Source of the DNA: an uncultured Tateyamaria sp.
GTDB lineage: Bacteria; Pseudomonadota; Alphaproteobacteria; Rhodobacterales; Rhodobacteraceae
Assembly: GCF_947496075.1 (NCBI RefSeq)
Contig: NZ_CANMBJ010000005.1
Span: forward strand, 124,001 to 188,000
Reading direction: 5' to 3'
Length of the DNA: 64,000 nt
Shown: positions 1 to 64,000 of the stretch, piece by piece
Numbering within the stretch: the stretch's first letter is position 1
Layout of the letters: each line of letters begins with the position of its first letter
The notes under the pieces: generated by a model
Told to the model about the DNA's origin: nothing
Databases searched by the model: none
Seen by the model: the letters and a program-made list of their open reading frames with translations, nothing else
Program-made: the position numbers and the translations under genes

Positions 1-513
1 GCACCCGTCCGCCAAACGGTCATGCGGCAGATGATCATTGAACACGACATAGCCCACCTGCCAGTCCGAAATGCGCTGAGGCAACTCTGCATAAAGGTCA
101 AGCATATGGGTTTCGAACCGCAATTGCGGGCGCAGGTCTGTTACAACGTCACCGCGCGTGGCGATCATGGCGTTGAACACCTGATCGGCAAAGTCGACGC
201 TGCGCAGCCCGCCTTCCCAACTGATGAACTGGGCCATGACGGCGGTGGTGATACCGTTGGCTGCGATCTCGGCCTCGGCCGCAACAATCCCTTCGTTCAT
301 CTGCTTCATCGCGCCCCGGCGCGGGGCCATGTGCCGTTCAAACCCGTCGCCATGCACGTCGACGATACCGGGTAGGATGCGGTACCCGCTCAGATCGGCG
401 GACCGGCCCGTAGGCGCATCGACCACAACGCCATCAGCCATCGACAGGCGGGCAGTTTCCAGTCCGGAGGGCTGCAGAACCGCACCGCCAACCAGATCAA
501 TTTTCAGCATCAT
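1..513 (-). CDS. phnM: PhnM-like amidohydrolase, N-terminal part (truncated by window edge)
   Basis: The reading frame runs off the left edge of the window; about 170 N-terminal residues are visible. PhnM hydrolyses ribose 1-methylphosphonate 5-triphosphate to the 5-phosphate in the carbon-phosphorus lyase pathway. What is seen: a beta-rich amidohydrolase N-terminus, then the metal-site stretch [19 protein letters not shown] at about residues 47-65, which has the HxD metal motif and the ER.MxPR continuation typical of PhnM. Two tandem ATG codons (511-513 and 508-510) are possible starts. The gene overlaps the end of the upstream hydrolase gene by about 17 bp, so both are probably one transcript. 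Other phn genes would lie outside the window. A different PhnM-like amidohydrolase remains possible. Confidence 0.72.
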
Positions 514-1267
514 CGCTTCCTTGCAGGCAACCCCCGTCCGGACATCCCAGCTGTTCCAGCACGGCATCAATCCAGCGCAGTTCGCGGTCAAAAGCACCAT
601 TGTCAAGAAAGGTCAGCACCTGCGCGATGACATTCGGGTTGTTCATCATGAAGGTGTGGGTGACAGGCAGCACGATGTGGTCGGACATGCCCGCCACCGG
701 AGTGGCCAGCACCGACACCTTGCCATCATCCCGCCCCGGCAGGAGCGACGAGAAATAGGGATTGAGGGATTGTTCCCCAGCGATGATGCCCACTGGGTAT
801 GTGACGGCGGGCAAGCTGCGCGGCAGGCTGTCATCACCCGTGCCAAGTTGCCGGCCTGCGGGGCCGTTGAACCAGCCGAAAGCCTCAAGGTCACCAAGTT
901 CATCCACCACTTCGCTGCCACGGTTGGGCGGGGCCAGCATCACCACACGGCCCAGATTGGCGGGCACGCCATGGTTGGCAAACCAATAGCGCACAAGAAT
1001 GCCCCCCATCGAGTGCGTAACGAAATGCACCGTTTCGGCACCGCAGCTTTCGAGGGCACGGGGCACAACGTCACGTGCCAGCGTCTCAACCGTTTCGTTG
1101 GTGGACGGATAGCCCGGGCGTATAACGCGGTAGCCATCCGTGAGCAGCGCCTGTTGCAGCACCAGAAGCGATGCCTCGGTCCGGGCAAGCCCGTGCAACA
1201 ACACCACGCAATCCGCGCGGGCACTTGCGGCAATCAGAACAAGAACAAGGACAGCAATCCATCTCAT
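497..1267 (-). CDS. Secreted alpha/beta-hydrolase, triacylglycerol lipase-like
   Basis: 256 aa. Residues 1-18 form a signal peptide ending ASARA, so the protein is probably periplasmic or secreted. The oxyanion-hole motif LLHGLAR (about 23-29) and the nucleophile elbow THSMGG (Ser86) match lipases of the EstA/LipA-like group. Asp180/181 and His204 (VTHTF) are the likely remaining triad residues. The substrate is unknown; a hydrophobic ester is plausible. Its 3' end overlaps the PhnM-like gene. No lid domain or chaperone gene is seen. Confidence 0.8.
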
Positions 1268-1338
1268 ACCCTTGAGATAGCCCCATGCGCCCGCTTATGG
1301 AATGATTACGCGTCGTCGCCCTTGGAAAGGTTTTGCCC

Positions 1339-1791
1339 ATGCGCCCGAAATCCCCCCGCATCGCCGTCCGCGCCGTGATCGTCGAGGATGAACGTCTGTT
1401 GATGGTCAACGCATGGCACACGGCCAAGAGCGCCTTGATGTGTGCCCCCGGAGGCGGGGTCGAGGTTGGCAGCAGCCTGCCGGACAACCTGGCGCGTGAG
1501 GTCCATGAAGAAACCGGGCTGACGGTCGAAGTTGGCGCGCCGTGTCTGGTCAATGAATACCATGATCCGCCCAGCCAGTTTCATCAGGTCGAGGTGTTCT
1601 TTCGCTGCACCATTGTTCCCGGGACGCTACGCCCGGAGGTGTGGCACGATGCCGAAGCGGTTGTGACCGAGCGGCGTTGGCTGACGGCAGAGGAACTGTC
1701 GCAGGTGCCGCACAAGCCCGACAGCCTTGGGGCTGTTGCCTTTGGCGGCGCAGGTGTCAGTTACGACCCGATTGAGCCGCTGATGCGGTGA
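1339..1791 (+). CDS. Nudix hydrolase
   Basis: 150 aa from ATG 1339, which has a GGAAAGG ribosome site 8 nt upstream; an in-frame TTG at 1333 is less likely. Nudix enzymes cleave nucleoside diphosphates linked to another group, using Mg or Mn. The Nudix box covers about residues 37-60 and ends REVHEETGL, keeping the catalytic EExG. The first conserved Glu of the box (G-x5-E) is replaced by Ser, a deviation that may alter metal binding. Substrate cannot be predicted. The last 35 bp overlap the 3' end of the convergent DMT transporter gene. Confidence 0.85.
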   Translation: MRPKSPRIAVRAVIVEDERLLMVNAWHTAKSALMCAPGGGVEVGSSLPDNLAREVHEETGLTVEVGAPCLVNEYHDPPSQFHQVEVFFRCTIVPGTLRPEVWHDAEAVVTERRWLTAEELSQVPHKPDSLGAVAFGGAGVSYDPIEPLMR

Positions 1792-2605
1792 TTGCAATTG
1801 CGATGCCGCCAATGACCAGGGCTGCGGAAAGCGCAAGCGTGAGCGACAGGGCTTCGCCCAAAAGCAAGGCACCGCCTGCGATTGCGATGATGGGCACGCT
1901 CAACTGCACCACTGCTGCTGTCTGCCCCTGAAGCCGTGGCAGGACCGAGTACCACAGCGCATAGCCCAGGCCGGACGTGACGGCCCCCGACAGGATGGCA
2001 AGCGCAATGCCAGATGGCGCGGCGTGCAGGCCCGTTCCAAGCAGCAATACCGCCAGCAGTGGCGTCGCGACAACAAAGTTGGCCGCAGTGGCGGACAGCG
2101 GGTCCTGCGCCCCTTTGCCCGCAAGGGTGTACGCGGCCCAGCCAAGCCCGGCGATGACCATCAAGAGGGCACCGGCGATATCTCCGCCCGCGCCGTCCGT
2201 CGGCCAGAGGGCAATCAACAGCCCGGCAAAGGCAATGCCTGCCCCCGCAACCTGTCGCGCCGTCGGGCGCGCGCCGCGCATGGCCGACCAGCCGAACATG
2301 CTAACCTGCACGGTACCGAACAGGATCAAGGCACCAAGGCCCGCGTCCAGCGTCACGTAGGCTAGCGAGAAGCCGATCATGTATGCAGCGAGGCTTGTGG
2401 CGCCGACAAGCCGTCCGCGCTGCAGCAGTGGAAGGCCACCGCCGCGCACCGTCAGGATCATGCAAAGAGCAACCGCCCCCGCCACCACGCGGATCATCGC
2501 AAAGCTGGACGGGTCGATGGCACCGCTGTCGACCGCCATACGGTTCAGGACCGAATTGGCGGCAAAGGCAATCATGGTGAGGCAGGTCAAAAGGATCAGG
2601 CGCAT
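1757..2605 (-). CDS. DMT-superfamily (EamA) transporter
   Basis: 282 aa from ATG 2605, five bases after the stop of the kinase-like gene, so the pair is likely co-transcribed. About ten hydrophobic helices arranged as two EamA repeats are seen, with a typical motif LNRMAVDSGAIDPSSFAMIR near the start of the first repeat. Family members export amino acids, metabolites or drugs; the substrate is unknown. The longer upstream frame runs back into the preceding gene and is rejected as a start. The 3' end overlaps the convergent Nudix gene. Confidence 0.88.
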   Translation of the reverse strand: MRLILLTCLTMIAFAANSVLNRMAVDSGAIDPSSFAMIRVVAGAVALCMILTVRGGGLPLLQRGRLVGATSLAAYMIGFSLAYVTLDAGLGALILFGTVQVSMFGWSAMRGARPTARQVAGAGIAFAGLLIALWPTDGAGGDIAGALLMVIAGLGWAAYTLAGKGAQDPLSATAANFVVATPLLAVLLLGTGLHAAPSGIALAILSGAVTSGLGYALWYSVLPRLQGQTAAVVQLSVPIIAIAGGALLLGEALSLTLALSAALVIGGIAIAITASAAQSGRN

Positions 2606-2609
2606 GGTA

Positions 2610-3155
2610 TCAGCGGTGTGGAATGCCGAGGTTGCCGATGGCAAGTGCCGTTTCAAGGTCTGACAGAAAGTTGTGGACCTGGGCGGGGGTCGTGAAGTGA
2701 TATCTGGTCTTGTCCCGAGGTGCGTTTTCATAGAGCGCACGCGCCTTTTCGCGGGAGCTGTTGCGCGTCCGCCAGATGAAGGACAGGAAGTCCCAATCAA
2801 GTTGTTCCGGGCATCCTTCGGGCAAGTCCGGTCGGCTTTGACCGAAGTACCGCAGGGATCGCCATATCACGCGGCGCAGGCGCAGCCCGACAGGCAGGTC
2901 GAGCCAGATCAGCGTATCTGCTCGAGCAAGCCGCTCGGGCCATGTCGCGCTGTGTCCGCCTTCGAAAATCCACTTTGACTGTTCAATGGCATCGAGTGTC
3001 ATCCGTGTCTTTTCAGCCCTGTCCCGCTCGACCCATCCGTGTTTCCAGTGGATGTGGTCGATATGGATGACGGGGAGAAACGTCTTGTCCCCCAGATGCC
3101 GCGCCAGGGTCGATTTGCCGGATCCGGGCTGCCCGATGATCATTACACGCTGCAT
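2610..3155 (-). CDS. Small P-loop kinase-like protein (FlaR/topology-modulation type)
   Basis: 181 aa from ATG 3155. A Walker A motif GQPGSGKST sits at residues 8-16, followed by HIDHIHW and the FEGGHSATWPERLARADTLI region usual in adenylate-kinase-like FlaR proteins, and an Arg-rich lid. These are probably cytosolic nucleotide or small-molecule kinases; the historical name 'DNA topology modulation protein' does not define a reaction. It sits directly upstream of the DMT transporter. The frame is open further upstream to 3275, but the Walker A spacing and a Met just before it support 3155. Confidence 0.8.
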   Translation of the reverse strand: MQRVMIIGQPGSGKSTLARHLGDKTFLPVIHIDHIHWKHGWVERDRAEKTRMTLDAIEQSKWIFEGGHSATWPERLARADTLIWLDLPVGLRLRRVIWRSLRYFGQSRPDLPEGCPEQLDWDFLSFIWRTRNSSREKARALYENAPRDKTRYHFTTPAQVHNFLSDLETALAIGNLGIPHR

Positions 3156-3317
3156 GTGTCGGACCGTGGCGCAAGGTGGGAACAGGTGCAATAGGACGCG
3201 CCGCGATTGGAGCCTGAGCACCGGCAGAGGCATGTCCGGGCCGACCCGCCAGCAGCTCTTGTGTCTGCTCAGCATAGCTCCATATAGTTATCATGCTAAC
3301 CATTTGGAGAATCTGCC

Positions 3318-3611
3318 ATGACCGAGCTCAGCGTGTTCGCTACCATTCGTCCGAAACCCGAGCATAAATCAGACGCCCTAGCGGCAATCGAGGGTATTCT
3401 GTCGGCCACCCGCGCCGAGCCGGGGTGCCACCGGTTTGAGTTGAATGTGGGAGTGGAGGACACAGGCGCACTCTATCTTGTGGAGCATTGGGCGGACGAC
3501 GCCGCGCTCGATGCGCATTATGACATGGACTATATAAAACGTGTCTTTGCCGCCTATGAGGACTGGCTGGTAGAACCGGTTGAGATCGTGCGGATGCGGC
3601 GGCACGCCTGA
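3318..3611 (+). CDS. Antibiotic-biosynthesis-monooxygenase-fold protein (YgiN-like)
   Basis: 97 aa, one ABM (dimeric ferredoxin-like) domain. Recognised from the strand pattern VFATIRPKPEHKSDAL, the GCHRFELN segment and YLVEHWADDAALDAHY near the middle. Relatives include quinol monooxygenase YgiN and heme-degrading enzymes, but many have no known substrate. TTGGAG lies 8-12 nt before the ATG. The stop overlaps the start of the MarR gene (TGATG), so the two form an operon and the regulator probably controls this enzyme. Confidence 0.83.
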   Translation: MTELSVFATIRPKPEHKSDALAAIEGILSATRAEPGCHRFELNVGVEDTGALYLVEHWADDAALDAHYDMDYIKRVFAAYEDWLVEPVEIVRMRRHA

Positions 3612-4045
3612 TGTTCTTTCTGAAAGAGCTGCCCAGCACTGAAATGATTGCAGGCGTGACGGCGGACGTCCCCAACGTTGACGCAGTACACGTGCTGACC
3701 GTGCTGGAGCGTCTGCGCCAAGCAAGTATCCTGCTGCGCGACATTGAGGCGTTCCTGCGCACCCACACCCTTTCACAAACGCAGTTTCTGTCGTTGATGA
3801 TGATCGTGCGGGAACCCGATCGCAACAGCCTGTCGGCGGCTGAAATTGCCAAACGGCTGGATGTGTCAAAGCCGGTGCTGAGCAAGGCGATTGGAAGCCT
3901 GATGGACAAGGGGTTACTTGCCCCCGCCACCAAGCAACCTGCCGACCAACGCGAAAAGCAACTGAGCCTGACAGAAAAGGGTCACGGGGTTTTTGCCGGT
4001 GTCCTGCCCGGCTACTTCGCCCTTTTGCACAAGTCCGAAGTATGA
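3611..4045 (+). CDS. MarR-family transcriptional regulator
   Basis: 144 aa with a winged helix-turn-helix: SAAEIAKRLDVSKPVLSKAIGSLMDKGLL is the DNA-recognition region (about residues 77-105), followed by a wing containing DQREKQLSLTEKG. MarR dimers repress target genes and release DNA on binding small aromatic ligands or oxidants. Translationally coupled to the ABM-fold monooxygenase gene, suggesting autoregulation of the pair in response to a quinone or phenolic compound (inference). The N-terminal ~25 residues before the dimerisation helix are unusual and could mean a later start. Confidence 0.85.
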   Translation: MFFLKELPSTEMIAGVTADVPNVDAVHVLTVLERLRQASILLRDIEAFLRTHTLSQTQFLSLMMIVREPDRNSLSAAEIAKRLDVSKPVLSKAIGSLMDKGLLAPATKQPADQREKQLSLTEKGHGVFAGVLPGYFALLHKSEV

Positions 4046-4237
4046 GCGTTCAAGGGCCAAGTGATCCCCCCGCCCGTGTGGTCAAAGCGAAACAGGTTCG
4101 CTTGCACATCTTGCCGGAGCGATGCCTCCACTCTTGAATCCGAGGTGCAATCAGCGGGCGATTGCTTCGCCCATTCATGTGTTTCTTTGTCGGCGCAAAA
4201 CGTAACTCTTACTGTTGCATTACACTCGCAACTCAAT

Positions 4238-4251
4238 AAGTTACGTAACTT
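4238..4251. promoter_or_regulatory. 14-bp perfect palindrome, candidate operator of the CobW/DUF1826 operon
   Basis: AAGTTACGTAACTT is a perfect inverted repeat 24 bp before the ATG of the COG0523 gene, inside an AT-rich stretch that also carries GTTGC-n9-GCAAC (about 4214-4232). COG0523 genes are often controlled by the zinc repressor Zur. The exact sequence is not a textbook Zur box, so the regulator is only inferred. Confidence 0.45.
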
Positions 4252-4275
4252 GTATATCAAGCAAAGGAGTGATGC

Positions 4276-5487
4276 ATGTCAGATACTCGTCTTCCGGTTA
4301 CGGTGCTTTCGGGCTTTCTTGGCGCGGGAAAGACCACGCTGCTCAACCGTGTCCTTAACAATCGCGACGGTCGCCGGGTCGCGGTGATCGTGAATGACAT
4401 GTCCGAGGTGAATATCGATGCAGACCTCGTGCGCGCGGACACGGAACTGAGCCGGACGGACGAAACGCTGGTCGAGATGTCGAATGGCTGCATCTGCTGC
4501 ACTTTGCGCGACGATCTCTTGGACGAAGTGCGCCGTCTGGCTGCCGAAGGGCGTTTCGACTACCTGTTGATCGAGTCCACTGGCATTTCCGAACCATTGC
4601 CCGTCGCGGCGACCTTTGACTTCAGGGATGAGGCTGGCGACAGCCTCTCGGACGTTGCGCGGCTTGATACAATGGTGACGGTCGTCGATGCGGTGAACCT
4701 GTTGAACGATTTTGCATCGCATGACTTCCTGCGCGACCGGGGCGAGACCATGGGAGAGGAGGATGAACGCACCCTTGTTCACCTTCTGACCGACCAGATC
4801 GAATTTGCCGACGTGGTCATTCTGAATAAGGTCGCTGACGCCGGGCCAGAAAAGGTCGATGCCGCCCGCAAGATTATCCGCAGCCTCAATGCCGACGCGG
4901 AGATCATTGAAACCAACCAGTCTGTGGTCGATGCACAGAAAATTCTCGACACCGGTCGCTTCGATTTCGAGAAAGCGCACGAACATCCCATGTGGGCCAA
5001 GGAGTTGTATGGATTTGCCGACCACGTGCCGGAGACGGAAGAATATGGCGTAGCCTCTTACGTCTATCGGGCACGGCTTCCCTTTGTCCCAGAGCGTATT
5101 CTTGAAGTGCTGAACGGTGATCTGCCGGGTGTGATCCGGGCCAAGGGGCATTTCTGGATATCAACCCGACCCAATTGGGTGGCCGAGTTTTCGCTGGCCG
5201 GTGCGCTTTCCAGCGTCCAACCGCTGGGCACCTGGTGGGCCTCGGTGCCCGAGGATCGACGTCCGACCCATGAAAGCGCCCGCGCGTATATGCAGGCGCA
5301 TTGGCAGGAACCATGGGGGGACCGCCGCCAAGAGATTGTTTTCATTGGCGCAGGCATAGATTGGCCGGCATTGAAGGCGCTATTGGATACGTGCCTGGTT
5401 CCCGCAGTTGCGGCAAGGGCGCCTGATGACTTGCCGGACTACCCTGACCCCTTTCCGATCTGGAAACGGGTGGAGGATGCAGCATGA
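4276..5487 (+). CDS. COG0523 (CobW/ZigA-type) GTP-dependent metallochaperone
   Basis: 403 aa with an AAAGGAG ribosome site. The GTPase domain has Walker [10 protein letters not shown] (13-21), the metal motif NGCICCTL with CxCC at 72-75, and ESTGISEP (100-107). The G4 motif reads NKVAD (183-187), with the Asp displaced by one from the usual NKxD. The C-terminal CobW_C domain follows from about residue 250. These proteins deliver zinc or other metals under GTP hydrolysis. The stop overlaps the DUF1826 start by 4 bp (ATGA), a partnership typical of zinc-starvation operons; cobalamin genes are absent, so a zinc role is favoured over CobW proper. Confidence 0.88.
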
Positions 5488-6119
5488 ACCTGGTGCGAGA
5501 AGTCCTTAAAGACGCCGCCATTGGCGTGGCGGTTGCCGATGATCCGGCATCGCTCGACACGTTCCTGAAACCGGGATGTGCGGCCGCGATATGGCGTCGG
5601 CAACCCACACCGGATGTTCAAAGCTGGTTGGACGCACTTGACCCGGATGTTCTGCCGCACGGTCGCGTTTTGATACCAACCAGCGCCGTAGCGGAGACGC
5701 TCGGCCACATGTTCGACCTGTCTGGTTTGCCATCAGGACCCGAGCGGGACTGGCTTCAGGCAGATATCAATCTGCTCGCCGACACGTTTGCGGACATGAT
5801 GTCCGCCGCTTTTCTGCGGCTACGTCTGGATCTTGTCACAACCAATGCCTGCCGCAGGTTCCACATCGACGCCGTGACCGCGCGATTGGTCTGCACCTAT
5901 CGTGGCACCGGAACACAGTACGGCGTGTCGCCCCGTGGGAACGCGCCGGGACGCGTGTTTACTGTCCCAACGGGCGCTCCGATCCTGCTGCGCGGAACAC
6001 TTTGGCCAGAGCAGCCGTCGTCCGGTTTGTTGCATCGCTCGCCCCCGATCGAGGGCACCGGTGAAACCCGCCTTGTCCTTGTGCTGGACCCCATATCTGA
6101 GCCGGACGGTGAGGAGTGA
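5484..6119 (+). CDS. DUF1826 protein, partner of the COG0523 metallochaperone
   Basis: 211 aa, translationally coupled to the metallochaperone by an ATGA overlap. The family signature is [21 protein letters not shown] (about residues 126-146), with a conserved Cys and His that could bind metal or iron, and later LLHRSPP. The region resembles a cupin-like 2-oxoglutarate-oxygenase fold, but function is not established. Repeated linkage of DUF1826 to COG0523 genes suggests a role in low-zinc growth. It ends just before a terminator shared with the convergent groEL gene. Confidence 0.8.
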
Positions 6120-6180
6120 GCGCAACCTCTGCCAATCATGCAGTTGATTGTCCGCATTGAACGCTGAGCCGACAATACAG

Positions 6181-6212
6181 AAAAAAAGAGGCCGCCCTGT
6201 TGGACGGCCTCT
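6181..6212 (-). terminator. Intrinsic terminator of groESL
   Basis: The inverted repeat AGAGGCCG...CGGCCTCT (6187-6194 and 6205-6212) with a 10-nt loop is followed, on the minus strand, by a run of seven T (6187-6181). It lies 44 bp past the groEL stop. It may also slow transcription arriving from the DUF1826 side. Confidence 0.85.
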
Positions 6213-6255
6213 CTCAATTTCAGCGGTACAAGCTTCTGCGGAGCAGAAACCCTGA

Positions 6256-7926
<1,671 letters not shown>

Positions 7927-7946
7927 TCAGAGAAACGCGGACGCGC

Positions 7947-8234
7947 TTACTCGATGATCCCCATGATGTCGGATTCTTTCATCATCAGCAGCTCTTCGCC
8001 GTCGATGGTGACCTCGGTGCCGGACCATTTGCCGAACAGCACCTTGTCGCCGGCTTTCACACCCATTTCGATCAGCTCACCGCTGTCTTTGCGGGCGCCG
8101 GGGCCTGCAGACACGATTTCGCCTTCGCTGGGCTTTTCCTTGGCGCTGTCGGGGATGATCAGCCCACCAGCGGTTTTCTCTTCGCTTTCCGTGCGGCGTA
8201 CAAGCACGCGGTCATGAAGCGGTTTCAATGCCAT
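7947..8234 (-). CDS. groS: Co-chaperonin GroES (10 kDa)
   Basis: 95 aa from ATG 8234 (start [11 protein letters not shown] after MAL), preceded by GGAG. It caps the GroEL ring. The mobile-loop segment [18 protein letters not shown] (about 17-34) and the roof region are intact. The frame is open upstream to 8345, but that part contains the promoter and CIRCE element, so the shorter start is right. Confidence 0.97.
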
Positions 8235-8289
8235 CTTTGCAGCTCCTTGAGGCTCAAAGTTACTCCCTTGGCCCCCGGATCGGGGACCG

Positions 8290-8316
8290 TTAGCACTCAG
8301 CATGTTCGAGTGATAA
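8290..8316. promoter_or_regulatory. CIRCE element (HrcA operator)
   Basis: TTAGCACTC-n9-GAGTGATAA, one mismatch from the canonical TTAGCACTC-n9-GAGTGCTAA. It lies 55 bp before groES and just downstream of the -10 box, so HrcA bound here would block transcription initiation and relief would follow heat shock. Confidence 0.93.
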
Positions 8317-8323
8317 CGTTGCG

Positions 8324-8352
8324 TATCTAGGGAAGCCCCAACCATGAGTCAA
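8324..8352 (-). promoter_or_regulatory. Sigma-70-type promoter of groESL
   Basis: On the minus strand TTGACT (8352-8347) and TAGATA (8329-8324) are separated by exactly 17 bp, a good housekeeping-sigma match. Transcription would begin at about 8317, at the edge of the CIRCE element, fitting HrcA repression. Confidence 0.75.
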
Positions 8353-8458
8353 CCAGTGTCGCCGCCATAATTTTGCAAAGGTTTTTTGACACATCCTTGG
8401 CAATGGGGCGGAGCTGACTTAGCGTTCGGTGCGGGCGGACAAAAAAAGGAAATGCAGG

Positions 8459-9445
8459 ATGGTTCGACAGCTTTTGTTGGCTTTATCATTTATGGCGCCC
8501 TTGGCGGCACATGCCGCGTGCACCGGAACTGATCTGCGCCCCACACTTGATGATGCCGCGCAGAATGAGATTGCTTCGATTTCGACCAACCTGCCATTTT
8601 CCGAGGGAAACCATTGGCGCGCGGTCCGGGACAACCAGGTGATCAACCTTATTGGGACGATGCATATCTTTGATGCGCGTATGGAGGCCATTGTGGACCG
8701 GTTGGAGCCGGTGGTTGAAACAGCCGACCTGTTGATGGTCGAGATCACCGCCAAGGAAGAAGCGGCGTTACTGAATGCCATCGCGACCGATCCGTCCATC
8801 GCGTTCCTGTCAGACGGCCCAAGCCTGATTGACCTCGTTTCGCCTGAAACCTGGACCGTGTTGTCCGAGGCGGCGCAGGCCCGCGGCGTGCCGCCCTTCA
8901 TGGCTGCAAAGTACCAGCCATGGTTCCTGTCACTGACATTGGGAATAGCGCCCTGCGCCATGGCTGATCTGCATGCCGGGAAGGTTGGGCTGGACAAGAT
9001 GGTCATGGACCGGGCCACTGCAGCGGACGTACCCATCGTCGAATTGGAAACCCATCAGGATTTGATCGCCCTGCTTGGGGCGGAGCCGATTGAGGAGCAG
9101 GTACGGTTTCTGCCGATGATCGCGCAGATGGAGCAATTCATCGTGGATTCGACAGCAACAACGGTCGAAAGCTACTTCGATGAGAAGCATGGCGAGCTTC
9201 TTGCATTCTCACGCGTGTTTTCGCGGGGTCAGGTCGATCTTCCTGATGGCGAGTTTGACGTGCTGTTTGACGACATGATGGAGGAGTTGCTGGTCCAACG
9301 GAATCTGGCGTGGATGGACCGGATCGATGCACGCACTGAAGCCAATATCGTCATCGCTGTGGGTGCCGCGCATTTGTCCGGCGAATCCGGCTTGCTACAG
9401 CAACTGTCAGATCGTGGATTTGAATTGGAGCGCATGCCGTTCTGA
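8459..9445 (+). CDS. TraB/GumN family protein, exported
   Basis: 328 aa from ATG 8459, which has AGGA 8 nt upstream; a GTG start at 8429 would bury the signal peptide. Residues 1-19 are a signal peptide ending AHA. The family hallmarks are INLIGTMHIFD (GTxH motif, about residues 61-71) and VGAAHLSGESGLLQQL near the C-terminus. TraB/GumN proteins resemble the Tiki/PrgY metalloprotease fold; substrates in bacteria are unknown. Single gene; no operon partner is obvious. Confidence 0.85.
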   Translation: MVRQLLLALSFMAPLAAHAACTGTDLRPTLDDAAQNEIASISTNLPFSEGNHWRAVRDNQVINLIGTMHIFDARMEAIVDRLEPVVETADLLMVEITAKEEAALLNAIATDPSIAFLSDGPSLIDLVSPETWTVLSEAAQARGVPPFMAAKYQPWFLSLTLGIAPCAMADLHAGKVGLDKMVMDRATAADVPIVELETHQDLIALLGAEPIEEQVRFLPMIAQMEQFIVDSTATTVESYFDEKHGELLAFSRVFSRGQVDLPDGEFDVLFDDMMEELLVQRNLAWMDRIDARTEANIVIAVGAAHLSGESGLLQQLSDRGFELERMPF

Positions 9446-9482
9446 GCGCTGCATGGCGTTGGCCCGCAATCAACAAGCCTGA

Positions 9483-10157
9483 CTAGCCCCCAAGAACCTG
9501 CCCAGACTGCGCCACCGCTTCGGCCCCCTTGGGCGTCAGGCCATAGACGCCCTTTTCGACCTTTTCGAACCAGCCGTAATGATCGTCGCGCATCATCGTT
9601 GTCGCCCGGATCACACCCGTCTCACGTGCAACATCTGCGCCCTTGCTGGCACCGACTTCGTACAGAAACAGCGCCAGCTTCAGCGCGTCCTGACGATAGG
9701 CGGTGATCAGCCCCACGCGGGTCTGCCCCCCGTTGTTGGGATCACCCTGCCGGGCAGCAAATTCCTTGAGCAACCGGCCCTGCCTCTTGGCGTTCTTGCG
9801 GGGTGCATAGGGGCCGGGATCACAATGGACCTGTACCAGCCCATCGGACAGGCGCACGGTCAAAAGGCCAAGTCCAATGCGACGACACAGGCGCGTCATG
9901 TCCTTGGTCGCCTTGAGGAAGCGTTTTCCCTTGCCCCGTTCGACGGCCATATAAACATCGTCGCTGACCCCAAGCCGGGCGACACATTGGTGTACAAGCG
10001 CCAGTGAAAATCCCAGCTTCAACTCGACAATGACTGGCGGTTCTCCACCGCGCACGGCCACGACATCGGCGGCCCCAACCTCGGACTTCACCACGTACCC
10101 TTGCCCTTCGAGAAAGGTTTTGACGGGTGGGTAGAGGTCGGTTTCGCGCGTGGTCAC
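9483..10157 (-). CDS. DUF2161 protein, predicted PD-(D/E)XK nuclease-like
   Basis: 224 aa from GTG 10157, with CGGAA 7-8 nt upstream; no ATG fits better. The N-terminus TRETDLYPPVKTFLEGQGY and the following VGAADVVAVRGGEPPVIVELK segment give the D...ExK pattern (about residues 32-50) of the PD-(D/E)XK fold, the basis for the DUF2161 'putative phosphodiesterase' label. The C-terminal half looks like a winged helix (AYRQDALKLALFLYEVGASKGADVA). The function is unknown; a role with nucleic acids is inferred only from the fold. A strong hairpin (10178-10204) lies just ahead of the start. Confidence 0.75.
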   Translation of the reverse strand: MTTRETDLYPPVKTFLEGQGYVVKSEVGAADVVAVRGGEPPVIVELKLGFSLALVHQCVARLGVSDDVYMAVERGKGKRFLKATKDMTRLCRRIGLGLLTVRLSDGLVQVHCDPGPYAPRKNAKRQGRLLKEFAARQGDPNNGGQTRVGLITAYRQDALKLALFLYEVGASKGADVARETGVIRATTMMRDDHYGWFEKVEKGVYGLTPKGAEAVAQSGQVLGG

Positions 10158-10218
10158 GTTTGCTTCCGGGCAGTTGGCCCGTGCGAGGTAACCCCACGCA
10201 CGGGACCGTTGGCAAGCC

Positions 10219-10392
10219 CTATCGCCCGCCGGTGCGCCCGGGAAAGCGCGGAGGACGCCCGCCGCGCACCTGCGTGTGCAGGACGTGGTCAGGGTGTCGG
10301 TTGACGCTTGGCCGTTGTGCAACGGGTTTGCAGGGTTGTGATGTCGTGCGGGTGTCGCCCAGTTTCAGGGCTCTTTTCTTGGATATGGGCAT
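10219..10392 (-). other. Possible small basic ORF in the DUF2161 leader
   Basis: 57 codons starting MPISKKRALKLGDTRTT, with AGAAGGGG 6-10 nt ahead of the ATG. The product would be very basic and rich in Arg, Pro and His. No family is recognised. The good ribosome site and the lack of another feature here make translation possible, but the composition could be incidental. It lies between two mini-ORF repeats and the DUF2161 gene on the same strand. Confidence 0.3.
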
Positions 10393-10458
10393 GGGGTGCC
10401 CCTTCTGTCTGAATTGGATGGGACTGCACATACGTGCAGAACGATCCCCGCAGATGCG

Positions 10459-10564
10459 GGTCAGGCAGGCTTGTCCATTGGAAAACACTCCTCTGAAAAG
10501 GTGCGCGTATCGTACGCGGAACAGGTGGGCGGTCAGGCCAGCTTGTTCATTTTCAGAGCACTCC
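10459..10564. repeat. Two imperfect direct repeats, each with a 5-codon mini-ORF on the minus strand
   Basis: Copies at 10459-10492 and 10531-10564 share about 26 of 34 positions. Read on the minus strand each has a Shine-Dalgarno sequence (AAGGAG or AGAGGAG) followed by a five-codon frame and TGA: MNKLA (10550-10533) and MDKPA (10478-10461). On the plus strand the same bases give CACTCCT anti-Shine-Dalgarno segments. The 537-bp gap between DUF2161 and ppaC thus holds structured, possibly regulatory, sequence. Confidence 0.5.
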
Positions 10565-10694
10565 TTGGTTTGTGTTTCGCAATCATACAACAGATCGTCA
10601 GGCGCGACAATTGCACTCTGACCGGCCCCCGTGACACGCAGGCCAAGCTTGCTATAAGGGCGCCAAATTCTCTTCTCCCAAAGGAATCCCCATT

Positions 10695-11615
10695 ATGACA
10701 ACGCTCGTTTTTGGCCACAAATCGCCTGATACGGACTCCACCGGTTCGCCCATCATCTGGGCGTGGTATCTGAATGAGATCAAGGGCGTTGAGGCCGAGC
10801 CTGTGCTGCTGGGTGAGCCCAACACGGAAGCCGCCTTTGTTCTTGAGAAATGGGACTTGCCCAAGCCGCGCATCATCAGTGCCGTGGACGCGGACCAGCC
10901 GGTTGTGATCGTGGACACCAACAACCCGGCTGAGCTGCCCGACGCCATCAACGATGCCGACATCACCGCCATCATCGACCACCACAAGCTGGTTGGCGGG
11001 CTTGAGACCAAAGGCCCGATCGACATTCGCATCGAACCGCTGGCCTGCACCGCCACCATCATGTGGAAGATGATCGGCAAGGACATGGCGCAGATGCCGA
11101 ACGGTGTGAAAGGCGCAATGCTGTCCTGCATCCTGTCGGACACGTTGGAATTCCGCTCGCCCACCACAACGCCGGAAGACAAAGCAATTGCCCATGATCT
11201 GGCAAAGGATTTGGGTGTGGACCTTTCGACCTATGCGTCCGAGATGTTTGAGGCGAAGTCGGACGTGTCCGCGTTTTCGGATGCCGAGCTGCTGCGCATG
11301 GACAGTAAGGAATACGCCGTGGATGGCACGCAATTCCGCGTGTCGGTTCTGGAAACGACCGCGCCCAAGCTGGTGCTGGACCGCAAGGACAGCCTGATGG
11401 CGTCGATGGTCGATGTGGCGAAGGAGGACGGCGCCGATGAGGTCCTGTTGTTCGTCGTGGACATCCTGAACGAGGAAGCCACCATGCTGATCCCCAATGA
11501 TCGGGTGAAAGGCGTGGCCGAGAAGAGCTTTGACGCGGCTGTGTCTGGCGACACCGTTGTGCTGCCCGGCATCATGAGCCGGAAAAAGCAGATCATTCCG
11601 AACCTTAAGGTGTGA
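10695..11615 (+). CDS. ppaC: Manganese-dependent inorganic pyrophosphatase (family II)
   Basis: 306 aa, the usual length. Hydrolyses pyrophosphate to phosphate in the cytosol, pulling biosynthetic reactions forward. DHH-domain motifs are clear: GHKSPDTDS (residues 7-15), VDTNNPAEL (about 75-83) and IDHHK (about 97-101); the DHHA2 domain closes with the RKKQIIP motif at the C-terminus. AGGAATCCCC lies ahead of the ATG. A single gene, closed by tandem hairpins and a T-run downstream. Confidence 0.95.
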   Translation: MTTLVFGHKSPDTDSTGSPIIWAWYLNEIKGVEAEPVLLGEPNTEAAFVLEKWDLPKPRIISAVDADQPVVIVDTNNPAELPDAINDADITAIIDHHKLVGGLETKGPIDIRIEPLACTATIMWKMIGKDMAQMPNGVKGAMLSCILSDTLEFRSPTTTPEDKAIAHDLAKDLGVDLSTYASEMFEAKSDVSAFSDAELLRMDSKEYAVDGTQFRVSVLETTAPKLVLDRKDSLMASMVDVAKEDGADEVLLFVVDILNEEATMLIPNDRVKGVAEKSFDAAVSGDTVVLPGIMSRKKQIIPNLKV

Positions 11616-11623
11616 GGGCGCGG

Positions 11624-11696
11624 GGCGGAGGACACCTCCGCCTTACAGACTGAAGATGCGCAAGGCGGGCGGACCAGTGGTCCGCCTTACTTTTTT
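11624..11696 (+). terminator. Tandem hairpins ending in a T-run, terminator of ppaC
   Basis: Two 8-bp perfect stems: GGCGGAGG-ACA-CCTCCGCC (11624-11642) and GGCGGACC-AGT-GGTCCGCC (11668-11686). Both are followed by TTAC; the second then has six T (11691-11696). The shared CCGCCTTAC end suggests both are copies of a dispersed hairpin repeat also present elsewhere in the window. Confidence 0.8.
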
Positions 11697-11723
11697 GTGC
11701 CACCGTTGTTGGGGGAGGACACC

Positions 11724-12587
11724 ATGCGCACCATCAAGACCGAAAAAGACGGCCGGATCGGCCGCATTACGCTGAACCGACCAGACGTGATGAATGCCAT
11801 CGACGACGATCTGCCGCGCGAATTGCAGGCCGCGGTCGAAGCGTTTGATGCGGACAGGGATGTGCATGTGATGGTACTGTCCGGAGCGGGCCGCGCCTTT
11901 TGCGCCGGCTATAACCTCGCGCACTATGCGCAGGACCCGGACAACAAGATCACGCAAGCGATGCCTTGGGACCCGATGCAGGACTACCAGTTCATGTGGG
12001 CCAACACGCAGTGCTTCATGTCGCTGTTCCGGGCCATGAAGCCTGTCATTGCGAAAGTGCACGGGTTTGCTGTCGCAGGCGGATCGGATATCGCCCTGTG
12101 TTGCGACATGGTGGTGATGGAGGATGACGCCCAGATTGGCTACATGCCCGCCCGTGTTTGGGGCTGTCCGACGACGGCCATGTGGGTGTACCGGCTTGGG
12201 CCAGAGCGTGCCAAGCGGATGCTGCTGACCGGCGACAAGATCACAGGGACGGAAGCGGCTGAGATGGGGTTGGTGTTGAAGGCCGTGCCAGTCGATCAAT
12301 TGGATGCCGAGGTTGAGGCGCTTGCCGCGCGCATGGCGTCGGTGCCGATCAACCAGCTGGCCATGAACAAGATGGTGATCAACCAGACGCTTGAGGCCAC
12401 GATCAACCAGACCCAGCGTCTTGCTACCGTTTTTGACGGGATCACCCGGCATTCCCCAGAGGGGTTGAATTTCAAGGCCCGGTCCGAGGCCGTGGGCTGG
12501 AAACAGGCGGTGAAAGAGCGGGACGAGGGCCTGTATGACTGGACGCGGAACCACCCTTTGAACGACCCGGATCATCGCGCCGACTAG
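11724..12587 (+). CDS. Enoyl-CoA hydratase/isomerase (crotonase) family protein
   Basis: 287 aa from ATG 11724 with GGGGGAGGA upstream; the frame is open to 11697 but without a site. Crotonase-fold signatures are present: GRITLNRPDVMNAID, the first oxyanion-hole region VLSGAGRAFCAGYNLAHYAQ (about 53-72), and KVHGFAVAGGSDIALCCDMV (about 113-132). The usual hydratase Glu at the second position is not evident (the segment has GCPTTAMWVYRLG), so isomerase, hydrolase or another acyl-CoA reaction is possible. C-terminal extension of about 25 residues. Monocistronic or paired loosely with the HAD gene. Confidence 0.87.
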   Translation: MRTIKTEKDGRIGRITLNRPDVMNAIDDDLPRELQAAVEAFDADRDVHVMVLSGAGRAFCAGYNLAHYAQDPDNKITQAMPWDPMQDYQFMWANTQCFMSLFRAMKPVIAKVHGFAVAGGSDIALCCDMVVMEDDAQIGYMPARVWGCPTTAMWVYRLGPERAKRMLLTGDKITGTEAAEMGLVLKAVPVDQLDAEVEALAARMASVPINQLAMNKMVINQTLEATINQTQRLATVFDGITRHSPEGLNFKARSEAVGWKQAVKERDEGLYDWTRNHPLNDPDHRAD

Positions 12588-12649
12588 GCCCTTTCGCCCC
12601 TGCCCCGGCTGTGGCACACCCCGATTGACCAATTCATACCGGAGGCGTC

Positions 12650-13522
12650 ATGGCCCAGATCATCACTTCCCTGTCCGAAATTTCGGATCGTTATGACGCG
12701 TTGTTTGTCGATCTTTGGGGCTGTGTGCACAACGGCGTGCATGCCCTGCCCGAGGCCGTGGCCGCGTTGCAAGCGTATCGGGCCAAGGGCGGCAAGGTGG
12801 TGCTGGTGACCAACTCACCTCGTCCCCGCGCAGGTGTGACGAAACAGTTGATACATTTCGGTGTGCCGGATGATGCGTGGGACACGATAGCCACATCCGG
12901 GGACAGTGCACGGGCGGCGATGTTCCGAGGGATCGTTGGGTCCAAGGTGCATTTCATCGGGCAGCCGGGCGAGGAGAAATTCTTTGAGCCCATTGGTGTC
13001 ATCAAGGACCCGATAAAGATCGACATGGTGCCGCTGGCCGAGGCCGAGGGGATTGTTTGCACAGGTCCGCGCGACGCAATGGCAGACCCGGATGCGATGC
13101 GGCCAGAGTTCCTGATGGCAAAACAATTGGGGCTGAAGCTGCTCTGCGCCAACCCCGACATCGTTGTCGATCGTGGCGAGGTCCGCGAATGGTGCGCGGG
13201 CGCATTGGCGAAGCTGTATACCGAGATGGGCGGCGAGAGCCTGTATTTCGGAAAGCCGCATCCGCCGATCTATGATCTGGCGCGCCGACGGCTGGCAGAG
13301 CTTGGCGTGGATGTGCCCGACAGCGGTATTCTGGCCATTGGTGACGGTGTTTTGACCGATATCGCGGGTGCGATGGGAGAGGACATTGATTCTCTGTTCA
13401 TTTCAGGTGGGTTGGCGGCGTCGGAAACCAAAACGTCGCACCAGCCGGATCCAGATGCGCTAAGCTCCTACCTTGAAAAGGAAAAAAGCGCGCCGACTTT
13501 TGCGATAGGACATCTGCGCTGA
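12650..13522 (+). CDS. HAD-superfamily class IIA hydrolase (TIGR01459-like)
   Basis: 290 aa with ACCGGAGG ahead of ATG. Class IIA HAD phosphatases use an Asp nucleophile: here FVDLWGCVHNG (Asp about residue 21), with the second catalytic-type Asp replaced in the usual DxD by DLW, as in this subfamily. Motif II is VTNSPRP, motif III is FGKPHPPIY and motif IV LAIGDGVLTDI. The subfamily is common in Rhodobacterales and distinct from NagD and glycolate phosphatase; its substrate is unknown. Confidence 0.85.
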   Translation: MAQIITSLSEISDRYDALFVDLWGCVHNGVHALPEAVAALQAYRAKGGKVVLVTNSPRPRAGVTKQLIHFGVPDDAWDTIATSGDSARAAMFRGIVGSKVHFIGQPGEEKFFEPIGVIKDPIKIDMVPLAEAEGIVCTGPRDAMADPDAMRPEFLMAKQLGLKLLCANPDIVVDRGEVREWCAGALAKLYTEMGGESLYFGKPHPPIYDLARRRLAELGVDVPDSGILAIGDGVLTDIAGAMGEDIDSLFISGGLAASETKTSHQPDPDALSSYLEKEKSAPTFAIGHLR

Positions 13523-13611
13523 CCTACTTTTAGCTTGCTTTTCTGCGCGCGCAAAGTAATTACATTGCGCATACACCGGACAAACGTTCGGATTATTACC
13601 GGAGCAAGCTC

Positions 13612-14055
13612 ATGTTGGACAACATGCCCCGCGGCACGATCTGCATCGAAGACATCGAAATGGGGATGTCCCGCCACCTGCGGAAAGTCGTCACGGACGA
13701 AGACATCGAGATGTTTGCGCAGATCTCGACCGACCGGAACCCGGTACACCTGGATGACGACTATGCCCGCGACACGATCTTTGCGGGGCGTATCGCGCAC
13801 GGAATGCTGACCGCCGGTCTGATCTCAGCCGTTATCGGTGAACAGCTTCCAGGGCATGGCACCGTCTATATGGGCCAATCGTTGAAGTTTCTGGCCCCGG
13901 TGCGTCCGGGCGACATGGTCTATGCCGAGGTCAAAGTAATCGACATCGACTTTGCCAAGCGCCGCGTGAGGCTGGATTGCCACTGTGCCGTGGACGGCAA
14001 GAAGGTGTTGATCGGCGAAGCAACGGTACTCGCACCGTCGCGGAAGTTCGACTAA
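13612..14055 (+). CDS. MaoC-like (R)-specific enoyl-CoA hydratase
   Basis: 147 aa, single hot-dog domain. The hydratase-2 motif is intact: FAQISTDRNPVHLDDDYA with catalytic Asp and His (about residues 39-56), followed by FAGRIAHGMLTAGLIS. Such proteins hydrate trans-2-enoyl-CoA to (R)-3-hydroxyacyl-CoA, feeding polyhydroxyalkanoate synthesis or acting in modified beta-oxidation. CCGGAG lies 8 nt before ATG 13612; a second Met four codons on is possible. No pha genes are adjacent. Confidence 0.87.
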   Translation: MLDNMPRGTICIEDIEMGMSRHLRKVVTDEDIEMFAQISTDRNPVHLDDDYARDTIFAGRIAHGMLTAGLISAVIGEQLPGHGTVYMGQSLKFLAPVRPGDMVYAEVKVIDIDFAKRRVRLDCHCAVDGKKVLIGEATVLAPSRKFD

Positions 14056-14077
14056 ACCTCTCATTTAAAACGGCTTT

Positions 14078-14109
14078 GGGGGCTCTGCCCCCGGCCTTCG
14101 GCCTCCCCC
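14078..14109. repeat. GC-rich double hairpin, dispersed Rhodobacterales-type palindrome
   Basis: GGGGGC-TCT-GCCCCC (14078-14092) is followed at once by GGCC-TTC-GGCC and TCCCCC, so the outer G5 and final C5 can also pair. It sits between the MaoC gene and ribF and is followed by GTGGTATTTTC. It can act as a transcription terminator for the MaoC gene or be an intergenic repeat. Confidence 0.65.
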
Positions 14110-14174
14110 GTGGTATTTTCAGTCAGAAGAAACGGGTCCTTGCCCTTGTTTGAACGCTTGGCTAGGCAAGGGTC

Positions 14175-15107
14175 ATGAAGATCATTCGGGACTACCAGTT
14201 TGTTGATGCCGCCGACCGGGGGGCCAGCGTCGCCATCGGCAACTTTGATGGCGTGCATGTGGGTCATCGGTCCGTTATTGATCTGGCCCAGTCGGCGGCC
14301 CCGGACGCGCCATTGGGCGTGTTGACGTTCGAGCCGCATCCCCGTGAGTTTTTTGCGCCGGATGCACCACCCTTCCGCCTGATGAGCCAGGCCGCGCGCG
14401 CGAGCCGCCTGGAGAAGATGGGTATCCGCTATCTCTTTGAATTGCCTTTTCATTCCGGGTTGGCAGGGCTGAGCCCGGAAGAGTTCGCGCGGGATGTCAT
14501 TTGCGACGGACTGGGCCTGTCTCACGTCGTGGTGGGGGCCGATTTCTGTTTTGGCAAGAAGCGTGCGGGTACCGCCGCAGACATGAAGCGTTTTGGGCAG
14601 GAGATGGGGTTTGGCGTGACTGTCGCGCCCTTGTTGGAACGCGCCGACAACACCGTATCCTCGACCGCCATCCGTCAAGCCTTGTCCGATGGCAGACCGC
14701 AGGATGCAGCGGACATGCTGGGGCACTGGCACCGGATCGAGGGGCCGATCATCGGGGGCGAGCAGCGCGGGCGTACCTTGGGGTATCCGACCGCCAACAT
14801 GTCGATTGATGGGCTGCACCCGCCCGCCTTTGGCGTTTATGCTGTTCTTTTCAACGTGTTGGATGGGCCTCATGCGGGTTCGTATCACGGGGTTGCGTCA
14901 CTGGGTGTGCGCCCGATGTTTGGGGAAAACCGACCGAACCTTGAGACTTTTGTCTTTGATTTTTCAGGCGATTTGTATGGTGCCCCGGTGTCCGTCGCCT
15001 TGGTTGCGCATCTGCGGGGCGAAGTGAAATTTGACAGCGTGGACGCATTGGTTGCGCAGATGGATGCCGACAGTGCGCAGGCGCGCGCGATCCTGGCTGA
15101 CCTATGA
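14175..15107 (+). CDS. ribF: Bifunctional riboflavin kinase / FAD synthetase
   Basis: 310 aa. Converts riboflavin to FMN (EC 2.7.1.26) and FMN to FAD (EC 2.7.7.2). The N-terminal adenylyltransferase domain shows AIGNFDGVHVGH (about residues 21-32), and VVGADFCFGKKRAGT (about 118-132). The C-terminal kinase domain has RGRTLGYPTANM (about 195-206) and GVASLGVRPMFGENRPNLETFVFD. The start is the annotated ATG with AAGGGTC upstream. The stop overlaps the ycgN start (ATGA). No FMN riboswitch is seen. Confidence 0.96.
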   Translation: MKIIRDYQFVDAADRGASVAIGNFDGVHVGHRSVIDLAQSAAPDAPLGVLTFEPHPREFFAPDAPPFRLMSQAARASRLEKMGIRYLFELPFHSGLAGLSPEEFARDVICDGLGLSHVVVGADFCFGKKRAGTAADMKRFGQEMGFGVTVAPLLERADNTVSSTAIRQALSDGRPQDAADMLGHWHRIEGPIIGGEQRGRTLGYPTANMSIDGLHPPAFGVYAVLFNVLDGPHAGSYHGVASLGVRPMFGENRPNLETFVFDFSGDLYGAPVSVALVAHLRGEVKFDSVDALVAQMDADSAQARAILADL

Positions 15108-15574
15108 GTGATCCGATTGACCGTGATGGTCTAACCCCCCGTTTTTGGGAGAGAAAACCCATTGGCAAGCTGACCCGCAAGGAGTGGGAAGCGCTGTGTG
15201 ATGGGTGCGGAAAATGCTGTCTGAACAAGCTGGAAGACGAGGATTCCGGTGAGGTGGCGTTGACCCGCGTGGCGTGCCGGTTGCTGGATGACGACACCTG
15301 CCGCTGTGCCCATTACGAGACGCGGCATCAATTCGTGCCGGATTGCATTGTGCTCAAACCGTCGAATATCGAAGAGCATTTGTATTGGATTCCAAAGACT
15401 TGCGCCTATCGGCTTGTCTATGAAGGCAAGCCATTGTTTGATTGGCATCCGTTGATCTCGGGCACCGCGGACACGGTCCATGCCGCGGGTGTGTCGATGC
15501 AGGGGCGCACCTTTAGCGAGTTCGACGTGGCGGACGACGATTGGGAAGACCACATCATTGAAGAGCCGACCTAA
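15104..15574 (+). CDS. ycgN: YcgN/UPF0260 cysteine-cluster protein
   Basis: 156 aa, overlapping ribF by 4 bp. The conserved Cys pattern DGCGKCCLNKLEDE (about residues 33-46), then ACRLLDDDTCRCAHYETR and VPDCI, resembles the zinc- or iron-chelating CxxxCxxC cluster of the UPF0260 family. The biochemical role is unknown. Coupling with ribF suggests a link to flavin or redox metabolism, but this is only positional evidence. Confidence 0.9.
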   Translation: MSDPIDRDGLTPRFWERKPIGKLTRKEWEALCDGCGKCCLNKLEDEDSGEVALTRVACRLLDDDTCRCAHYETRHQFVPDCIVLKPSNIEEHLYWIPKTCAYRLVYEGKPLFDWHPLISGTADTVHAAGVSMQGRTFSEFDVADDDWEDHIIEEPT

Positions 15575-15664
15575 AAAGCGCGCGGTGTGTTAACCTTGGG
15601 CTTGGGCGACGGAATTGACGTTTTCAGAGGCCCCGATGGCGACAAATCGCGATGTTTTCCCCTG

Positions 15665-15752
15665 AAACTGCGTATTTTGCGCCCGCAGAAGTCGCCCGAA
15701 ACCGAGGGCATTTCGCGAAACTGCACATTTTGTCACCTAAACTGCGCATTTC
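15665..15752. repeat. Three copies of AAACTGCRYATTTY in the ycgN downstream gap
   Basis: Copies at 15665-15678, 15718-15731 and 15739-15752 differ at two or three positions. They lie on the plus strand in the 238-bp gap between ycgN and the convergent hydrolase gene. No gene is seen in this gap. The spacing (53 and 21 bp) would suit a protein-binding array, but position after two convergent genes is odd for an operator. Confidence 0.45.
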
Positions 15753-15812
15753 CCCCAACCTCCTGATAAAGCGTTAAGAAAAAGAGTTAAGCCGGGGCGT
15801 TATGCCGCGGGA

Positions 15813-16610
15813 TCAGACCGCATTCAGGAAGGTGTGCCAGACCTGCGCCACGGCGTCGGGATGTGTGATCGGTCCCATGTGCCCCACCCCGTCGAACACA
15901 TGTGATGTGACCCGTGGAAGACGTCGTGCAATGGCATTGTTGACCGGTGCTGCCCAGCGCGACGTGGCACCCCCCATCAGAAGCGCGGGCATGGTCGCCT
16001 GTTCGAAACGGCCCGGCGCAAGCAGGCCTGCGCTGTCTTCGATCAGGAACAGGGCGGAATGGCGGACGAAGTGGATGCGGTCCACCATATAGGCGCGGCT
16101 TTGGGCCGGGATGTCGTCCCATGCGGGCCCTTCGGCCCAAGCGCGGTTGAAGGCGCGCGCGGCGGCTTCGGTGTTGCCTGCGTCGATGGCGGCATCGAAA
16201 TCGGCGGTGTCGCGTTTGTAGTTGGGGCCAAAGTCGGGATCGTCCGCGATGATGGGCGCGAAATAGACGGGTTCGTACATCGCTACGCTGCGCACACGCG
16301 GGGCATGTTCGATGGCAAGGCGCAGAGCCACGGTCGCGCCAAAGCTGTGGCCGATGATGTCGATGGGTTCGGTGCCAATATCGTCCATGACCTTGAGCGC
16401 CATGGCGGTGGCCGTGTCGTGCATGACCCCCTGCCCGTCCCAATCGCCAGACTTGCCATGGTTGGGCAGGTCATGGGCGTGGAGCGTCAAGCCGTCACCC
16501 ATAGACTGTGCCACCCCACGCCAGACACCGGAGTGTCCAAGCGAGCAGTGGATGGCAAGTGCGGGACGTGGCCCGGACCCGAAGGTCCGGGCGTGGATAT
16601 GTGGGATCAC
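15813..16610 (-). CDS. Alpha/beta-fold hydrolase
   Basis: 265 aa, cytosolic (no signal peptide). The nucleophile elbow is IIGHSFGAT (Ser89). The Asp is likely in the MPALLMGG loop region and the catalytic His is in DGVGHMGPI (about residue 246). The motif HDLPNHGKSGDW near residue 46 is typical of the epoxide hydrolase/lactonase-like branch. Its start overlaps the stop of the DsbA-like gene by 4 bp, forming a two-gene operon. The substrate is unknown; linkage to a 2-hydroxychromene-2-carboxylate isomerase homologue hints at aromatic ring-cleavage products. Confidence 0.85.
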   Translation of the reverse strand: MIPHIHARTFGSGPRPALAIHCSLGHSGVWRGVAQSMGDGLTLHAHDLPNHGKSGDWDGQGVMHDTATAMALKVMDDIGTEPIDIIGHSFGATVALRLAIEHAPRVRSVAMYEPVYFAPIIADDPDFGPNYKRDTADFDAAIDAGNTEAAARAFNRAWAEGPAWDDIPAQSRAYMVDRIHFVRHSALFLIEDSAGLLAPGRFEQATMPALLMGGATSRWAAPVNNAIARRLPRVTSHVFDGVGHMGPITHPDAVAQVWHTFLNAV

Positions 16611-17206
16611 AATTTGCCTGAGAGGTGCAGATCAAGATCTTCGAGCTTGTCCTGGCCCCAGAACCGCTGGTCCCCGTCCACGATGTAAAAGGGCGCGCCG
16701 AAGACGCCCTTGTCCACCGCCTGTTCGAGGTTGGCCGCGTAGGTTTCGGCCCCGCTGAGCAGCCCGCTGTCGGCCAGCGACGGATCAAACCCTGCCTCGG
16801 TCAGGCAGGCCTTGATCACGTCGTCTTGGGCGATGTCCTTTTCCTCGGCCCAGACGGCGCGAAGGATGGCGTGCACCAGTGTCCCGAGGTCACCGCCGCC
16901 CGCATTTTGTGCCGCGATGATAGCGTAGGAGGATGGCGCCGCGTTGGTGGGCCAATGCGCGGGTTTGAGGTTGAACGGCATGTCGTATTTTTTGGCCTGC
17001 CGCACCAGTTCCTGTGCACGGTATTCGACCCGGTTGATGTGCCGATCCTTGGGAGGTGTCCCGCCGGTCCGCCCAAACAGGGCGATCACATCGAGCGGTT
17101 TGTAGGTCACGGTGGCCCCGTGTTGCTGTGCCAGCGCCTCGAACCGTTTCCCGGCCAGGTAGGTGTAGGGCGACAGCGTTGCAAAATAATAGTCGATATG
17201 GGCCAT
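16607..17206 (-). CDS. 2-hydroxychromene-2-carboxylate isomerase / DsbA-like oxidoreductase
   Basis: 199 aa from ATG 17206 (GGAG 6 nt upstream); the frame is open to 17230. The N-terminal HIDYYFATLSPYTYLAG has the Ser-Pro that replaces the DsbA CxxC in glutathione-dependent HCCA isomerases of kappa-GST type. The C-terminal GVFGAPFYIVDGDQRFWGQDKL is the cis-Pro and substrate region. Members isomerise the chromene formed in naphthalene degradation or act on unknown thiol-linked substrates. Co-transcribed with the alpha/beta hydrolase. Confidence 0.85.
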   Translation of the reverse strand: MAHIDYYFATLSPYTYLAGKRFEALAQQHGATVTYKPLDVIALFGRTGGTPPKDRHINRVEYRAQELVRQAKKYDMPFNLKPAHWPTNAAPSSYAIIAAQNAGGGDLGTLVHAILRAVWAEEKDIAQDDVIKACLTEAGFDPSLADSGLLSGAETYAANLEQAVDKGVFGAPFYIVDGDQRFWGQDKLEDLDLHLSGKL

Positions 17207-17311
17207 TTTGGTCTCCGATCGTGGGGTCACAGGTTTCGCGGGACGGTAAGCACGTGTTAAGCGGAGTCAACATCACGAATCTGTCACAATCGTGCTGCGC
17301 GGGGACACGTC

Positions 17312-18331
17312 ATGCCGAACATCGAAGAGCCCAAGTTGATCTCGGGCAATGCCAATCTGCCATTGGCAAATGCAATTGCGCGGCGCATGTCGCTGCACCG
17401 CGGGGTCAACGTTGGGCTGGTGGACGCCCGCGTCGAACGTTTCAACGATGGCGAGATCTTCGTCGAGGTGTTCGAAAACGTGCGGGGCGAGGACATGTTC
17501 ATCATCCAGCCCACCTCGAACCCGGCCAATGACAACCTGATGGAGCTTTTGATCATGTGTGATGCGCTGCGCCGGTCGTCGGCGGCCCGCATCACCGCCG
17601 TGATCCCCTATTTCGGCTATGCCCGTCAGGACCGGCGCACCAAGGCGCGCACGCCGATTTCATCGAAGCTGGTGGCCAACATGCTGGTTGGTGCAGGGAT
17701 CGAGCGGGTTCTGACCATGGACCTGCACGCGGCCCAGATTCAGGGGTTCTTTGATATTCCGGTGGACAACTTGTACGCCTCGCCCATCTTCGCGCTCGAC
17801 ATCAAGACGCAGTTTGCGGGTCGCTTGGACGAATTGATGATCGTGTCACCCGACGTAGGTGGTGTGGCGCGGGCACGTGAGCTGGCGAAGCGGTTGAACG
17901 CGCCGCTGTCCATCGTCGACAAACGGCGCGAGAAGCCCGGCGAAGTGGCCGAGATGACCGTCATCGGCGATGTGACGGACAAGGTTTGCATCATTGTGGA
18001 CGACATGTGCGACACCGCCGGGACGCTCTGCAAAGCAGCTGAGGTGTTGATCGAAAATGGTGCGAAAGAGGTCCATTCCTACATCTCGCATGGCGTGATG
18101 TCCGGCCCTGCCGTTGAGAGGGTCACCAATTCAGTGATGAAGTCGCTGGTGATCACCGACAGCATTCAGCCCACCGACGCGGTGAAAAACGCACCGAACA
18201 TCCGGATTGTGCCAACGGCCCCGGTCTTTGCCCAAGCCATTCTGAACATCTGGCATGGTACGTCGGTGTCGTCGTTGTTCGAGGCCGAGACGCTGTCGCC
18301 CATCTATGACGGGATGTACGCCGCGGAGTGA
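17312..18331 (+). CDS. prs: Ribose-phosphate pyrophosphokinase (PRPP synthetase)
   Basis: 339 aa; makes PRPP from ribose 5-phosphate and ATP for nucleotide, histidine and tryptophan synthesis. Seen: [15 protein letters not shown], the ATP loop [20 protein letters not shown] (about 96-115), the metal site [12 protein letters not shown], and the PRPP-binding loop [14 protein letters not shown] (about 229-242). Somewhat longer than the usual 310-320 residues. The end overlaps a GTG start of a small unknown gene. Confidence 0.96.
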
Positions 18332-18879
18332 TCGCGCGCGCAACAGCCGTGTATCATCTACACCCCTCAGAGTTGCGGGGGGATGCTCTGGTGCCGCTGT
18401 CGACGTTGGAACGTACGCAGCCCGATCTGTATGAGCGCGCCATTGCGAAGTACCGCAACAGGATGGGATCGCTGCGCCGTCCTCTGCCTGAATTGGGATG
18501 CCCTTGGGTTGACTGCGTGCAATTTTCGACCGTGCACCCCGAGGATTTGCGGGATGCGATGATCGCAGCGGGTTTTGGTTGGCCCGCCCGGGGACGTCAA
18601 TTTCTGGTGTTTGATGCCGCGCGGCTGGAGGCCAGCGCGACCCGCATCTGGCTGCATCGCGACACGAGCCCCAGGGAAGACATGGCTGCAGCAATGACGG
18701 ACATTGTTCCGTTTTCCACTGACCGTTTGCACGATTTGCGCGCCGTGGCGGATGGCACACGGGCCTATCTGGCTGAGATGGCGCAGCTCGAGCGCAGGCC
18801 GCTCTTGTTCGTTGGCGTGCCGCACATCCTGCATCGGGGACCTGTGTCCCTTGCTGGAAGTAAACTGCTAACCATCTGA
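18328..18879 (+). CDS. Unknown protein translationally coupled to prs
   Basis: 183 aa from GTG 18328, overlapping the prs stop (GTGA), so both are on one transcript. No family motif is recognised. Composition is soluble, with Arg-rich patches ([17 protein letters not shown]) and two Cys in one turn. No signal peptide, membrane segment or coiled coil is evident. Codon use matches neighbours, supporting a real gene. Function cannot be assigned; the link with prs might point to nucleotide metabolism. Confidence 0.7.
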
Positions 18880-18992
18880 TCCTGCCCAGCAATGAAGCAT
18901 GGTGTCTTTGCGGGGCCACGCTGCCTGCATGACCTCTGGACAGCCCCGCCGCGTTGCCCGAGTATCCGGATAAAACAATGGGGAGATTTCAC

Positions 18993-19808
18993 ATGAAGAC
19001 CTTTCTGACTGCTGTCACATTGAGCGTTGCAGCCAGCGGCGCCTTTGCGGCGGGCCATTGTGCGGCAGGCAAGACCCTGACCGACGGCACGCTGACCATC
19101 GCAACCGGAAACCCGGCCTACTACCCCTGGGTTCTGAATGATGCGCCCGAGGCGGGCGAAGGGTTCGAGGCTGCCGTGGCCTACGCCTTGGCCGAAGAGA
19201 TGGGATTTGGCGCCGATCAGGTGACCTGGGTTCGCACCTCGTTCGACGAGGCGATCCAGCCCGGGGCCAAGAATTTCGATCTGAACATGCAGCAATATTC
19301 GATCACGCCCGAGCGTGACAAGGTCGTGGACTTCTCGGCCCCCTACTACACTGCGCCGCAGGCCGTGATGACCACGCAGCCTGTCGTTGAAGGGGGTGCC
19401 GCGCCAACGCTGGAAAGCCTCAAGGGGCTGAAATGGGGCGTCGTCGCCTCGACCACCGCCCTGCCGGTCGTGATGGAGCAGATTGCGCCCGATGCCAGCC
19501 CGCTGGTCTATGACGACAATGCCAACGTCACCGCCGCCATGAAGGCGGGCCAGATCGATGCGGCCCTGTTTGACCTGCCCACCGCCCTGTTCACCGCTGC
19601 GGTCCTGATGGACAATGGCGTGGTGCTGGGTCAGTTCGATCCATCGGCAGCCGAGAACCCTGACCAGTTCGGGATGCTGATGCCCGAAGGATCCGAGCTG
19701 AAAGCCTGTGTCGATGAGGCGCTGGCCGAGATGACCGAAAGCGGCAAGCTGGGCGAGATCGAGGCGCAGTGGCTGCAGGAAGCCACCGGGGTTCCGCTGA
19801 TCAAGTGA
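18993..19808 (+). CDS. Amino-acid ABC transporter, periplasmic binding protein (family 3)
   Basis: 271 aa from ATG 18993 with GGGGAG upstream. A signal peptide (MKTFLTAVTLSVAASGAFA) is followed by a type-2 solute-binding fold: GTLTIATGNPAYYPWV, EGFEAAVAYALAEEMGFG, and FDLNMQQYSITPERDKVVDFSAPYY, the polar amino-acid signature (about 93-115). It captures substrate for the permease and ATPase that follow at once. Exact ligand is not predictable. Start and stop couple to the permease by a GTGA overlap. Confidence 0.9.
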   Translation: MKTFLTAVTLSVAASGAFAAGHCAAGKTLTDGTLTIATGNPAYYPWVLNDAPEAGEGFEAAVAYALAEEMGFGADQVTWVRTSFDEAIQPGAKNFDLNMQQYSITPERDKVVDFSAPYYTAPQAVMTTQPVVEGGAAPTLESLKGLKWGVVASTTALPVVMEQIAPDASPLVYDDNANVTAAMKAGQIDAALFDLPTALFTAAVLMDNGVVLGQFDPSAAENPDQFGMLMPEGSELKACVDEALAEMTESGKLGEIEAQWLQEATGVPLIK

Positions 19809-20614
19809 CGAGACGGGCCGCGTATGAGGCGCAACAGAAACGTCGCGCCAATCTGATTGCAGGGGTCAGCACAGCACTTGTGCTGGCTCTTGTCGTGTTC
19901 CTTGTGCCGCTGGCCCCGGGCTGGGAGGCGGTGCGCGCCTCGTTCTTCAATGGCGAGGTGTTTGTGCGGGTCTTTCCCGACCTGTTGCGCGCCTTCGTGC
20001 TGGACGTGGCGATTTTCGCGTGGTCGGTGCCCCTGATCTTTGGCCTGGGACTTGCCATCGCACTGGCGCGCGGCAACACCAACCCGGCCCTGTTTCCCCT
20101 GCGCATCTTTGGTGCGGTTTATGTCGACCTGTTTCGTGGCATTCCGGTGGTTCTGCTGGTTTATCTGGTGGGCTTTGGCATCCCGGGTCTGGGCCTCGCC
20201 CGTCCGTGGAACTCCCCTTACATCTGGGGCACCGTGGCGCTGGTGCTAACCTATTCAGCCTATATTGCCGAGGTGTTGCGGTCCGGCATTGAGAGCATCC
20301 ATGCCAGCCAGCGCAACGCCGCCATCTGTCTGGGGCTGAGCGAGCGTGACACGATGCGCTATGTCATCCTGCCCCAAGCCATCCGCCGCGTGGTGCCCGC
20401 CAACATGAACATGCTGGTCGCCCTACAAAAGGACGTGGCACTCTTGTCGTTCATAGGCCCCGTGGAAATCCTGCGACAAGCGGGCATATTCAAATCGCTG
20501 CTGGCAAACTTCACGCCCTATGTGGCAGCCGCCGTCATCTTTCTGTGTGTCACCGTGCCTGCCACGCGTTATGCCGACTACCTGATGAACAGGGACCGCG
20601 ATGCCCGAACCTAG
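19805..20614 (+). CDS. Amino-acid ABC transporter permease (HisM/GlnP family)
   Basis: 269 aa from GTG 19805, overlapping the stop of the binding-protein gene. One N-terminal membrane helix precedes about five transmembrane segments of the family core. The EAA loop [19 protein letters not shown] (about 188-206) contacts the ATPase. Only one permease gene is present, so the channel is a homodimer. The 3' end overlaps the ATPase gene by 14 bp. An ATG-started longer frame inside the previous gene is not credible. Confidence 0.9.
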
Positions 20615-21329
20615 ACTGTCGCTGCGTGGCGTGACCAAGAGCTTTGGCGATGTTCAGGTTCTGAAAGGCATCGATATGGACATCGCACCCGGTGAGATGG
20701 TGTGCCTGATCGGCGCGTCTGGGTCGGGCAAATCCACGCTGTTGCGCTGCATGAACGGGTTGGAGCCGGTGGATGACGGTGAAGTGCGCCTGGATGGCGT
20801 CGATATCGCCGAGCCGGGCTTTGACCTGACGCCCATACGCCAGCACATCGGGATCGTGTTCCAAAGCTTCAACCTGTTCCCGCATATGACGGCCTATGAC
20901 AACGTCGCCCTCGCCCCCCGCCGCGTGCTGGGCGAGGATGCACGGGAGCGGATCGAGGCGTTGTTTGCGCGCTTTGGGTTGGCGGATCACATACGCAAAT
21001 ATCCCGACCAGCTGTCCGGTGGGCAGCAACAGCGGGTGGCCGTAATTCGCGCGTTGGCGATGCGGCCGCAGACCATGCTGCTGGACGAGATCACCTCGGC
21101 CCTTGATCCGGAACTGGTGGGCGAGGTGCTGGATGTGCTGCGAAAGTTGCGCGATGACGGCATGACGATGGTGCTGGCCACGCATGAGATGGCCTTTGCC
21201 CGCGACGTGGCAGACCGCGTGGTGTTCATGGATCAGGGTGTGGTGGCGGAGGAAGGGGCGCCGGAGCGGATATTCTCGGCCCCCGAGCGGGAGCGGACGC
21301 GGCGGTTTCTGGCGAGTGTGCTGCGGTAG
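20601..21329 (+). CDS. Amino-acid ABC transporter ATP-binding protein (GlnQ/HisP family)
   Basis: 242 aa. Full ABC motif set: Walker [10 protein letters not shown] (38-46), Q-loop [11 protein letters not shown], signature LSGGQQQR, Walker [16 protein letters not shown] and switch His in [15 protein letters not shown]. It powers the importer encoded by the two preceding genes. The overlap with the permease indicates tight coupling. In the Walker B/D-loop the usual DEPTSALD is DEITSALD, a common variant in this order. Confidence 0.93.
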
Positions 21330-21560
21330 CTGTTACAGCTTCGGATGTCCGGTCAGAGCCCAAAGTGTTTGATGCTGCGAACAGTTCGAATGTCTGGACA
21401 TGCTTGCAGCACTGCTCTCGTGCCGTTCCAAATGGCATCGTTGAACCTGAGCGGCTTTGCAGGTCAATATACCGATTGATATGTATCAACGGCCGATTGC
21501 TTCACCATTGTTACCCTCGGTTTGCGAACAGGGAACTCAACGCACTGAACCGAGAGTCAT

Positions 21561-21689
21561 ATGATTATGTCACCGATGCTCTTTATCTGCCTCTTCTTCG
21601 CCGGTTTCGGAGTTTTCCTGATTGGAGCGGGTGTGATCTGGTGGGTTTCCTTACAGGCCAAAAAACTTGCCCACGAAAGCAGAGAGTAA
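21561..21689 (+). CDS. 42-residue single-pass membrane microprotein
   Basis: ATG 21561 (alternative ATG 21567) to TAA 21687. The product, 42 aa, begins MIMSPMLFICLFFAGFGVFL and is one hydrophobic helix of about 25 residues ending in IWW, followed by a basic tail (QAKKLAHESRE). No family is recognised. Support for a real gene: clean helix-plus-charged-tail design and a strong terminator starting at its stop codon. The ribosome site (CGAGAG) is weak. The stretch 21330-21560 before it holds no other recognised feature and may carry its promoter. Confidence 0.55.
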   Translation: MIMSPMLFICLFFAGFGVFLIGAGVIWWVSLQAKKLAHESRE

Positions 21690-21714
21690 AGCCGCGACCG
21701 CGGCTTCATTTTTG
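21690..21714 (+). terminator. Intrinsic terminator of the microprotein gene
   Basis: AGCCGC-GACC-GCGGCT (21690-21705) is followed by TCATTTTTG. It begins right after the TAA of the 42-codon frame, so a transcript ending here must come from that frame or from the ABC operon. Confidence 0.75.
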
Positions 21715-21762
21715 ATTTCGTTCTTGGCTGTTGAACGCCGAAACGATCCTTAAGGCAAAACC

Positions 21763-22425
21763 GTGACACGTTATTACCTGGACGATAACGCAACCGATCT
21801 GACCGAATTGCAGAAACGGCTGGAAACGTCCGATCTGATTCCAAGCCATGAGCCTTTGCTTGATGAACTCGACGTCAAATTTGCCGCTCTTCGGACCGCA
21901 GGCATAGAGTCACTCGCGGATCTTCGCACCGCGCTCAAGTCATCAACCTCGCTGGCATCCCTATCGACAGCATCCGGTGTCGACCCGGGTTACCTTCAGT
22001 TACTCAAGCGGACGCTTGGTGGCTTCTTCCCGAAACCAAGATCAATGAATGAGATTGACTGGCTGGAAGGGAGTTTTGCCTCGCGTCTGAAAGAAGCGGG
22101 CCTCACAAACACCAAGGAGCTGTTCGATGCTGCGCAAGATGGTGTAGACGTTCTGGCGACCAAAGTCGGCGTGGACGTCGCCGAAGTGATGGAACTCGTC
22201 GCAATCTCTGATCTGTGCCGGGTTCAGTGGGTCAGCCCGAAATTCGCGAGAGCACTGCTGGCCAGCGGCCACATCAATGCCGCCTCCGTTGCCAAGGCCG
22301 ATCCTGAGAGCCTGTGTGACGCGATCATGTACGCGAACAAGGGCAGCAAATTCTATAAGGGCAAGGTGGGCTTGAGAGATGTCAGGCGACTGGTGGCGGC
22401 AGCGGCGTATGTTCCCAGGCACTGA
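21763..22425 (+). CDS. Helix-hairpin-helix-like protein (DUF4332-related)
   Basis: 220 aa from GTG 21763 (TAAGG ahead). It is mainly helical. The C-terminal half, VMELVAISDLCRVQWVSPKFARALLASGHINAASVAKADPESL (described by its ends, about residues 140-182), has the rhythm of the paired helix-hairpin-helix motifs of DUF4332, with a degenerate copy near residues 65-90 (GVDPGYLQLLKRTLGG). This family may bind DNA or proteins; function unknown. It stands alone at the edge of the accessory region. Confidence 0.6.
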   Translation: MTRYYLDDNATDLTELQKRLETSDLIPSHEPLLDELDVKFAALRTAGIESLADLRTALKSSTSLASLSTASGVDPGYLQLLKRTLGGFFPKPRSMNEIDWLEGSFASRLKEAGLTNTKELFDAAQDGVDVLATKVGVDVAEVMELVAISDLCRVQWVSPKFARALLASGHINAASVAKADPESLCDAIMYANKGSKFYKGKVGLRDVRRLVAAAAYVPRH

Positions 22426-22546
22426 ATGACTGGTTTGATTGCGGACGCCCTGACGCATTCCTGGCTCGACTTGATCTTCGACCGTCATCGCCGGGGTCGA
22501 CGGTCAAGGAGAGCGTTTCAAAGTTTGTCGCATATGGAGAAAGTCC

Positions 22547-22975
22547 TTGGAAACCAATGAATTGCATCGTGGTCGGCTTATCGACCACCTCCAGCTTGTT
22601 GTACGCGACCTGCAAGCAAGCCTTAACTTCTACACAGCCGTTCTGACGGTGTTGGACATCCCCATCGTGAGCACGGACCAGGACCATTTCTGGGCTGACG
22701 AACTCGTCGTATCCTCGGCTGAAAGCCCAGCGGCTCTTGGTGTTCTGACCGGTCGTCACCACCTTGCCTTCCAGGCAAAGAACCGTGCGACAGTGGATGC
22801 GTTTTATCGGGTAGCCATGGATCATGGTGGACGCGACAACGGTGCACCCGGCGAGCGCGCATATCACCCAGGCTACTATGCTGCTTTCGTGCTCGACCCC
22901 GACGGAAACAACATCGAGGCGGTGTACCATGGTGAGGCACGGCGTAGCGCGCGGTCGGTTACGATCGCATTTTAA
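22547..22975 (+). CDS. VOC-superfamily (glyoxalase/dioxygenase fold) protein
   Basis: 142 aa from TTG 22547 with GGAG 7 nt ahead. Two beta-alpha-beta-beta-beta halves: the first starts IDHLQLVVRDLQASLNFYTAVL, the second HHLAFQAKNRATVDAFYRVA and ends YAAFVLDPDGNNIEAVYHG. Potential metal ligands are His (about 15), His in HHLAF and Glu in NNIEAVYH. The substrate is not predictable; similar proteins include lactoylglutathione lyase-like and resistance proteins. Monocistronic; upstream of a recombinase remnant. Confidence 0.83.
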   Translation: METNELHRGRLIDHLQLVVRDLQASLNFYTAVLTVLDIPIVSTDQDHFWADELVVSSAESPAALGVLTGRHHLAFQAKNRATVDAFYRVAMDHGGRDNGAPGERAYHPGYYAAFVLDPDGNNIEAVYHGEARRSARSVTIAF

Positions 22976-23074
22976 TGAGCCGACATGAACTCTTGCGGGC
23001 AGATGCCAGCTTTGTTCGCGATCTGTGAGTTGGGCACCTCCACGAGGTAGCAGACGCGGCGAATGTCCGGAATG

Positions 23075-23345
23075 GCGCGTCGAGATATGCAGGCGCTCAT
23101 GGAAACGCCCTGGCCACAGATACTCAGATCCGACCATGAGGTCGTCTCCCATCCACGTTTCCACCGACGCACGCGTCCCTTCAGATATCTCGAAGCATAC
23201 AGGGTTTTTGCGTTTCACTTTGCAGCACCGACACTCGCCTTTTGACCTGACCAGACGCCATGACGTCGACGACTTTCATCTTCACCACGTCACAGCCTCG
23301 CAGCTTACTGTCGATTGCCATGTTAAAGAGCGCCAAGTCGCGATG
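23075..23345 (-). pseudogene. Tyrosine recombinase/integrase remnant with frameshift
   Basis: On the minus strand a frame reading RDLALFNMAIDSKLRGCDVV then KMKVVDVMASGQVKRR (from about 23342) matches the core-binding region of a common alphaproteobacterial site-specific recombinase. At the A/C homopolymer near 23203-23209 the frame shifts, and the continuation FEISEGTRASVETW... GRFHERLHISTR lies in another frame, ending at 23075. The catalytic C-terminus (R, HxxR, Tyr) and the N-terminus are missing, so it is inactive. The surrounding 22976-23490 gap has no other gene. Identification is from memory of the family. Confidence 0.65.
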
Positions 23346-23490
23346 GTTCTCCGAACCGCCATGTCCTCCTACAACGACAACCCGACGTTGACGGAACATC
23401 ACTCGCATCCGGGTTCCGCCGCGAGTATTTCTCACAACCAGCGAACGACTTTCGGCACTGGATGGAACGGCCGCTATCAAGGGCCAAACT

Positions 23491-24132
23491 TCAAGTCATC
23501 CATTTCAGACACTTCGCGGCGCACGCGACTGGATCAATGGTTTCGATTTTGAGTGCGTCACGCACCACTGCGACCACTTGCACCATTCCTGCGCAGCCAA
23601 GAATGACTGCGGAGATGTCGTCGTCTTGCTCGGCCCGCAAGGCTTCTTCCCCGATCGTTCGCGCAGAGCACATCGGATCGGCTTCGAGTTCCAGAACTGG
23701 GACGTTCGAAGCGCGTACCTTCGCCACAGCATGTCCGAGCCCCTGGTTTCGAATATTTGCTTCCAATACCGGGACAGACACCGCAAGCGTTGTCACAACA
23801 CTGAACCGCCAACCCCGCATTGCAGCGTAGTGATAAGACGCTTGGCCAATCCCGATGACAGGGCAAGATACGCGTTGTGACGCCTCTTTCAGAGCCGTGT
23901 CGTCAAAACACCCGATGATGATCCCCTCCGCACCTTGGGCAGACGCGCGATCAACGAGATCAAGCAGATGCGGTGCGGCGGCCTCTCCATCTTCTGGCCC
24001 TTGTATCGAGGGTGATCCTTTCTCTGATGTCCAACCTTCGAACGTCAGATCGGGCGCGGCACTTTGGGCCACTGACACCATGGCCTCTGTCATGCTGGTG
24101 GTGGAATTAGGGTTGATAATAACAATCGCCAT
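23491..24132 (-). CDS. Asp/Glu/hydantoin racemase family protein
   Basis: 213 aa from ATG 24132, overlapping the permease stop (ATGA). The two catalytic Cys of cofactor-independent racemases are present: IIIGCFDDTA (Cys75) and VILGCAGM (Cys180), and the N-terminus AIVIINPNSTTSMTEAM is typical of hydantoin/allantoin racemases. It would interconvert stereoisomers of an amino acid or a 5-substituted hydantoin. It is the last gene of a PotABCD-type importer operon, so the imported compound is probably its substrate or precursor. Confidence 0.85.
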   Translation of the reverse strand: MAIVIINPNSTTSMTEAMVSVAQSAAPDLTFEGWTSEKGSPSIQGPEDGEAAAPHLLDLVDRASAQGAEGIIIGCFDDTALKEASQRVSCPVIGIGQASYHYAAMRGWRFSVVTTLAVSVPVLEANIRNQGLGHAVAKVRASNVPVLELEADPMCSARTIGEEALRAEQDDDISAVILGCAGMVQVVAVVRDALKIETIDPVACAAKCLKWMT

Positions 24133-24971
24133 CAAACCATGCCTTGGCCCGCATCAGACCCTTGTTTTGCGCGGCGACGGTTCAAAATCCAGACCACGAA
24201 CAGGAAGGTCGCGATGACAAGCAACGAGAACACCGTCGTTAGAGTGCCAAGGGCAAAAAGCACGGGTGTTGTTACGTTCGTCGTCATCCCGAAGATTTCG
24301 AGCGGCAGTGTGTTGTAGCTGCCTGAGGTCAGAAGCGTCCGCGCAAATTCGTCATAGCTCAGAGTGAAGCCGAAGAGCGCGACCCCGATGAGTGAAGGCG
24401 CGATGATGGGCAAGACCACGTGGCGGATGACTTGCCACGGGCTGGCCCCGAGGTCGCGCGCGGCTTCTTCATAGGAGCGGTCAAACCGGTTGAAGACTGC
24501 GAACATGATCAAAAGGCCGAACGGTAAGGTCCAGGTCAGTTGGGCGCCGAAACCGGAGGTCGACCAATGCACGGGCAAGCTTGACTGGGACCAGATGAGG
24601 CCGACGCCAAGGGAGATGAGGATCGACGGGATCACCAGTGATGTGATGATCAGGTAGAACAGGATCGCGGACCCGGCAAAGCGTTTGCGGAACGCCAATC
24701 CCCCCATGACTGAGACCACCACTGTGGTCACCATCACCATGAGCCCGAGGATGAAGGACCGGGAGAAGGATCCCCAAATGTCGCCCACCGCCTGTTGCTC
24801 GAAGAGGTCCCGGAACCAGTGAAGTGAGACCCCGCGCATCGGGAAGGTCAGCCCGCCACCTGCCCCTTGGAACGATAGGATGCCAATGGTCAGCGTGGGG
24901 CCGTAGAGAAAGATCAGAAACAGGACGAAAAAGGCGCTGAGAACGTAGAAGGATCTGGGGCGTGGCTCCAT
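24132..24971 (-). CDS. PotC-type ABC transporter permease
   Basis: 279 aa from ATG 24971, two bases after the stop of the first permease. Six membrane helices; the EAA loop EAARDLGASPWQVIRHVVLPIIAPS (about 185-209, described by its ends) binds the ATPase. A frame open to 25232 lies within the preceding gene and is rejected. With the other permease it forms the channel of a polyamine/opine/peptide-type importer. Its stop overlaps the racemase start. Confidence 0.9.
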   Translation of the reverse strand: MEPRPRSFYVLSAFFVLFLIFLYGPTLTIGILSFQGAGGGLTFPMRGVSLHWFRDLFEQQAVGDIWGSFSRSFILGLMVMVTTVVVSVMGGLAFRKRFAGSAILFYLIITSLVIPSILISLGVGLIWSQSSLPVHWSTSGFGAQLTWTLPFGLLIMFAVFNRFDRSYEEAARDLGASPWQVIRHVVLPIIAPSLIGVALFGFTLSYDEFARTLLTSGSYNTLPLEIFGMTTNVTTPVLFALGTLTTVFSLLVIATFLFVVWILNRRRAKQGSDAGQGMV

Positions 24972-24973
24972 GC

Positions 24974-25825
24974 TCAAAGCTCCTTCCTGATATCGACGAA
25001 CCGCAACAGGGTTCCGATGAGAAGCAGCACCGTGATCAGCAGGATCACAGCGGTGGCAGAGGCCGAGGGGTATTGCAGTAGGCCGATATCGTTCTGGATC
25101 ATCCGGCCTACATTGGCCGACTGAGACCCGCTCATGAACCGCACGGTGATGAAGTCGCCCATTACCAGCGCCACGACGAAGATCGTCCCAATCATAATGC
25201 CCGGTTTGGTCAGGGGGATGATCACGTGCCACAGCGTCTGCCAGCCGGTGGCCCCCGCATCCGCCGCAGCCTCGATCAGGGATTTGTCTATCCGCATCAT
25301 CGTGTTGAAGATCGGGACCACCATGAACAGCGTGTATAGATGCACGAAGGCGAGGATCACGCTGAAATCACTGAAGAGCAGCCACTCAAGCGGCTCATCG
25401 ATCACACCCATCGAGATCAGCGTTGAATTTGCGATCCCGTTGCGGCCCAGAAACGGGATCCAGGAAATCATGCGAATGATGTTCGAGGTCAGGAAGGGGA
25501 TCGTGCAGAGCAAGAACAGCACGATCTGCCATGTCAGGCTGCGGATATGGAAAGCAAGGTAGTAAGCGACGGTGAAGCCGATCAGCAAGGTGAAAACCCA
25601 CGTCATGGCCGCGTATTTGAACGTGTTCAGGAACACCCGATAGGTGACGTCAGAGGTAAGCAGAAACTGGTAATTGTCGAATTGGAATGCCGGATAGATC
25701 GACCATTCCGTCGCGCCCCAGAAGCTGACGACGATGATCATTGCAATGGGCGCGACCAGAAAGACGAGCAGCACAAGCGACAGCGGGGTCGCCAAAAGCC
25801 AACCTATGACCGAATTGTTGCGCAA
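24974..25825 (-). CDS. PotB-type ABC transporter permease
   Basis: 283 aa from TTG 25825, with GAGG five bases ahead; no ATG or GTG is suitable after the binding-protein gene. About six transmembrane segments, with the EAA-loop motif EAAADAGATGWQTLWHVIIPL (given by its ends; about residue 180-200). It is separated from the solute-binding gene by 68 bp containing a hairpin that probably reduces downstream expression compared with the binding protein. Confidence 0.87.
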   Translation of the reverse strand: MRNNSVIGWLLATPLSLVLLVFLVAPIAMIIVVSFWGATEWSIYPAFQFDNYQFLLTSDVTYRVFLNTFKYAAMTWVFTLLIGFTVAYYLAFHIRSLTWQIVLFLLCTIPFLTSNIIRMISWIPFLGRNGIANSTLISMGVIDEPLEWLLFSDFSVILAFVHLYTLFMVVPIFNTMMRIDKSLIEAAADAGATGWQTLWHVIIPLTKPGIMIGTIFVVALVMGDFITVRFMSGSQSANVGRMIQNDIGLLQYPSASATAVILLITVLLLIGTLLRFVDIRKEL

Positions 25826-25860
25826 ACCTGCCTCTGTTGTCTTTGTCGTTGCTCGGAGAT

Positions 25861-25884
25861 GCCGGAGGGCCGCAGCTCTCCGGC
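25861..25884 (-). other. Intercistronic hairpin after the binding-protein gene
   Basis: GCCGGAG (25861-25867) pairs with CTCCGGC (25878-25884) across a 10-nt loop. No T-run follows on the minus strand. Such stems often stabilise the upstream mRNA and give excess binding protein relative to permeases. Confidence 0.55.
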
Positions 25885-25893
25885 AAGCATCGC

Positions 25894-27168
25894 CTAGGCT
25901 GCGATGAACTCGTTCCATTTGCGGACCATGTACTGGTTCTCGTCCATCACCGCGTTCCAGCAGGCCACGGCGCCCATGCGGTCGTAGAAAGACCCCCCGT
26001 CGCGCACGGCGCCGGCTTTTTCCATGACGTCACCGAATGGGTTGGCGATGTCGCCCTGGGCCGCTTTGCCTTCGAACCAGAAGCCCCATTCGTCGTTAGA
26101 CATGAAGGTTTTGGAGGTTTCAGGCACAGCGGAATAGTAACCCTGACGCATCAGGAAGCCGCCAACCCAGCCGGAGAGGTACCAGTTGATGTATTCATAG
26201 GCCGCATCCAATTCCATGCCGGACAGCGAGGCCGAAAGGCCAATACCACCCCCCCAAGAGCGATAGCCCTCTTCCAGCGGCTGATAAACGCATGGGATGC
26301 CTTGGCTGCGCACTGCGGTGATGGCTGGCGACCACATGGATTGAATCACGACTTCGCCGGATGCCATCAGGTTCACGGATTCATCGAACGACTTCCAGAA
26401 GGCCCGGAATTGCCCGGCTTTCTTCGCTTCGGTGAAGATACCGAGTGTCATGTCGATCTCTTCTTTGGTCATGTTGCCTTTGTCAGGGTAGGTGTATTCA
26501 CCCATCGACTCGACCACCATGGCCATGTCCATGATGCCGATGGAAGAAATGTCGAGGATCGAGGCCTTGCCTGCGAACTCTGGGTTCAGCAGTTCGGACC
26601 AGTTGTTGATCGGACGGCCAATCAGGTCGGGGCGGATGCCCAGGGTATCAGCGTTATAGATCGTTGGGATCAGGGTCATATAGCCTGACTCTTCGTCCAC
26701 GAAGTCAGTGCCGTTGACGCCGGATGTGAAGCCAACGGTGTGCGGCGCGGTGCCCTGAGCAATCACGCTTTCCGGTGTCAGTTTCCCGTTGCGGAAGATA
26801 CCCACGATCTTGTCGTAGTTGGCGATCTTGGACGTATCCATCGCCTGCAGGTTGCCTGTGGGCCAGACCTTTTTGCAGATCCAGTATTCGATGTCGGCAA
26901 TGTCAAAGCTGTCGGGCTGCGTCGCCGCACGCTGGGTCACGCTGTCGGAATCCAGCGCTGTCATCTCCAGCGTAAAGCCCAGGTCTTCCTTGACCTTTTT
27001 GGCCACCTCATTCAGGTTCGACACCCCGGTGCCAAACTGACGCAAGGTGATGTTTTTCGTCTCTTGTCCCCACACCATTGGAGCCGGAAGCGCGGCGGCC
27101 GCCACCGCCGCGCCACCCGACTTCAAAAGCGAGCGACGCGAATAGCGTACTTTTGAAATTGTCGTCAT
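25894..27168 (-). CDS. ABC transporter solute-binding protein, PotD-like, Tat-exported
   Basis: 424 aa. The N-terminus has a twin-arginine signal: RYSRRSLLKSGGAAVAAAALP with cleavage likely near PAPMVWG. The rest is a type-2 periplasmic binding fold of the spermidine/putrescine class (NLNEVAKKVKEDLGFTLEM, later FIPTIYNADTLGIRPDL-like segment at about 170-190). At 424 residues it is longer than PotD (~350). Tat export implies folding in the cytoplasm, perhaps around a cofactor. Ligand unknown; the operon racemase suggests a chiral amino-acid-like compound. Confidence 0.88.
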   Translation of the reverse strand: MTTISKVRYSRRSLLKSGGAAVAAAALPAPMVWGQETKNITLRQFGTGVSNLNEVAKKVKEDLGFTLEMTALDSDSVTQRAATQPDSFDIADIEYWICKKVWPTGNLQAMDTSKIANYDKIVGIFRNGKLTPESVIAQGTAPHTVGFTSGVNGTDFVDEESGYMTLIPTIYNADTLGIRPDLIGRPINNWSELLNPEFAGKASILDISSIGIMDMAMVVESMGEYTYPDKGNMTKEEIDMTLGIFTEAKKAGQFRAFWKSFDESVNLMASGEVVIQSMWSPAITAVRSQGIPCVYQPLEEGYRSWGGGIGLSASLSGMELDAAYEYINWYLSGWVGGFLMRQGYYSAVPETSKTFMSNDEWGFWFEGKAAQGDIANPFGDVMEKAGAVRDGGSFYDRMGAVACWNAVMDENQYMVRKWNEFIAA

Positions 27169-27193
27169 GTCAGTTTCCCTGTTTTAGGTTTCG

Positions 27194-28177
27194 TTAACTT
27201 GCCAAGGCGTGTGCGGCCTCGGCTTCCCAGTCGAGGCCAATGGCCTCTCCCAAATCCTTCGGGTCACCGAAGAAATCCTTGTCTGAAAGAAGTGCAGTGA
27301 CCTCTTGTTCGCCTCGAACGACGGCGGTCAGTGCGACATGCGTGCCCTGATATTCGATATTGGTGATTGTGCCGGGCAGTTTGGCGGTATCCGTAGATGT
27401 GACCTGCAAAGCATCAGATCGAATGGCCACCATGCCGTCAGGCATGGACACAACATTGTGCGAGCCCAGGAATCGGGCGACAAACGCCGACTTGGGGGCC
27501 TCGAAGACAGACCGTGTTTTGCCAGCCTGTTCAATCTTTGCGTCGTTCATCACGACAATCTCGTCGGCAAGCGCCAAGGCTTCATCCTGGCCGTGGGTCA
27601 CGTGAACAAAGGTGATCCCAAGTTCGCGCTGGAGTTTTTTCAATTCGGCCCGCATGCGAATACGTAAGAATGGATCAAGGGCCGATAGCGGCTCATCCAG
27701 CAGCAGCACATCTGGCTTCGTGATCAGCGCGCGTGCGAGAGCCGCGCGTTGTTGCTGCCCACCAGACAATTGTGCGGGAAGGCGGTCTGCCAAAGCAGTC
27801 ATATCGACCAGTTCCAGCATCTCTTTCGCCCTGGCATGTCGCGCCGCGGTCTCGACGCCTTGCATGCGTAGGCTGAAGGCGACGTTGTCCAATACGCTGA
27901 GATGCGGGAACAGCGCGTAGTTTTGAAACATCATCGCGGTGCCGCGTTTGGCGGGTGGCAAGTGCGAAATGTCTCGCCCGCCGAGGGTGATTGACCCATC
28001 CGAGACGTTTTCGTGACCTGCGATCATCCGCAAGGTCGAGGATTTCCCGCAACCGGACGGCCCCAAAAGACAAGCATATGTGCCCGCGTTGAAGTGGTAA
28101 CTGATCGCGTCAACGGCAACAGTCGCCCCATAGCGTTTTGTCAGGCTGATTAGTTCAAGATCCAGCTTTTGGCTCAT
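27194..28177 (-). CDS. PotA-type ABC transporter ATP-binding protein
   Basis: 327 aa from ATG 28177 (GGGGGT ahead); longer upstream frame rejected. Walker A LGPSGCGKSST (about 37-47), signature [15 protein letters not shown], Walker B LLLDEPLSALDP and the C-terminal TOBE-like domain (GTITNIEYQGTHVALTAVV) are present. First gene of the importer/racemase operon, divergent from the GntR regulator; the shared 223-bp region carries the likely operator. Confidence 0.92.
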   Translation of the reverse strand: MSQKLDLELISLTKRYGATVAVDAISYHFNAGTYACLLGPSGCGKSSTLRMIAGHENVSDGSITLGGRDISHLPPAKRGTAMMFQNYALFPHLSVLDNVAFSLRMQGVETAARHARAKEMLELVDMTALADRLPAQLSGGQQQRAALARALITKPDVLLLDEPLSALDPFLRIRMRAELKKLQRELGITFVHVTHGQDEALALADEIVVMNDAKIEQAGKTRSVFEAPKSAFVARFLGSHNVVSMPDGMVAIRSDALQVTSTDTAKLPGTITNIEYQGTHVALTAVVRGEQEVTALLSDKDFFGDPKDLGEAIGLDWEAEAAHALAS

Positions 28178-28318
28178 CGTACCCCCAAGGTCGTAAAACC
28201 ACGCTGGCCGATGAAATTTGGTTCGACCAAGTTGAATCAGACCTTTGCCAAGCTCAGAAATGGCGAGTTGCCCGAAATCGACCAATTGATGCGAGCATTG
28301 TGCAAAATTCAGGCAAAA

Positions 28319-28330
28319 ATTGTATACAAT
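28319..28330. promoter_or_regulatory. Perfect palindrome ATTGTATACAAT, candidate GntR/FCD operator
   Basis: A 12-bp perfect inverted repeat in the divergent region, 71 bp before the regulator gene and 142 bp before the importer ATPase gene. FCD-type GntR proteins often bind TTGTATACAA-like sites, so it is a strong candidate for self- and operon control. Confidence 0.65.
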
Positions 28331-28400
28331 CCGGATTCGTTTTGTGTCAGGTCTTGAGCGCCCTCTGCCCGCTGTGCAGGTTGCGACAAGGGGGTGCTGA

Positions 28401-29090
28401 ATGCCGCTTTTAACTGAGCCCAAGACCGCAACCGTTGAGGAAATCGTTGGTCAATTGACCGAGGCCGTTCACGAACACCGCCTGCAACCCGGTGCGAAGC
28501 TGCGTGAAGATGAGGTCTGCGAGATATTTGGTGTCAGCCGTACCATTGTGCGGCAGGCCTTGCGCTCGATGGAATTCGAGGGCCTGCTCACAATTGAAAA
28601 GAACAGGGGCGCCTTTGTCTCGAAACCCACGCTGAAAGAAGCGCGAGAGGTCTTTCAAGCGCGTGCATTAATTGAACCAAGTACGGCGCGTGCCGCAGCG
28701 GATCGCGCCAATGCCGAAGATATCGTACTACTTGAGCACCATATTGAACAGGAGCACGCGGCGCTCGACCGTGGCGAGGCAGGGCTCGCGTTGAAGCTGT
28801 CCGGCGACTTTCATCTCGAGATCGCGCGCATGGCTGATCAGCAGACCATCGAACAATTCTTGCGACAGTTGGTGTCCCGCTCGTCTCTGGTCATTGCCTT
28901 GTATTGGCGACGTCGGAATGCGCTTTGCGAAAGCAATGCGCACCACGCCCTTGTCGATGCTTTGCGCAAGGGTGACGGTGATAATGCCGAAGAGCTGATG
29001 AAGGGGCATTTGCTCGATATCTTCTCGCAACTTGATCTGCGCGAGCGTCAAGAAGCCACAACCTCGTTAAAGGACGCGCTCCGGCGATGA
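28401..29090 (+). CDS. GntR-family regulator, FCD (FadR) subfamily
   Basis: 229 aa. The N-terminal winged helix-turn-helix has LREDEVCEIFGVSRTIVRQALRSMEFEGLL (given by its ends, residues about 35-64), the classic GntR recognition helix. The C-terminal FCD domain is all helical, with metal-ligand type His in FHLEIARMA and HHALVDAL. It responds to a small carboxylate or amino-acid ligand. Divergent from the importer/racemase operon and probably its repressor. The GNAT gene overlaps its stop (ATGA). Confidence 0.9.
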   Translation: MPLLTEPKTATVEEIVGQLTEAVHEHRLQPGAKLREDEVCEIFGVSRTIVRQALRSMEFEGLLTIEKNRGAFVSKPTLKEAREVFQARALIEPSTARAAADRANAEDIVLLEHHIEQEHAALDRGEAGLALKLSGDFHLEIARMADQQTIEQFLRQLVSRSSLVIALYWRRRNALCESNAHHALVDALRKGDGDNAEELMKGHLLDIFSQLDLRERQEATTSLKDALRR

Positions 29091-29917
29091 TTGAATATCG
29101 CACTGCAACACTGCCAGAGTTGAAGCTGATCCTGGATTGGGCCGGGGATGAAGGCTGGAACCCCGGTCTGGATGATGCGGAGGCCTTTTTCGCAGCGGAC
29201 CCGGATGGGTTTTTTGTGGCTGTTGACCGGGACGATACACCGATTGCTGCAATCTCGGTCGTCAATCATACGCCCGATTTTGCATTTCTCGGTCTTTACA
29301 TCGTACGTCCAGCCTATCGCGGGCGGGGCATCGGGTTTGGCCTTTGGGCGCATGCGATGCAGCACGCAAAGCACCGGACGGTCGGACTGGACGGGGTAGA
29401 GGCACAGCAACAGAATTACCGCGCATCGGGATTTGTACATGCAGGCGGCACCACACGTTTTACAGGTCATTTAACTGGGCAGCACGATCCGGACATTCGC
29501 CGCATACGCTCTGATGACATCCCGGCCTTGATCCAGATGGAGGCCGAGGCCTCGGGCGTGGCAAAACCCACCTACCTGCAGGCATGGTTTTCCGGTGCCT
29601 CGACCCGAACCACTATTGTCCTTGAGGATAAAGGCGTTATCGGCGGCTTTTGCACGGTGCGTTCCTGCAGGTCGGGGGCAAAGATCGGTCCTTTGGTCGC
29701 CGCAGATACCGGGATGGGGTACAGGTTGATTGCGCACGCAGCGACAACGTTTGATGGGCCTGTGACCTTGGACGTTCCTGAGACATCAGCAGGCTTGGCT
29801 GACCTTTGCGAACGTTTCGGGTTGGAGGCCGGTTTCAAAACAGCGCGTATGTATCGCGGGTCTTCTCCAGCCAGGAACCACCCAACTTACGCGGTTACAA
29901 GCCTTGAGCTTGGCTGA
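29087..29917 (+). CDS. GNAT N-acetyltransferase, two-domain
   Basis: 276 aa, coupled to the GntR gene by ATGA. The first GNAT domain has the acetyl-CoA loop VRPAYRGRGIGFGLW (about residues 70-84) and a following alpha/beta core; the second half (about 140-276) resembles the DUF1248-like C-terminal domain of YitH-type acetyltransferases. It would acetylate an amine, plausibly the imported compound or its product, because it is co-transcribed with the regulator of the importer. Confidence 0.83.
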   Translation: MIEYRTATLPELKLILDWAGDEGWNPGLDDAEAFFAADPDGFFVAVDRDDTPIAAISVVNHTPDFAFLGLYIVRPAYRGRGIGFGLWAHAMQHAKHRTVGLDGVEAQQQNYRASGFVHAGGTTRFTGHLTGQHDPDIRRIRSDDIPALIQMEAEASGVAKPTYLQAWFSGASTRTTIVLEDKGVIGGFCTVRSCRSGAKIGPLVAADTGMGYRLIAHAATTFDGPVTLDVPETSAGLADLCERFGLEAGFKTARMYRGSSPARNHPTYAVTSLELG

Positions 29918-29989
29918 AAACGCGCCAAGATCTCCCATTCTGGTTCAGGGGATTTGGCCAAGCCAAACGTCCTGAGCTGCTAGGGTGCT

Positions 29990-30223
29990 TTCATCGGTCA
30001 CTACAACCATCAGCGCTATCATGCGAGATTGCGTAACCTGACACCCGCCGACGTCTACACAGGCCGCAGGCACACAATACTTCTCGAACACGAAGGACAA
30101 AAACGAAAACCATGAGACTGAGGCGCTTGCAGCACGCAAAATCAGCGGCTCAGCTGAAACCAGATGAGCGATGACTCATCAAAGTCAAACTGCCATCAGT
30201 CTCAATTTATCTGATGACGGACA
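29990..30223 (+). mobile_element. IS3-family insertion sequence remnant: 3' end of orfB and possible right inverted repeat
   Basis: From 29990 a frame reads FIGHYNHQRYHARLRNLTPAD and continues VYTGRRHTILLEHEG to a TGA at 30113-30115. This is the conserved C-terminus of an IS3-type integrase-core transposase; everything upstream is absent. About 100 bp further, CTGATGACGGACA (30211-30223) resembles the terminal inverted repeat of such elements and may mark the right end. Inactive. It marks the left border of the small-protein/giant-protein block. Confidence 0.75.
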
Positions 30224-30708
30224 GGCAAAAAGGTTGCCCCGCCCATTCAAATCGGGCCGGTAGTGCAGCAGATAGAAAAACCAGAATCGTGTAATCGACT
30301 ATTCTGACCCGTACGCACTCAGCTCACACTCCATACGAGCTCAGATAGCCGTTTCGCCACATGATCGACTTATGGTGTATTTTTTCCCGCATAGATACAC
30401 ATGATTCTGGCTTCAAAACCACAGAGCAGCCATGCTTTCGAAGCTGAAAATCTCATTTATTTTCAATGTGTCAAGAAATATATAGGCGCGTTGGTGAAAT
30501 TGTTGGGAGTGACTTTTGATCAGCTTCATACTACCTTAACGGGAGTAACTATTGATTTTCCGTTTTGTTCACAAATTGCAGGTCTTTCAGAAGATGTATT
30601 CCCTGCCACCTAAATCCGATCGCTTTTCCGAAATGAGTGGTGGTGCATTGGTGTCCTCCTCCCATCTGACGCTTTCAACGTCGCGATCAAGCAGCTACGC
30701 AATAGGCT
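30224..30708. other. AT-rich 485-bp gap upstream of the small-protein cluster
   Basis: No convincing gene is seen; a 70-codon frame (30401-30613) has no recognisable ribosome site or family. The region is clearly more AT-rich than its surroundings. CCTCCTCCC (30655-30663) is an anti-Shine-Dalgarno-like run, and GACG...CGTC near 30668-30683 can form a small hairpin. It probably contains the promoter for the block that follows. Confidence 0.5.
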
Positions 30709-31137
30709 ATGGCCAAGGCATATTTCATCAACGCAACGCCCCTCTCCATGACGGTCAACCTGAACGCAGCCCCAACAAACAATCCATTGGCCGCCTTCGA
30801 GATCGTTACAAAACGTCAAATGCCTGTAATGAAATACAATTCATGGCCAGCCACGATTGCAGCCTATGCCGGGCGCAACATCTTTGGCGGAAAAAAACAG
30901 ATCAATGCAATCACCGTGTTCATGGAATCACACACCGCTCCACTGGTGTTCAACGTACAATCGGATGTATCGATCGTGCTGGATTTGTATTTTTACATTC
31001 AGGACGGCGCGATCACCGGCGCGGACATGACCGGCGACAGTTCAAAAATTACCATCGTTCCATGGAACCAGGATTTGACGCGCAAGATGCGCATCCAATC
31101 GCTGAATGCATTCAGCTCCGACCAGTGGCGCACGTAA
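30709..31137 (+). CDS. Small protein of an unrecognised family, paralogue 1
   Basis: 142 aa; starts MAKAYFINATPLSMTVNLN. Its first ~120 residues align with the 121-aa gene at 31607 and with the N-terminus of the giant at 32092. Shared points: MAxAYFxN, the L-N at 18-19, NIFGGKKQINAITV (about 56-69) and SIVLDLYFYIQDGAITGADMTGDSS (given by its ends, 87-111). No signal peptide or membrane helix. The strand pattern suggests a beta-sandwich. A 22-residue basic tail is unique to this copy. No strong ribosome site precedes the ATG. Function unknown. Confidence 0.8.
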   Translation: MAKAYFINATPLSMTVNLNAAPTNNPLAAFEIVTKRQMPVMKYNSWPATIAAYAGRNIFGGKKQINAITVFMESHTAPLVFNVQSDVSIVLDLYFYIQDGAITGADMTGDSSKITIVPWNQDLTRKMRIQSLNAFSSDQWRT

Positions 31138-31210
31138 CGAGCACACACTGCACGGCCAGAAAGGCGTCCCCCCCGAACCGCATTGATGCTGCCACGACAG
31201 GAGGGAGCAG

Positions 31211-31558
31211 ATGGCTTCGAACCTGCGCATAATAAATTGGCAAGCGGACAAGATGACGTCCACGCTGAACACCAAGGCCTTGGCACCGCTCGCGCACAGC
31301 GAGGCCAAGTATAACTACATCCCGAATTCCCTGACGGTCCGTCGCGAACCGGCAAGCGAGCCTGCGCCCGGGGTCTGGGGGCGGCACAACACGTTGGTTG
31401 TGCAGTCCGAAGGAAGTTCGGGATCGCAATTGTACAACGACCTTACCGATCCGGCGGACGCAGCACCGAATATCGAAATGCTGTTATGGATATTCCCCGA
31501 TTATGTGGTGTTTTCGCAGCTCGAAAAACAGCTGGGCCAAAAGATTTACCCGTCCTGA
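31211..31558 (+). CDS. Small protein, probable divergent paralogue 2
   Basis: 115 aa, with GGAGGGA before ATG 31211. No known family. Weak but ordered similarity to the neighbours: an IIN near residue 8, TLN at about 18, GVWGRHNTLVVQSEG matching the NVFGG...NEVLFVSE block, and IEMLLWIFPDYVVFSQ matching VLDLYFFMFEDTIVGED. It lacks the MAxAYF start and the TGDSSGITI end. Lies in the same orientation between paralogues 1 and 3, in one likely operon. Confidence 0.75.
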   Translation: MASNLRIINWQADKMTSTLNTKALAPLAHSEAKYNYIPNSLTVRREPASEPAPGVWGRHNTLVVQSEGSSGSQLYNDLTDPADAAPNIEMLLWIFPDYVVFSQLEKQLGQKIYPS

Positions 31559-31606
31559 AGGAACCACTCACGCAGACCGATTTTTCAACCAAGAGGAAGT
31601 CCAAAA

Positions 31607-31972
31607 ATGGCAAAAGCGTATTTTATCAATGCAAGCCCCACTGATGTGAAGGTGACACTGAACACAGGTGCGCAGAACGCGTTGGCAGCGGTTTCGGTGA
31701 ATACCGACGGGACAGCGGTTTCAGGCCCCGCATGGGCGGCAAAAATCGAGGCCCGTCCCAGCCCAAACGTGTTTGGCGGGGATACACACGACAACGAGGT
31801 TTTGTTCGTGTCCGAGCAAAAAGCAAAGACCCGTCGCTACACCATTACATCCAAGGTCTCGACCGTGCTGGATCTGTATTTCTTCATGTTCGAGGACACG
31901 ATCGTCGGTGAAGACGCCACCGGCGACAGTTCGGGCATCACGATCACCTTGGTCGACAAGCGAGACGGCTAA
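31607..31972 (+). CDS. Small protein of an unrecognised family, paralogue 3
   Basis: 121 aa, with GAGGAAG ahead of the ATG. Begins MAKAYFINASPTDVKVTLNT; conserved blocks are NVFGGDTHDNEVLFVSE (about 53-69) and VSTVLDLYFFMFEDTIVGED (about 83-102), ending TGDSSGITITLVD. It is the shortest complete copy and probably defines the domain boundaries. No signal peptide; soluble beta-rich protein predicted. It is followed by two hairpins and then the giant gene. Confidence 0.82.
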   Translation: MAKAYFINASPTDVKVTLNTGAQNALAAVSVNTDGTAVSGPAWAAKIEARPSPNVFGGDTHDNEVLFVSEQKAKTRRYTITSKVSTVLDLYFFMFEDTIVGEDATGDSSGITITLVDKRDG

Positions 31973-31979
31973 CCTGTCA

Positions 31980-32048
31980 AGGCGGCGCTGCAGCCGCCTG
32001 ACATGATCTACAATCATAAGATGTCCGACCGGCCGGTTTTCCGGTCGG
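31980..32048 (+). other. Two strong hairpins between paralogue 3 and the giant gene
   Basis: AGGCGGC-n6-GCCGCCT (31980-31999) and CCGACCGG-n8-CCGGTCGG (32025-32048) are perfect stems of 7 and 8 bp. Neither is followed by a T-run on the plus strand, so partial termination or mRNA processing, giving more small protein than giant, is more likely than a full stop. Confidence 0.6.
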
Positions 32049-32091
32049 GCGTTATCCCTATACCGCGCACACTTCTGGGGGGTGTTGAGCT

Positions 32092-35000
32092 ATGGCGAAC
32101 GCATATTTCCTGAATGGCTCGATCAGCGATATCGAACTGGTTCTGAACCAGGGCGGAAAACGCTCGATCAAGGGTCTGGACCTGCAGAACGCGCAACTGG
32201 ATATGACCACCGAATACGGGTGGGCCGCAACCCCGGCGGCGGATGTTCTGGGCACCGGGTCCAACGAGTTGGTGGTCAATATCAACAACGGCCCGACGAT
32301 CAAATATGAAATCTATGTCGGACACGAAGTCAAAACGGTTCTGGATGTCCAGATCATTGTTTTCGACAACGCTCTTCAGCCACGCAACACGGTGACAACG
32401 GACGGGTTTGAGATCAGCGTAATCCTGTTCGACGAGGAAAAAACGGTCGCAATGGCCGCGATGGAGGAGCACGAACCGGACGCTGCGCTGTTCACAACCC
32501 GCACGGCCCCAGCAGTTGTTCCGCATGAAAGTGGCGATGACATCAGTTTCGCGCGGGCCGCGACCGATGACACAGCGACCTTGTATGTTGCCAGCAACAA
32601 CGGGTCCGGCGGCGGCAATATCGCGTTGACCTATTACTATCTGTTCGAAGGCCAAAGCACGACGGATACGCTGACCTTACCCGAAAGCTATGACAGGACG
32701 GGTGCCTATGTCTTTTCTGACGAAGACGTTGACCCCAATGATCTGCTGGCCGAGTTGAACGGCGTTCTGACCAAGGAACCCACCACGTTTTCCCGCATCG
32801 CCTGGCGTCACGATGCAAACACTTATGACATTGTTGCGTCGTCAACCGCTTATGCAGTGCCGACAAACGCGACGTTGCAAATCGGGACGTGGCAGCTGGA
32901 CTTGCGGCGTAACACGCGCATTTCGCTCGATATCGATGCACCGGCCATCAAGTTCGACAAGGCATCAGGCGAAGAAAGCATTCAGGTGCAGATCGTCGAG
33001 AACGACTTACCCCAACCTGTCGGCACACGTCCAACGCAAGTGGTGCTGCCCTTATCCGGCAATCACCGCGGCACGCTGACCTTTGCCTGGGATTGGAGTC
33101 ATTACGAGTTGGGCCAGCAATACGCGGGTTTGCAGCGCGTGTTCTATGGCCATGACGCGACAGGCGCTGACGCGGCGCAATACCCACTGTTCACGCCTGC
33201 ATCTGATCCGGGGCCGATCAGAGTCAAAGATTTGTTTTTCAACGTTTATCTGCAACCGCTTTCACCATTGAACGACCTGCGCACACGCATGGCCCTTGAT
33301 CTGGGCGAACCCAATGCGCTGACATCGCAATACTTGTCCAGCACGACCAATGCGCCTGTTTCGATCTCTCCAGCGGCCCCCAAGACCCAAGATCTGACCG
33401 GCGGCTTCGCCTTTGCCAAGAACACCGGGACAGAGGAAAGCGACCGGTACCTTTGCCCGGTGGGTGAGTTCGAAGTAGCCCCCGGGGATGGTCTGACAGC
33501 AGAAGAACGCGTCCAGATCCGCAGCGGGCTGGCAGGAACCGAGTATGTTTTGGTCGAGCCCGGTGACCGGTTGTTGTTTGAATCGGGCAAACCAGCCTTT
33601 GCCAAGTCCTACGATCCGCAGGATGGCACGCCCACCACGTTGGACGGCGCGTTGACCACAAGCTGGATACGCGTACTCAAGCAATCCGCAGTCGAAGCTG
33701 CTGACGACGTCGAAGTGGTCAACACCAGCTATTGTGCGCAGGCGTCATCGTCGACTTACTTCGGACGTGAGTTGGACGCAGCGAAGGCGCGATACGAGTT
33801 TCCGATTGCGGTGGGGGCAAGCCTGCTGCAATTCGAACAGGCCAACGAAGACGTGGCCTTTCCCATGCTGCCCTATGGCGGGGTGTTCTACTCTGACGAT
33901 GACGAAGGGATCGTGAACCCCAACGCAGACCTATCCGCCGAAGAGCTTTCGGCGATTGAACGACAGGTGGTCTCGCCGGATCGGCGGGACACGTTGCAAC
34001 CCTATTTCAGCGTCGATTACGGCCCGATCTTTTTTGATACGTCCACCAACCTGGCCTTTGACGGCGGCTTTGCACGCACGCCGTTGGGCCTGTTGGTGGA
34101 GCTGAACCCTGTCAACGGTGGCACGCCGCCCGCGGGAACAATAAAGAACCTGATCCTTGCACGCAGCCCGCAGAACCCGGACCAGTTCCTGCAACTGACC
34201 TCGAATGAGGGCAGCAATGGCGTGGTCAACCCGACGTTTTCAAACACTGTGCTGAACGACAGCCTTTTCATGGTGGCGACAGATCAGAGCGCGTTCGAAC
34301 CGTTTCCCGACAAGAACATCAAGCTTGGGGATTTCACCTTTGATGTCCAAATGGGCAATGCCGACAATCAGGCTGTTGCGATCTTCAAGTTTGTGCCTGG
34401 TGTCTCGGCACGCGCCCTGATCGAGGATGACAACACCTGGACCACGTTGATCGCAGATGGTGCGACGAAATCAGATGTTCAGACCCGGCTGCTGACTTAT
34501 TTGAAGGCAGCCGACGAAGGAGGCGACCTGTTCGCGGCCTTCCGCCAGACGATTGATGACCCCAATTGGAACGGCATCCTGATTTTCAACTGCCCGCTCA
34601 ATTATGACGAGCTGCCGCTGGACATTCAGATCCTGCTGGGCGGGATCAAAGGGCAGCTGTTGGCGCATCACTTTGGCATCACGATCAACCGGGTCGAGGA
34701 CAAGGACAGCGCCGCGTCGGTCGAACACAGCTCGCTGTTTTCGGTCATCAACTACGACGCCTCGAAGCTTGATCCGCCTTACACCATCCCCGCCTCGCCG
34801 CCGACCGAGTTCCCGGATTTCCGGGTGTTGCTGTTGAACGTGCAATACGCCAACAGCAAATTGGCGGTGTTCGACTCTCAGATTGCGTTCAGCATCAAGG
34901 AGTTGTTCGGGAGCAGCGTAACCCTGCAACCAGGGCCATCGCTGGATTATCCGGAATATGGCACCATTGTCATCGACGGCGTTTATACCTTGTTCGAGGA

Positions 35001-38000
35001 TGGCACCGGATCGCTGTTGTTCTCGACCCAGGACGAGCGCAGTTTCGTCTATGACGACACGGGCGACAAATTCACCGCACTTGTGGCCCAATCGATAACC
35101 GAGGCGACTCTGGTCCCGGTCACACGGCGTGACGGGACCGGTGATTGCGAAGTGATCGCCGCGTCCGCCTTCCGGATCAGCGGGCTGCTGGCATTCAAAG
35201 ACGGGATTGCGGGCGATCTGTTCTCGTATGGCGAGGTTGCCGACAACGTTCCGACCAAAGGTTTGGCGATCACTGGTTACAGCTTTGACATGACGACCTG
35301 CATCAAGGCCGACAACACCGCCGATTTGATTGACGGAATCCCAACCAACCTGACCGGCGTCAAGGTTGACCAAATGCTCAGCGAGGCGCGGGATTACAGT
35401 TTCGAGCGCACGTTCCCCGGTATCATCGAGGCCGTTTTGCCATCCCCCGACGGACTGACCCCATCCGAAATTGGAGAGTGGCAGGTCAAGACGGGCAGCG
35501 GGACCAACACTGGCGCCCCGCGCTACAGCCTTCAATTCGAAGTGCCGCTGGGCACGTTCGGCATGTTGGCTTCGTTCAAGACCGACCTGACCGCGACGCT
35601 GTTGATCGGCTGGGATCCCGACGCGACAGATCCGGAAAAGCAGGTGGGCGTGATCCTGCGCCTGCCGCCAGAAATTTCTGGGCCCAAAGGGTTCATGTTC
35701 GAAGGCGTCATTGCCTCGGACTTTGAATACGTGCAGCTCGACCGGTTCGAGTTTGGCGAGACGACTTATGTTTCAATGCTGCGGTTCATGCATTTTCAGT
35801 CGATGTTGCTGAATTTCTTCCTCAGTTATGGGGTTGGGCCCAAGGATCTTGGCATTTTTGGCGCGCCCGGCGATCCTGGCGGTCGCAACTCACTGTTCTG
35901 GATTGGTAAATCCACCGACACAGACTGGAACGGGCCAACGATCAGCGTGACGCTGGTGGATGTGCCGCAGGGGTATCTGGGCCGGTCGTTCGAGATCAAG
36001 ACCGACCCGACCAATCCAAACGTGATCACCGACGTATTCAATCAGTTGAATCTGATGACCGACAAGACGGTCGAACAGGTGGCGCGTCTGATCTTTGCCA
36101 ATCTCGATCTCTACAATTCGGACGCAGGCATCGCCTTTGCGCTTCAGTTCAAATACCAAAGCCTCAAACTGACAACGGTCCTGATCGATTCCAGCTTTTA
36201 TGGATTGCAGATCAACATCACCCCGCCGGAAAAGAAAGAACCTGACGGTGGCGGCGGCAAAAACGGCAACGGCAAGAGGCTGGTTGCCAGCGACGGCAAC
36301 GCCGTGATGGCCGACGATGACAAGGACGGTGACGACAAGGACGAAGGTGGATTCCTGGGCAAGGTCAAAGGCTTTACCTTTACCATCATCTACCGAAAAG
36401 TGAGCGATGAAGTCGGTGTTTATTCCGCCGACATTTATCTGGATCTGGGCACCATCCCGCTGGGTCCCGTGATGCTGTCGCTTCCGAATTTCAGCATTTC
36501 GATCTGGACCAATGGCGATTGGCGGTTTGCCATCGGCTGGCCTTTCACCGGGACAACGGCACATCCGATCACGGTCCAGTTCCAGGCGGGCCCGTTGCCC
36601 CTGATCGTCAAGGCCGGGTTCTACCTGGGCAAACTCAGCAGTGCCGCCGCGCCTGACCAGTTCGGGACCGAATTCAATCTGATCTGGACCTTTGGTCTGG
36701 GGATTGCAGGAGGCGTCGGCAAGGAGTTCGAAAAAGGCCCGCTGAAGGCCGGAGCGAGCCTGATGCTGGGCTGCACAATCGAAGGGTTCCTTGCTTCGTT
36801 CGATGGCAAGATGACACAGACCGGTGTCGACTACTGGTGGTGGGGTGTCAGCCTGTCGCTGACCGGCAACGTGTTCGGCAAGGTCGATTTCAAGATCATC
36901 GCGGTGGACGTGTCGCTGACCATTTCATTGACCGTCGCATTCGCGATTGAGACCGCGCATTCGTCGCCATTGAAATTGACAGCCGAAGTGGTTGCCAAGG
37001 CGTCGATCAAGATCGTGTTCGTCAAGATATCGTTCTCGTTTACCGCCAAGCTGGACCTGATCGACACGGTGATCGGCAGCGGGTCTGCGGTTGCGAAACT
37101 CAGTGGACCAACGCCCACGGCCGTGAATTCTGGCCGACCGCTCGAGGCGGATATCCTCCTGGAGGCCATGGCAAGGCCAGCCAGCGCCCCATGGGCGCGG
37201 TTGTCCCACGGCATCCACACGCGGCTTGTCAAAGACAAGACCCCGATCACTGTGGGCTTCGTCCTGCAACCGACAGCCATTGCGACCGGGGATTCGACAG
37301 AAAACTGGGCGCCACAGGGCGTCGCCACTCTGGTCCTGGAATCCGGTAGTCTGGGCAGTCCGTTTGGCGTTCTTGCGTCGGAATTGTCCAGCTGGCTGGT
37401 GCACAATTACAGCGGATCCGCGACCACGTTCCAGGAACAGTTGGCAGCAACCGAAGCAGCGTTGCAAAACGGTGAATTCGACCGCGAAGCCATTCTGAAG
37501 GCGCTGTCCGATACGTTCATCTTCAACATCGGGAAGACCACATTCACGGCTGACACCGCCGTTGTGTCGATGGCCATGCCCGACAGCCTTGGCCTCGAGT
37601 ACAATGGCGGCAAGGTGATGAACGCCTCGCTGCGCAGCGCCATCGCCAGTTTCGGCCACCTGCGCTTGCCGTCGAACTACACCGACATTGTCGCGGCGTA
37701 TTTTGGCGGTGGTGACAGTCTGCAAGCCGCTGAGATGGTGGAGGAATCGACTGCCGCGCTGGTATTCGACGAATATTTCAACCTGCTGGGTCAGCAGGTC
37801 ATTGAATTGCTGATCGAGACCGGTGCGCCAGATCTCGACACCGCGTTGAGCGAAATCAGCATTGACGATCTGGGCGGCTTTGTGTCGCGTTTCCTGATGG
37901 GCGGTGTGCGTCTGCCTGATCCCAATGACACCAGCAAGCTGGAGGCGCTGTATGTCCTGACGGGGCAGCAATTCGCGCTGGTCAAAGCGGATGATGCGTG

Positions 38001-41000
38001 GGTGTTGGGGGCAAAGTTGACCACCACCGCCGACACGCCCGAGTGGATCAAGGTCGCGGATGATGCCACATCCAGCCTTGATCCATCCATGGTGCACACC
38101 ACGGGCCCGGCCACGCCGCCGTGGACCGTGGGACCATTGCGCGCACTGGTCGAAAAACCGCTGATTTTCCCGATGAACAACATCAATAGCTGGTCCGACG
38201 GGGATGACGACTACATCATCAACACATTGTCTGAGGATGTTGTGCAAGCGGTGCGGGATTGGCGCAAGGACACGGGCGCAACCACAGGTCCGTGGCTGAC
38301 CAATCAGCTGTTTGGTGGTGAATCAGATGCCGATCAGCAGACTGACCTTTCAAGTGGCGGCACGCCCTGGGAGGCGGACAGCGCACTGGTCCTGCCGATC
38401 CGATTGGCCTCGATCCCCGATCCGGATGCGGTTGAGCCGGGTGCAATCCTGACTGACACGTTCTCGTTGTTGGGTACGGACGAAGCCAACCGTGCGATGT
38501 TGCAGGCCCTGCTGGACGAGATTGACGCAGGCAACGAGTCCGTGAACTCCATCGACTTGTTGGTGAGCGAAAGCCGGGGCAACTGGGCGTCTTCCAAGAC
38601 ACCCCGCGTATTGGTGCGCACCGATCTGTCGACCGTCAGCACACCTGCGGGGGTGGCCGCCGCCAACGCGGTGGCCGAAGCCAATGCGGGCACGGATGCC
38701 GAACCGACCCCCAGCCTAAACTGGGCGAAACCAGGTGAAGGTGGTGTGCAACTTGCCCGGTTCCTGCGCCTGACATGGGAAGTGTCCGTCGTGCATTCGT
38801 CGGGTTTCTACCTGCAAGTCGAAGGGCTTGATCTGAACATATTCCAGAACGGTCCGGCTGATCTGGCGTTGGTGGTGCAATTCGGCACCAAAGGGTCGAT
38901 CACACGTGCAGCACCCTACCAAAACGCGTTGATCGGATCGGCGCCCGACAAGGGCAAGGCGATCTTCAGCACGTTGGCCGAAGACTCGGACGGCACTCCA
39001 GTCCAGGGATATGCTGCTGCCTATGCTGGCGGTTCAGTCGGGTGGTCGATCACTTGGGACAACGCACCAGACGAGGCAGATGCAGGCAGCGGTGACTTTC
39101 TGCAGGGGCTGTACCAGATGGTCAGCTACCGCATCGAAAAGATCAATGGCACTGCTCAGCCCAATGAGAACTGGAGCCGTCCGATCAATGCGAATGACGA
39201 AAGCGGTGCCGGTGCCGACGCGGTCACGTGGATCTATTCCAAGGCGTTCGAAACGGCGACGCCGGTGGGAAGCGACAACCGCTATGGCGCGATCAACGAT
39301 ACGTTCACAGTGCGCATCTCGATCGAGGACGTGTTCGGAAACTCGGTCCCTGCATCGCTGATGGCCACCACGGACCTGAAGGTCGTTTACAACGACGATC
39401 TGATGGGGTTGGCCGATTGGTCGGGCACGCAGGTGTATTACGCGGTCGAAGACAAGGGTGGCGTGCAGTTGGAACTGCGCATGTCGTTCGATCCGTCGAC
39501 GATCCAGGATGCCGAAGGCAAGGTGAATGCAGATCAATTGCAGGTCACAACCGACCAATATGCCAAGATCTATGAACAACTAACCGATCAACCGAACACC
39601 AGCGCTGCGGTGGATACCGGCGACACGCTGGCGGATGCACCTTTGGGTGTGCTGGCGTCGGGGGACAGCGTGATATCGGGCCTCGTGGGTTACATAACGC
39701 CTCTGCTGGACTGGCTACGGGCAGGCGGTACCGGTGAGGCACCTGCGGCCATTACGTTGGCCATGCCGCTCGACAAATCACAGCCTGCAAACTGGGCGGG
39801 TGACTTGCAGGAGCTGGTGGTCAGCCTGGTGCTTCAACGGGCTGATGTGCCTGATGACATTGCCGACAAAGCACCTGAGGTCCGCATGGTCACCTCTCCG
39901 ATGCAGCCGGTGGAGGACACGGGCGAAAAGGACGATCCCTCGGGCCTGACGACGTTCGCCGACAAGTTCGAGACGGCGTATTATCCGTTCGATGACAAGG
40001 TTGGCGTGGTCAAGGTTGCCACCGGGCAGAACAGCGACATCACCAGCCAACGCTTTGGCCGCCGCAGCATTTGGTTGCAGCGCTGGGGCAAGGGCGTGGG
40101 CACCGAGGTCGAGATCGTCAAAGGCGAAGATGGCAAACCCGAGCCGATCTTCTATGCACCGCCCCCCCTCAGCCGTCAACTGATCACGCGGGACGTGCCG
40201 AACCTGAAGGATTACGGCAATCCCAGCGGCTCGGACAAAGGCTATGATCTGGTCAATCGCATTTTCAACAGTACGGATATGGACCAATGGGGCGCGCTGT
40301 TCCTGACCACGGTCGAAACGATCTTTAGCCCGATCATGGCCCCGGCCGTTGCGGATCATTCCAGTATCGAGGACGAGCTGTACGATCCCTTTGTGGAGAA
40401 CAAGGAAACGTTGGCCGGGTCGATTTCGGACAAGATCACCTATGTCTACGACGAACTGGACGGCACGGGTGATCCGAAGTCTGCCAAAGAGACGTGGCGG
40501 CAGGCCTTGCTGCGCACGTTGGCCAATGACTATGGCTTCTCGACGCTGACGCAGCTGGAGGCGATTGTGAACCTCAACGGTCCGATCGAACCCAGCGGGG
40601 ACCCTTCGCTGCCGCCACAACTCTATGGTGCCGTGCAGGTCCCCGGACAGGGTGACCCGGACAAGCTGCCCTATTCGCTGACGCCGTCGACCCTACCGCT
40701 GGTGCAAACCACAGACGACCAAAAGAACTGGCTGAACTTCCTGGTTTCGGCCAGTGACCCAGAGGCACAGCGCGCTTTCAATCTGGATCTGAACTATGAG
40801 GTCAACCAGTTGGAGCATCAGCGCGATGGTCAGGCATCGGATCGTGGATATGTCCCGTCCAGCTGGCTGACCTTTGTCCTGCAACAAAACCCCGGCGATC
40901 TGCCGCAGGAACAGGACAACACGCTGACACAGCCGATTGGCGAAACACGGATTCCGATCCCGTTGCGCAGCTATCCGCCCTTGCCCAAACTGCTGTCGAC

Positions 41001-42195
41001 CAAGGCGCAGGCCAAAACGACGGTCAGCACCATTCAGGATGCGCTGGTCTGGAGCTACGAGTTGCAGGTCGAACGCTCGGCCGCCGATCAGGACACCCTG
41101 AACCTGTCGCTGACGTTCAACCAGCTGCAAACGAACATGGGTCCCACATCGGTCTCTACCGCGGCCTTGTTGGCCACCGACGACGGGCGCGACCCGCCCA
41201 AGGATTTGTTCGATGCGCTGGCGCGGTTTGTCTTTGAATATCCACAGCTCGAACCCAAAATCGAACAACTGCCCGCCGATGGTGGTGCAGAGTCGGTCAA
41301 CGCGCTCAAGGATTTCAGCGCGATCATCGCAGGCGTTGCGGCAACATGGAGCAGCTGGCAACCGCCGGAGCCACCGCGCGGTGGGCTGGACCGGGTCACG
41401 GCGGATGACGACACTGAAGTCTGGCACTTTAACATCCAGAATGTCGAAAACAGCACGGACTTACAGGTGAAAGGCACTTGGTCGCGCTCAAGCGGCACGC
41501 CGCCATGGCCAACGATCACTGGTTACACGTTCAAATCAGCCAGCGGTGATACAGCGATCTATTCGCCCGACAACGGCAAGTCGGAACGTGTTCTGACGCT
41601 GACATGGGAGAACCTTTACGTCCTTGACTACCAGAATGTGCTGCCAAGCGCGTTCACCGAGCGGAACCGAAACCTCGCCGTCCCACCCCAGCAGACCAAC
41701 CCGGACTTTGTCTATCGCACTGAAACGGTCGCGTGGCCCACGCCTATCGTGCCTCTGATTGGTGCACCAGACCAGATAGACCTCGAGTCAAAGGCGACGC
41801 TGGCAGAAGCTGTTGAGGCGATGTTGATCGACCTGACCACCCCGCCGAAGGATTCGGTTCAGAACGGCACCAACCCACCGTTGGAAACTGAAAGCTCGAT
41901 TTCCTACCGGTATGAGGTCATGGCGAATAAGGGCAACAGCGCCTACAGCGTGCTGCCGGTCTTCCTGGTCGCAGGTAAAGTTGATCCGGGTGATGAAAGG
42001 ACACTGGCTGCTCAGATCGCGTCAAATCTGGCAAATTGGCAAGCAACCACGAGCGCACAATCCCCCGACAGCAGTCTAAAGTTTCTGCTGACGGTATTTG
42101 CGACCACGATTGTCACCGACAATGACCGACTGCCGCTGGTGCAGTTCCAGGAGCTGGTGATCCCTGTGCCGAAGGATAGTTCAGGTTGGTGGTGA
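32092..42195 (+). CDS. Giant 3367-residue protein with an N-terminal small-protein domain
   Basis: 3367 aa (roughly 360 kDa), unbroken. GGGGGTG precedes ATG 32092. Residues 1-115 (MANAYFLNGSISDIELVLNQ...) repeat the fold of the small proteins upstream. The rest is mostly beta-rich and matches no family I can name with certainty. Residues about 1378-1422 are a low-complexity Gly/Asp/Lys linker (PPEKKEPDGGGGKNGNG... DDDKDGDDKDEGG). About 1455-1665 follows a run of alternating hydrophobic strands (LSLPNFSISIWTNGDWRFAI; SIKIVFVKISFSFTAKLDL) that recalls, without proof, DUF6603-type proteins. No signal peptide, transmembrane helix, RTX repeats or catalytic motif seen. Ends DSSGWW inside a hairpin. 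Confidence 0.85.
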   Translation: MANAYFLNGSISDIELVLNQGGKRSIKGLDLQNAQLDMTTEYGWAATPAADVLGTGSNELVVNINNGPTIKYEIYVGHEVKTVLDVQIIVFDNALQPRNTVTTDGFEISVILFDEEKTVAMAAMEEHEPDAALFTTRTAPAVVPHESGDDISFARAATDDTATLYVASNNGSGGGNIALTYYYLFEGQSTTDTLTLPESYDRTGAYVFSDEDVDPNDLLAELNGVLTKEPTTFSRIAWRHDANTYDIVASSTAYAVPTNATLQIGTWQLDLRRNTRISLDIDAPAIKFDKASGEESIQVQIVENDLPQPVGTRPTQVVLPLSGNHRGTLTFAWDWSHYELGQQYAGLQRVFYGHDATGADAAQYPLFTPASDPGPIRVKDLFFNVYLQPLSPLNDLRTRMALDLGEPNALTSQYLSSTTNAPVSISPAAPKTQDLTGGFAFAKNTGTEESDRYLCPVGEFEVAPGDGLTAEERVQIRSGLAGTEYVLVEPGDRLLFESGKPAFAKSYDPQDGTPTTLDGALTTSWIRVLKQSAVEAADDVEVVNTSYCAQASSSTYFGRELDAAKARYEFPIAVGASLLQFEQANEDVAFPMLPYGGVFYSDDDEGIVNPNADLSAEELSAIERQVVSPDRRDTLQPYFSVDYGPIFFDTSTNLAFDGGFARTPLGLLVELNPVNGGTPPAGTIKNLILARSPQNPDQFLQLTSNEGSNGVVNPTFSNTVLNDSLFMVATDQSAFEPFPDKNIKLGDFTFDVQMGNADNQAVAIFKFVPGVSARALIEDDNTWTTLIADGATKSDVQTRLLTYLKAADEGGDLFAAFRQTIDDPNWNGILIFNCPLNYDELPLDIQILLGGIKGQLLAHHFGITINRVEDKDSAASVEHSSLFSVINYDASKLDPPYTIPASPPTEFPDFRVLLLNVQYANSKLAVFDSQIAFSIKELFGSSVTLQPGPSLDYPEYGTIVIDGVYTLFEDGTGSLLFSTQDERSFVYDDTGDKFTALVAQSITEATLVPVTRRDGTGDCEVIAASAFRISGLLAFKDGIAGDLFSYGEVADNVPTKGLAITGYSFDMTTCIKADNTADLIDGIPTNLTGVKVDQMLSEARDYSFERTFPGIIEAVLPSPDGLTPSEIGEWQVKTGSGTNTGAPRYSLQFEVPLGTFGMLASFKTDLTATLLIGWDPDATDPEKQVGVILRLPPEISGPKGFMFEGVIASDFEYVQLDRFEFGETTYVSMLRFMHFQSMLLNFFLSYGVGPKDLGIFGAPGDPGGRNSLFWIGKSTDTDWNGPTISVTLVDVPQGYLGRSFEIKTDPTNPNVITDVFNQLNLMTDKTVEQVARLIFANLDLYNSDAGIAFALQFKYQSLKLTTVLIDSSFYGLQINITPPEKKEPDGGGGKNGNGKRLVASDGNAVMADDDKDGDDKDEGGFLGKVKGFTFTIIYRKVSDEVGVYSADIYLDLGTIPLGPVMLSLPNFSISIWTNGDWRFAIGWPFTGTTAHPITVQFQAGPLPLIVKAGFYLGKLSSAAAPDQFGTEFNLIWTFGLGIAGGVGKEFEKGPLKAGASLMLGCTIEGFLASFDGKMTQTGVDYWWWGVSLSLTGNVFGKVDFKIIAVDVSLTISLTVAFAIETAHSSPLKLTAEVVAKASIKIVFVKISFSFTAKLDLIDTVIGSGSAVAKLSGPTPTAVNSGRPLEADILLEAMARPASAPWARLSHGIHTRLVKDKTPITVGFVLQPTAIATGDSTENWAPQGVATLVLESGSLGSPFGVLASELSSWLVHNYSGSATTFQEQLAATEAALQNGEFDREAILKALSDTFIFNIGKTTFTADTAVVSMAMPDSLGLEYNGGKVMNASLRSAIASFGHLRLPSNYTDIVAAYFGGGDSLQAAEMVEESTAALVFDEYFNLLGQQVIELLIETGAPDLDTALSEISIDDLGGFVSRFLMGGVRLPDPNDTSKLEALYVLTGQQFALVKADDAWVLGAKLTTTADTPEWIKVADDATSSLDPSMVHTTGPATPPWTVGPLRALVEKPLIFPMNNINSWSDGDDDYIINTLSEDVVQAVRDWRKDTGATTGPWLTNQLFGGESDADQQTDLSSGGTPWEADSALVLPIRLASIPDPDAVEPGAILTDTFSLLGTDEANRAMLQALLDEIDAGNESVNSIDLLVSESRGNWASSKTPRVLVRTDLSTVSTPAGVAAANAVAEANAGTDAEPTPSLNWAKPGEGGVQLARFLRLTWEVSVVHSSGFYLQVEGLDLNIFQNGPADLALVVQFGTKGSITRAAPYQNALIGSAPDKGKAIFSTLAEDSDGTPVQGYAAAYAGGSVGWSITWDNAPDEADAGSGDFLQGLYQMVSYRIEKINGTAQPNENWSRPINANDESGAGADAVTWIYSKAFETATPVGSDNRYGAINDTFTVRISIEDVFGNSVPASLMATTDLKVVYNDDLMGLADWSGTQVYYAVEDKGGVQLELRMSFDPSTIQDAEGKVNADQLQVTTDQYAKIYEQLTDQPNTSAAVDTGDTLADAPLGVLASGDSVISGLVGYITPLLDWLRAGGTGEAPAAITLAMPLDKSQPANWAGDLQELVVSLVLQRADVPDDIADKAPEVRMVTSPMQPVEDTGEKDDPSGLTTFADKFETAYYPFDDKVGVVKVATGQNSDITSQRFGRRSIWLQRWGKGVGTEVEIVKGEDGKPEPIFYAPPPLSRQLITRDVPNLKDYGNPSGSDKGYDLVNRIFNSTDMDQWGALFLTTVETIFSPIMAPAVADHSSIEDELYDPFVENKETLAGSISDKITYVYDELDGTGDPKSAKETWRQALLRTLANDYGFSTLTQLEAIVNLNGPIEPSGDPSLPPQLYGAVQVPGQGDPDKLPYSLTPSTLPLVQTTDDQKNWLNFLVSASDPEAQRAFNLDLNYEVNQLEHQRDGQASDRGYVPSSWLTFVLQQNPGDLPQEQDNTLTQPIGETRIPIPLRSYPPLPKLLSTKAQAKTTVSTIQDALVWSYELQVERSAADQDTLNLSLTFNQLQTNMGPTSVSTAALLATDDGRDPPKDLFDALARFVFEYPQLEPKIEQLPADGGAESVNALKDFSAIIAGVAATWSSWQPPEPPRGGLDRVTADDDTEVWHFNIQNVENSTDLQVKGTWSRSSGTPPWPTITGYTFKSASGDTAIYSPDNGKSERVLTLTWENLYVLDYQNVLPSAFTERNRNLAVPPQQTNPDFVYRTETVAWPTPIVPLIGAPDQIDLESKATLAEAVEAMLIDLTTPPKDSVQNGTNPPLETESSISYRYEVMANKGNSAYSVLPVFLVAGKVDPGDERTLAAQIASNLANWQATTSAQSPDSSLKFLLTVFATTIVTDNDRLPLVQFQELVIPVPKDSSGWW

Positions 42196-42206
42196 TCCCA
42201 CCAACC
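42184..42206 (+). terminator. Hairpin at the end of the giant gene
   Basis: GGTTGGTGG-TGATC-CCACCAACC is a perfect 9-bp stem whose loop holds the TGA stop codon of the giant gene. It is followed by TTACGG rather than a T-run, the same ending as other hairpins in this window. It may end transcription or protect the 3' end. Confidence 0.6.
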
Positions 42207-42379
42207 TTACGGCTGCGCCTGGGTAGGTCCAGTATGTGTACCTGCGTAACCCCGTCAGGGCCTTTGAGACAGACTGGGTTGTTTTGCTAAGCGAGAGTTG
42301 TGAGCTCATCATGATCTTTGAGAGGATACGAGATGAGATCAAGTACTGGGCCGAATGGATAGCTGACAAGCTTGTAAAA

Positions 42380-42436
42380 AAGATCAGGCGCAAGACGCGG
42401 TAGAAATTTTCTGCCGAAGAGAAGATCCGCATTGTT
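42380..42436 (+). pseudogene. IS3-family orfA fragment, 5' part
   Basis: Reads KIRRKTR-stop-KFSAEEKIRIV, the N-terminus of the IS3-type orfA (usually ...RRKTRKKYSAEEKIRIVL...), with a TAG in frame. It is cut off where the IS5-type fragment begins. The 185 bp before it hold no recognised gene. Confidence 0.6.
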
Positions 42437-42449
42437 CCAGGGTCATGAA

Positions 42450-42748
42450 TCATAGCCAATAGATGACGATTGCCGAGAGGAACATCTTTGGGCAGCGATC
42501 ATACCGCGTTGCGGCACGCCGCCTGTCCTTGAGCCTGCCGAACATGATCTCGATGCGGTTACGCCGTTTGTCCTATTTGACGCCCATACTGGTCGCTGTT
42601 CGGTAGGCCTTGAGGTAGGTCGCATCGATCATGACGGCCTTTTCTTCGCTGTGCTCGGCAGCCAGCCCGACCACCAACTGAGTACGCCGGGGCAGACAGC
42701 GCGATGCTGCGTTTGCTCCGAGGTCGGCAGTGAGCCCCTTTGACAAAT
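42450..42748 (-). pseudogene. IS5-family transposase, internally deleted
   Basis: On the minus strand: SKGLTADLGANAASRCLPRR... LAAEHSEEKAVMIDATYLKA then YRTATSMGVK, directly joined through a TAG to DKRRNRIEIMFGRLKDRRRA, ATRYDRCPKMF and a shortened end IVIYWL. The middle ~100 residues with the second catalytic Asp are deleted. The conserved first Asp (MIDATYLKA) and the EIMFGRLKD motif identify the family. Inactive, inserted into the IS3 fragment. Confidence 0.8.
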
Positions 42749-42828
42749 GCTGGAATGCCGAGTTAGCTCTGAAATGATTTACTCAAACAACATGTCCCAA
42801 TAGTCGCCACAAAACTGAGAACATCGCG

Positions 42829-43176
42829 ATGTCCAAGCCTAGAAGTACGGCAACAATAGCGCCTGATGATCTGTCGAAAGCCTTGGAAATATGTGCGAGA
42901 TCACCTCTATCGAACGCGATTGGACGAAAAAAATGGCGTACAGATGCTTGGTCCGAAGTCATTGAGTTTTTTGGAGAAACGAAGGCAGATCTTATCCTGG
43001 AGACCCACGAGGAAATGACGAGCACGTTCTTCTCAATGAAGCCAACACATACCTCCGGCGCGAACTTGATGCATGACGCCAAGACTGTTCGAAACGACTT
43101 TCTTGCAGCATATCCATCAGTTCCCAACCAGCTGGTTCAGAGTTTGGTGGATGAATACTTCTGGCTAAGTCGATAG
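42829..43176 (+). CDS. Hypothetical protein, 115 aa
   Basis: Starts MSKPRSTATIAPDDLSKALE; predicted mainly helical, soluble, no Cys-rich or membrane part. No family is recognised. A TTGACA at 42740-42745 could be the -35 of a promoter. It lies just outside the IS fragments, so it may belong either to the accessory block or to the old chromosome. Ribosome site weak (GAGAA). The 135 bp after it contain nothing recognised. Confidence 0.5.
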   Translation: MSKPRSTATIAPDDLSKALEICARSPLSNAIGRKKWRTDAWSEVIEFFGETKADLILETHEEMTSTFFSMKPTHTSGANLMHDAKTVRNDFLAAYPSVPNQLVQSLVDEYFWLSR

Positions 43177-43311
43177 AGTATCGATTGTACTCGCAACAAC
43201 GACTGTCCGCTATTCGTCTCGCACATTGGAATTGGAACCGTCGGCGGCAGCTCCGTCCCGCACAGCCACCAATCGCCGAGTGTCAAAACATCGCTGACGA
43301 AAAAACCGGAG

Positions 43312-43662
43312 TTAGTACAGATCCCAATCGTCCGCCTGTCGTAACTCGCCCATGGCCATCCAGGCCAGCCGCACGCGTGCAATGCGCGTGTCGCCCCAGG
43401 TGCGGAACACGAGGTCAAACCCATCTTTTGTGATGGTTTCGGCCATGGCATCGGCGCGCAAGGCGGAGGCGGTATCAACGTCCCACATGGAAATCGACAC
43501 ATGAACGGACGGCTCTGTCCGGAACGGTTCGGAAAAGCTCACTCTACGCCGGCGTTCGCGTTGCCCACGGCCAGTCCACATCTCGCCCCCGTCCTCGAAA
43601 TCGGAGAACAGGACGGTGTCGCCTTGGTCGATGCCTATCAGGTGGTTGCGCAGTCGTTTCAT
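43312..43662 (-). CDS. H-type lectin domain protein
   Basis: 116 aa. The C-terminal half matches the H-type lectin fold of discoidin/Helix agglutinin: VSFSEPFRTEPSVHVSIS, DVDTASALRADAMAETIT and GFDLVFRTWGDTRIARVRLAWMAMG (given by parts, residues about 41-105). It would bind carbohydrate or act as a structural module; many bacterial copies have no known ligand. No signal peptide. Lies 118 bp downstream of atpC on the same strand but beyond its terminator. Confidence 0.75.
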   Translation of the reverse strand: MKRLRNHLIGIDQGDTVLFSDFEDGGEMWTGRGQRERRRRVSFSEPFRTEPSVHVSISMWDVDTASALRADAMAETITKDGFDLVFRTWGDTRIARVRLAWMAMGELRQADDWDLY

Positions 43663-43728
43663 CAGATCGTTCTTATTGGGCTTTGGTTTCGTACCACGTC
43701 AGACCGGTAATTTAAGGCCCCAAAATCG

Positions 43729-43758
43729 AAAAAAGGCCCCGCGATATGCGAGGCCTTT
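43729..43758 (-). terminator. Intrinsic terminator of the atp operon
   Basis: On the minus strand AGGCCTCGC pairs with GCGGGGCCT (one G-T pair) around a 5-nt loop, followed by TTTTTT (43734-43729). It lies 22 bp past the atpC stop. Confidence 0.82.
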
Positions 43759-43779
43759 CACACATCTCTTGAAAGAGTG

Positions 43780-44205
43780 TTACAGGCTGGGCTGCTTGGT
43801 GCTCAGCCCGATCTCGGACCCCATGGCTGCCATGTCGGCCAGCAGCTTGGCCGCATCGTCAACGGGGCCAGTGTCGCCCTGTGCCGCATCCTTGGCGCGG
43901 TTGTAGACATCCTGCACCTCGTCGAACATCGCGTCCAGCTGGTCCTGCGTCATATCACCCTTCGCAACCGCACGTTCCGCCAGAACGGACACGCCCTGCG
44001 CGCCGATCTCGGCGAAGCCGCCGGTCACAACGTATTCATGGGTGTCGTTGCCCGCCTCGACCTTGAGCACGCCGGGGCGCAGGGTCGTGATCGTGGGGGC
44101 ATGGTCGGCCATCACGGTCATATCGCCATCGGCACCGGGGATCTGTACGGCTGTCGCGTCCATGGATGCGAGGCTGCGCTCGGGCGATACCAAATCAAAT
44201 TGCAT
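43780..44205 (-). CDS. atpC: ATP synthase F1 epsilon subunit
   Basis: 141 aa from ATG 44205; a tandem ATG at 44208 lies closer to the AAGGAG site. Epsilon couples the rotor to gamma and regulates ATPase activity. The beta-sandwich begins [20 protein letters not shown] and has [16 protein letters not shown]; the C-terminal helical part is short, as in alphaproteobacteria. Last gene of the operon; 94 bp with two hairpin repeats separate it from atpD. Confidence 0.95.
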
Positions 44206-44225
44206 CATCTTCTCCTTCAATGGGC

Positions 44226-44292
44226 GGTGGGGTTAAACCCCACCTTACGCCCGGAGTTCGTTCGGAGATGTAGGGCGGGGTTTCACCCCGCC
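44226..44292. repeat. Pair of hairpin repeats in the atpD-atpC gap
   Basis: GGTGGGG-TTAAA-CCCCACC (44226-44244) and GGCGGGGT-TTC-ACCCCGCC (44274-44292). The first is followed on the plus strand by TTACGCCC, like other hairpins here. This is the common Roseobacter-type intergenic palindrome; it could lower atpC relative to atpD or simply be a dispersed repeat. Confidence 0.7.
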
Positions 44293-44299
44293 ATGCACC

Positions 44300-45742
<1,443 letters not shown>

Positions 45743-46615
45743 TTACAGCGCTTCCGCGCCGGAAATGATTTCAATCAGCTCGTTCGTGATCACAGCCTGA
45801 CGCGAGCGGTTGAACTCGATGGTCAGCTTGTCGATCATGTCGCCAGCGTTGCGCGTCGCGTTGTCCATGGCGCTCATCCGGGCGCCCTGTTCGGACGCGC
45901 CGTTTTCCAGCAGGCCGGAAAAGATCGCCGTGGCCACGCCGCGCGGCAGAAGGTCGGCCAGAATGGCCTCTTCGTCCGGCTCGTAATCATAGAGCGTGTC
46001 GCTGCCCTCGTAATCCTCGGGGATCGCGAAGGGGATGATCTGTTGCGCTGTGGGGATCTGCGTCACGACGTTCTGGAACTTCGAGAAGAAGATCGTCGCC
46101 ACGTCATATTCGCCCGCATCAAAGCGGCCCAGCACGTCCTTGGCCACGCCTTGGGCATCCGCATAGCTCATGCGCTTGACCTCGGTCATGTCCACGTGAC
46201 CGACAAACATGTTGCCAAAGTCGCGTTTCAGCTGATCACGGCCTTTCTTGCCGACGGTCAGGATCTTGACCGTCTTGCCTGCGGCTTGCAGTTCCGTCGC
46301 CTTGGCCCGTGCCAGTTTGGCGATGTTGGTGTTAAAACCACCGCACAAACCACGTTCCGATGTCATCACCACCAAGAGATGCGTCTGATCCGAGCCCGTA
46401 CCGCTGAGCAGTTTGGGTGCGCTGTCGGAGCCGGCCGCCGCCGACGCCAGCCCCGCCATCACGGCTGTGAACCGTTCGGCATAGGGACGCGACATTTCGG
46501 CAGCTTCCTGGGCCCGCCGCAATTTCGCGGCGGCCACCATTTGCATGGCCTTGGTGATCTTCCGCGTCGACTTGACGCTTTCGATCCTGTTTTTCAGGTC
46601 CTTGAGATTTGGCAT
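45743..46615 (-). CDS. atpG: ATP synthase F1 gamma subunit
   Basis: 290 aa. Central rotor shaft. Typical termini: [20 protein letters not shown] at the start and [24 protein letters not shown] near the end, with [13 protein letters not shown] in the middle. Follows atpA by 12 bp. Conserved and complete. Confidence 0.97.
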
Positions 46616-46627
46616 TGCCCGATCTCC

Positions 46628-48169
<1,542 letters not shown>

Positions 48170-48730
48170 TTATCCGACCTCTTTCATTGCATTCTGGAGG
48201 GAAGAGAGCTTGGAGCGGATCGACGTATCGATCATCTTCGAGCCCACTTTTACGATCAAACCGCCGATAAGGCTTTCATCGACGGTTGCATTGATGGTGA
48301 CGTCCTTGCCCATGCGGGCCTTGAGCGTCTTGGCAAGCTTGTCGCTTTGCGTTTTTGTCAGCGCCTTGGCGGACGTCACGTCTGCGGTCACTTCGCCTTT
48401 GTCCTCGGCGATCACCTCGCGCAGCGCCTGCACCAATTGCGGCAGCACGAACAGGCGGCGCTTTTCGGCCATCAGGGCCAGCGTGTTCGACATCAGGTCG
48501 GTCAGCTTGGCTTTCTTGGCGATCGCAGTGATGGCGGCGGCCTGCTCTTCCCGGCTGTAAACGGGCGATTGGATCAGGGCATTGAAGTCGCCGCTGTCAG
48601 CCATGGCGGCTGTCAGGGATTCAATATCACCTTCGAGTTTTTTGACGGCTTTGCCTTCTTTGGCAAGTTCGTAGACAGCAGTGGCATAGCGCGCGGCGAT
48701 ACCTGTGGAGATCGAAGCTGGTTCGGACAC
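48170..48730 (-). CDS. atpH: ATP synthase F1 delta subunit
   Basis: 186 aa from GTG 48730 (AAGGGTGG ahead). The frame is open to 48862 but the family begins near [21 protein letters not shown]. Delta links F1 to the peripheral stalk. C-terminal [20 protein letters not shown] is the family signature. First gene of the atpHAGDC operon; atpI/B/E/F must lie elsewhere, as is usual in Rhodobacterales. Confidence 0.94.
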
Positions 48731-49125
48731 GTCCACCCTTTCGATGTCTTGGCCCGGATTGCTGCACACGGATGCGTGGCCCGGGGTGTTGGACCGCCCT
48801 GATTTTGGCCAAGGCGTGAAAATCAGGGGGGATGTAGCAGAGGGTTTGCCACCCCGCAACATGTGTTCGTGAACGGGCGTTAGGGCGGTTATTTCGCGAT
48901 TTCAAGGGGTTAACAAAACTGCGACCGTTTGGCCCGCAGGAATTGCAAAATTTCCGTCACAAAACGTGGGCGTTTGGGGGCGATTCCGGGTCTAACGGGG
49001 CGATATGTGGTTCAATCGCAACGGGTCATTGAGCGCGACAGCACTTGCAAGATCGGTTTGTTGACTCGCATTGGCGTCAGATACAACTTCCGGGCGTTCG
49101 GGGGGCGAACGGGAAAGGAATTGGT
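48731..49125. other. Divergent region between atpH and the RTX-type gene
   Basis: 395 bp without a gene. On the minus strand TTGAAA-n17-TAACGC (about 48901-48873) is a weak promoter candidate for atp. The rest is not recognised. It must carry promoters for both directions. Confidence 0.4.
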
Positions 49126-50649
49126 ATGGGCGCGTTGATGCTTTTGGCGTTGGTGACAGGTGCGCTGTCATTCGGAATGCTGGACGATGGCGAAAACGGT
49201 GGGGATACAGTTCCGCCACAGGACGAACCGGACGCGCCCGACACTCCAACAGAACCCGGCGATCAGGACACTGGTGCAGCGTTCGACTTCGACGCGGCCG
49301 CAGATGAAGTAATGATCGACGTAGGCGCTGATGAGACCCGCAACGTGGCCAGTGTTATCTATGTCAACAGTGAGGACAGCCCCGGCGATTTCTACCGGAC
49401 CTATGAGGCACGCTTTTATCTCGTACCGGAAGGGGTGGACCTGTCTGATAACGATTTCGAGGACCGTTGGGACATCCCTGGGCAACAGGACTTTGGCGGC
49501 GATCCCTACGATTATCAGTTGGCAGATTTTGAGAACCATTTCGGGCTGGAGCTGTTGGGAACGGTTGCGCTGGATTTGCCAGAGGATGGAAACCCGCTGC
49601 CCGATCCAGGCGCGATGCGGGATGTTTTGCCCGACATCACCTCCAATGTTGACATCGATGTCCACTATTTGGAGGCCACAACCGATGGCGATGAACTGAT
49701 CACCTTTCTGAACGAAGACTATGTTGTGACCCGTGGTGGCATTACCGAGCAGGTGGTGACCGAAGATACGACCGGCACCAGCGAAGCAGACTGGCTAACG
49801 ACCGGAACAGAGGGGATTGCCCTCGAGGGTGGCGAAGGGAACGACATACTGATCGCGGATCATGGGGAAACCACTCTCTCCGGCGGCGCAGGTGACGACA
49901 CGATCGAAGGTGTTTTTAGCATTCGAGACATATCGTTCTGGCGGATCGACGGTACAGAACCTGCTGTCGTCATCGACGGAGGTGACGGCGACGACTTGAT
50001 ACGGACCTCGAATGCAACCGTGGATGCTGGTACAGGGAACGACACCGTTAGCATATACGGGGGTGAAGCCCGCGGAGGCGATGGGAATGACCAACTGAAC
50101 GCACGAAGCGACGGGGTGGTGACGCTTTTCGGAGACGCTGGCGACGACCGGCTGGTTGTGGGCGGCATCGGGTCAGAAGCGTTCGGTGGATTGGGGAACG
50201 ATTCCCTCAATGTGGACATGGGCGCAACCGGCTATGGGGGAGCGGGCAACGATACGTTGCAACTTGCAGAGGGGAGCACTGCATTTGGCGGTGAAGGCGA
50301 TGACCTGTTCACCCTTGTCAGTTCCTACAACGATGAGGACGGTCCGGCCACCATCACCGGAGGCGAGGGTGCCGACACCATCAGTGCCCGGGTCCGAGAT
50401 CCCTATGGCGCCCCCGAGGCCGTTTTTCTTGAAGTAACGGATTTCGACCCAAGCGAAGACCTGCTGCAGATCGGTTCTTTCAATGGTGCCACGGTCGACA
50501 ACGTCGAAGTCGTTCAGAACCTGGAAGATGGCGTTACTGATGTGCGTTTGACCTACGCACCCAACGGTACTTTAGACCCGGGTACAGCAATTATCCGCAT
50601 CAACGGCATATCGGATATCACAACGGATCAGATTGTGATCGTCAACTAA
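49126..50649 (+). CDS. RTX-type calcium-binding repeat protein
   Basis: 507 aa from ATG 49126 (AAAGGAA ahead). An N-terminal hydrophobic segment (MGALMLLALVTGALSFGML) is followed by a Pro/Asp/Glu-rich spacer, a ~150-residue unknown domain, then about eight degenerate nonapeptide repeats from residue ~235: GGEGNDILI, GGAGDDTIE, GGDGDDLIR, AGTGNDTVS, GGDGNDQLN, GDAGDDRLV, GGLGNDSLN, GGAGNDTLQ, GGEGDDLFT. Such repeats bind calcium outside the cell after type I secretion; the C-terminal region (FDPSEDLLQIG) resembles the secretion domain. No enzyme domain seen. No secretion genes nearby. Confidence 0.83.
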   Translation: MGALMLLALVTGALSFGMLDDGENGGDTVPPQDEPDAPDTPTEPGDQDTGAAFDFDAAADEVMIDVGADETRNVASVIYVNSEDSPGDFYRTYEARFYLVPEGVDLSDNDFEDRWDIPGQQDFGGDPYDYQLADFENHFGLELLGTVALDLPEDGNPLPDPGAMRDVLPDITSNVDIDVHYLEATTDGDELITFLNEDYVVTRGGITEQVVTEDTTGTSEADWLTTGTEGIALEGGEGNDILIADHGETTLSGGAGDDTIEGVFSIRDISFWRIDGTEPAVVIDGGDGDDLIRTSNATVDAGTGNDTVSIYGGEARGGDGNDQLNARSDGVVTLFGDAGDDRLVVGGIGSEAFGGLGNDSLNVDMGATGYGGAGNDTLQLAEGSTAFGGEGDDLFTLVSSYNDEDGPATITGGEGADTISARVRDPYGAPEAVFLEVTDFDPSEDLLQIGSFNGATVDNVEVVQNLEDGVTDVRLTYAPNGTLDPGTAIIRINGISDITTDQIVIVN

Positions 50650-50651
50650 CG

Positions 50652-51398
50652 TCACGAGACCCGCCCCGCGACAGGTGCCGTGACCCCTTGCGGCACCTTT
50701 TGCCGCTTGGCTTTGGACCGCACGGCCTTGCCCTTGGGCGGATAGACCAGTTTCGATGCTTCGACCATGAACGCCCCACCTGCCACCATACCCGGCATCA
50801 ACCGCCCCACCTTTTCGAACATTGGCGCTGATTTCATCCACAGCCGTTTGGTGGACGGAAACTGGTAGAGCGCGCCCACATGCCGTTCGGGCAGGAACTG
50901 GTGTTTGCGCAGCTGTGTTTCGAGTTGGCTGGCCGAATAGGGCCGTCCATAGCCAAAGGGCGTGCGATCCCGACGCGACCACAGCCCGGCGCGGTTCGGC
51001 ACGATGAACAGCGCCTTGCCGCCCGGCCCCAGCACACGCCACGCCTCTTCCAGCAGGTCATAGGCGCGCTCTGACGTCTCGAGCCCGTGCAGGACGACCA
51101 GCTTGTCCACGTGCCCCGTTTCAATGGGCCACAGGGTTTCTTCGGTCAGCACGGACACATTGGGCATATCAGGCGGCCACGGCATCACCCCCTGGGGGCC
51201 GGGCATAAGCGCCACGACCCGGCGCGCCTCTTTCAGATAGGGGCGCAAGAGCGGCGCGGCAAAGCCGAAGCCAGCCACCGTCTGCCCCTTGGCTTCCGGC
51301 CATAACTCGACCAGCCGCCGCCGCAACGAAGCCTGCGCGGCACGCCCCAGCGCGCTGCGGTAATAGAAATTGCGCAGGTCTTGCACATCAAGATGCAT
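50652..51398 (-). CDS. Class I SAM-dependent methyltransferase
   Basis: 248 aa. The fold is seen from [30 protein letters not shown] (motif I is degenerate, lacking GxGxG), [20 protein letters not shown] (motif II/III) and [27 protein letters not shown]. Target unknown; similar proteins sit next to gloB in Rhodobacterales. The C-terminus is basic ([13 protein letters not shown]), which could favour RNA or membrane contact. Divergent from gloB with a 72-bp gap; stop lies 2 bp after the RTX gene end. Confidence 0.82.
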
Positions 51399-51470
51399 GA
51401 TCGTCTCTTGTTCATCCGGCCCGTTCGGACCACCTTGGTTCTAACACTAAGCACAAAGAGCCGAATTGCC

Positions 51471-52238
51471 ATGCCTCTCGACATTCGCACGATCCCCTGC
51501 CTCGCCGACAACTATGCGTTTCTGGCCCATGACCCGGACACTGGAGACACCGCATTAATTGACGCGCCCGAGGCCGCGCCAATTCTTGCAGCATTAGCCG
51601 AGACGGGATGGAAGCTGACGGATGTTCTGATCACGCATCACCATTATGATCACGTGGACGGTTTGCAGAATCTGCTTGCCCAGCACCCTGCCCGCGTCAC
51701 GGGCGCCAGCGCCGATGCGCACCGCCTGCCTGCGCTGGATGCACAGGTGGCCGACGGCGACATGGTCACCATCGGGTCGGAAACTGGCACGGTCATCGAC
51801 GTGTCGGGCCACACCGTTGGTCACATCGCGTTCCACTTTCCCGCCTCCAGGGCGGTGTTTACCGCCGATAGCTTGATGGCGTTAGGCTGCGGGCGGGTGT
51901 TCGAGGGCACCAAGCCGCAAATGCATGACAGCCTGCAAAAGCTGGCCGCCCTGCCCGGTGATACCCATGTTTACTCCGGCCATGAATACACAACGGCCAA
52001 CGGGAAATTCGCCCTCACCATTGATCCTGAGAATACGGACCTTATATCGCGAATCCGCGAGGTGGCCGAGAAACGCGCATCGGGCACCCCGACTGTTCCA
52101 TCGCTTTTGTCCGAGGAACGGGCGACAAATCCATTTCTGCGCGCCCACGACCCCGCCATTCAGGCCCATCTGGGAATGAAAGGTGCCGACGCCACCGACG
52201 TATTCACGGAAATCCGCACCCGGAAGGACAACTTCTGA
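51471..52238 (+). CDS. gloB: Hydroxyacylglutathione hydrolase (glyoxalase II)
   Basis: 255 aa from ATG 51471; the longer frame to 51381 runs through the promoter. Metallo-beta-lactamase fold with THHHYDHVDG (55-64), DVSGHTVGHIAFH, FTADSLMALGCGRVFEGT and YSGHEYTTANGKFAL. Splits S-lactoylglutathione to lactate and glutathione (EC 3.1.2.6) in methylglyoxal detoxification. The two-metal site is complete. Confidence 0.94.
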   Translation: MPLDIRTIPCLADNYAFLAHDPDTGDTALIDAPEAAPILAALAETGWKLTDVLITHHHYDHVDGLQNLLAQHPARVTGASADAHRLPALDAQVADGDMVTIGSETGTVIDVSGHTVGHIAFHFPASRAVFTADSLMALGCGRVFEGTKPQMHDSLQKLAALPGDTHVYSGHEYTTANGKFALTIDPENTDLISRIREVAEKRASGTPTVPSLLSEERATNPFLRAHDPAIQAHLGMKGADATDVFTEIRTRKDNF

Positions 52239-52323
52239 GACGGATCAGTCCACCAATGCGCCCAAAGTGACACCATCGTAACGTTTCTCACGCATATTGT
52301 GAGGGTCAAGGTGCAAAAAAGCC

Positions 52324-52344
52324 TTGAAGCTGCGCGATCTTCAA
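52324..52344. promoter_or_regulatory. Inverted repeat TTGAAG-n9-CTTCAA upstream of clpA
   Basis: Perfect 6-bp arms in the 196-bp gap before clpA; a second, CTCAC-n7-GTGAG, lies at about 52287-52304. Either could be an operator or part of a promoter region. No heat-shock promoter match was convincing. Confidence 0.35.
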
Positions 52345-52434
52345 CCAAACTTAAACACATGAGGCCATGGTTGGTACGGGGCCTCGACATACCTTGGCGC
52401 CCCCACCCGACCCCGATCGAAAGGAGCACGAGCC

Positions 52435-54756
52435 GTGCCTTCATTCTCGACGACACTCGAAAAAGCCATTCATCAGGCGCTTGCGCTGGCCAACGAACGC
52501 CGGCACGAATTCGCAACGCTGGAGCATTTGCTGCTGTCGCTGGTCGACGAACCTGATGCACGCCGTGTCATGCAGGCGTGTTCAGTCGATATCGACGAGT
52601 TGCGCGGCACGCTTGAGGAGTTTGTGGACGACGACCTGTCGAACCTGGTGACTGATATTGACGGCTCCGAAGCCGTGCCCACAGCCGCCTTCCAGCGCGT
52701 TATCCAACGCGCGGCCATTCACGTGCAGTCATCGGGCCGCACAGAAGTGACCGGTGCCAACGTATTGGTCGCCATCTTTGCCGAGCGCGAATCGAACGCA
52801 GCCTATTTCCTGCAAGAGCAGGACATGACCCGCTATGACGCGGTGAACTTTATCGCGCACGGTGTGGCCAAGGACCCCGCCTTTGGCGAGGCGCGACCTG
52901 TCTCCGGTGCGCCGGAAGCCGAAGAAGAGCCGCAAGGCGTGACAGAGGGCGAGAAGAAGGAAAGCGCACTTGCCAAGTATTGCGTGGACCTGAACGAAAA
53001 GTCGCGCGAGGGCGATATCGATCCGCTGATCGGCCGATCGGCCGAAGTGGAGCGCTGCATTCAGGTGCTGTGCCGCCGCCGCAAAAACAACCCACTTCTT
53101 GTGGGTGATCCGGGCGTGGGCAAGACCGCCATCGCCGAAGGTCTTGCGCGCAAGATCGTGGCTGGTGAAACGCCCGAAGTGCTGTCTGGTACAACCATCT
53201 ATTCGCTCGATATGGGCGCGCTGCTGGCCGGTACCCGCTACCGCGGTGATTTTGAAGAACGCCTGAAAGCCGTCGTGACCGAGTTGGAAGAGCACAAGGA
53301 TGCGGTCCTGTTCATCGACGAGATTCACACCGTGATCGGTGCTGGTGCGACGTCAGGTGGTGCCATGGACGCGTCCAACCTGCTGAAACCTGCTTTGCAG
53401 GGCGGCAAGCTGCGCACGATGGGCTCGACCACCTACAAAGAGTTCCGCCAGCATTTTGAAAAGGACCGCGCGCTGAGCCGCCGGTTCCAGAAAATTGACG
53501 TGAACGAGCCATCGGTCGAAGATGCCACGAAGATTCTGAAGGGGCTGAAACCCTATTTCGAGGACCACCACGGCGTCAAATACACCTCGGATGCGATCAA
53601 GACATCTGTCGAGTTGGCGAGCCGGTACATCAACGACCGCAAGCTGCCTGACAGCGCCATCGACGTGATCGACGAGGCGGGCGCGGCCCAGCATCTGGTC
53701 ACGGCCGCCAAGCGCCGCAAGACCATCGGCACCAAGGAGATCGAAAATGTCGTGGCGAAGATTGCCCGCATTCCTCCAAAAAACGTGTCCAAGGACGATG
53801 CAGAGACCCTCAAGGACCTCGAAGTATCCCTCAAGCGCGTGGTGTTTGGTCAGGATCCTGCGATCGAGGCGCTGGCCTCGGCCATCAAACTGGCGCGGGC
53901 GGGTCTGCGCGAACCTGAGAAACCCATCGGCAACTACCTGTTTGCCGGGCCCACGGGCGTGGGCAAAACCGAGGTGGCCAAGCAACTGGCGGACACGCTG
54001 GGTGTGGAAATGCTGCGCTTCGACATGTCGGAATACATGGAGAAACACGCCGTCAGCCGCCTGATCGGTGCCCCTCCGGGATATGTCGGGTTCGATCAGG
54101 GTGGCATGCTCACCGATGGCGTTGACCAGCATCCGCATTGCGTTCTGTTGTTGGACGAGATGGAAAAGGCGCACCCGGATGTCTACAATATCCTGCTGCA
54201 GGTGATGGACCACGGCAAACTGACCGACCACAACGGTCGGACGGTGGATTTTCGCAACGTGATCCTGATCATGACGTCGAATGCCGGTGCGGCTGACATG
54301 GCGAAGGCCGCAATCGGCTTTGGCCGCGAGCGGCGCGAGGGCGAGGATACGGCAGCGATCGAACGTACATTCACGCCGGAATTCCGTAACCGCCTGGATG
54401 CTGTGATCAGCTTTGCACCGCTGGGCAAAGACACGATCCTGTCCGTGGTCGAGAAATTCGTGCTGCAACTGGAAGCGCAGCTCATGGATCGTAACGTGAC
54501 CATCGAGTTGACGAAGCCTGCCGCCGAGTGGCTGGCCGACAAGGGCTACGACGACAAGATGGGCGCGCGCCCGTTGGGCCGTGTGATCCAGGAGCATATC
54601 AAGAAACCGCTGGCCGAAGAGTTGCTCTTTGGCAAGCTGATGAAAGGCGGCGTTGTCCGCGTGGGTGTCAAGAATGGCGAGCTGGATCTGAAGCTCTCTG
54701 GCCCTGACAAACCACGCATCTCGGGCGACAAGCCACCGCTTCTGACCGCAGACTGA
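52435..54756 (+). CDS. clpA: ATP-dependent Clp protease ATP-binding subunit ClpA
   Basis: 773 aa from GTG 52435 (AAAGGAG ahead). Unfoldase partner of ClpP. Clp_N repeats at about 1-145, AAA1 with [15 protein letters not shown] (about 224-238) and [23 protein letters not shown]2 with [15 protein letters not shown] (about 505-519), [17 protein letters not shown], and the ClpP-binding loop near IGFGRER. Short middle region, so ClpA rather than ClpB. clpS, often adjacent, is not upstream here. The stop overlaps the M23 gene start. Confidence 0.96.
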
Positions 54757-55727
54757 TGCGGGCGGCAGCGTTTGCCGCATTGATATCGACCCTCGCTGCG
54801 ACCCCGCTCGCGGCGAGGGAGATTTCGTTGAACCTGCCCATTGATTGCGATCTGGGTACCGAATGCTTCATCCAGCAATATGTGGATCATGATCCGTCGC
54901 CCGGGGCCATGGATTTCCGCTGCTCCACACTCAGCTACGATACGCATCAGGGCACGGATTTCGCCCTTCGGTCCCTGGACCAGATGCGGCGCGGTGTGAC
55001 TGTCATTGCCGCAGCCCCCGGCACGGTCCAGGGCACACGCGACGGGATGGAAGACAGGCTTTTCCGTGCGGAAGAAAGCAGCCAGATCAACGGGCGCGAA
55101 TGCGGCAATGGTGTACTGATCGATCACGGCGATGGGTGGAGCACCCAATATTGCCACCTCAAACGCGAAAGTGTCACCGTCAAAACGGGCGACCGCGTGG
55201 ATGAGGGCACTGTTCTGGGAGAAGTGGGCCTGTCAGGCCGGACCCAGTTTCCACATGTCCATATGACCCTTCGCAAGGACGGAGCGGTGGTTGATCCCTT
55301 TGACCCCGATGGAAAGGTTGAATGCGGGGGCCCCAGCGCCAACACGCTCTGGCAAACGCCCCCGCAATACCGGCCGGGCGCTGTGCTGGAGGTGGGCTTT
55401 TCCGACAGAGTGCCCGAGTTCGATGACATCAAGGCGGGCCGCGCCACAGCCGCGCATATGCCGGTAGATGCCCCTGCGATCGTGGTTTTTGGCTTTGCGT
55501 TTGGCGGAAAGGCGGGGGACAAGATGCAACTGAGTATCGATGGCCCTGACGGAACGCTGATCGACGACATGGTCGAAATAGATCGCAATCAGGCCCAGTT
55601 TTTTCGCGCCCTTGGCAAGAAACGAACAACGGCCAGTTGGCCCAGCGGACGCTACACCGGCACCGTGGTGCTGCGACGGGGACAACAGGAAATCAGCCGC
55701 GTTCAGGGCACCACCGTCATCCAGTAA
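54756..55727 (+). CDS. M23-family (LytM-type) metallopeptidase, exported
   Basis: 323 aa, overlapping clpA by one base (TGATG). Signal peptide [20 protein letters not shown]. The peptidase core shows HQGTDFAL (metal His and Asp, about 67-74), HGDGWSTQYCHLKRESV and HVHMTLRKDG (catalytic HxH about 168-170). Such enzymes cut peptide cross-links of peptidoglycan. The extra C-terminal ~110 residues form a beta domain of unknown role. Contains several Cys, likely disulfide-bonded. Confidence 0.88.
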   Translation: MRAAAFAALISTLAATPLAAREISLNLPIDCDLGTECFIQQYVDHDPSPGAMDFRCSTLSYDTHQGTDFALRSLDQMRRGVTVIAAAPGTVQGTRDGMEDRLFRAEESSQINGRECGNGVLIDHGDGWSTQYCHLKRESVTVKTGDRVDEGTVLGEVGLSGRTQFPHVHMTLRKDGAVVDPFDPDGKVECGGPSANTLWQTPPQYRPGAVLEVGFSDRVPEFDDIKAGRATAAHMPVDAPAIVVFGFAFGGKAGDKMQLSIDGPDGTLIDDMVEIDRNQAQFFRALGKKRTTASWPSGRYTGTVVLRRGQQEISRVQGTTVIQ

Positions 55728-55784
55728 GGCGCAATTGTACTGCGCTGTCCCAACGGTGCTTCTGCCGTCCGGACACGACTGTAA

Positions 55785-55804
55785 GGCGCACCTATTCGTG
55801 CGCC
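55785..55804. terminator. Hairpin between the M23 and coiled-coil genes
   Basis: GGCGCAC-CTATTC-GTGCGCC, directly after the stop of the minus-strand OmpA-type gene. On that strand it is followed by TTACAG, the same ending as the other hairpin repeats, rather than a T-run. Confidence 0.55.
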
Positions 55805-57961
55805 CTATTTCTCGGTGAATTTGAGCTCGATCCGACGGTTTTGCGCCCGCGCTTCAACGGTGTCCACAGGATTGATCGGCTGATATTGTCCGAACCCGTT
55901 GGCGGACAGCCGATCCGGCGGCAGGCCGAGGAAATTAACCATGTACCGCACAACCGATAGTGCGCGCGCCTGGCTCAGCTCCCAATTGTCCGCAAACTCG
56001 CCCTGCCCTGACAACGGCACGTTGTCCGTGTGCCCATCCACCTGCAGTACCCAGTCAATGCCAGCGGGAATGTCATCTGCAACACCGCGCAGGATACCCG
56101 CGATATTCCCGATCTCTCCCCGACCTGCCACCGACAATTCGGCGCCACCGGGCGGGAACAAGACTTCCGAGGAAAAGACAAACCGGTCCCCGACGATTCG
56201 CACACCTTCCTGAGCGCCCAGCACGTCGCGCAACTGGCCAAAGAACTCGGACCGGTAGCGCTCCAGATCCTGCGCCTCTGCCTCAAGCCGCTTGCGCTCT
56301 TCCTCTTCCAGCTCGCGCCGCCGGCGTTCCTCCAGCGCCGCACGTGCCAGCGCAGTGTTCAGATCGCGGCCCAGTGTGCTCAATTGCACGTCTTTGGCTG
56401 CGTCACGCACGACAGCGTCATCCAGAAGTGCCTGAAGCTGTCCCAATTGCGTCCGAAGTTGCGAAACCTGTTGGTTCAACAACTCTGTCTGACGCTGCGC
56501 CTCAAGCGTGGCCGCTTCCTCGGCATTCAGAGCCTCACGTGCCGCTGTCAAAAGGGCTGCGCGCTGCTCTGCCTCGGACATCTGCGTGGTAAGCGCCTCT
56601 TCTGCCGCAAGTTTGGCGGCCAGCGCCGCAGCCAATTGCTCGCGAACGTCTGCATTACTGCTGCCCGCGGCCTGCGCGTCGGCCAGTGCCGCCTCACGCG
56701 CGGCCAATGCGGTGGCCAGCTGCGTGCGCAACTCTGCCAGATCGGCATCCTGTGCAGCCACCTGCCCCTCTGCAGCCACCTTCTCGGCCACGGCTGCCGC
56801 CAACCGCTCGCGCAGATCCTCACGTTCCAGATCCAGCGCCGCAAGGCGTTCTTCGATCACGGCCATCTGAGCCTCGACGTCAGCGAGGGCCCGGGACGCT
56901 TCCGTCCCGGTCTCCGCGTCGATCAGAGCCGTGGCAAGGCGCGCTTCAAGGCTTGCCTGCGCTTCGGACAGTGCGGTCTTTTCCGCGTTTGACGTATCAA
57001 GTGCTGCCAGAGCGGCGGACAGCTCGGCTTCCAGATCTTCGATGCGGATCTGCGCCGCCGACGCCGAACTGCCGGATTCCTGCACAGACAGCAGCGCCGC
57101 CGCCAGACGGTCGTTCAAATCCCTTTCCACGGCGCGGGCAGCAGCCAAGAGGGTGAGCGTATCCTCGGCCTCCTTCCGCTGCGCTTCGAGCGCGAGGGTC
57201 ATAGCCGTCAGCTCGGTGTCGGCATTCTCGAGCCGTTCGCGCAACGCTTCGGCGGCTGCGGCTTCGACCAGCCGCGCGGCTTCTTCTGCGCTCAACGCCT
57301 CTTGCGCCGCATCAAGATCGGCTTGCAAGGCGGCGGCCTGATCCGCGCTGTCCGCATTCCTGTTGCGCAGATCCGCGATCAGGGCCTGCAATGCGTCGGT
57401 CCGTGCAGCGGCTAAACGCGCCTCTTCGGCTTGTGCGTCCACCTCGTTCCGGGCCGCAGCAAGGGCCAGATTCAGCGCCTCCTGCTCGGACAACAGGCGT
57501 GTCTGTTCTTCTTCAAGCCCGGCCACCGTCTCAAGCGCGGTATCGCGGTCCGCGATCAGCGCAGCCACTTGCGCCTCGAAACTGGTGATGCGGGTTTCGG
57601 CCTGTGCCAGCGCAGTTGCTTGTGCATCCCGTTCTGCCGTAAGCGCTGCAATTGTTGCGGCCTGCGTGTCCACTTGCGTCTGTGCATCGGTCAATGTCGC
57701 GCTCAGCGCGGACAGGCGGGAATCCAACTGGTTCGCGCGGCGTTCTTCCAAGCCAAGTGCCTGCGCCAGGGCTGCCACCTCACCGGCCAGTTGATCCAGC
57801 TCGTTTTCCTGACCCGAGATCGTTTCGCGCAGGACAAATTGCACGATCATGAAGATCGTCAGAACAAACATCAGAACCAGCAGCAGACCGGTCATCGCAT
57901 CCACGAAGCCCGGCCAGATGGACGCCTGGAACCGTTGCCCTGTGCGTCGCGACAGCGCCAT
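55805..57961 (-). CDS. MotB/OmpA-type protein with a very long coiled coil
   Basis: 718 aa. One N-terminal membrane helix (GLLLVLMFVLTIFMIVQFVL, about 25-44) preceded by FVDAMTG, whose Asp may sit in an ion channel as in MotB/ExbD. Residues about 55-570 are an almost pure heptad coiled coil rich in Ala, Glu, Leu and Gln. The C-terminal OmpA-like domain (about 580-718) has VLQVDGHTDNVPL, the peptidoglycan-binding signature, and AEARAQNRRIEL. Two bases after the ExbB-like gene; both probably form a proton- or sodium-driven complex. The coiled coil is far longer than in MotB. Confidence 0.85.
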   Translation of the reverse strand: MALSRRTGQRFQASIWPGFVDAMTGLLLVLMFVLTIFMIVQFVLRETISGQENELDQLAGEVAALAQALGLEERRANQLDSRLSALSATLTDAQTQVDTQAATIAALTAERDAQATALAQAETRITSFEAQVAALIADRDTALETVAGLEEEQTRLLSEQEALNLALAAARNEVDAQAEEARLAAARTDALQALIADLRNRNADSADQAAALQADLDAAQEALSAEEAARLVEAAAAEALRERLENADTELTAMTLALEAQRKEAEDTLTLLAAARAVERDLNDRLAAALLSVQESGSSASAAQIRIEDLEAELSAALAALDTSNAEKTALSEAQASLEARLATALIDAETGTEASRALADVEAQMAVIEERLAALDLEREDLRERLAAAVAEKVAAEGQVAAQDADLAELRTQLATALAAREAALADAQAAGSSNADVREQLAAALAAKLAAEEALTTQMSEAEQRAALLTAAREALNAEEAATLEAQRQTELLNQQVSQLRTQLGQLQALLDDAVVRDAAKDVQLSTLGRDLNTALARAALEERRRRELEEEERKRLEAEAQDLERYRSEFFGQLRDVLGAQEGVRIVGDRFVFSSEVLFPPGGAELSVAGRGEIGNIAGILRGVADDIPAGIDWVLQVDGHTDNVPLSGQGEFADNWELSQARALSVVRYMVNFLGLPPDRLSANGFGQYQPINPVDTVEARAQNRRIELKFTEK

Positions 57962-57963
57962 GG

Positions 57964-59172
57964 TCAGCTATCCCCTGCGGAGTGGCCCTGGCGGTTGCGA
58001 GTGTTGCCGCCCGGCTTGCGCCCTTGGCCCCGCGGCTGGCTTAGCGCCGTGGCAAGGGCGGAAATATCGGTGCGCAGTTCCGCCATCGTTTCCTGTCGAC
58101 CCGCGCTGATTTCTTCGAGAATACGCAGCATCTGAACGTCGATCGACCGCAAGCGCATCCGGCTTTCAGCGTCGATCCCGTCGCCCGTGCCCTGCCGTTC
58201 GATCACGTCGATCAGGCGTTCCTGCCCATCGGCCATCCGCGCCAGCGTCTCGTTTCCACTGCCTTGCGCTTCAAGCCGCGCGGTCATGCGATCAACGGAA
58301 TCCGCCAGCAGGCCCAGTTTCTCATCCACCATCGATCGGCTGATATCCGACTGCGTGAACATAGTTTGCAGGCTTTCCATCTGCTCGGCCAGATGGTCGA
58401 TCACACCTGCCATTGCATTCTGGTCGCCTCCCCCCTCGCCATCGGACAAGCCAACACGCGTGATGGAGCTTAGCCATTCCTCAAGTTCACGGTAAAAGCG
58501 GTTTTGCCCGCGCCCCGCGAAGAGCTCAAGCAGGCCCACCACAAGCGACCCGGCCAAGCCCAGAAGGGACGAGGCAAAGGCGACACCCATGCCGCCCAAT
58601 TGCGCCTCAAGGCCCGTCATCAGCCGATTGAACACCGCGACCCCGCCTTCGCCCTCTTGCGGGGCAAGGCTGCGGATCGTGTCGACCACCGCCGGGACAG
58701 TCGTTGCCAGACCGTAGAACGTGCCCAAAAGACCAAGAAAAATCAGCATGTTGACGATGTAGCGCGTGATATCGCGCACTTCGTCGATCCGGGTGGCCAC
58801 AGAGTCCAGAATGGAACGGGTCGAGGATGCTGAAAGCTGCATTCGCGCGCCCCGCGACCGCAGCAGCGACGCGAGCGACCCCAGAAGCTGCGGCGCCTTT
58901 GTCTGCGCATCCGCCCGGTCGCTTGCAAATTCTTCGATCCAGCGCACCGATGAGATCAGCGAAAACACCTGCCAGAAACAGGCGATAACCCCGATGGCAA
59001 AGACCATAAGGATAAAGCCGTTCAGATAGGGGTTCGCCTGAAACACTGGCAGCACGCGCGGCAGTGCGAGTACCGCACCAAACAGCGACATGCCCAGTAC
59101 AAAGACCATGGCGAAAATCTGTTGAACCGGCTGCGAGAAATGCGGCTGTGCCTTGGGTGTGGTCTGTGCCAT
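57964..59172 (-). CDS. MotA/TolQ/ExbB-like proton-channel protein
   Basis: 402 aa from ATG 59172 (GGAG 7 nt ahead). Two N-terminal helices (40-70 and similar), then IVNMLIFLGLLGTFYGLATTVPAV (about 140-165) and LGGMGVAFASSLLGLAGSLVVG (about 195-217), the channel helices of the ExbB/TolQ/MotA superfamily. A cytoplasmic tail of ~180 residues with helical repeats ends in a basic Gly/Asn-rich stretch. Partner of the OmpA-type gene two bases downstream. Not motA: no chemotaxis or flagellar context. Confidence 0.85.
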   Translation of the reverse strand: MAQTTPKAQPHFSQPVQQIFAMVFVLGMSLFGAVLALPRVLPVFQANPYLNGFILMVFAIGVIACFWQVFSLISSVRWIEEFASDRADAQTKAPQLLGSLASLLRSRGARMQLSASSTRSILDSVATRIDEVRDITRYIVNMLIFLGLLGTFYGLATTVPAVVDTIRSLAPQEGEGGVAVFNRLMTGLEAQLGGMGVAFASSLLGLAGSLVVGLLELFAGRGQNRFYRELEEWLSSITRVGLSDGEGGGDQNAMAGVIDHLAEQMESLQTMFTQSDISRSMVDEKLGLLADSVDRMTARLEAQGSGNETLARMADGQERLIDVIERQGTGDGIDAESRMRLRSIDVQMLRILEEISAGRQETMAELRTDISALATALSQPRGQGRKPGGNTRNRQGHSAGDS

Positions 59173-59246
59173 AGCGTGGCTCCTGACCCCTGCTCTGTTC
59201 TGCTTTTGCGGCAGACTATCGGCTTTTGTACCCAAGCGCCAAGGAT

Positions 59247-59777
59247 TTATGCCAGTATCGCTGCGACGCGGCGTGACAGCCAATCCAGGTCGGGATCGGC
59301 CACGCCCATCTCGGCCAGATGTTGGGCCGTGTTATACAGATATTCACTGTTTGCGCCCCGCCCGCCATGCGCGTGGGCAATGATCTGCGCCTGCTCTTCA
59401 AGCGGCAAACCACCGCAATACTGCACATGCTCGGGATCGATGACATAGGTCACGGCCTCGACCCGCGTACCGCTGAGCAGATCCACATGCAGGGTCTTTT
59501 CCAGATAGGCGGACGAGATCAGTTCGCGCTCTCTGAGATAGGCAAGCGTTTTGTCTTCGGTCCCCGGCTTCACACGCAGTGCCACCCCATCACAAGACGC
59601 GTCGGCAGCAGCATCAAGGGCCAGAACAAGGCCCGGTTCTGCTTCGGACCCGCGGTGGTGGATCGACCGCATGCAAAACGACCGCGCCCAGCCCGGCAAG
59701 GTACCGCGCGCGGCTTCGGCCACATCGAAGCCGGGGTTCCAAAGCAGGCTGCCATAGCCGAAAACCCACATGGTCAT
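59247..59777 (-). CDS. chaC: ChaC-type glutathione-specific gamma-glutamylcyclotransferase
   Basis: 177 aa from ATG 59777; GTG 59783 and ATG 59771 are alternatives. The family start MWVFGYGSLLWNPGFD is clear, followed by HHRGSEAEPGLVLAL containing the catalytic Glu and the YLEKTLHV region. The enzyme splits glutathione to 5-oxoproline and Cys-Gly. The longer open frame to 60080 is antisense to the neighbouring gene. Monocistronic; divergent from the DUF2125 gene, sharing a 66-bp promoter region. Confidence 0.88.
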   Translation of the reverse strand: MTMWVFGYGSLLWNPGFDVAEAARGTLPGWARSFCMRSIHHRGSEAEPGLVLALDAAADASCDGVALRVKPGTEDKTLAYLRERELISSAYLEKTLHVDLLSGTRVEAVTYVIDPEHVQYCGGLPLEEQAQIIAHAHGGRGANSEYLYNTAQHLAEMGVADPDLDWLSRRVAAILA

Positions 59778-59843
59778 TGTCACTGGTCCTTTTGTTGCGC
59801 CGTGGGGTAGACCCGATTTGGAAGAAAAGGAAAAGGGGCGCGC

Positions 59844-60842
59844 ATGCGCAAAGTGATGTGGATCGTTGCACTGGCGGTGCTGGCATGGTGCGGCTGGTGG
59901 TGGGTTGCCTCGGCTGGATTGCGCGGTGGCGTACAGACATGGTTCGACGCACGGCAGGCCGATGGATGGCAGGCCGAGTTGCGCGACGTTGAGAGCGGCG
60001 GTTTCCCTTTTGCCTTGCAGGCCGGGTTGCGCGACATCGCCTTGGCCGACCCGCAGGCAGGTCTGGCCATCGAAACGCAAGCACTGGATATCACGGCCCC
60101 GGCGTGGTGGCCCGGCGACGTGGCCGTCACGCTGGATGACGGCCCGATCCTGATCGCGTCACCCCTTGGTCGGTCCACATTGACCATGGCAGACGGGGTG
60201 ATGGCCCTGAACCTGCATCCCGGCACAGCGCTTGAGCTTGAGGCATTGGGATGGACAGCCGGACCCTGGCTGGTCAGCGACCCAGAGGGCGTGCAGATGC
60301 AGGCCGACGACCTCACCCTGACCATGACGCAGGTTGAGGGTGCGCAATATGGGCTGGTCGCCACCGCAGGCACGTTCACCCCCGGCGCGGCGACTCGACG
60401 CGGCCTGCGCCTGCCGGATAACTTTCCGCGCGCCTTCGACAGCCTGCAACTGCGCGCCGACGTGACCTTTGACCAACCTTGGGATCGGCGCGCGCTGGAT
60501 CAGCGCCGCCCGCAGCCCCGTGTCATTGACCTGCATCTGGTCGAGGCGATCTGGGGCGACATGAAATTCAACCTCTCGGCCGACCTGACCGTCGATGCAC
60601 AAGGTGTCCCCACGGGGACAGTCGCCATTCAGGCCGAGAACTGGCGCGAGATGCTGGATATGTCAGAAACGGCAGGGCTGCTGCCAACCCAATTGCGTGG
60701 TCAGGCCGAAGGTGTTTTGCAGGCACTGGCCGGCGCGTCGGGCAATGAGAATACGCTGGATGTCGAACTGTCAGTCAGGGACGGCGCGATCCGCCTTGGC
60801 TTTATCCCGCTGGCCCCGGCACCGCGTTTGATCCTGCGCTGA
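59844..60842 (+). CDS. DUF2125 protein, membrane-anchored
   Basis: 332 aa. An N-terminal helix (MWIVALAVLAWCGWWWVASAGL) anchors it to the inner membrane; the rest is periplasmic beta-rich (AsmA-like repetitive layout with GGFPFALQAGLRDIALADP, then repeated strands). DUF2125 is widespread in alphaproteobacteria with no assigned role. The tail APAPRLILR ends 13 bp before the convergent extensin-like gene. Confidence 0.82.
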   Translation: MRKVMWIVALAVLAWCGWWWVASAGLRGGVQTWFDARQADGWQAELRDVESGGFPFALQAGLRDIALADPQAGLAIETQALDITAPAWWPGDVAVTLDDGPILIASPLGRSTLTMADGVMALNLHPGTALELEALGWTAGPWLVSDPEGVQMQADDLTLTMTQVEGAQYGLVATAGTFTPGAATRRGLRLPDNFPRAFDSLQLRADVTFDQPWDRRALDQRRPQPRVIDLHLVEAIWGDMKFNLSADLTVDAQGVPTGTVAIQAENWREMLDMSETAGLLPTQLRGQAEGVLQALAGASGNENTLDVELSVRDGAIRLGFIPLAPAPRLILR

Positions 60843-60854
60843 CGCAGGCCGACC

Positions 60855-61637
60855 CTATCGACAGTAGGTTCCACCTCGGTAGCGGGCCGTATCAAAATGG
60901 AAGTGATCCCGGTGAAACCGGTCCGAGTTTGGGCCCAGTACTGTGCCAAACGGTCCGCATGCCGCCTTGTGCATGGACCGCAGCGCCCGACGGTGGCGCG
61001 AGTTCCAGTCGTTCAGCACGGTCAGCGTGGTTCCGTCCTGGAGCTGGAAGCCTGAGATGTCGATGGCCCGTCCCTTGCCATGTTCCGAGATACGCGCGCC
61101 CGGCTGGTTGTTGCGCGTCCGGCAGGCATAATGTGCGGCGACGCGGTAGCTGGCCAACCCGCCCCCTGTGCCGCGCAACGCGGGTTTGGCCCCCCGTTCT
61201 GTCCAGCTTTTGAGCGCCTTGGCCGTTGTGCAATCCATCAGGGCCGATTGGCTGAGTGTCACGCCTGAAACCGAGCGCAGCCGTACAGCCTCGGATATCC
61301 CGCAGCCATTGATGCGGCCCGGCACGAAGCCCACGAAATCCCCCTGCAAGTCAGGATCACCACAGACCTGCCCGCGACGACGCTCGGCCCGGCGCGCCAT
61401 GGCTTTTTCGACAATCGCCCTAGGGCGCAATGCCGGGCGCAGGGACGTGGCACTTTCGGGCAAGATCGCGGCTGATGGCACGGCGGACGCCACGGTTGGC
61501 ACCACCGGGGCCACGGCCACATCACGCACGACATTCCGGGCGTCTGTACCTGCCCGCGCAACAGGGCGCTTTGAGGCCTCGGGGGCCGCAACCGCAAAAC
61601 CAGCGGCCAGCATCAGTCCAAGCACCAGCACCTTCAT
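60855..61637 (-). CDS. Extensin-like family protein, exported
   Basis: 260 aa with signal peptide MKVLVLGLMLAAGFAVA. The extensin-like C-terminal domain (about 95-260) has the cysteine and histidine pattern CGISEAVRLRSVSGVTLS, HYACRTRNNQPGARISEHGKG and GTVLGPNSDRFHRDHFHFD, which resembles a D,D-carboxypeptidase-type metal site (SEHGKGRAIDIS, HxH). A peptidoglycan role is inferred. Overlaps the tyrA stop by 4 bp. Confidence 0.87.
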   Translation of the reverse strand: MKVLVLGLMLAAGFAVAAPEASKRPVARAGTDARNVVRDVAVAPVVPTVASAVPSAAILPESATSLRPALRPRAIVEKAMARRAERRRGQVCGDPDLQGDFVGFVPGRINGCGISEAVRLRSVSGVTLSQSALMDCTTAKALKSWTERGAKPALRGTGGGLASYRVAAHYACRTRNNQPGARISEHGKGRAIDISGFQLQDGTTLTVLNDWNSRHRRALRSMHKAACGPFGTVLGPNSDRFHRDHFHFDTARYRGGTYCR

Positions 61638-62551
61638 CGTTGTGCTCCCCGGCCAAAGTCAGGCGCATCCGTGTCCTGCCCGGCCTCGATGATCCCCCGG
61701 CGGATGGCGCGGGTGCGGGTGAAATAGTCGAACAGGTGATCCCCATCGCCCGTGCGGATGGCCCGTTGCAGGGCAAACAGCTCTTCGGTGAAGCGGCCAA
61801 GAATTTCCAGCGTTGCATCCTTGTTCGTCAGGAAAACATCACGCCACATCGTTGGATCGCTAGCCGCGATGCGGGTGAAATCCCGGAAACCGGCGGCTGA
61901 AAACTTGATCACCTCACTGTCGGTCACGCGCCGCAAATCATCGGCCACGCCGACCATGGTGTAGGCAATCAGGTGCGGGATGTGGCTGACGACCGCGCAG
62001 ACCCGGTCATGGTGCTGCACATTCATCCGGTCCGTCATCGCGCCCAGTGCCGCCCAATACCGTTCCACCGTCGCCACCGCGTCAGGGTCGGCATCATCCG
62101 GTGTGACGATCAATGTCCAGCGGTTGTCATAAAGCTCGGCAAAGCCGGCCTCCGGTCCGCTGTGTTCCGTCCCGGCCATGGGGTGGGTGCCTACAAAGTG
62201 CACGCCATCCGGCAGGTGGGGCTGCACCGCGTCGAACACGGCCTGTTTCACCGATCCCACGTCGATCACGGTGGCACCGGGTTTCAGCGCCTCCTTGATC
62301 TCGGCCATCACAGGGCCCATCGCGCCGATGGGGACGGCCAGAACGACAAGGTCGGCGTCCCGTACTGCGTCAGCCGCAGTGTCGGTCACGATGTCACAAA
62401 AACCCAGCCGCCGTGTCGTGTCGCGCGTCGCCTCGGACCGGGCGTACCCGCTGATTGTCTTGGCCGCGCCTGCGCGCTGTGTGGCCCACGCCATGGACCC
62501 TGCAATCAATCCCAAGCCGATAAAGGCAATCTTGTTGTAGATCACGCTCAC
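61634..62551 (-). CDS. tyrA: Prephenate/arogenate dehydrogenase
   Basis: 305 aa if the start is GTG 62551, which overlaps the hisC stop (GTGA); an ATG at 62566 would give 310 aa. NAD(P) site GLGLIAGSM near the N-terminus, then VVLAVPIGAMGPVM, THPMAGTEHSGPEAG and the SHIPHLIAYTMV helix. Oxidative decarboxylation of prephenate or arogenate toward tyrosine. Operon with hisC, whose product can transaminate aromatic keto acids, and with the extensin-like gene. Cofactor and substrate choice cannot be told from sequence. Confidence 0.92.
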   Translation of the reverse strand: MSVIYNKIAFIGLGLIAGSMAWATQRAGAAKTISGYARSEATRDTTRRLGFCDIVTDTAADAVRDADLVVLAVPIGAMGPVMAEIKEALKPGATVIDVGSVKQAVFDAVQPHLPDGVHFVGTHPMAGTEHSGPEAGFAELYDNRWTLIVTPDDADPDAVATVERYWAALGAMTDRMNVQHHDRVCAVVSHIPHLIAYTMVGVADDLRRVTDSEVIKFSAAGFRDFTRIAASDPTMWRDVFLTNKDATLEILGRFTEELFALQRAIRTGDGDHLFDYFTRTRAIRRGIIEAGQDTDAPDFGRGAQR

Positions 62552-63630
62552 GATGCGTTCCGCCATTCTGTCAGGGCCGAGATTACGCGTCCCGTCTGTT
62601 CGGCGTTGCCCACGGTGATACGCAGACCCTCGGGAAACCCGTAGCCGCCTGCGCGGCGTACAAGGATGCCATCGGCGTTCAAGGCAGCCTCGGCCGCATC
62701 CGCCTCGGGCACCGAAGCCGCGCGGGCCAGTACGAAATTCGTATCGCTGTCATCACAGGCGAGGCCAAGCTGGCGCAAAGCCCCCGTCAACCGCGCCCGT
62801 TGATCCGCATTCAGCGCAGCGCACTCCTCGACCCATTTGGTGTCCCGCACCGCTGCCTCTGCCGCCGCCAATGCGACGGTGGACAGGTTGAACGGTTGGC
62901 GGATGCGGGTCATCACGTCAATCATGTTCTTGGGTCCATACCCCCAGCCGACACGCAAGCCGCCGAGTCCATAGATCTTTGAAAAGGTGCGTGTCATCAG
63001 GACGTTGGGTCGTGCCTCGGCCAAGGTAAGGCCGCCATCATACCCATCGGCGTATTCAGTATAGGCCCCGTCGATCACAAGGATCACGTGTTCGGGCAGA
63101 TCATTGGCCAACCGCACCAGTTCTGTATCCGATAATCGTGTGCCCGTAGGGTTGCCGGGGTTGGTCAGCAGCACGATACGCGTGCGTTCGGTGACGGCGT
63201 TCAAAATGGCATCCACATCGACAACCCGGTCCCGTTCGGGCACGGAAACAGGCGTCGCACCCGCCATGTTGGCAAGGATCGGATACATGGAAAATCCGTG
63301 CGCGGTGTGGATGATCTCATCCCCCGGCCCGGAGAACGCCTGGGTTACGAATTGCAATACCTCATCACTGCCGACACCGCAGATCACGCGATCTGCGTCC
63401 ACGTTCCAGACCTCGGCAATAGCGGTGCGCAGCGCCGCGTGGTCGGTCGAGGGATAGAGGTGCATACGGGTGGCGGCGTTGGTCAACGCCTCGATCGCCG
63501 CCGGGGGCGGGCCCGCCGGGTTCTCGTTCGAGGACAGTTTGAGCACGTCCTCCACGCCAGCCAGATGAGACGCCCCGCCCTGATAGAGCGCGATGTCCAT
63601 AATGCCGGGTTGCGGTGTGATAGCGGGCAT
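62548..63630 (-). CDS. hisC: Histidinol-phosphate aminotransferase (also aromatic aminotransferase)
   Basis: 360 aa from ATG 63630 (GAGAGG ahead). Class I/II PLP enzyme with SSNENPAGPP, the LLTNPGNPTGT motif, IDGAYTEY and the Schiff-base lysine in TFSKIYGLGGLRVGW (about 220-234). Acts in histidine synthesis and, because of its coupling with tyrA, probably in tyrosine and phenylalanine formation. Confidence 0.93.
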   Translation of the reverse strand: MPAITPQPGIMDIALYQGGASHLAGVEDVLKLSSNENPAGPPPAAIEALTNAATRMHLYPSTDHAALRTAIAEVWNVDADRVICGVGSDEVLQFVTQAFSGPGDEIIHTAHGFSMYPILANMAGATPVSVPERDRVVDVDAILNAVTERTRIVLLTNPGNPTGTRLSDTELVRLANDLPEHVILVIDGAYTEYADGYDGGLTLAEARPNVLMTRTFSKIYGLGGLRVGWGYGPKNMIDVMTRIRQPFNLSTVALAAAEAAVRDTKWVEECAALNADQRARLTGALRQLGLACDDSDTNFVLARAASVPEADAAEAALNADGILVRRAGGYGFPEGLRITVGNAEQTGRVISALTEWRNAS

Positions 63631-63877
63631 GGTGTCCTCTCCGTCCATTAGAGAGGTTTTAGGGCTGCGAGGCCGGAGTGGCTAGGGGCAAAAGCGCGCG
63701 TCGGACGCACCGGTTCAGCTGCGGACCGTGGGCTGCCGCACTGGCGTATGAACAACGCGATTTATGTGGATCATTTGCCTTTGTGGTTGATGTTCCGCGA
63801 TTGTCGGCGATGTAGCGGTAGACCGACGGGACGGTCCGCCGCTGGACCGGCGCCTTCGGCTTGATTCCGGTCCAGTC
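63631..63877. other. Intergenic gap upstream of hisC
   Basis: 247 bp. GGACCGG (63844-63850) can pair with CCGGTCC (63867-63873) on either strand, possibly the terminator of the gene ending at 63878. No gene or clear promoter is recognised; the hisC promoter must be here. Confidence 0.4.
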
Positions 63878-64000
63878 TTAACTGGTTACGTCCGGTGCGG
63901 GCTTCCACTTGAACCCCACCCGGATAACCCCGTGGTCGTTGGTCCCACTTTCCTTGTGATCGTCAAAGTTCAGATGGTCGTTCTGCACCACCATCTCGTC
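63878..64000 (-). CDS. C-terminal end of a probable outer-membrane protein (truncated by window edge)
   Basis: Last 40 codons before TAA 63878-63880. The tail contains NDHLNFDDHKESGTNDHG and VIRVGFKWKPAPDV, with alternating polar and hydrophobic residues as in the last strand of a beta-barrel; several His and Asp suggest a lipid A oxidase-like or porin-like protein. Family not certain from so short a piece. Confidence 0.45.
   Translation of the reverse strand, partial: DEMVVQNDHLNFDDHKESGTNDHGVIRVGFKWKPAPDVTS

Follow-up and report, generated by a model that had tools for sequence, protein, structure and literature searches.

A compact, module-free member of a widespread cassette of two giant proteins and one exchangeable module in an uncultured Tateyamaria sp.

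The four-gene block described here is, judging by comparison of its sequence with those of other genomes, a compact member of a widespread cassette in which a giant protein (A), one exchangeable module and a second giant protein (B) follow each other. On the same grounds, its largest gene encodes the two giants (A plus parts of B) fused in one. The block lies in a stretch of 64,000 nucleotides (hereafter the window), for which an earlier note had reported three small genes starting at 30709, 31211 and 31607 together with a giant of 3367 aa, and all four reading frames are indeed there:

30709..31137, + strand: P0002, small protein of 142 aa, paralogue of P0004, found in this genome only within the searches made
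31211..31558, + strand: P0003, small protein of 115 aa, its kinship to P0002 and P0004 not demonstrable
31607..31972, + strand: P0004, small protein of 121 aa (BLASTP against P0002 and the giant)
32092..42195, + strand: giant reading frame of 3367 aa, with no internal stop
32092..32445, + strand: residues 1-118 of the giant, an N-terminal domain with homology to P0004 and P0002, added in front of the A module (BLASTP, shuffles)
32548..35901, + strand: A module (residues 153-1270; A-family profile)
36358..37053, + strand: B core (residues 1423-1654; E = 2e-84), predicted mostly beta
39139..42156, + strand: conserved C-terminal part of B (residues ca. 2350-3355; BLASTP coverage)

The A-family profile matches giant residues 153-1270 over nearly its whole length (positions 4-1136 of 1157, E = 6.9e-131), and the core that follows on the same strand carries the motif TNGD...GWP, which reads TNGDF...GFP in most relatives. 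Residues ca. 2350-3355 are covered in BLASTP by up to 78 of the 90 other loci, and residues 1-149 by none of them. Most of the remaining ca. 3200 residues have relatives in many phyla, something that had been overlooked in the earlier note. The one exchangeable module is missing from the window, where none of five defined types lies between A and the core, and so is the stretch of B that is normally found ahead of the core. The gap between A and core measures 456 nt in the window and 444 and 441 nt in the other two fusions; where a module is present (74 loci), it is 3749-5324 nt. A and core share one frame only in these three fusions (L069, G099 and the window); L071, L087 and L099 appeared to be fusions from their reading frames and were discarded, as A lies in another frame.

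We have identified 88 non-redundant loci, of which 78 could be placed in 12 phyla, archaea included. The search of genome contigs produced 141 pattern matches and 122 relatives, of which the best 80 were kept, and eight plasmid records had a match, six of them inspected. Three loci (L010, L013 and G067) duplicate the contigs of L025, L031 and L068 and are not counted among the 88; the counts of 90 other loci and 91 proteins and those out of 26 (motif) and 82 (clusters after B) still include them. A is usually a separate gene of ca. 1200 aa, with B (mostly 2500-4100 aa) adjacent to it. In all 82 loci with A it precedes the B core, and in 74 of them exactly one module type is found between the two, either as a gene of its own or fused to the start of B. 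The module counts come from six-frame translation; reading-frame calls, by which 16 of the 88 loci have no module, miss those under overlapping reading frames. Among the neighbours of the cassette we noticed a caspase-type peptidase (by annotation) two genes from B in Nostoc, an aspartyl protease upstream of A in L088 and, beside one locus, a protein annotated with a Hint domain.

The slot is occupied by an Exo_endo_phos-type nuclease at 27 loci, a metallo-beta-lactamase (MBL) fold at 8, HNH at 2, and one of two unassigned modules at 35 and 2 loci. Representatives pass the curated Pfam cut-offs (given in brackets) for Exo_endo_phos, with 27.0 bits (24.5), Lactamase_B, with 30.2 (22.7), and HNH, with 26.3 (21.4). 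The motif GDFN is present in 26 of 26 nuclease-type proteins (one of the 26 is a duplicate) and HxDxDH in 7 of 7 MBL-type ones. At E <= 1 Pfam gave nothing for L089 (the second nuclease-type cluster), L036 (the main cluster of MBL type) or the HNH pair's second gene, which were grouped through profile cross-matches or sequence clustering, and through motifs; the grouping of L036 is also backed by a match to RTasMBL in PADLOC. The commonest module (35 loci) has no Pfam family to name it. Its motifs had suggested that it was glycosyltransferase-like, but 8 members scanned with Pfam showed no family of this kind and the profile matches in the PDB were to viral capsids (E >= 0.045), and this label was therefore dropped.

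Nuclease and MBL modules that swap in one position bring to mind an intracellular defence or conflict system, in which A and B would be a sensor scaffold and the slot enzyme an effector acting on nucleic acid, lost from the window copy. PtuB is the best PADLOC match of the HNH protein from the slot (E = 4.9e-23, over its HNH part), and the MBL protein from the slot has matches to RTasMBL (E = 1.1e-9), PDC-M48B and LmuA; the two peptidases mentioned above would fit as well. However, P0001-P0004 match none of the PADLOC (2023) families at E <= 0.01, and neither do one nuclease-type and one 591-aa module at that threshold; HNH and MBL domains are common to many systems, and the LysM-like repeats and collagen-like partners described below point rather to surfaces. 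We consider a defence system of this type rather unlikely.

Large proteins with exchangeable enzymatic modules, nucleases among them, are also a feature of polymorphic toxin systems (Zhang et al. 2012, PMC3482391), and the Hint-domain annotation beside one locus is a further point in common. The cassette differs in that its module sits between two conserved giants and not at the C-terminus, and in having no recurrent gene after B. The 74 modules all lie between A and the B core, and the window has none there; the C-termini of B were covered by Pfam and NCBIfam scans of a few proteins. Directly after B, the commonest cluster appears at only 3 of 82 loci, and because no gene recurs there no immunity gene can be recognised, which would be unexpected for nucleases aimed at close relatives; given the diversity of immunity proteins, such genes may still be present. 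Insecticidal toxin complexes (Tc) consist of giant proteins that enclose an exchangeable enzyme. The idea is the same, but neither RHS repeats nor Tc family domains were found: the window proteins have no Pfam family at all (E <= 1) and locus L012 has only LysM.

The B core is predicted to be mostly beta, with long amphipathic strands. Its model (411 residues, from an alignment of 51 sequences, i.e., the window and 50 of 80 loci) has a pLDDT of 75.7, with 189 of the 411 residues at 90 or above, and contains six strands that are 17-22 residues long; the hydropathy of the two faces is 1.5 units or more apart in 14 of the 16 strand stretches. Foldseek gave no match in the PDB at E <= 0.001 (best E 6.5e-3). 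By description, the best 50 of 615 matches are outer-membrane beta-barrel proteins, which share the long amphipathic strands, but the TM-score within these 50 does not exceed 0.31, and the core is also found in Clostridium, Streptomyces and Methanosarcina, organisms without an outer membrane. Strands that are hydrophobic on one face and polar on the other, and the lack of an obvious leader on A or B by eye, could also be expected of a carrier of lipids or other hydrophobic ligands, whose strands would form a long groove with the swapped modules as accessory enzymes. Such a carrier is in our opinion improbable, as no groove protein of the TamB, AsmA or VPS13 type is among those best 50 of 615 matches and it is hard to see what nuclease modules would do in lipid transfer.

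The B protein of L012 exceeds the Pfam cut-off for LysM (33.5 bits, cut-off 20.9); this is a locus in which Pfam at E <= 0.1 names LysM only, in four proteins. The B proteins of L092 and L037 have NCBIfam matches below the families' own cut-offs, which we take to be of LysM type, and a loose LysM-like pattern is present in 52 of 91 core-bearing proteins. The resemblance to LysM-domain proteins is limited, since LysM makes up little of B and neither Pfam nor the loose pattern detects it in the giant of the window. DUF6603 (PF20248) is a domain of large proteins; tried as a candidate, it passed its 27-bit cut-off in none of five cassette genomes, the window's own included, with sub-threshold scores of 18.7 and 10 bits in two of them.

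The three small proteins and the N-terminus of the giant had been said to carry one and the same domain. This holds for P0002, P0004 and giant residues 1-118. P0002 and P0004 are plainly paralogous (E = 1e-24 at 41% identity), and the first ca. 118 residues of the giant resemble P0004 (31%, E = 1e-9) and, more weakly, P0002 (E = 0.036). Local z values over 1000 shuffles were 34 for P0002-P0004, 17 for giant-P0004 and 6.9 for giant-P0002, the last score being equalled by 1 of 1000 shuffles. P0003 is the part that fell away. Its BLASTP match to P0004 (E = 0.007) spans 55 residues, its global z is 3.5 against P0004 (reached by 4 of 1000 shuffles), 0.9 against P0002 and -0.3 against the giant, 50 of 2000 of its own shuffles outscore it against a profile of the other three copies, and hhalign gave a probability of 0.6%, so that a third paralogue is not supported by these sequence comparisons. 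In GC content by codon position P0003 (0.53/0.43/0.71) resembles the giant (0.58/0.44/0.72). Of the ordered set of motifs that had been attributed to all the copies, not every one is present in each of them: NxFGG is restricted to P0002 and P0004, VLDLYFF, as found in P0004, is VLDLYFY or VLDVQII elsewhere, and TGDSSGIT, likewise found in P0004, is TGDSSKIT or TTDGFEI elsewhere.

A profile search for this small domain, of ca. 120 residues, across genomes had been proposed as a check in the earlier note. The domain was found in 0 of 393 other genomes of the family and 0 of 397 of the phylum (E <= 0.01; the two sets overlap), in 0 of 87 other cassette loci (E <= 0.001) and in no plasmid at E <= 1, and no relative was confirmed in viral contigs; three small Pedobacter proteins gave an unconfirmed match at E of about 1.2. 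It is the giant that recurs, and the small genes upstream of it belong to families not detectably related to that of the window. Small or collagen-like genes lie upstream of A on the same strand at 54 of the 82 loci with A, window included, those of the other 81 being of other families (53 loci), and all five small-gene families are missing from 31 of the 88 loci. A single small-protein family common to the loci was discarded, with hhalign probabilities of 0.1-0.6% for the window domain against two Bacteroidota families and a family of ca. 230 aa. The earlier proposal of a structural assembly, in which the small proteins would polymerise or form a coat on which the giant docks, could draw on the homologous domain of two small proteins and the giant and on the paired small paralogues of another family that precede A in 18 Bacteroidota loci. 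Yet the domain appears in no other genome searched and its AlphaFold model is unusable (pLDDT 38.6), and we think it very unlikely that this assembly is what the block encodes.

No described system of this layout had come to mind in the earlier note. Pfam, NCBIfam and PADLOC name no family for the window proteins (E <= 1 in the first two), PHROGs gave one chance-level match (E = 0.16), and a limited search of the open-access literature found no description of an A-slot-B system. As for a phage origin, the core has no match in phage records at E <= 0.01 and no relative of the giant was confirmed in viral contigs.

The explanation to which we lean, at somewhat less than even confidence, is a cargo-carrying giant complex, of which the window copy would be an empty form to which one small subunit has been fused. 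A and B would build a large, beta-rich complex in which the enzyme of the module is held or carried, with the B core supplying a hydrophobic beta-sheet or pore-like element; surfaces would be bound by the LysM repeats and by the proteins of small, collagen-like or fibre-like type. For the window version, which would be an enzyme-less complex, the fusion of the small domain in front of A suggests that the small subunits are placed at the N-terminus of A. A carrier or delivery complex used against other cells or viruses seems the most likely role. Several observations weigh against this reading: A and B show no obvious leader by eye, no gene recurs after B, Foldseek finds no PDB match for the core at E <= 0.001, Pfam leaves several modules unnamed, 31 of the 88 loci are without any of the five small-gene families, and the long branch of the window core may mean decay. 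The broader claim, that this is an undescribed and very widely shared machine carrying nucleases and other enzymes, with a core resembling a barrel or pore, repeats that bind the wall and small subunits that bind surfaces, whose docking site is marked by the fused subunit of the enzyme-free window version, we put forward as a rather doubtful possibility. A cassette of two conserved giants around a single slot for exchangeable enzymes, present in 12 named phyla, archaea among them, and bearing no family name in the libraries used, would represent a machine of a new kind. Because its nucleases are exchangeable, a role in conflict or delivery can be tested directly; the enzyme-free fusion offers a natural minimal form for structural work, and the fused small domain leads to a testable prediction of docking.

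The setting of the block in the genome can be summarized as follows:

21326..43300, strand not assigned: segment of ca. 22 kb that holds the block and is absent from the congener G240, in which its flanks adjoin
29990..30115, + strand: transposase-like reading-frame remnant (read directly), presumably IS3-type
42462..42700, - strand: broken transposase-like remnant (read directly), presumably IS5-type

Window positions 18992-21325 and 43301-45523 match adjacent stretches of L110 (G240, the one congener examined). Remnants of this kind on both sides of a block that the congener lacks would suit a recently arrived island in which an enzyme-less remnant of the giant has been kept by chance, and so would the missing module, B segment and LysM-like pattern; the very long branch of the window core (2.78, median 0.11) may also reflect decay. 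We regard such a chance survival as distinctly unlikely, given that the giant runs through 3367 codons uninterrupted, keeps a third-position GC of 0.72 and A nearly complete, and that the same compact A plus B fusion is found at two other loci.

With the first 2996 residues of the window's giant protein (3367 aa, 32092-42195, forward strand) as tblastn query, eight plasmid records gave a match (Azospirillum, two records, and Nostoc, Paenibacillus, Lysinibacillus, Mycetohabitans, Tistrella and Embleya, one each), and in the six that were opened the match was split over at least two adjacent large genes. Of 294 other genomes examined in the family, four contain the core, i.e., the conserved part of a second giant family, B (giant residues 1423-1654). 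When 84,980 species genomes were scanned with its alignment (A1), 122 encoding stretches were identified, of which the best 80 were kept. The compared set (genome collection, plasmid, family and window, three duplicates left out) contained 88 loci, 78 of them placed, in 12 named phyla, archaea among them. Among the 90 other loci (duplicates included), BLASTP matches covered the core in all 90, the ~1200-aa family A in up to 78, residues ~2650-3050 in up to 78, and residues 1-149 in none. The core tree mixes phyla (22 group changes vs. 11 as the least possible) and gives the window core a branch length of 2.78, so that its exact kin is unsure. Two cassettes of the archaeon Methanosarcina (L037, L038) sit within a bacterial part of this tree.

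The comparison gives good support to a cassette architecture. Gene maps show a usual order of small protein(s), A, an exchangeable module and B. Six-frame profile searches detected A in 82 of the 88 loci, always ahead of the core, and each of the remaining six (L027, L028, L032, L059, L064, and L079) begins near a contig end. Exactly one module type lies between A and the core in 74 of the 82, with a gap of 3749-5324 nt (median 4174).

Modules found between A and the core
Unassigned, ~500 aa, free or fused to B: 35 loci
Exo_endo_phos-type nuclease: 27 loci
MBL type: 8 loci
HNH: 2 loci
Second unassigned type: 2 loci

None of the five types was found in the other eight. Four of these (L042, L054, L080, and L011) have gaps of 1309-2698 nt and may hold modules of other types. 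The gap is 326-456 nt in the other four, the window along with L069, L015, and G099. Three of the 82 (the window, L069, and G099) encode A and core in a single frame; residues 153-1270 of the window giant are a nearly full-length A (E = 6.9e-131), and a small domain is added ahead of it. The gene following B is not recurrent (commonest cluster 3/82, duplicates included). A loose LysM-like pattern occurs in 52 of 91 core-bearing proteins (duplicates included), the window giant not among them.

Pfam cut-offs were passed by representatives of each of the three named types (nuclease, MBL, HNH). At E ≤ 1, Pfam gave nothing for the representatives of the second cluster of nucleases, the main cluster of MBL type and the HNH pair's second gene; these were assigned by profile cross-matches or clustering and motifs, the MBL cluster also by a PADLOC match. 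GDFN was found in all 26 nuclease-type proteins (one duplicate among them) and WN in 23, the strict SDH and glutamate patterns in six and three, and HxDxDH in 7/7 MBL-type proteins. Our first choice, which we infer tentatively, is that the cassette may be a complex for carrying or delivering an exchangeable enzyme, empty in the window; a defence scaffold, which we rank second, seems rather unlikely. Text searches of the open-access literature turned up no system of this kind; as evidence on novelty this is weak. Some slots hold two genes: tandem metallo-beta-lactamase-type genes in L040 (5214-7344), and related genes, the first an HNH nuclease, in L056 (4717-6707) and L101 (4692-6704). The L101 HNH protein has matches to PtuB profiles of Septu as well.

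In the window itself, the four ORFs of the block are present as the earlier note described them, including three small genes (P0002, P0003, and P0004, at 30709, 31211, and 31607) that it took for paralogues. This holds for P0002 and P0004 (41% identity, E = 1e-24); P0004 also matches the first ~118 residues of the giant (E = 1e-9), and P0002 does so weakly (E = 0.036). Local z-values against 1000 shuffles per pair were 34, 17, and 6.9, respectively. By the same test P0003 reached 2.7 (local) and 3.5 (global) against P0004 and from -0.3 to 0.9 against P0002 and the giant, and 50 of 2000 shuffled P0003 sequences outscored the real one against a profile of the other three copies. P0003 is no outlier, and the paralogues therefore number two, plus one unproven. 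P0001-P0005 had no match in Pfam or NCBIfam at E ≤ 1, P0001-P0004 none in PADLOC at E ≤ 0.01, and the sole PHROGs match (P0002, E = 0.16) was at chance level. An AlphaFold model of the small domain from the three-row alignment had a pLDDT of 38.6, too low for use.

This domain did not recur in the genomes and loci searched. A profile of the three copies (P0002, P0004, and giant N-terminus; alignment A2) found it in the window's own genome and in 0/393 other genomes of the family and 0/397 of the phylum (overlapping sets, E ≤ 0.01), and in 0/87 other cassette loci (E ≤ 0.001). The best outside matches were three Pedobacter small proteins (E about 1.2), tblastn of P0004 against plasmids gave nothing at E ≤ 1, and no viral contig was confirmed for the domain. 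Within the sets searched, it is lineage-specific.

Small-gene families together were found in 57 of the 88 loci: a ~230-aa family in 29, a pair of ~115/~140-aa paralogues (97% probability of mutual relation) in 18, collagen-like proteins (judged by their repeats) in nine, and the window family in one. By hhalign the window domain has no detectable relation to the ~230-aa family or the pair. Among all these families, a small domain joined to A occurs in the window only. The second member of the pair starts, by eye, with a leader-like stretch. Of the 82 loci with A, 54 have small or collagen-like genes 5' of it, on the same strand, and a collagen-like gene lies 3' of B in three loci. In L092, L095, and L096, B is followed by a collagen-like gene and one of 419 aa, and in L092 also by a small protein truncated at the end of the locus. 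Directly upstream of A, L088 (903-2078) encodes an aspartyl protease (PF00026, E = 1.3e-19); upstream genes in L011, L076, L092, and L095 are presumably protease-like, judged by their motifs.

The core was modelled as giant residues 1310-1720 with 51 sequences in the alignment (pLDDT 75.7, pTM 0.70, 189 of 411 residues ≥90; model residues 356-411 and parts of 79-102 <50). Beta structure dominates the model, six strands being 17-22 residues long, and in 14 of 16 strand stretches the family-mean hydropathy of the two faces is at least 1.5 units apart. Foldseek against the PDB gave 615 matches at E ≤ 10, none at E ≤ 0.001, and the best 50 of the 615 are, by description, outer-membrane beta-barrel proteins (TM ≤ 0.31). 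We read this likeness of the predicted fold as a common local pattern of long hairpins, not membership.

In the one congener examined (G240), the counterparts of window 18992-21325 and 43301-45523 adjoin, and the ~22 kb between them (21326-43300), block included, are absent; this stretch is therefore either an insertion in the window genome or a loss in G240. It also holds what we take, from their sequences, to be ABC-transporter-like and regulator-like genes, and transposase-like remnants lie at both edges of the block. The stretch adjoins the atp operon. Between block and operon lies a 115-aa ORF (42829-43176), with no match in Pfam, NCBIfam, or PHROGs and a flat GC by codon position (0.48/0.45/0.49).
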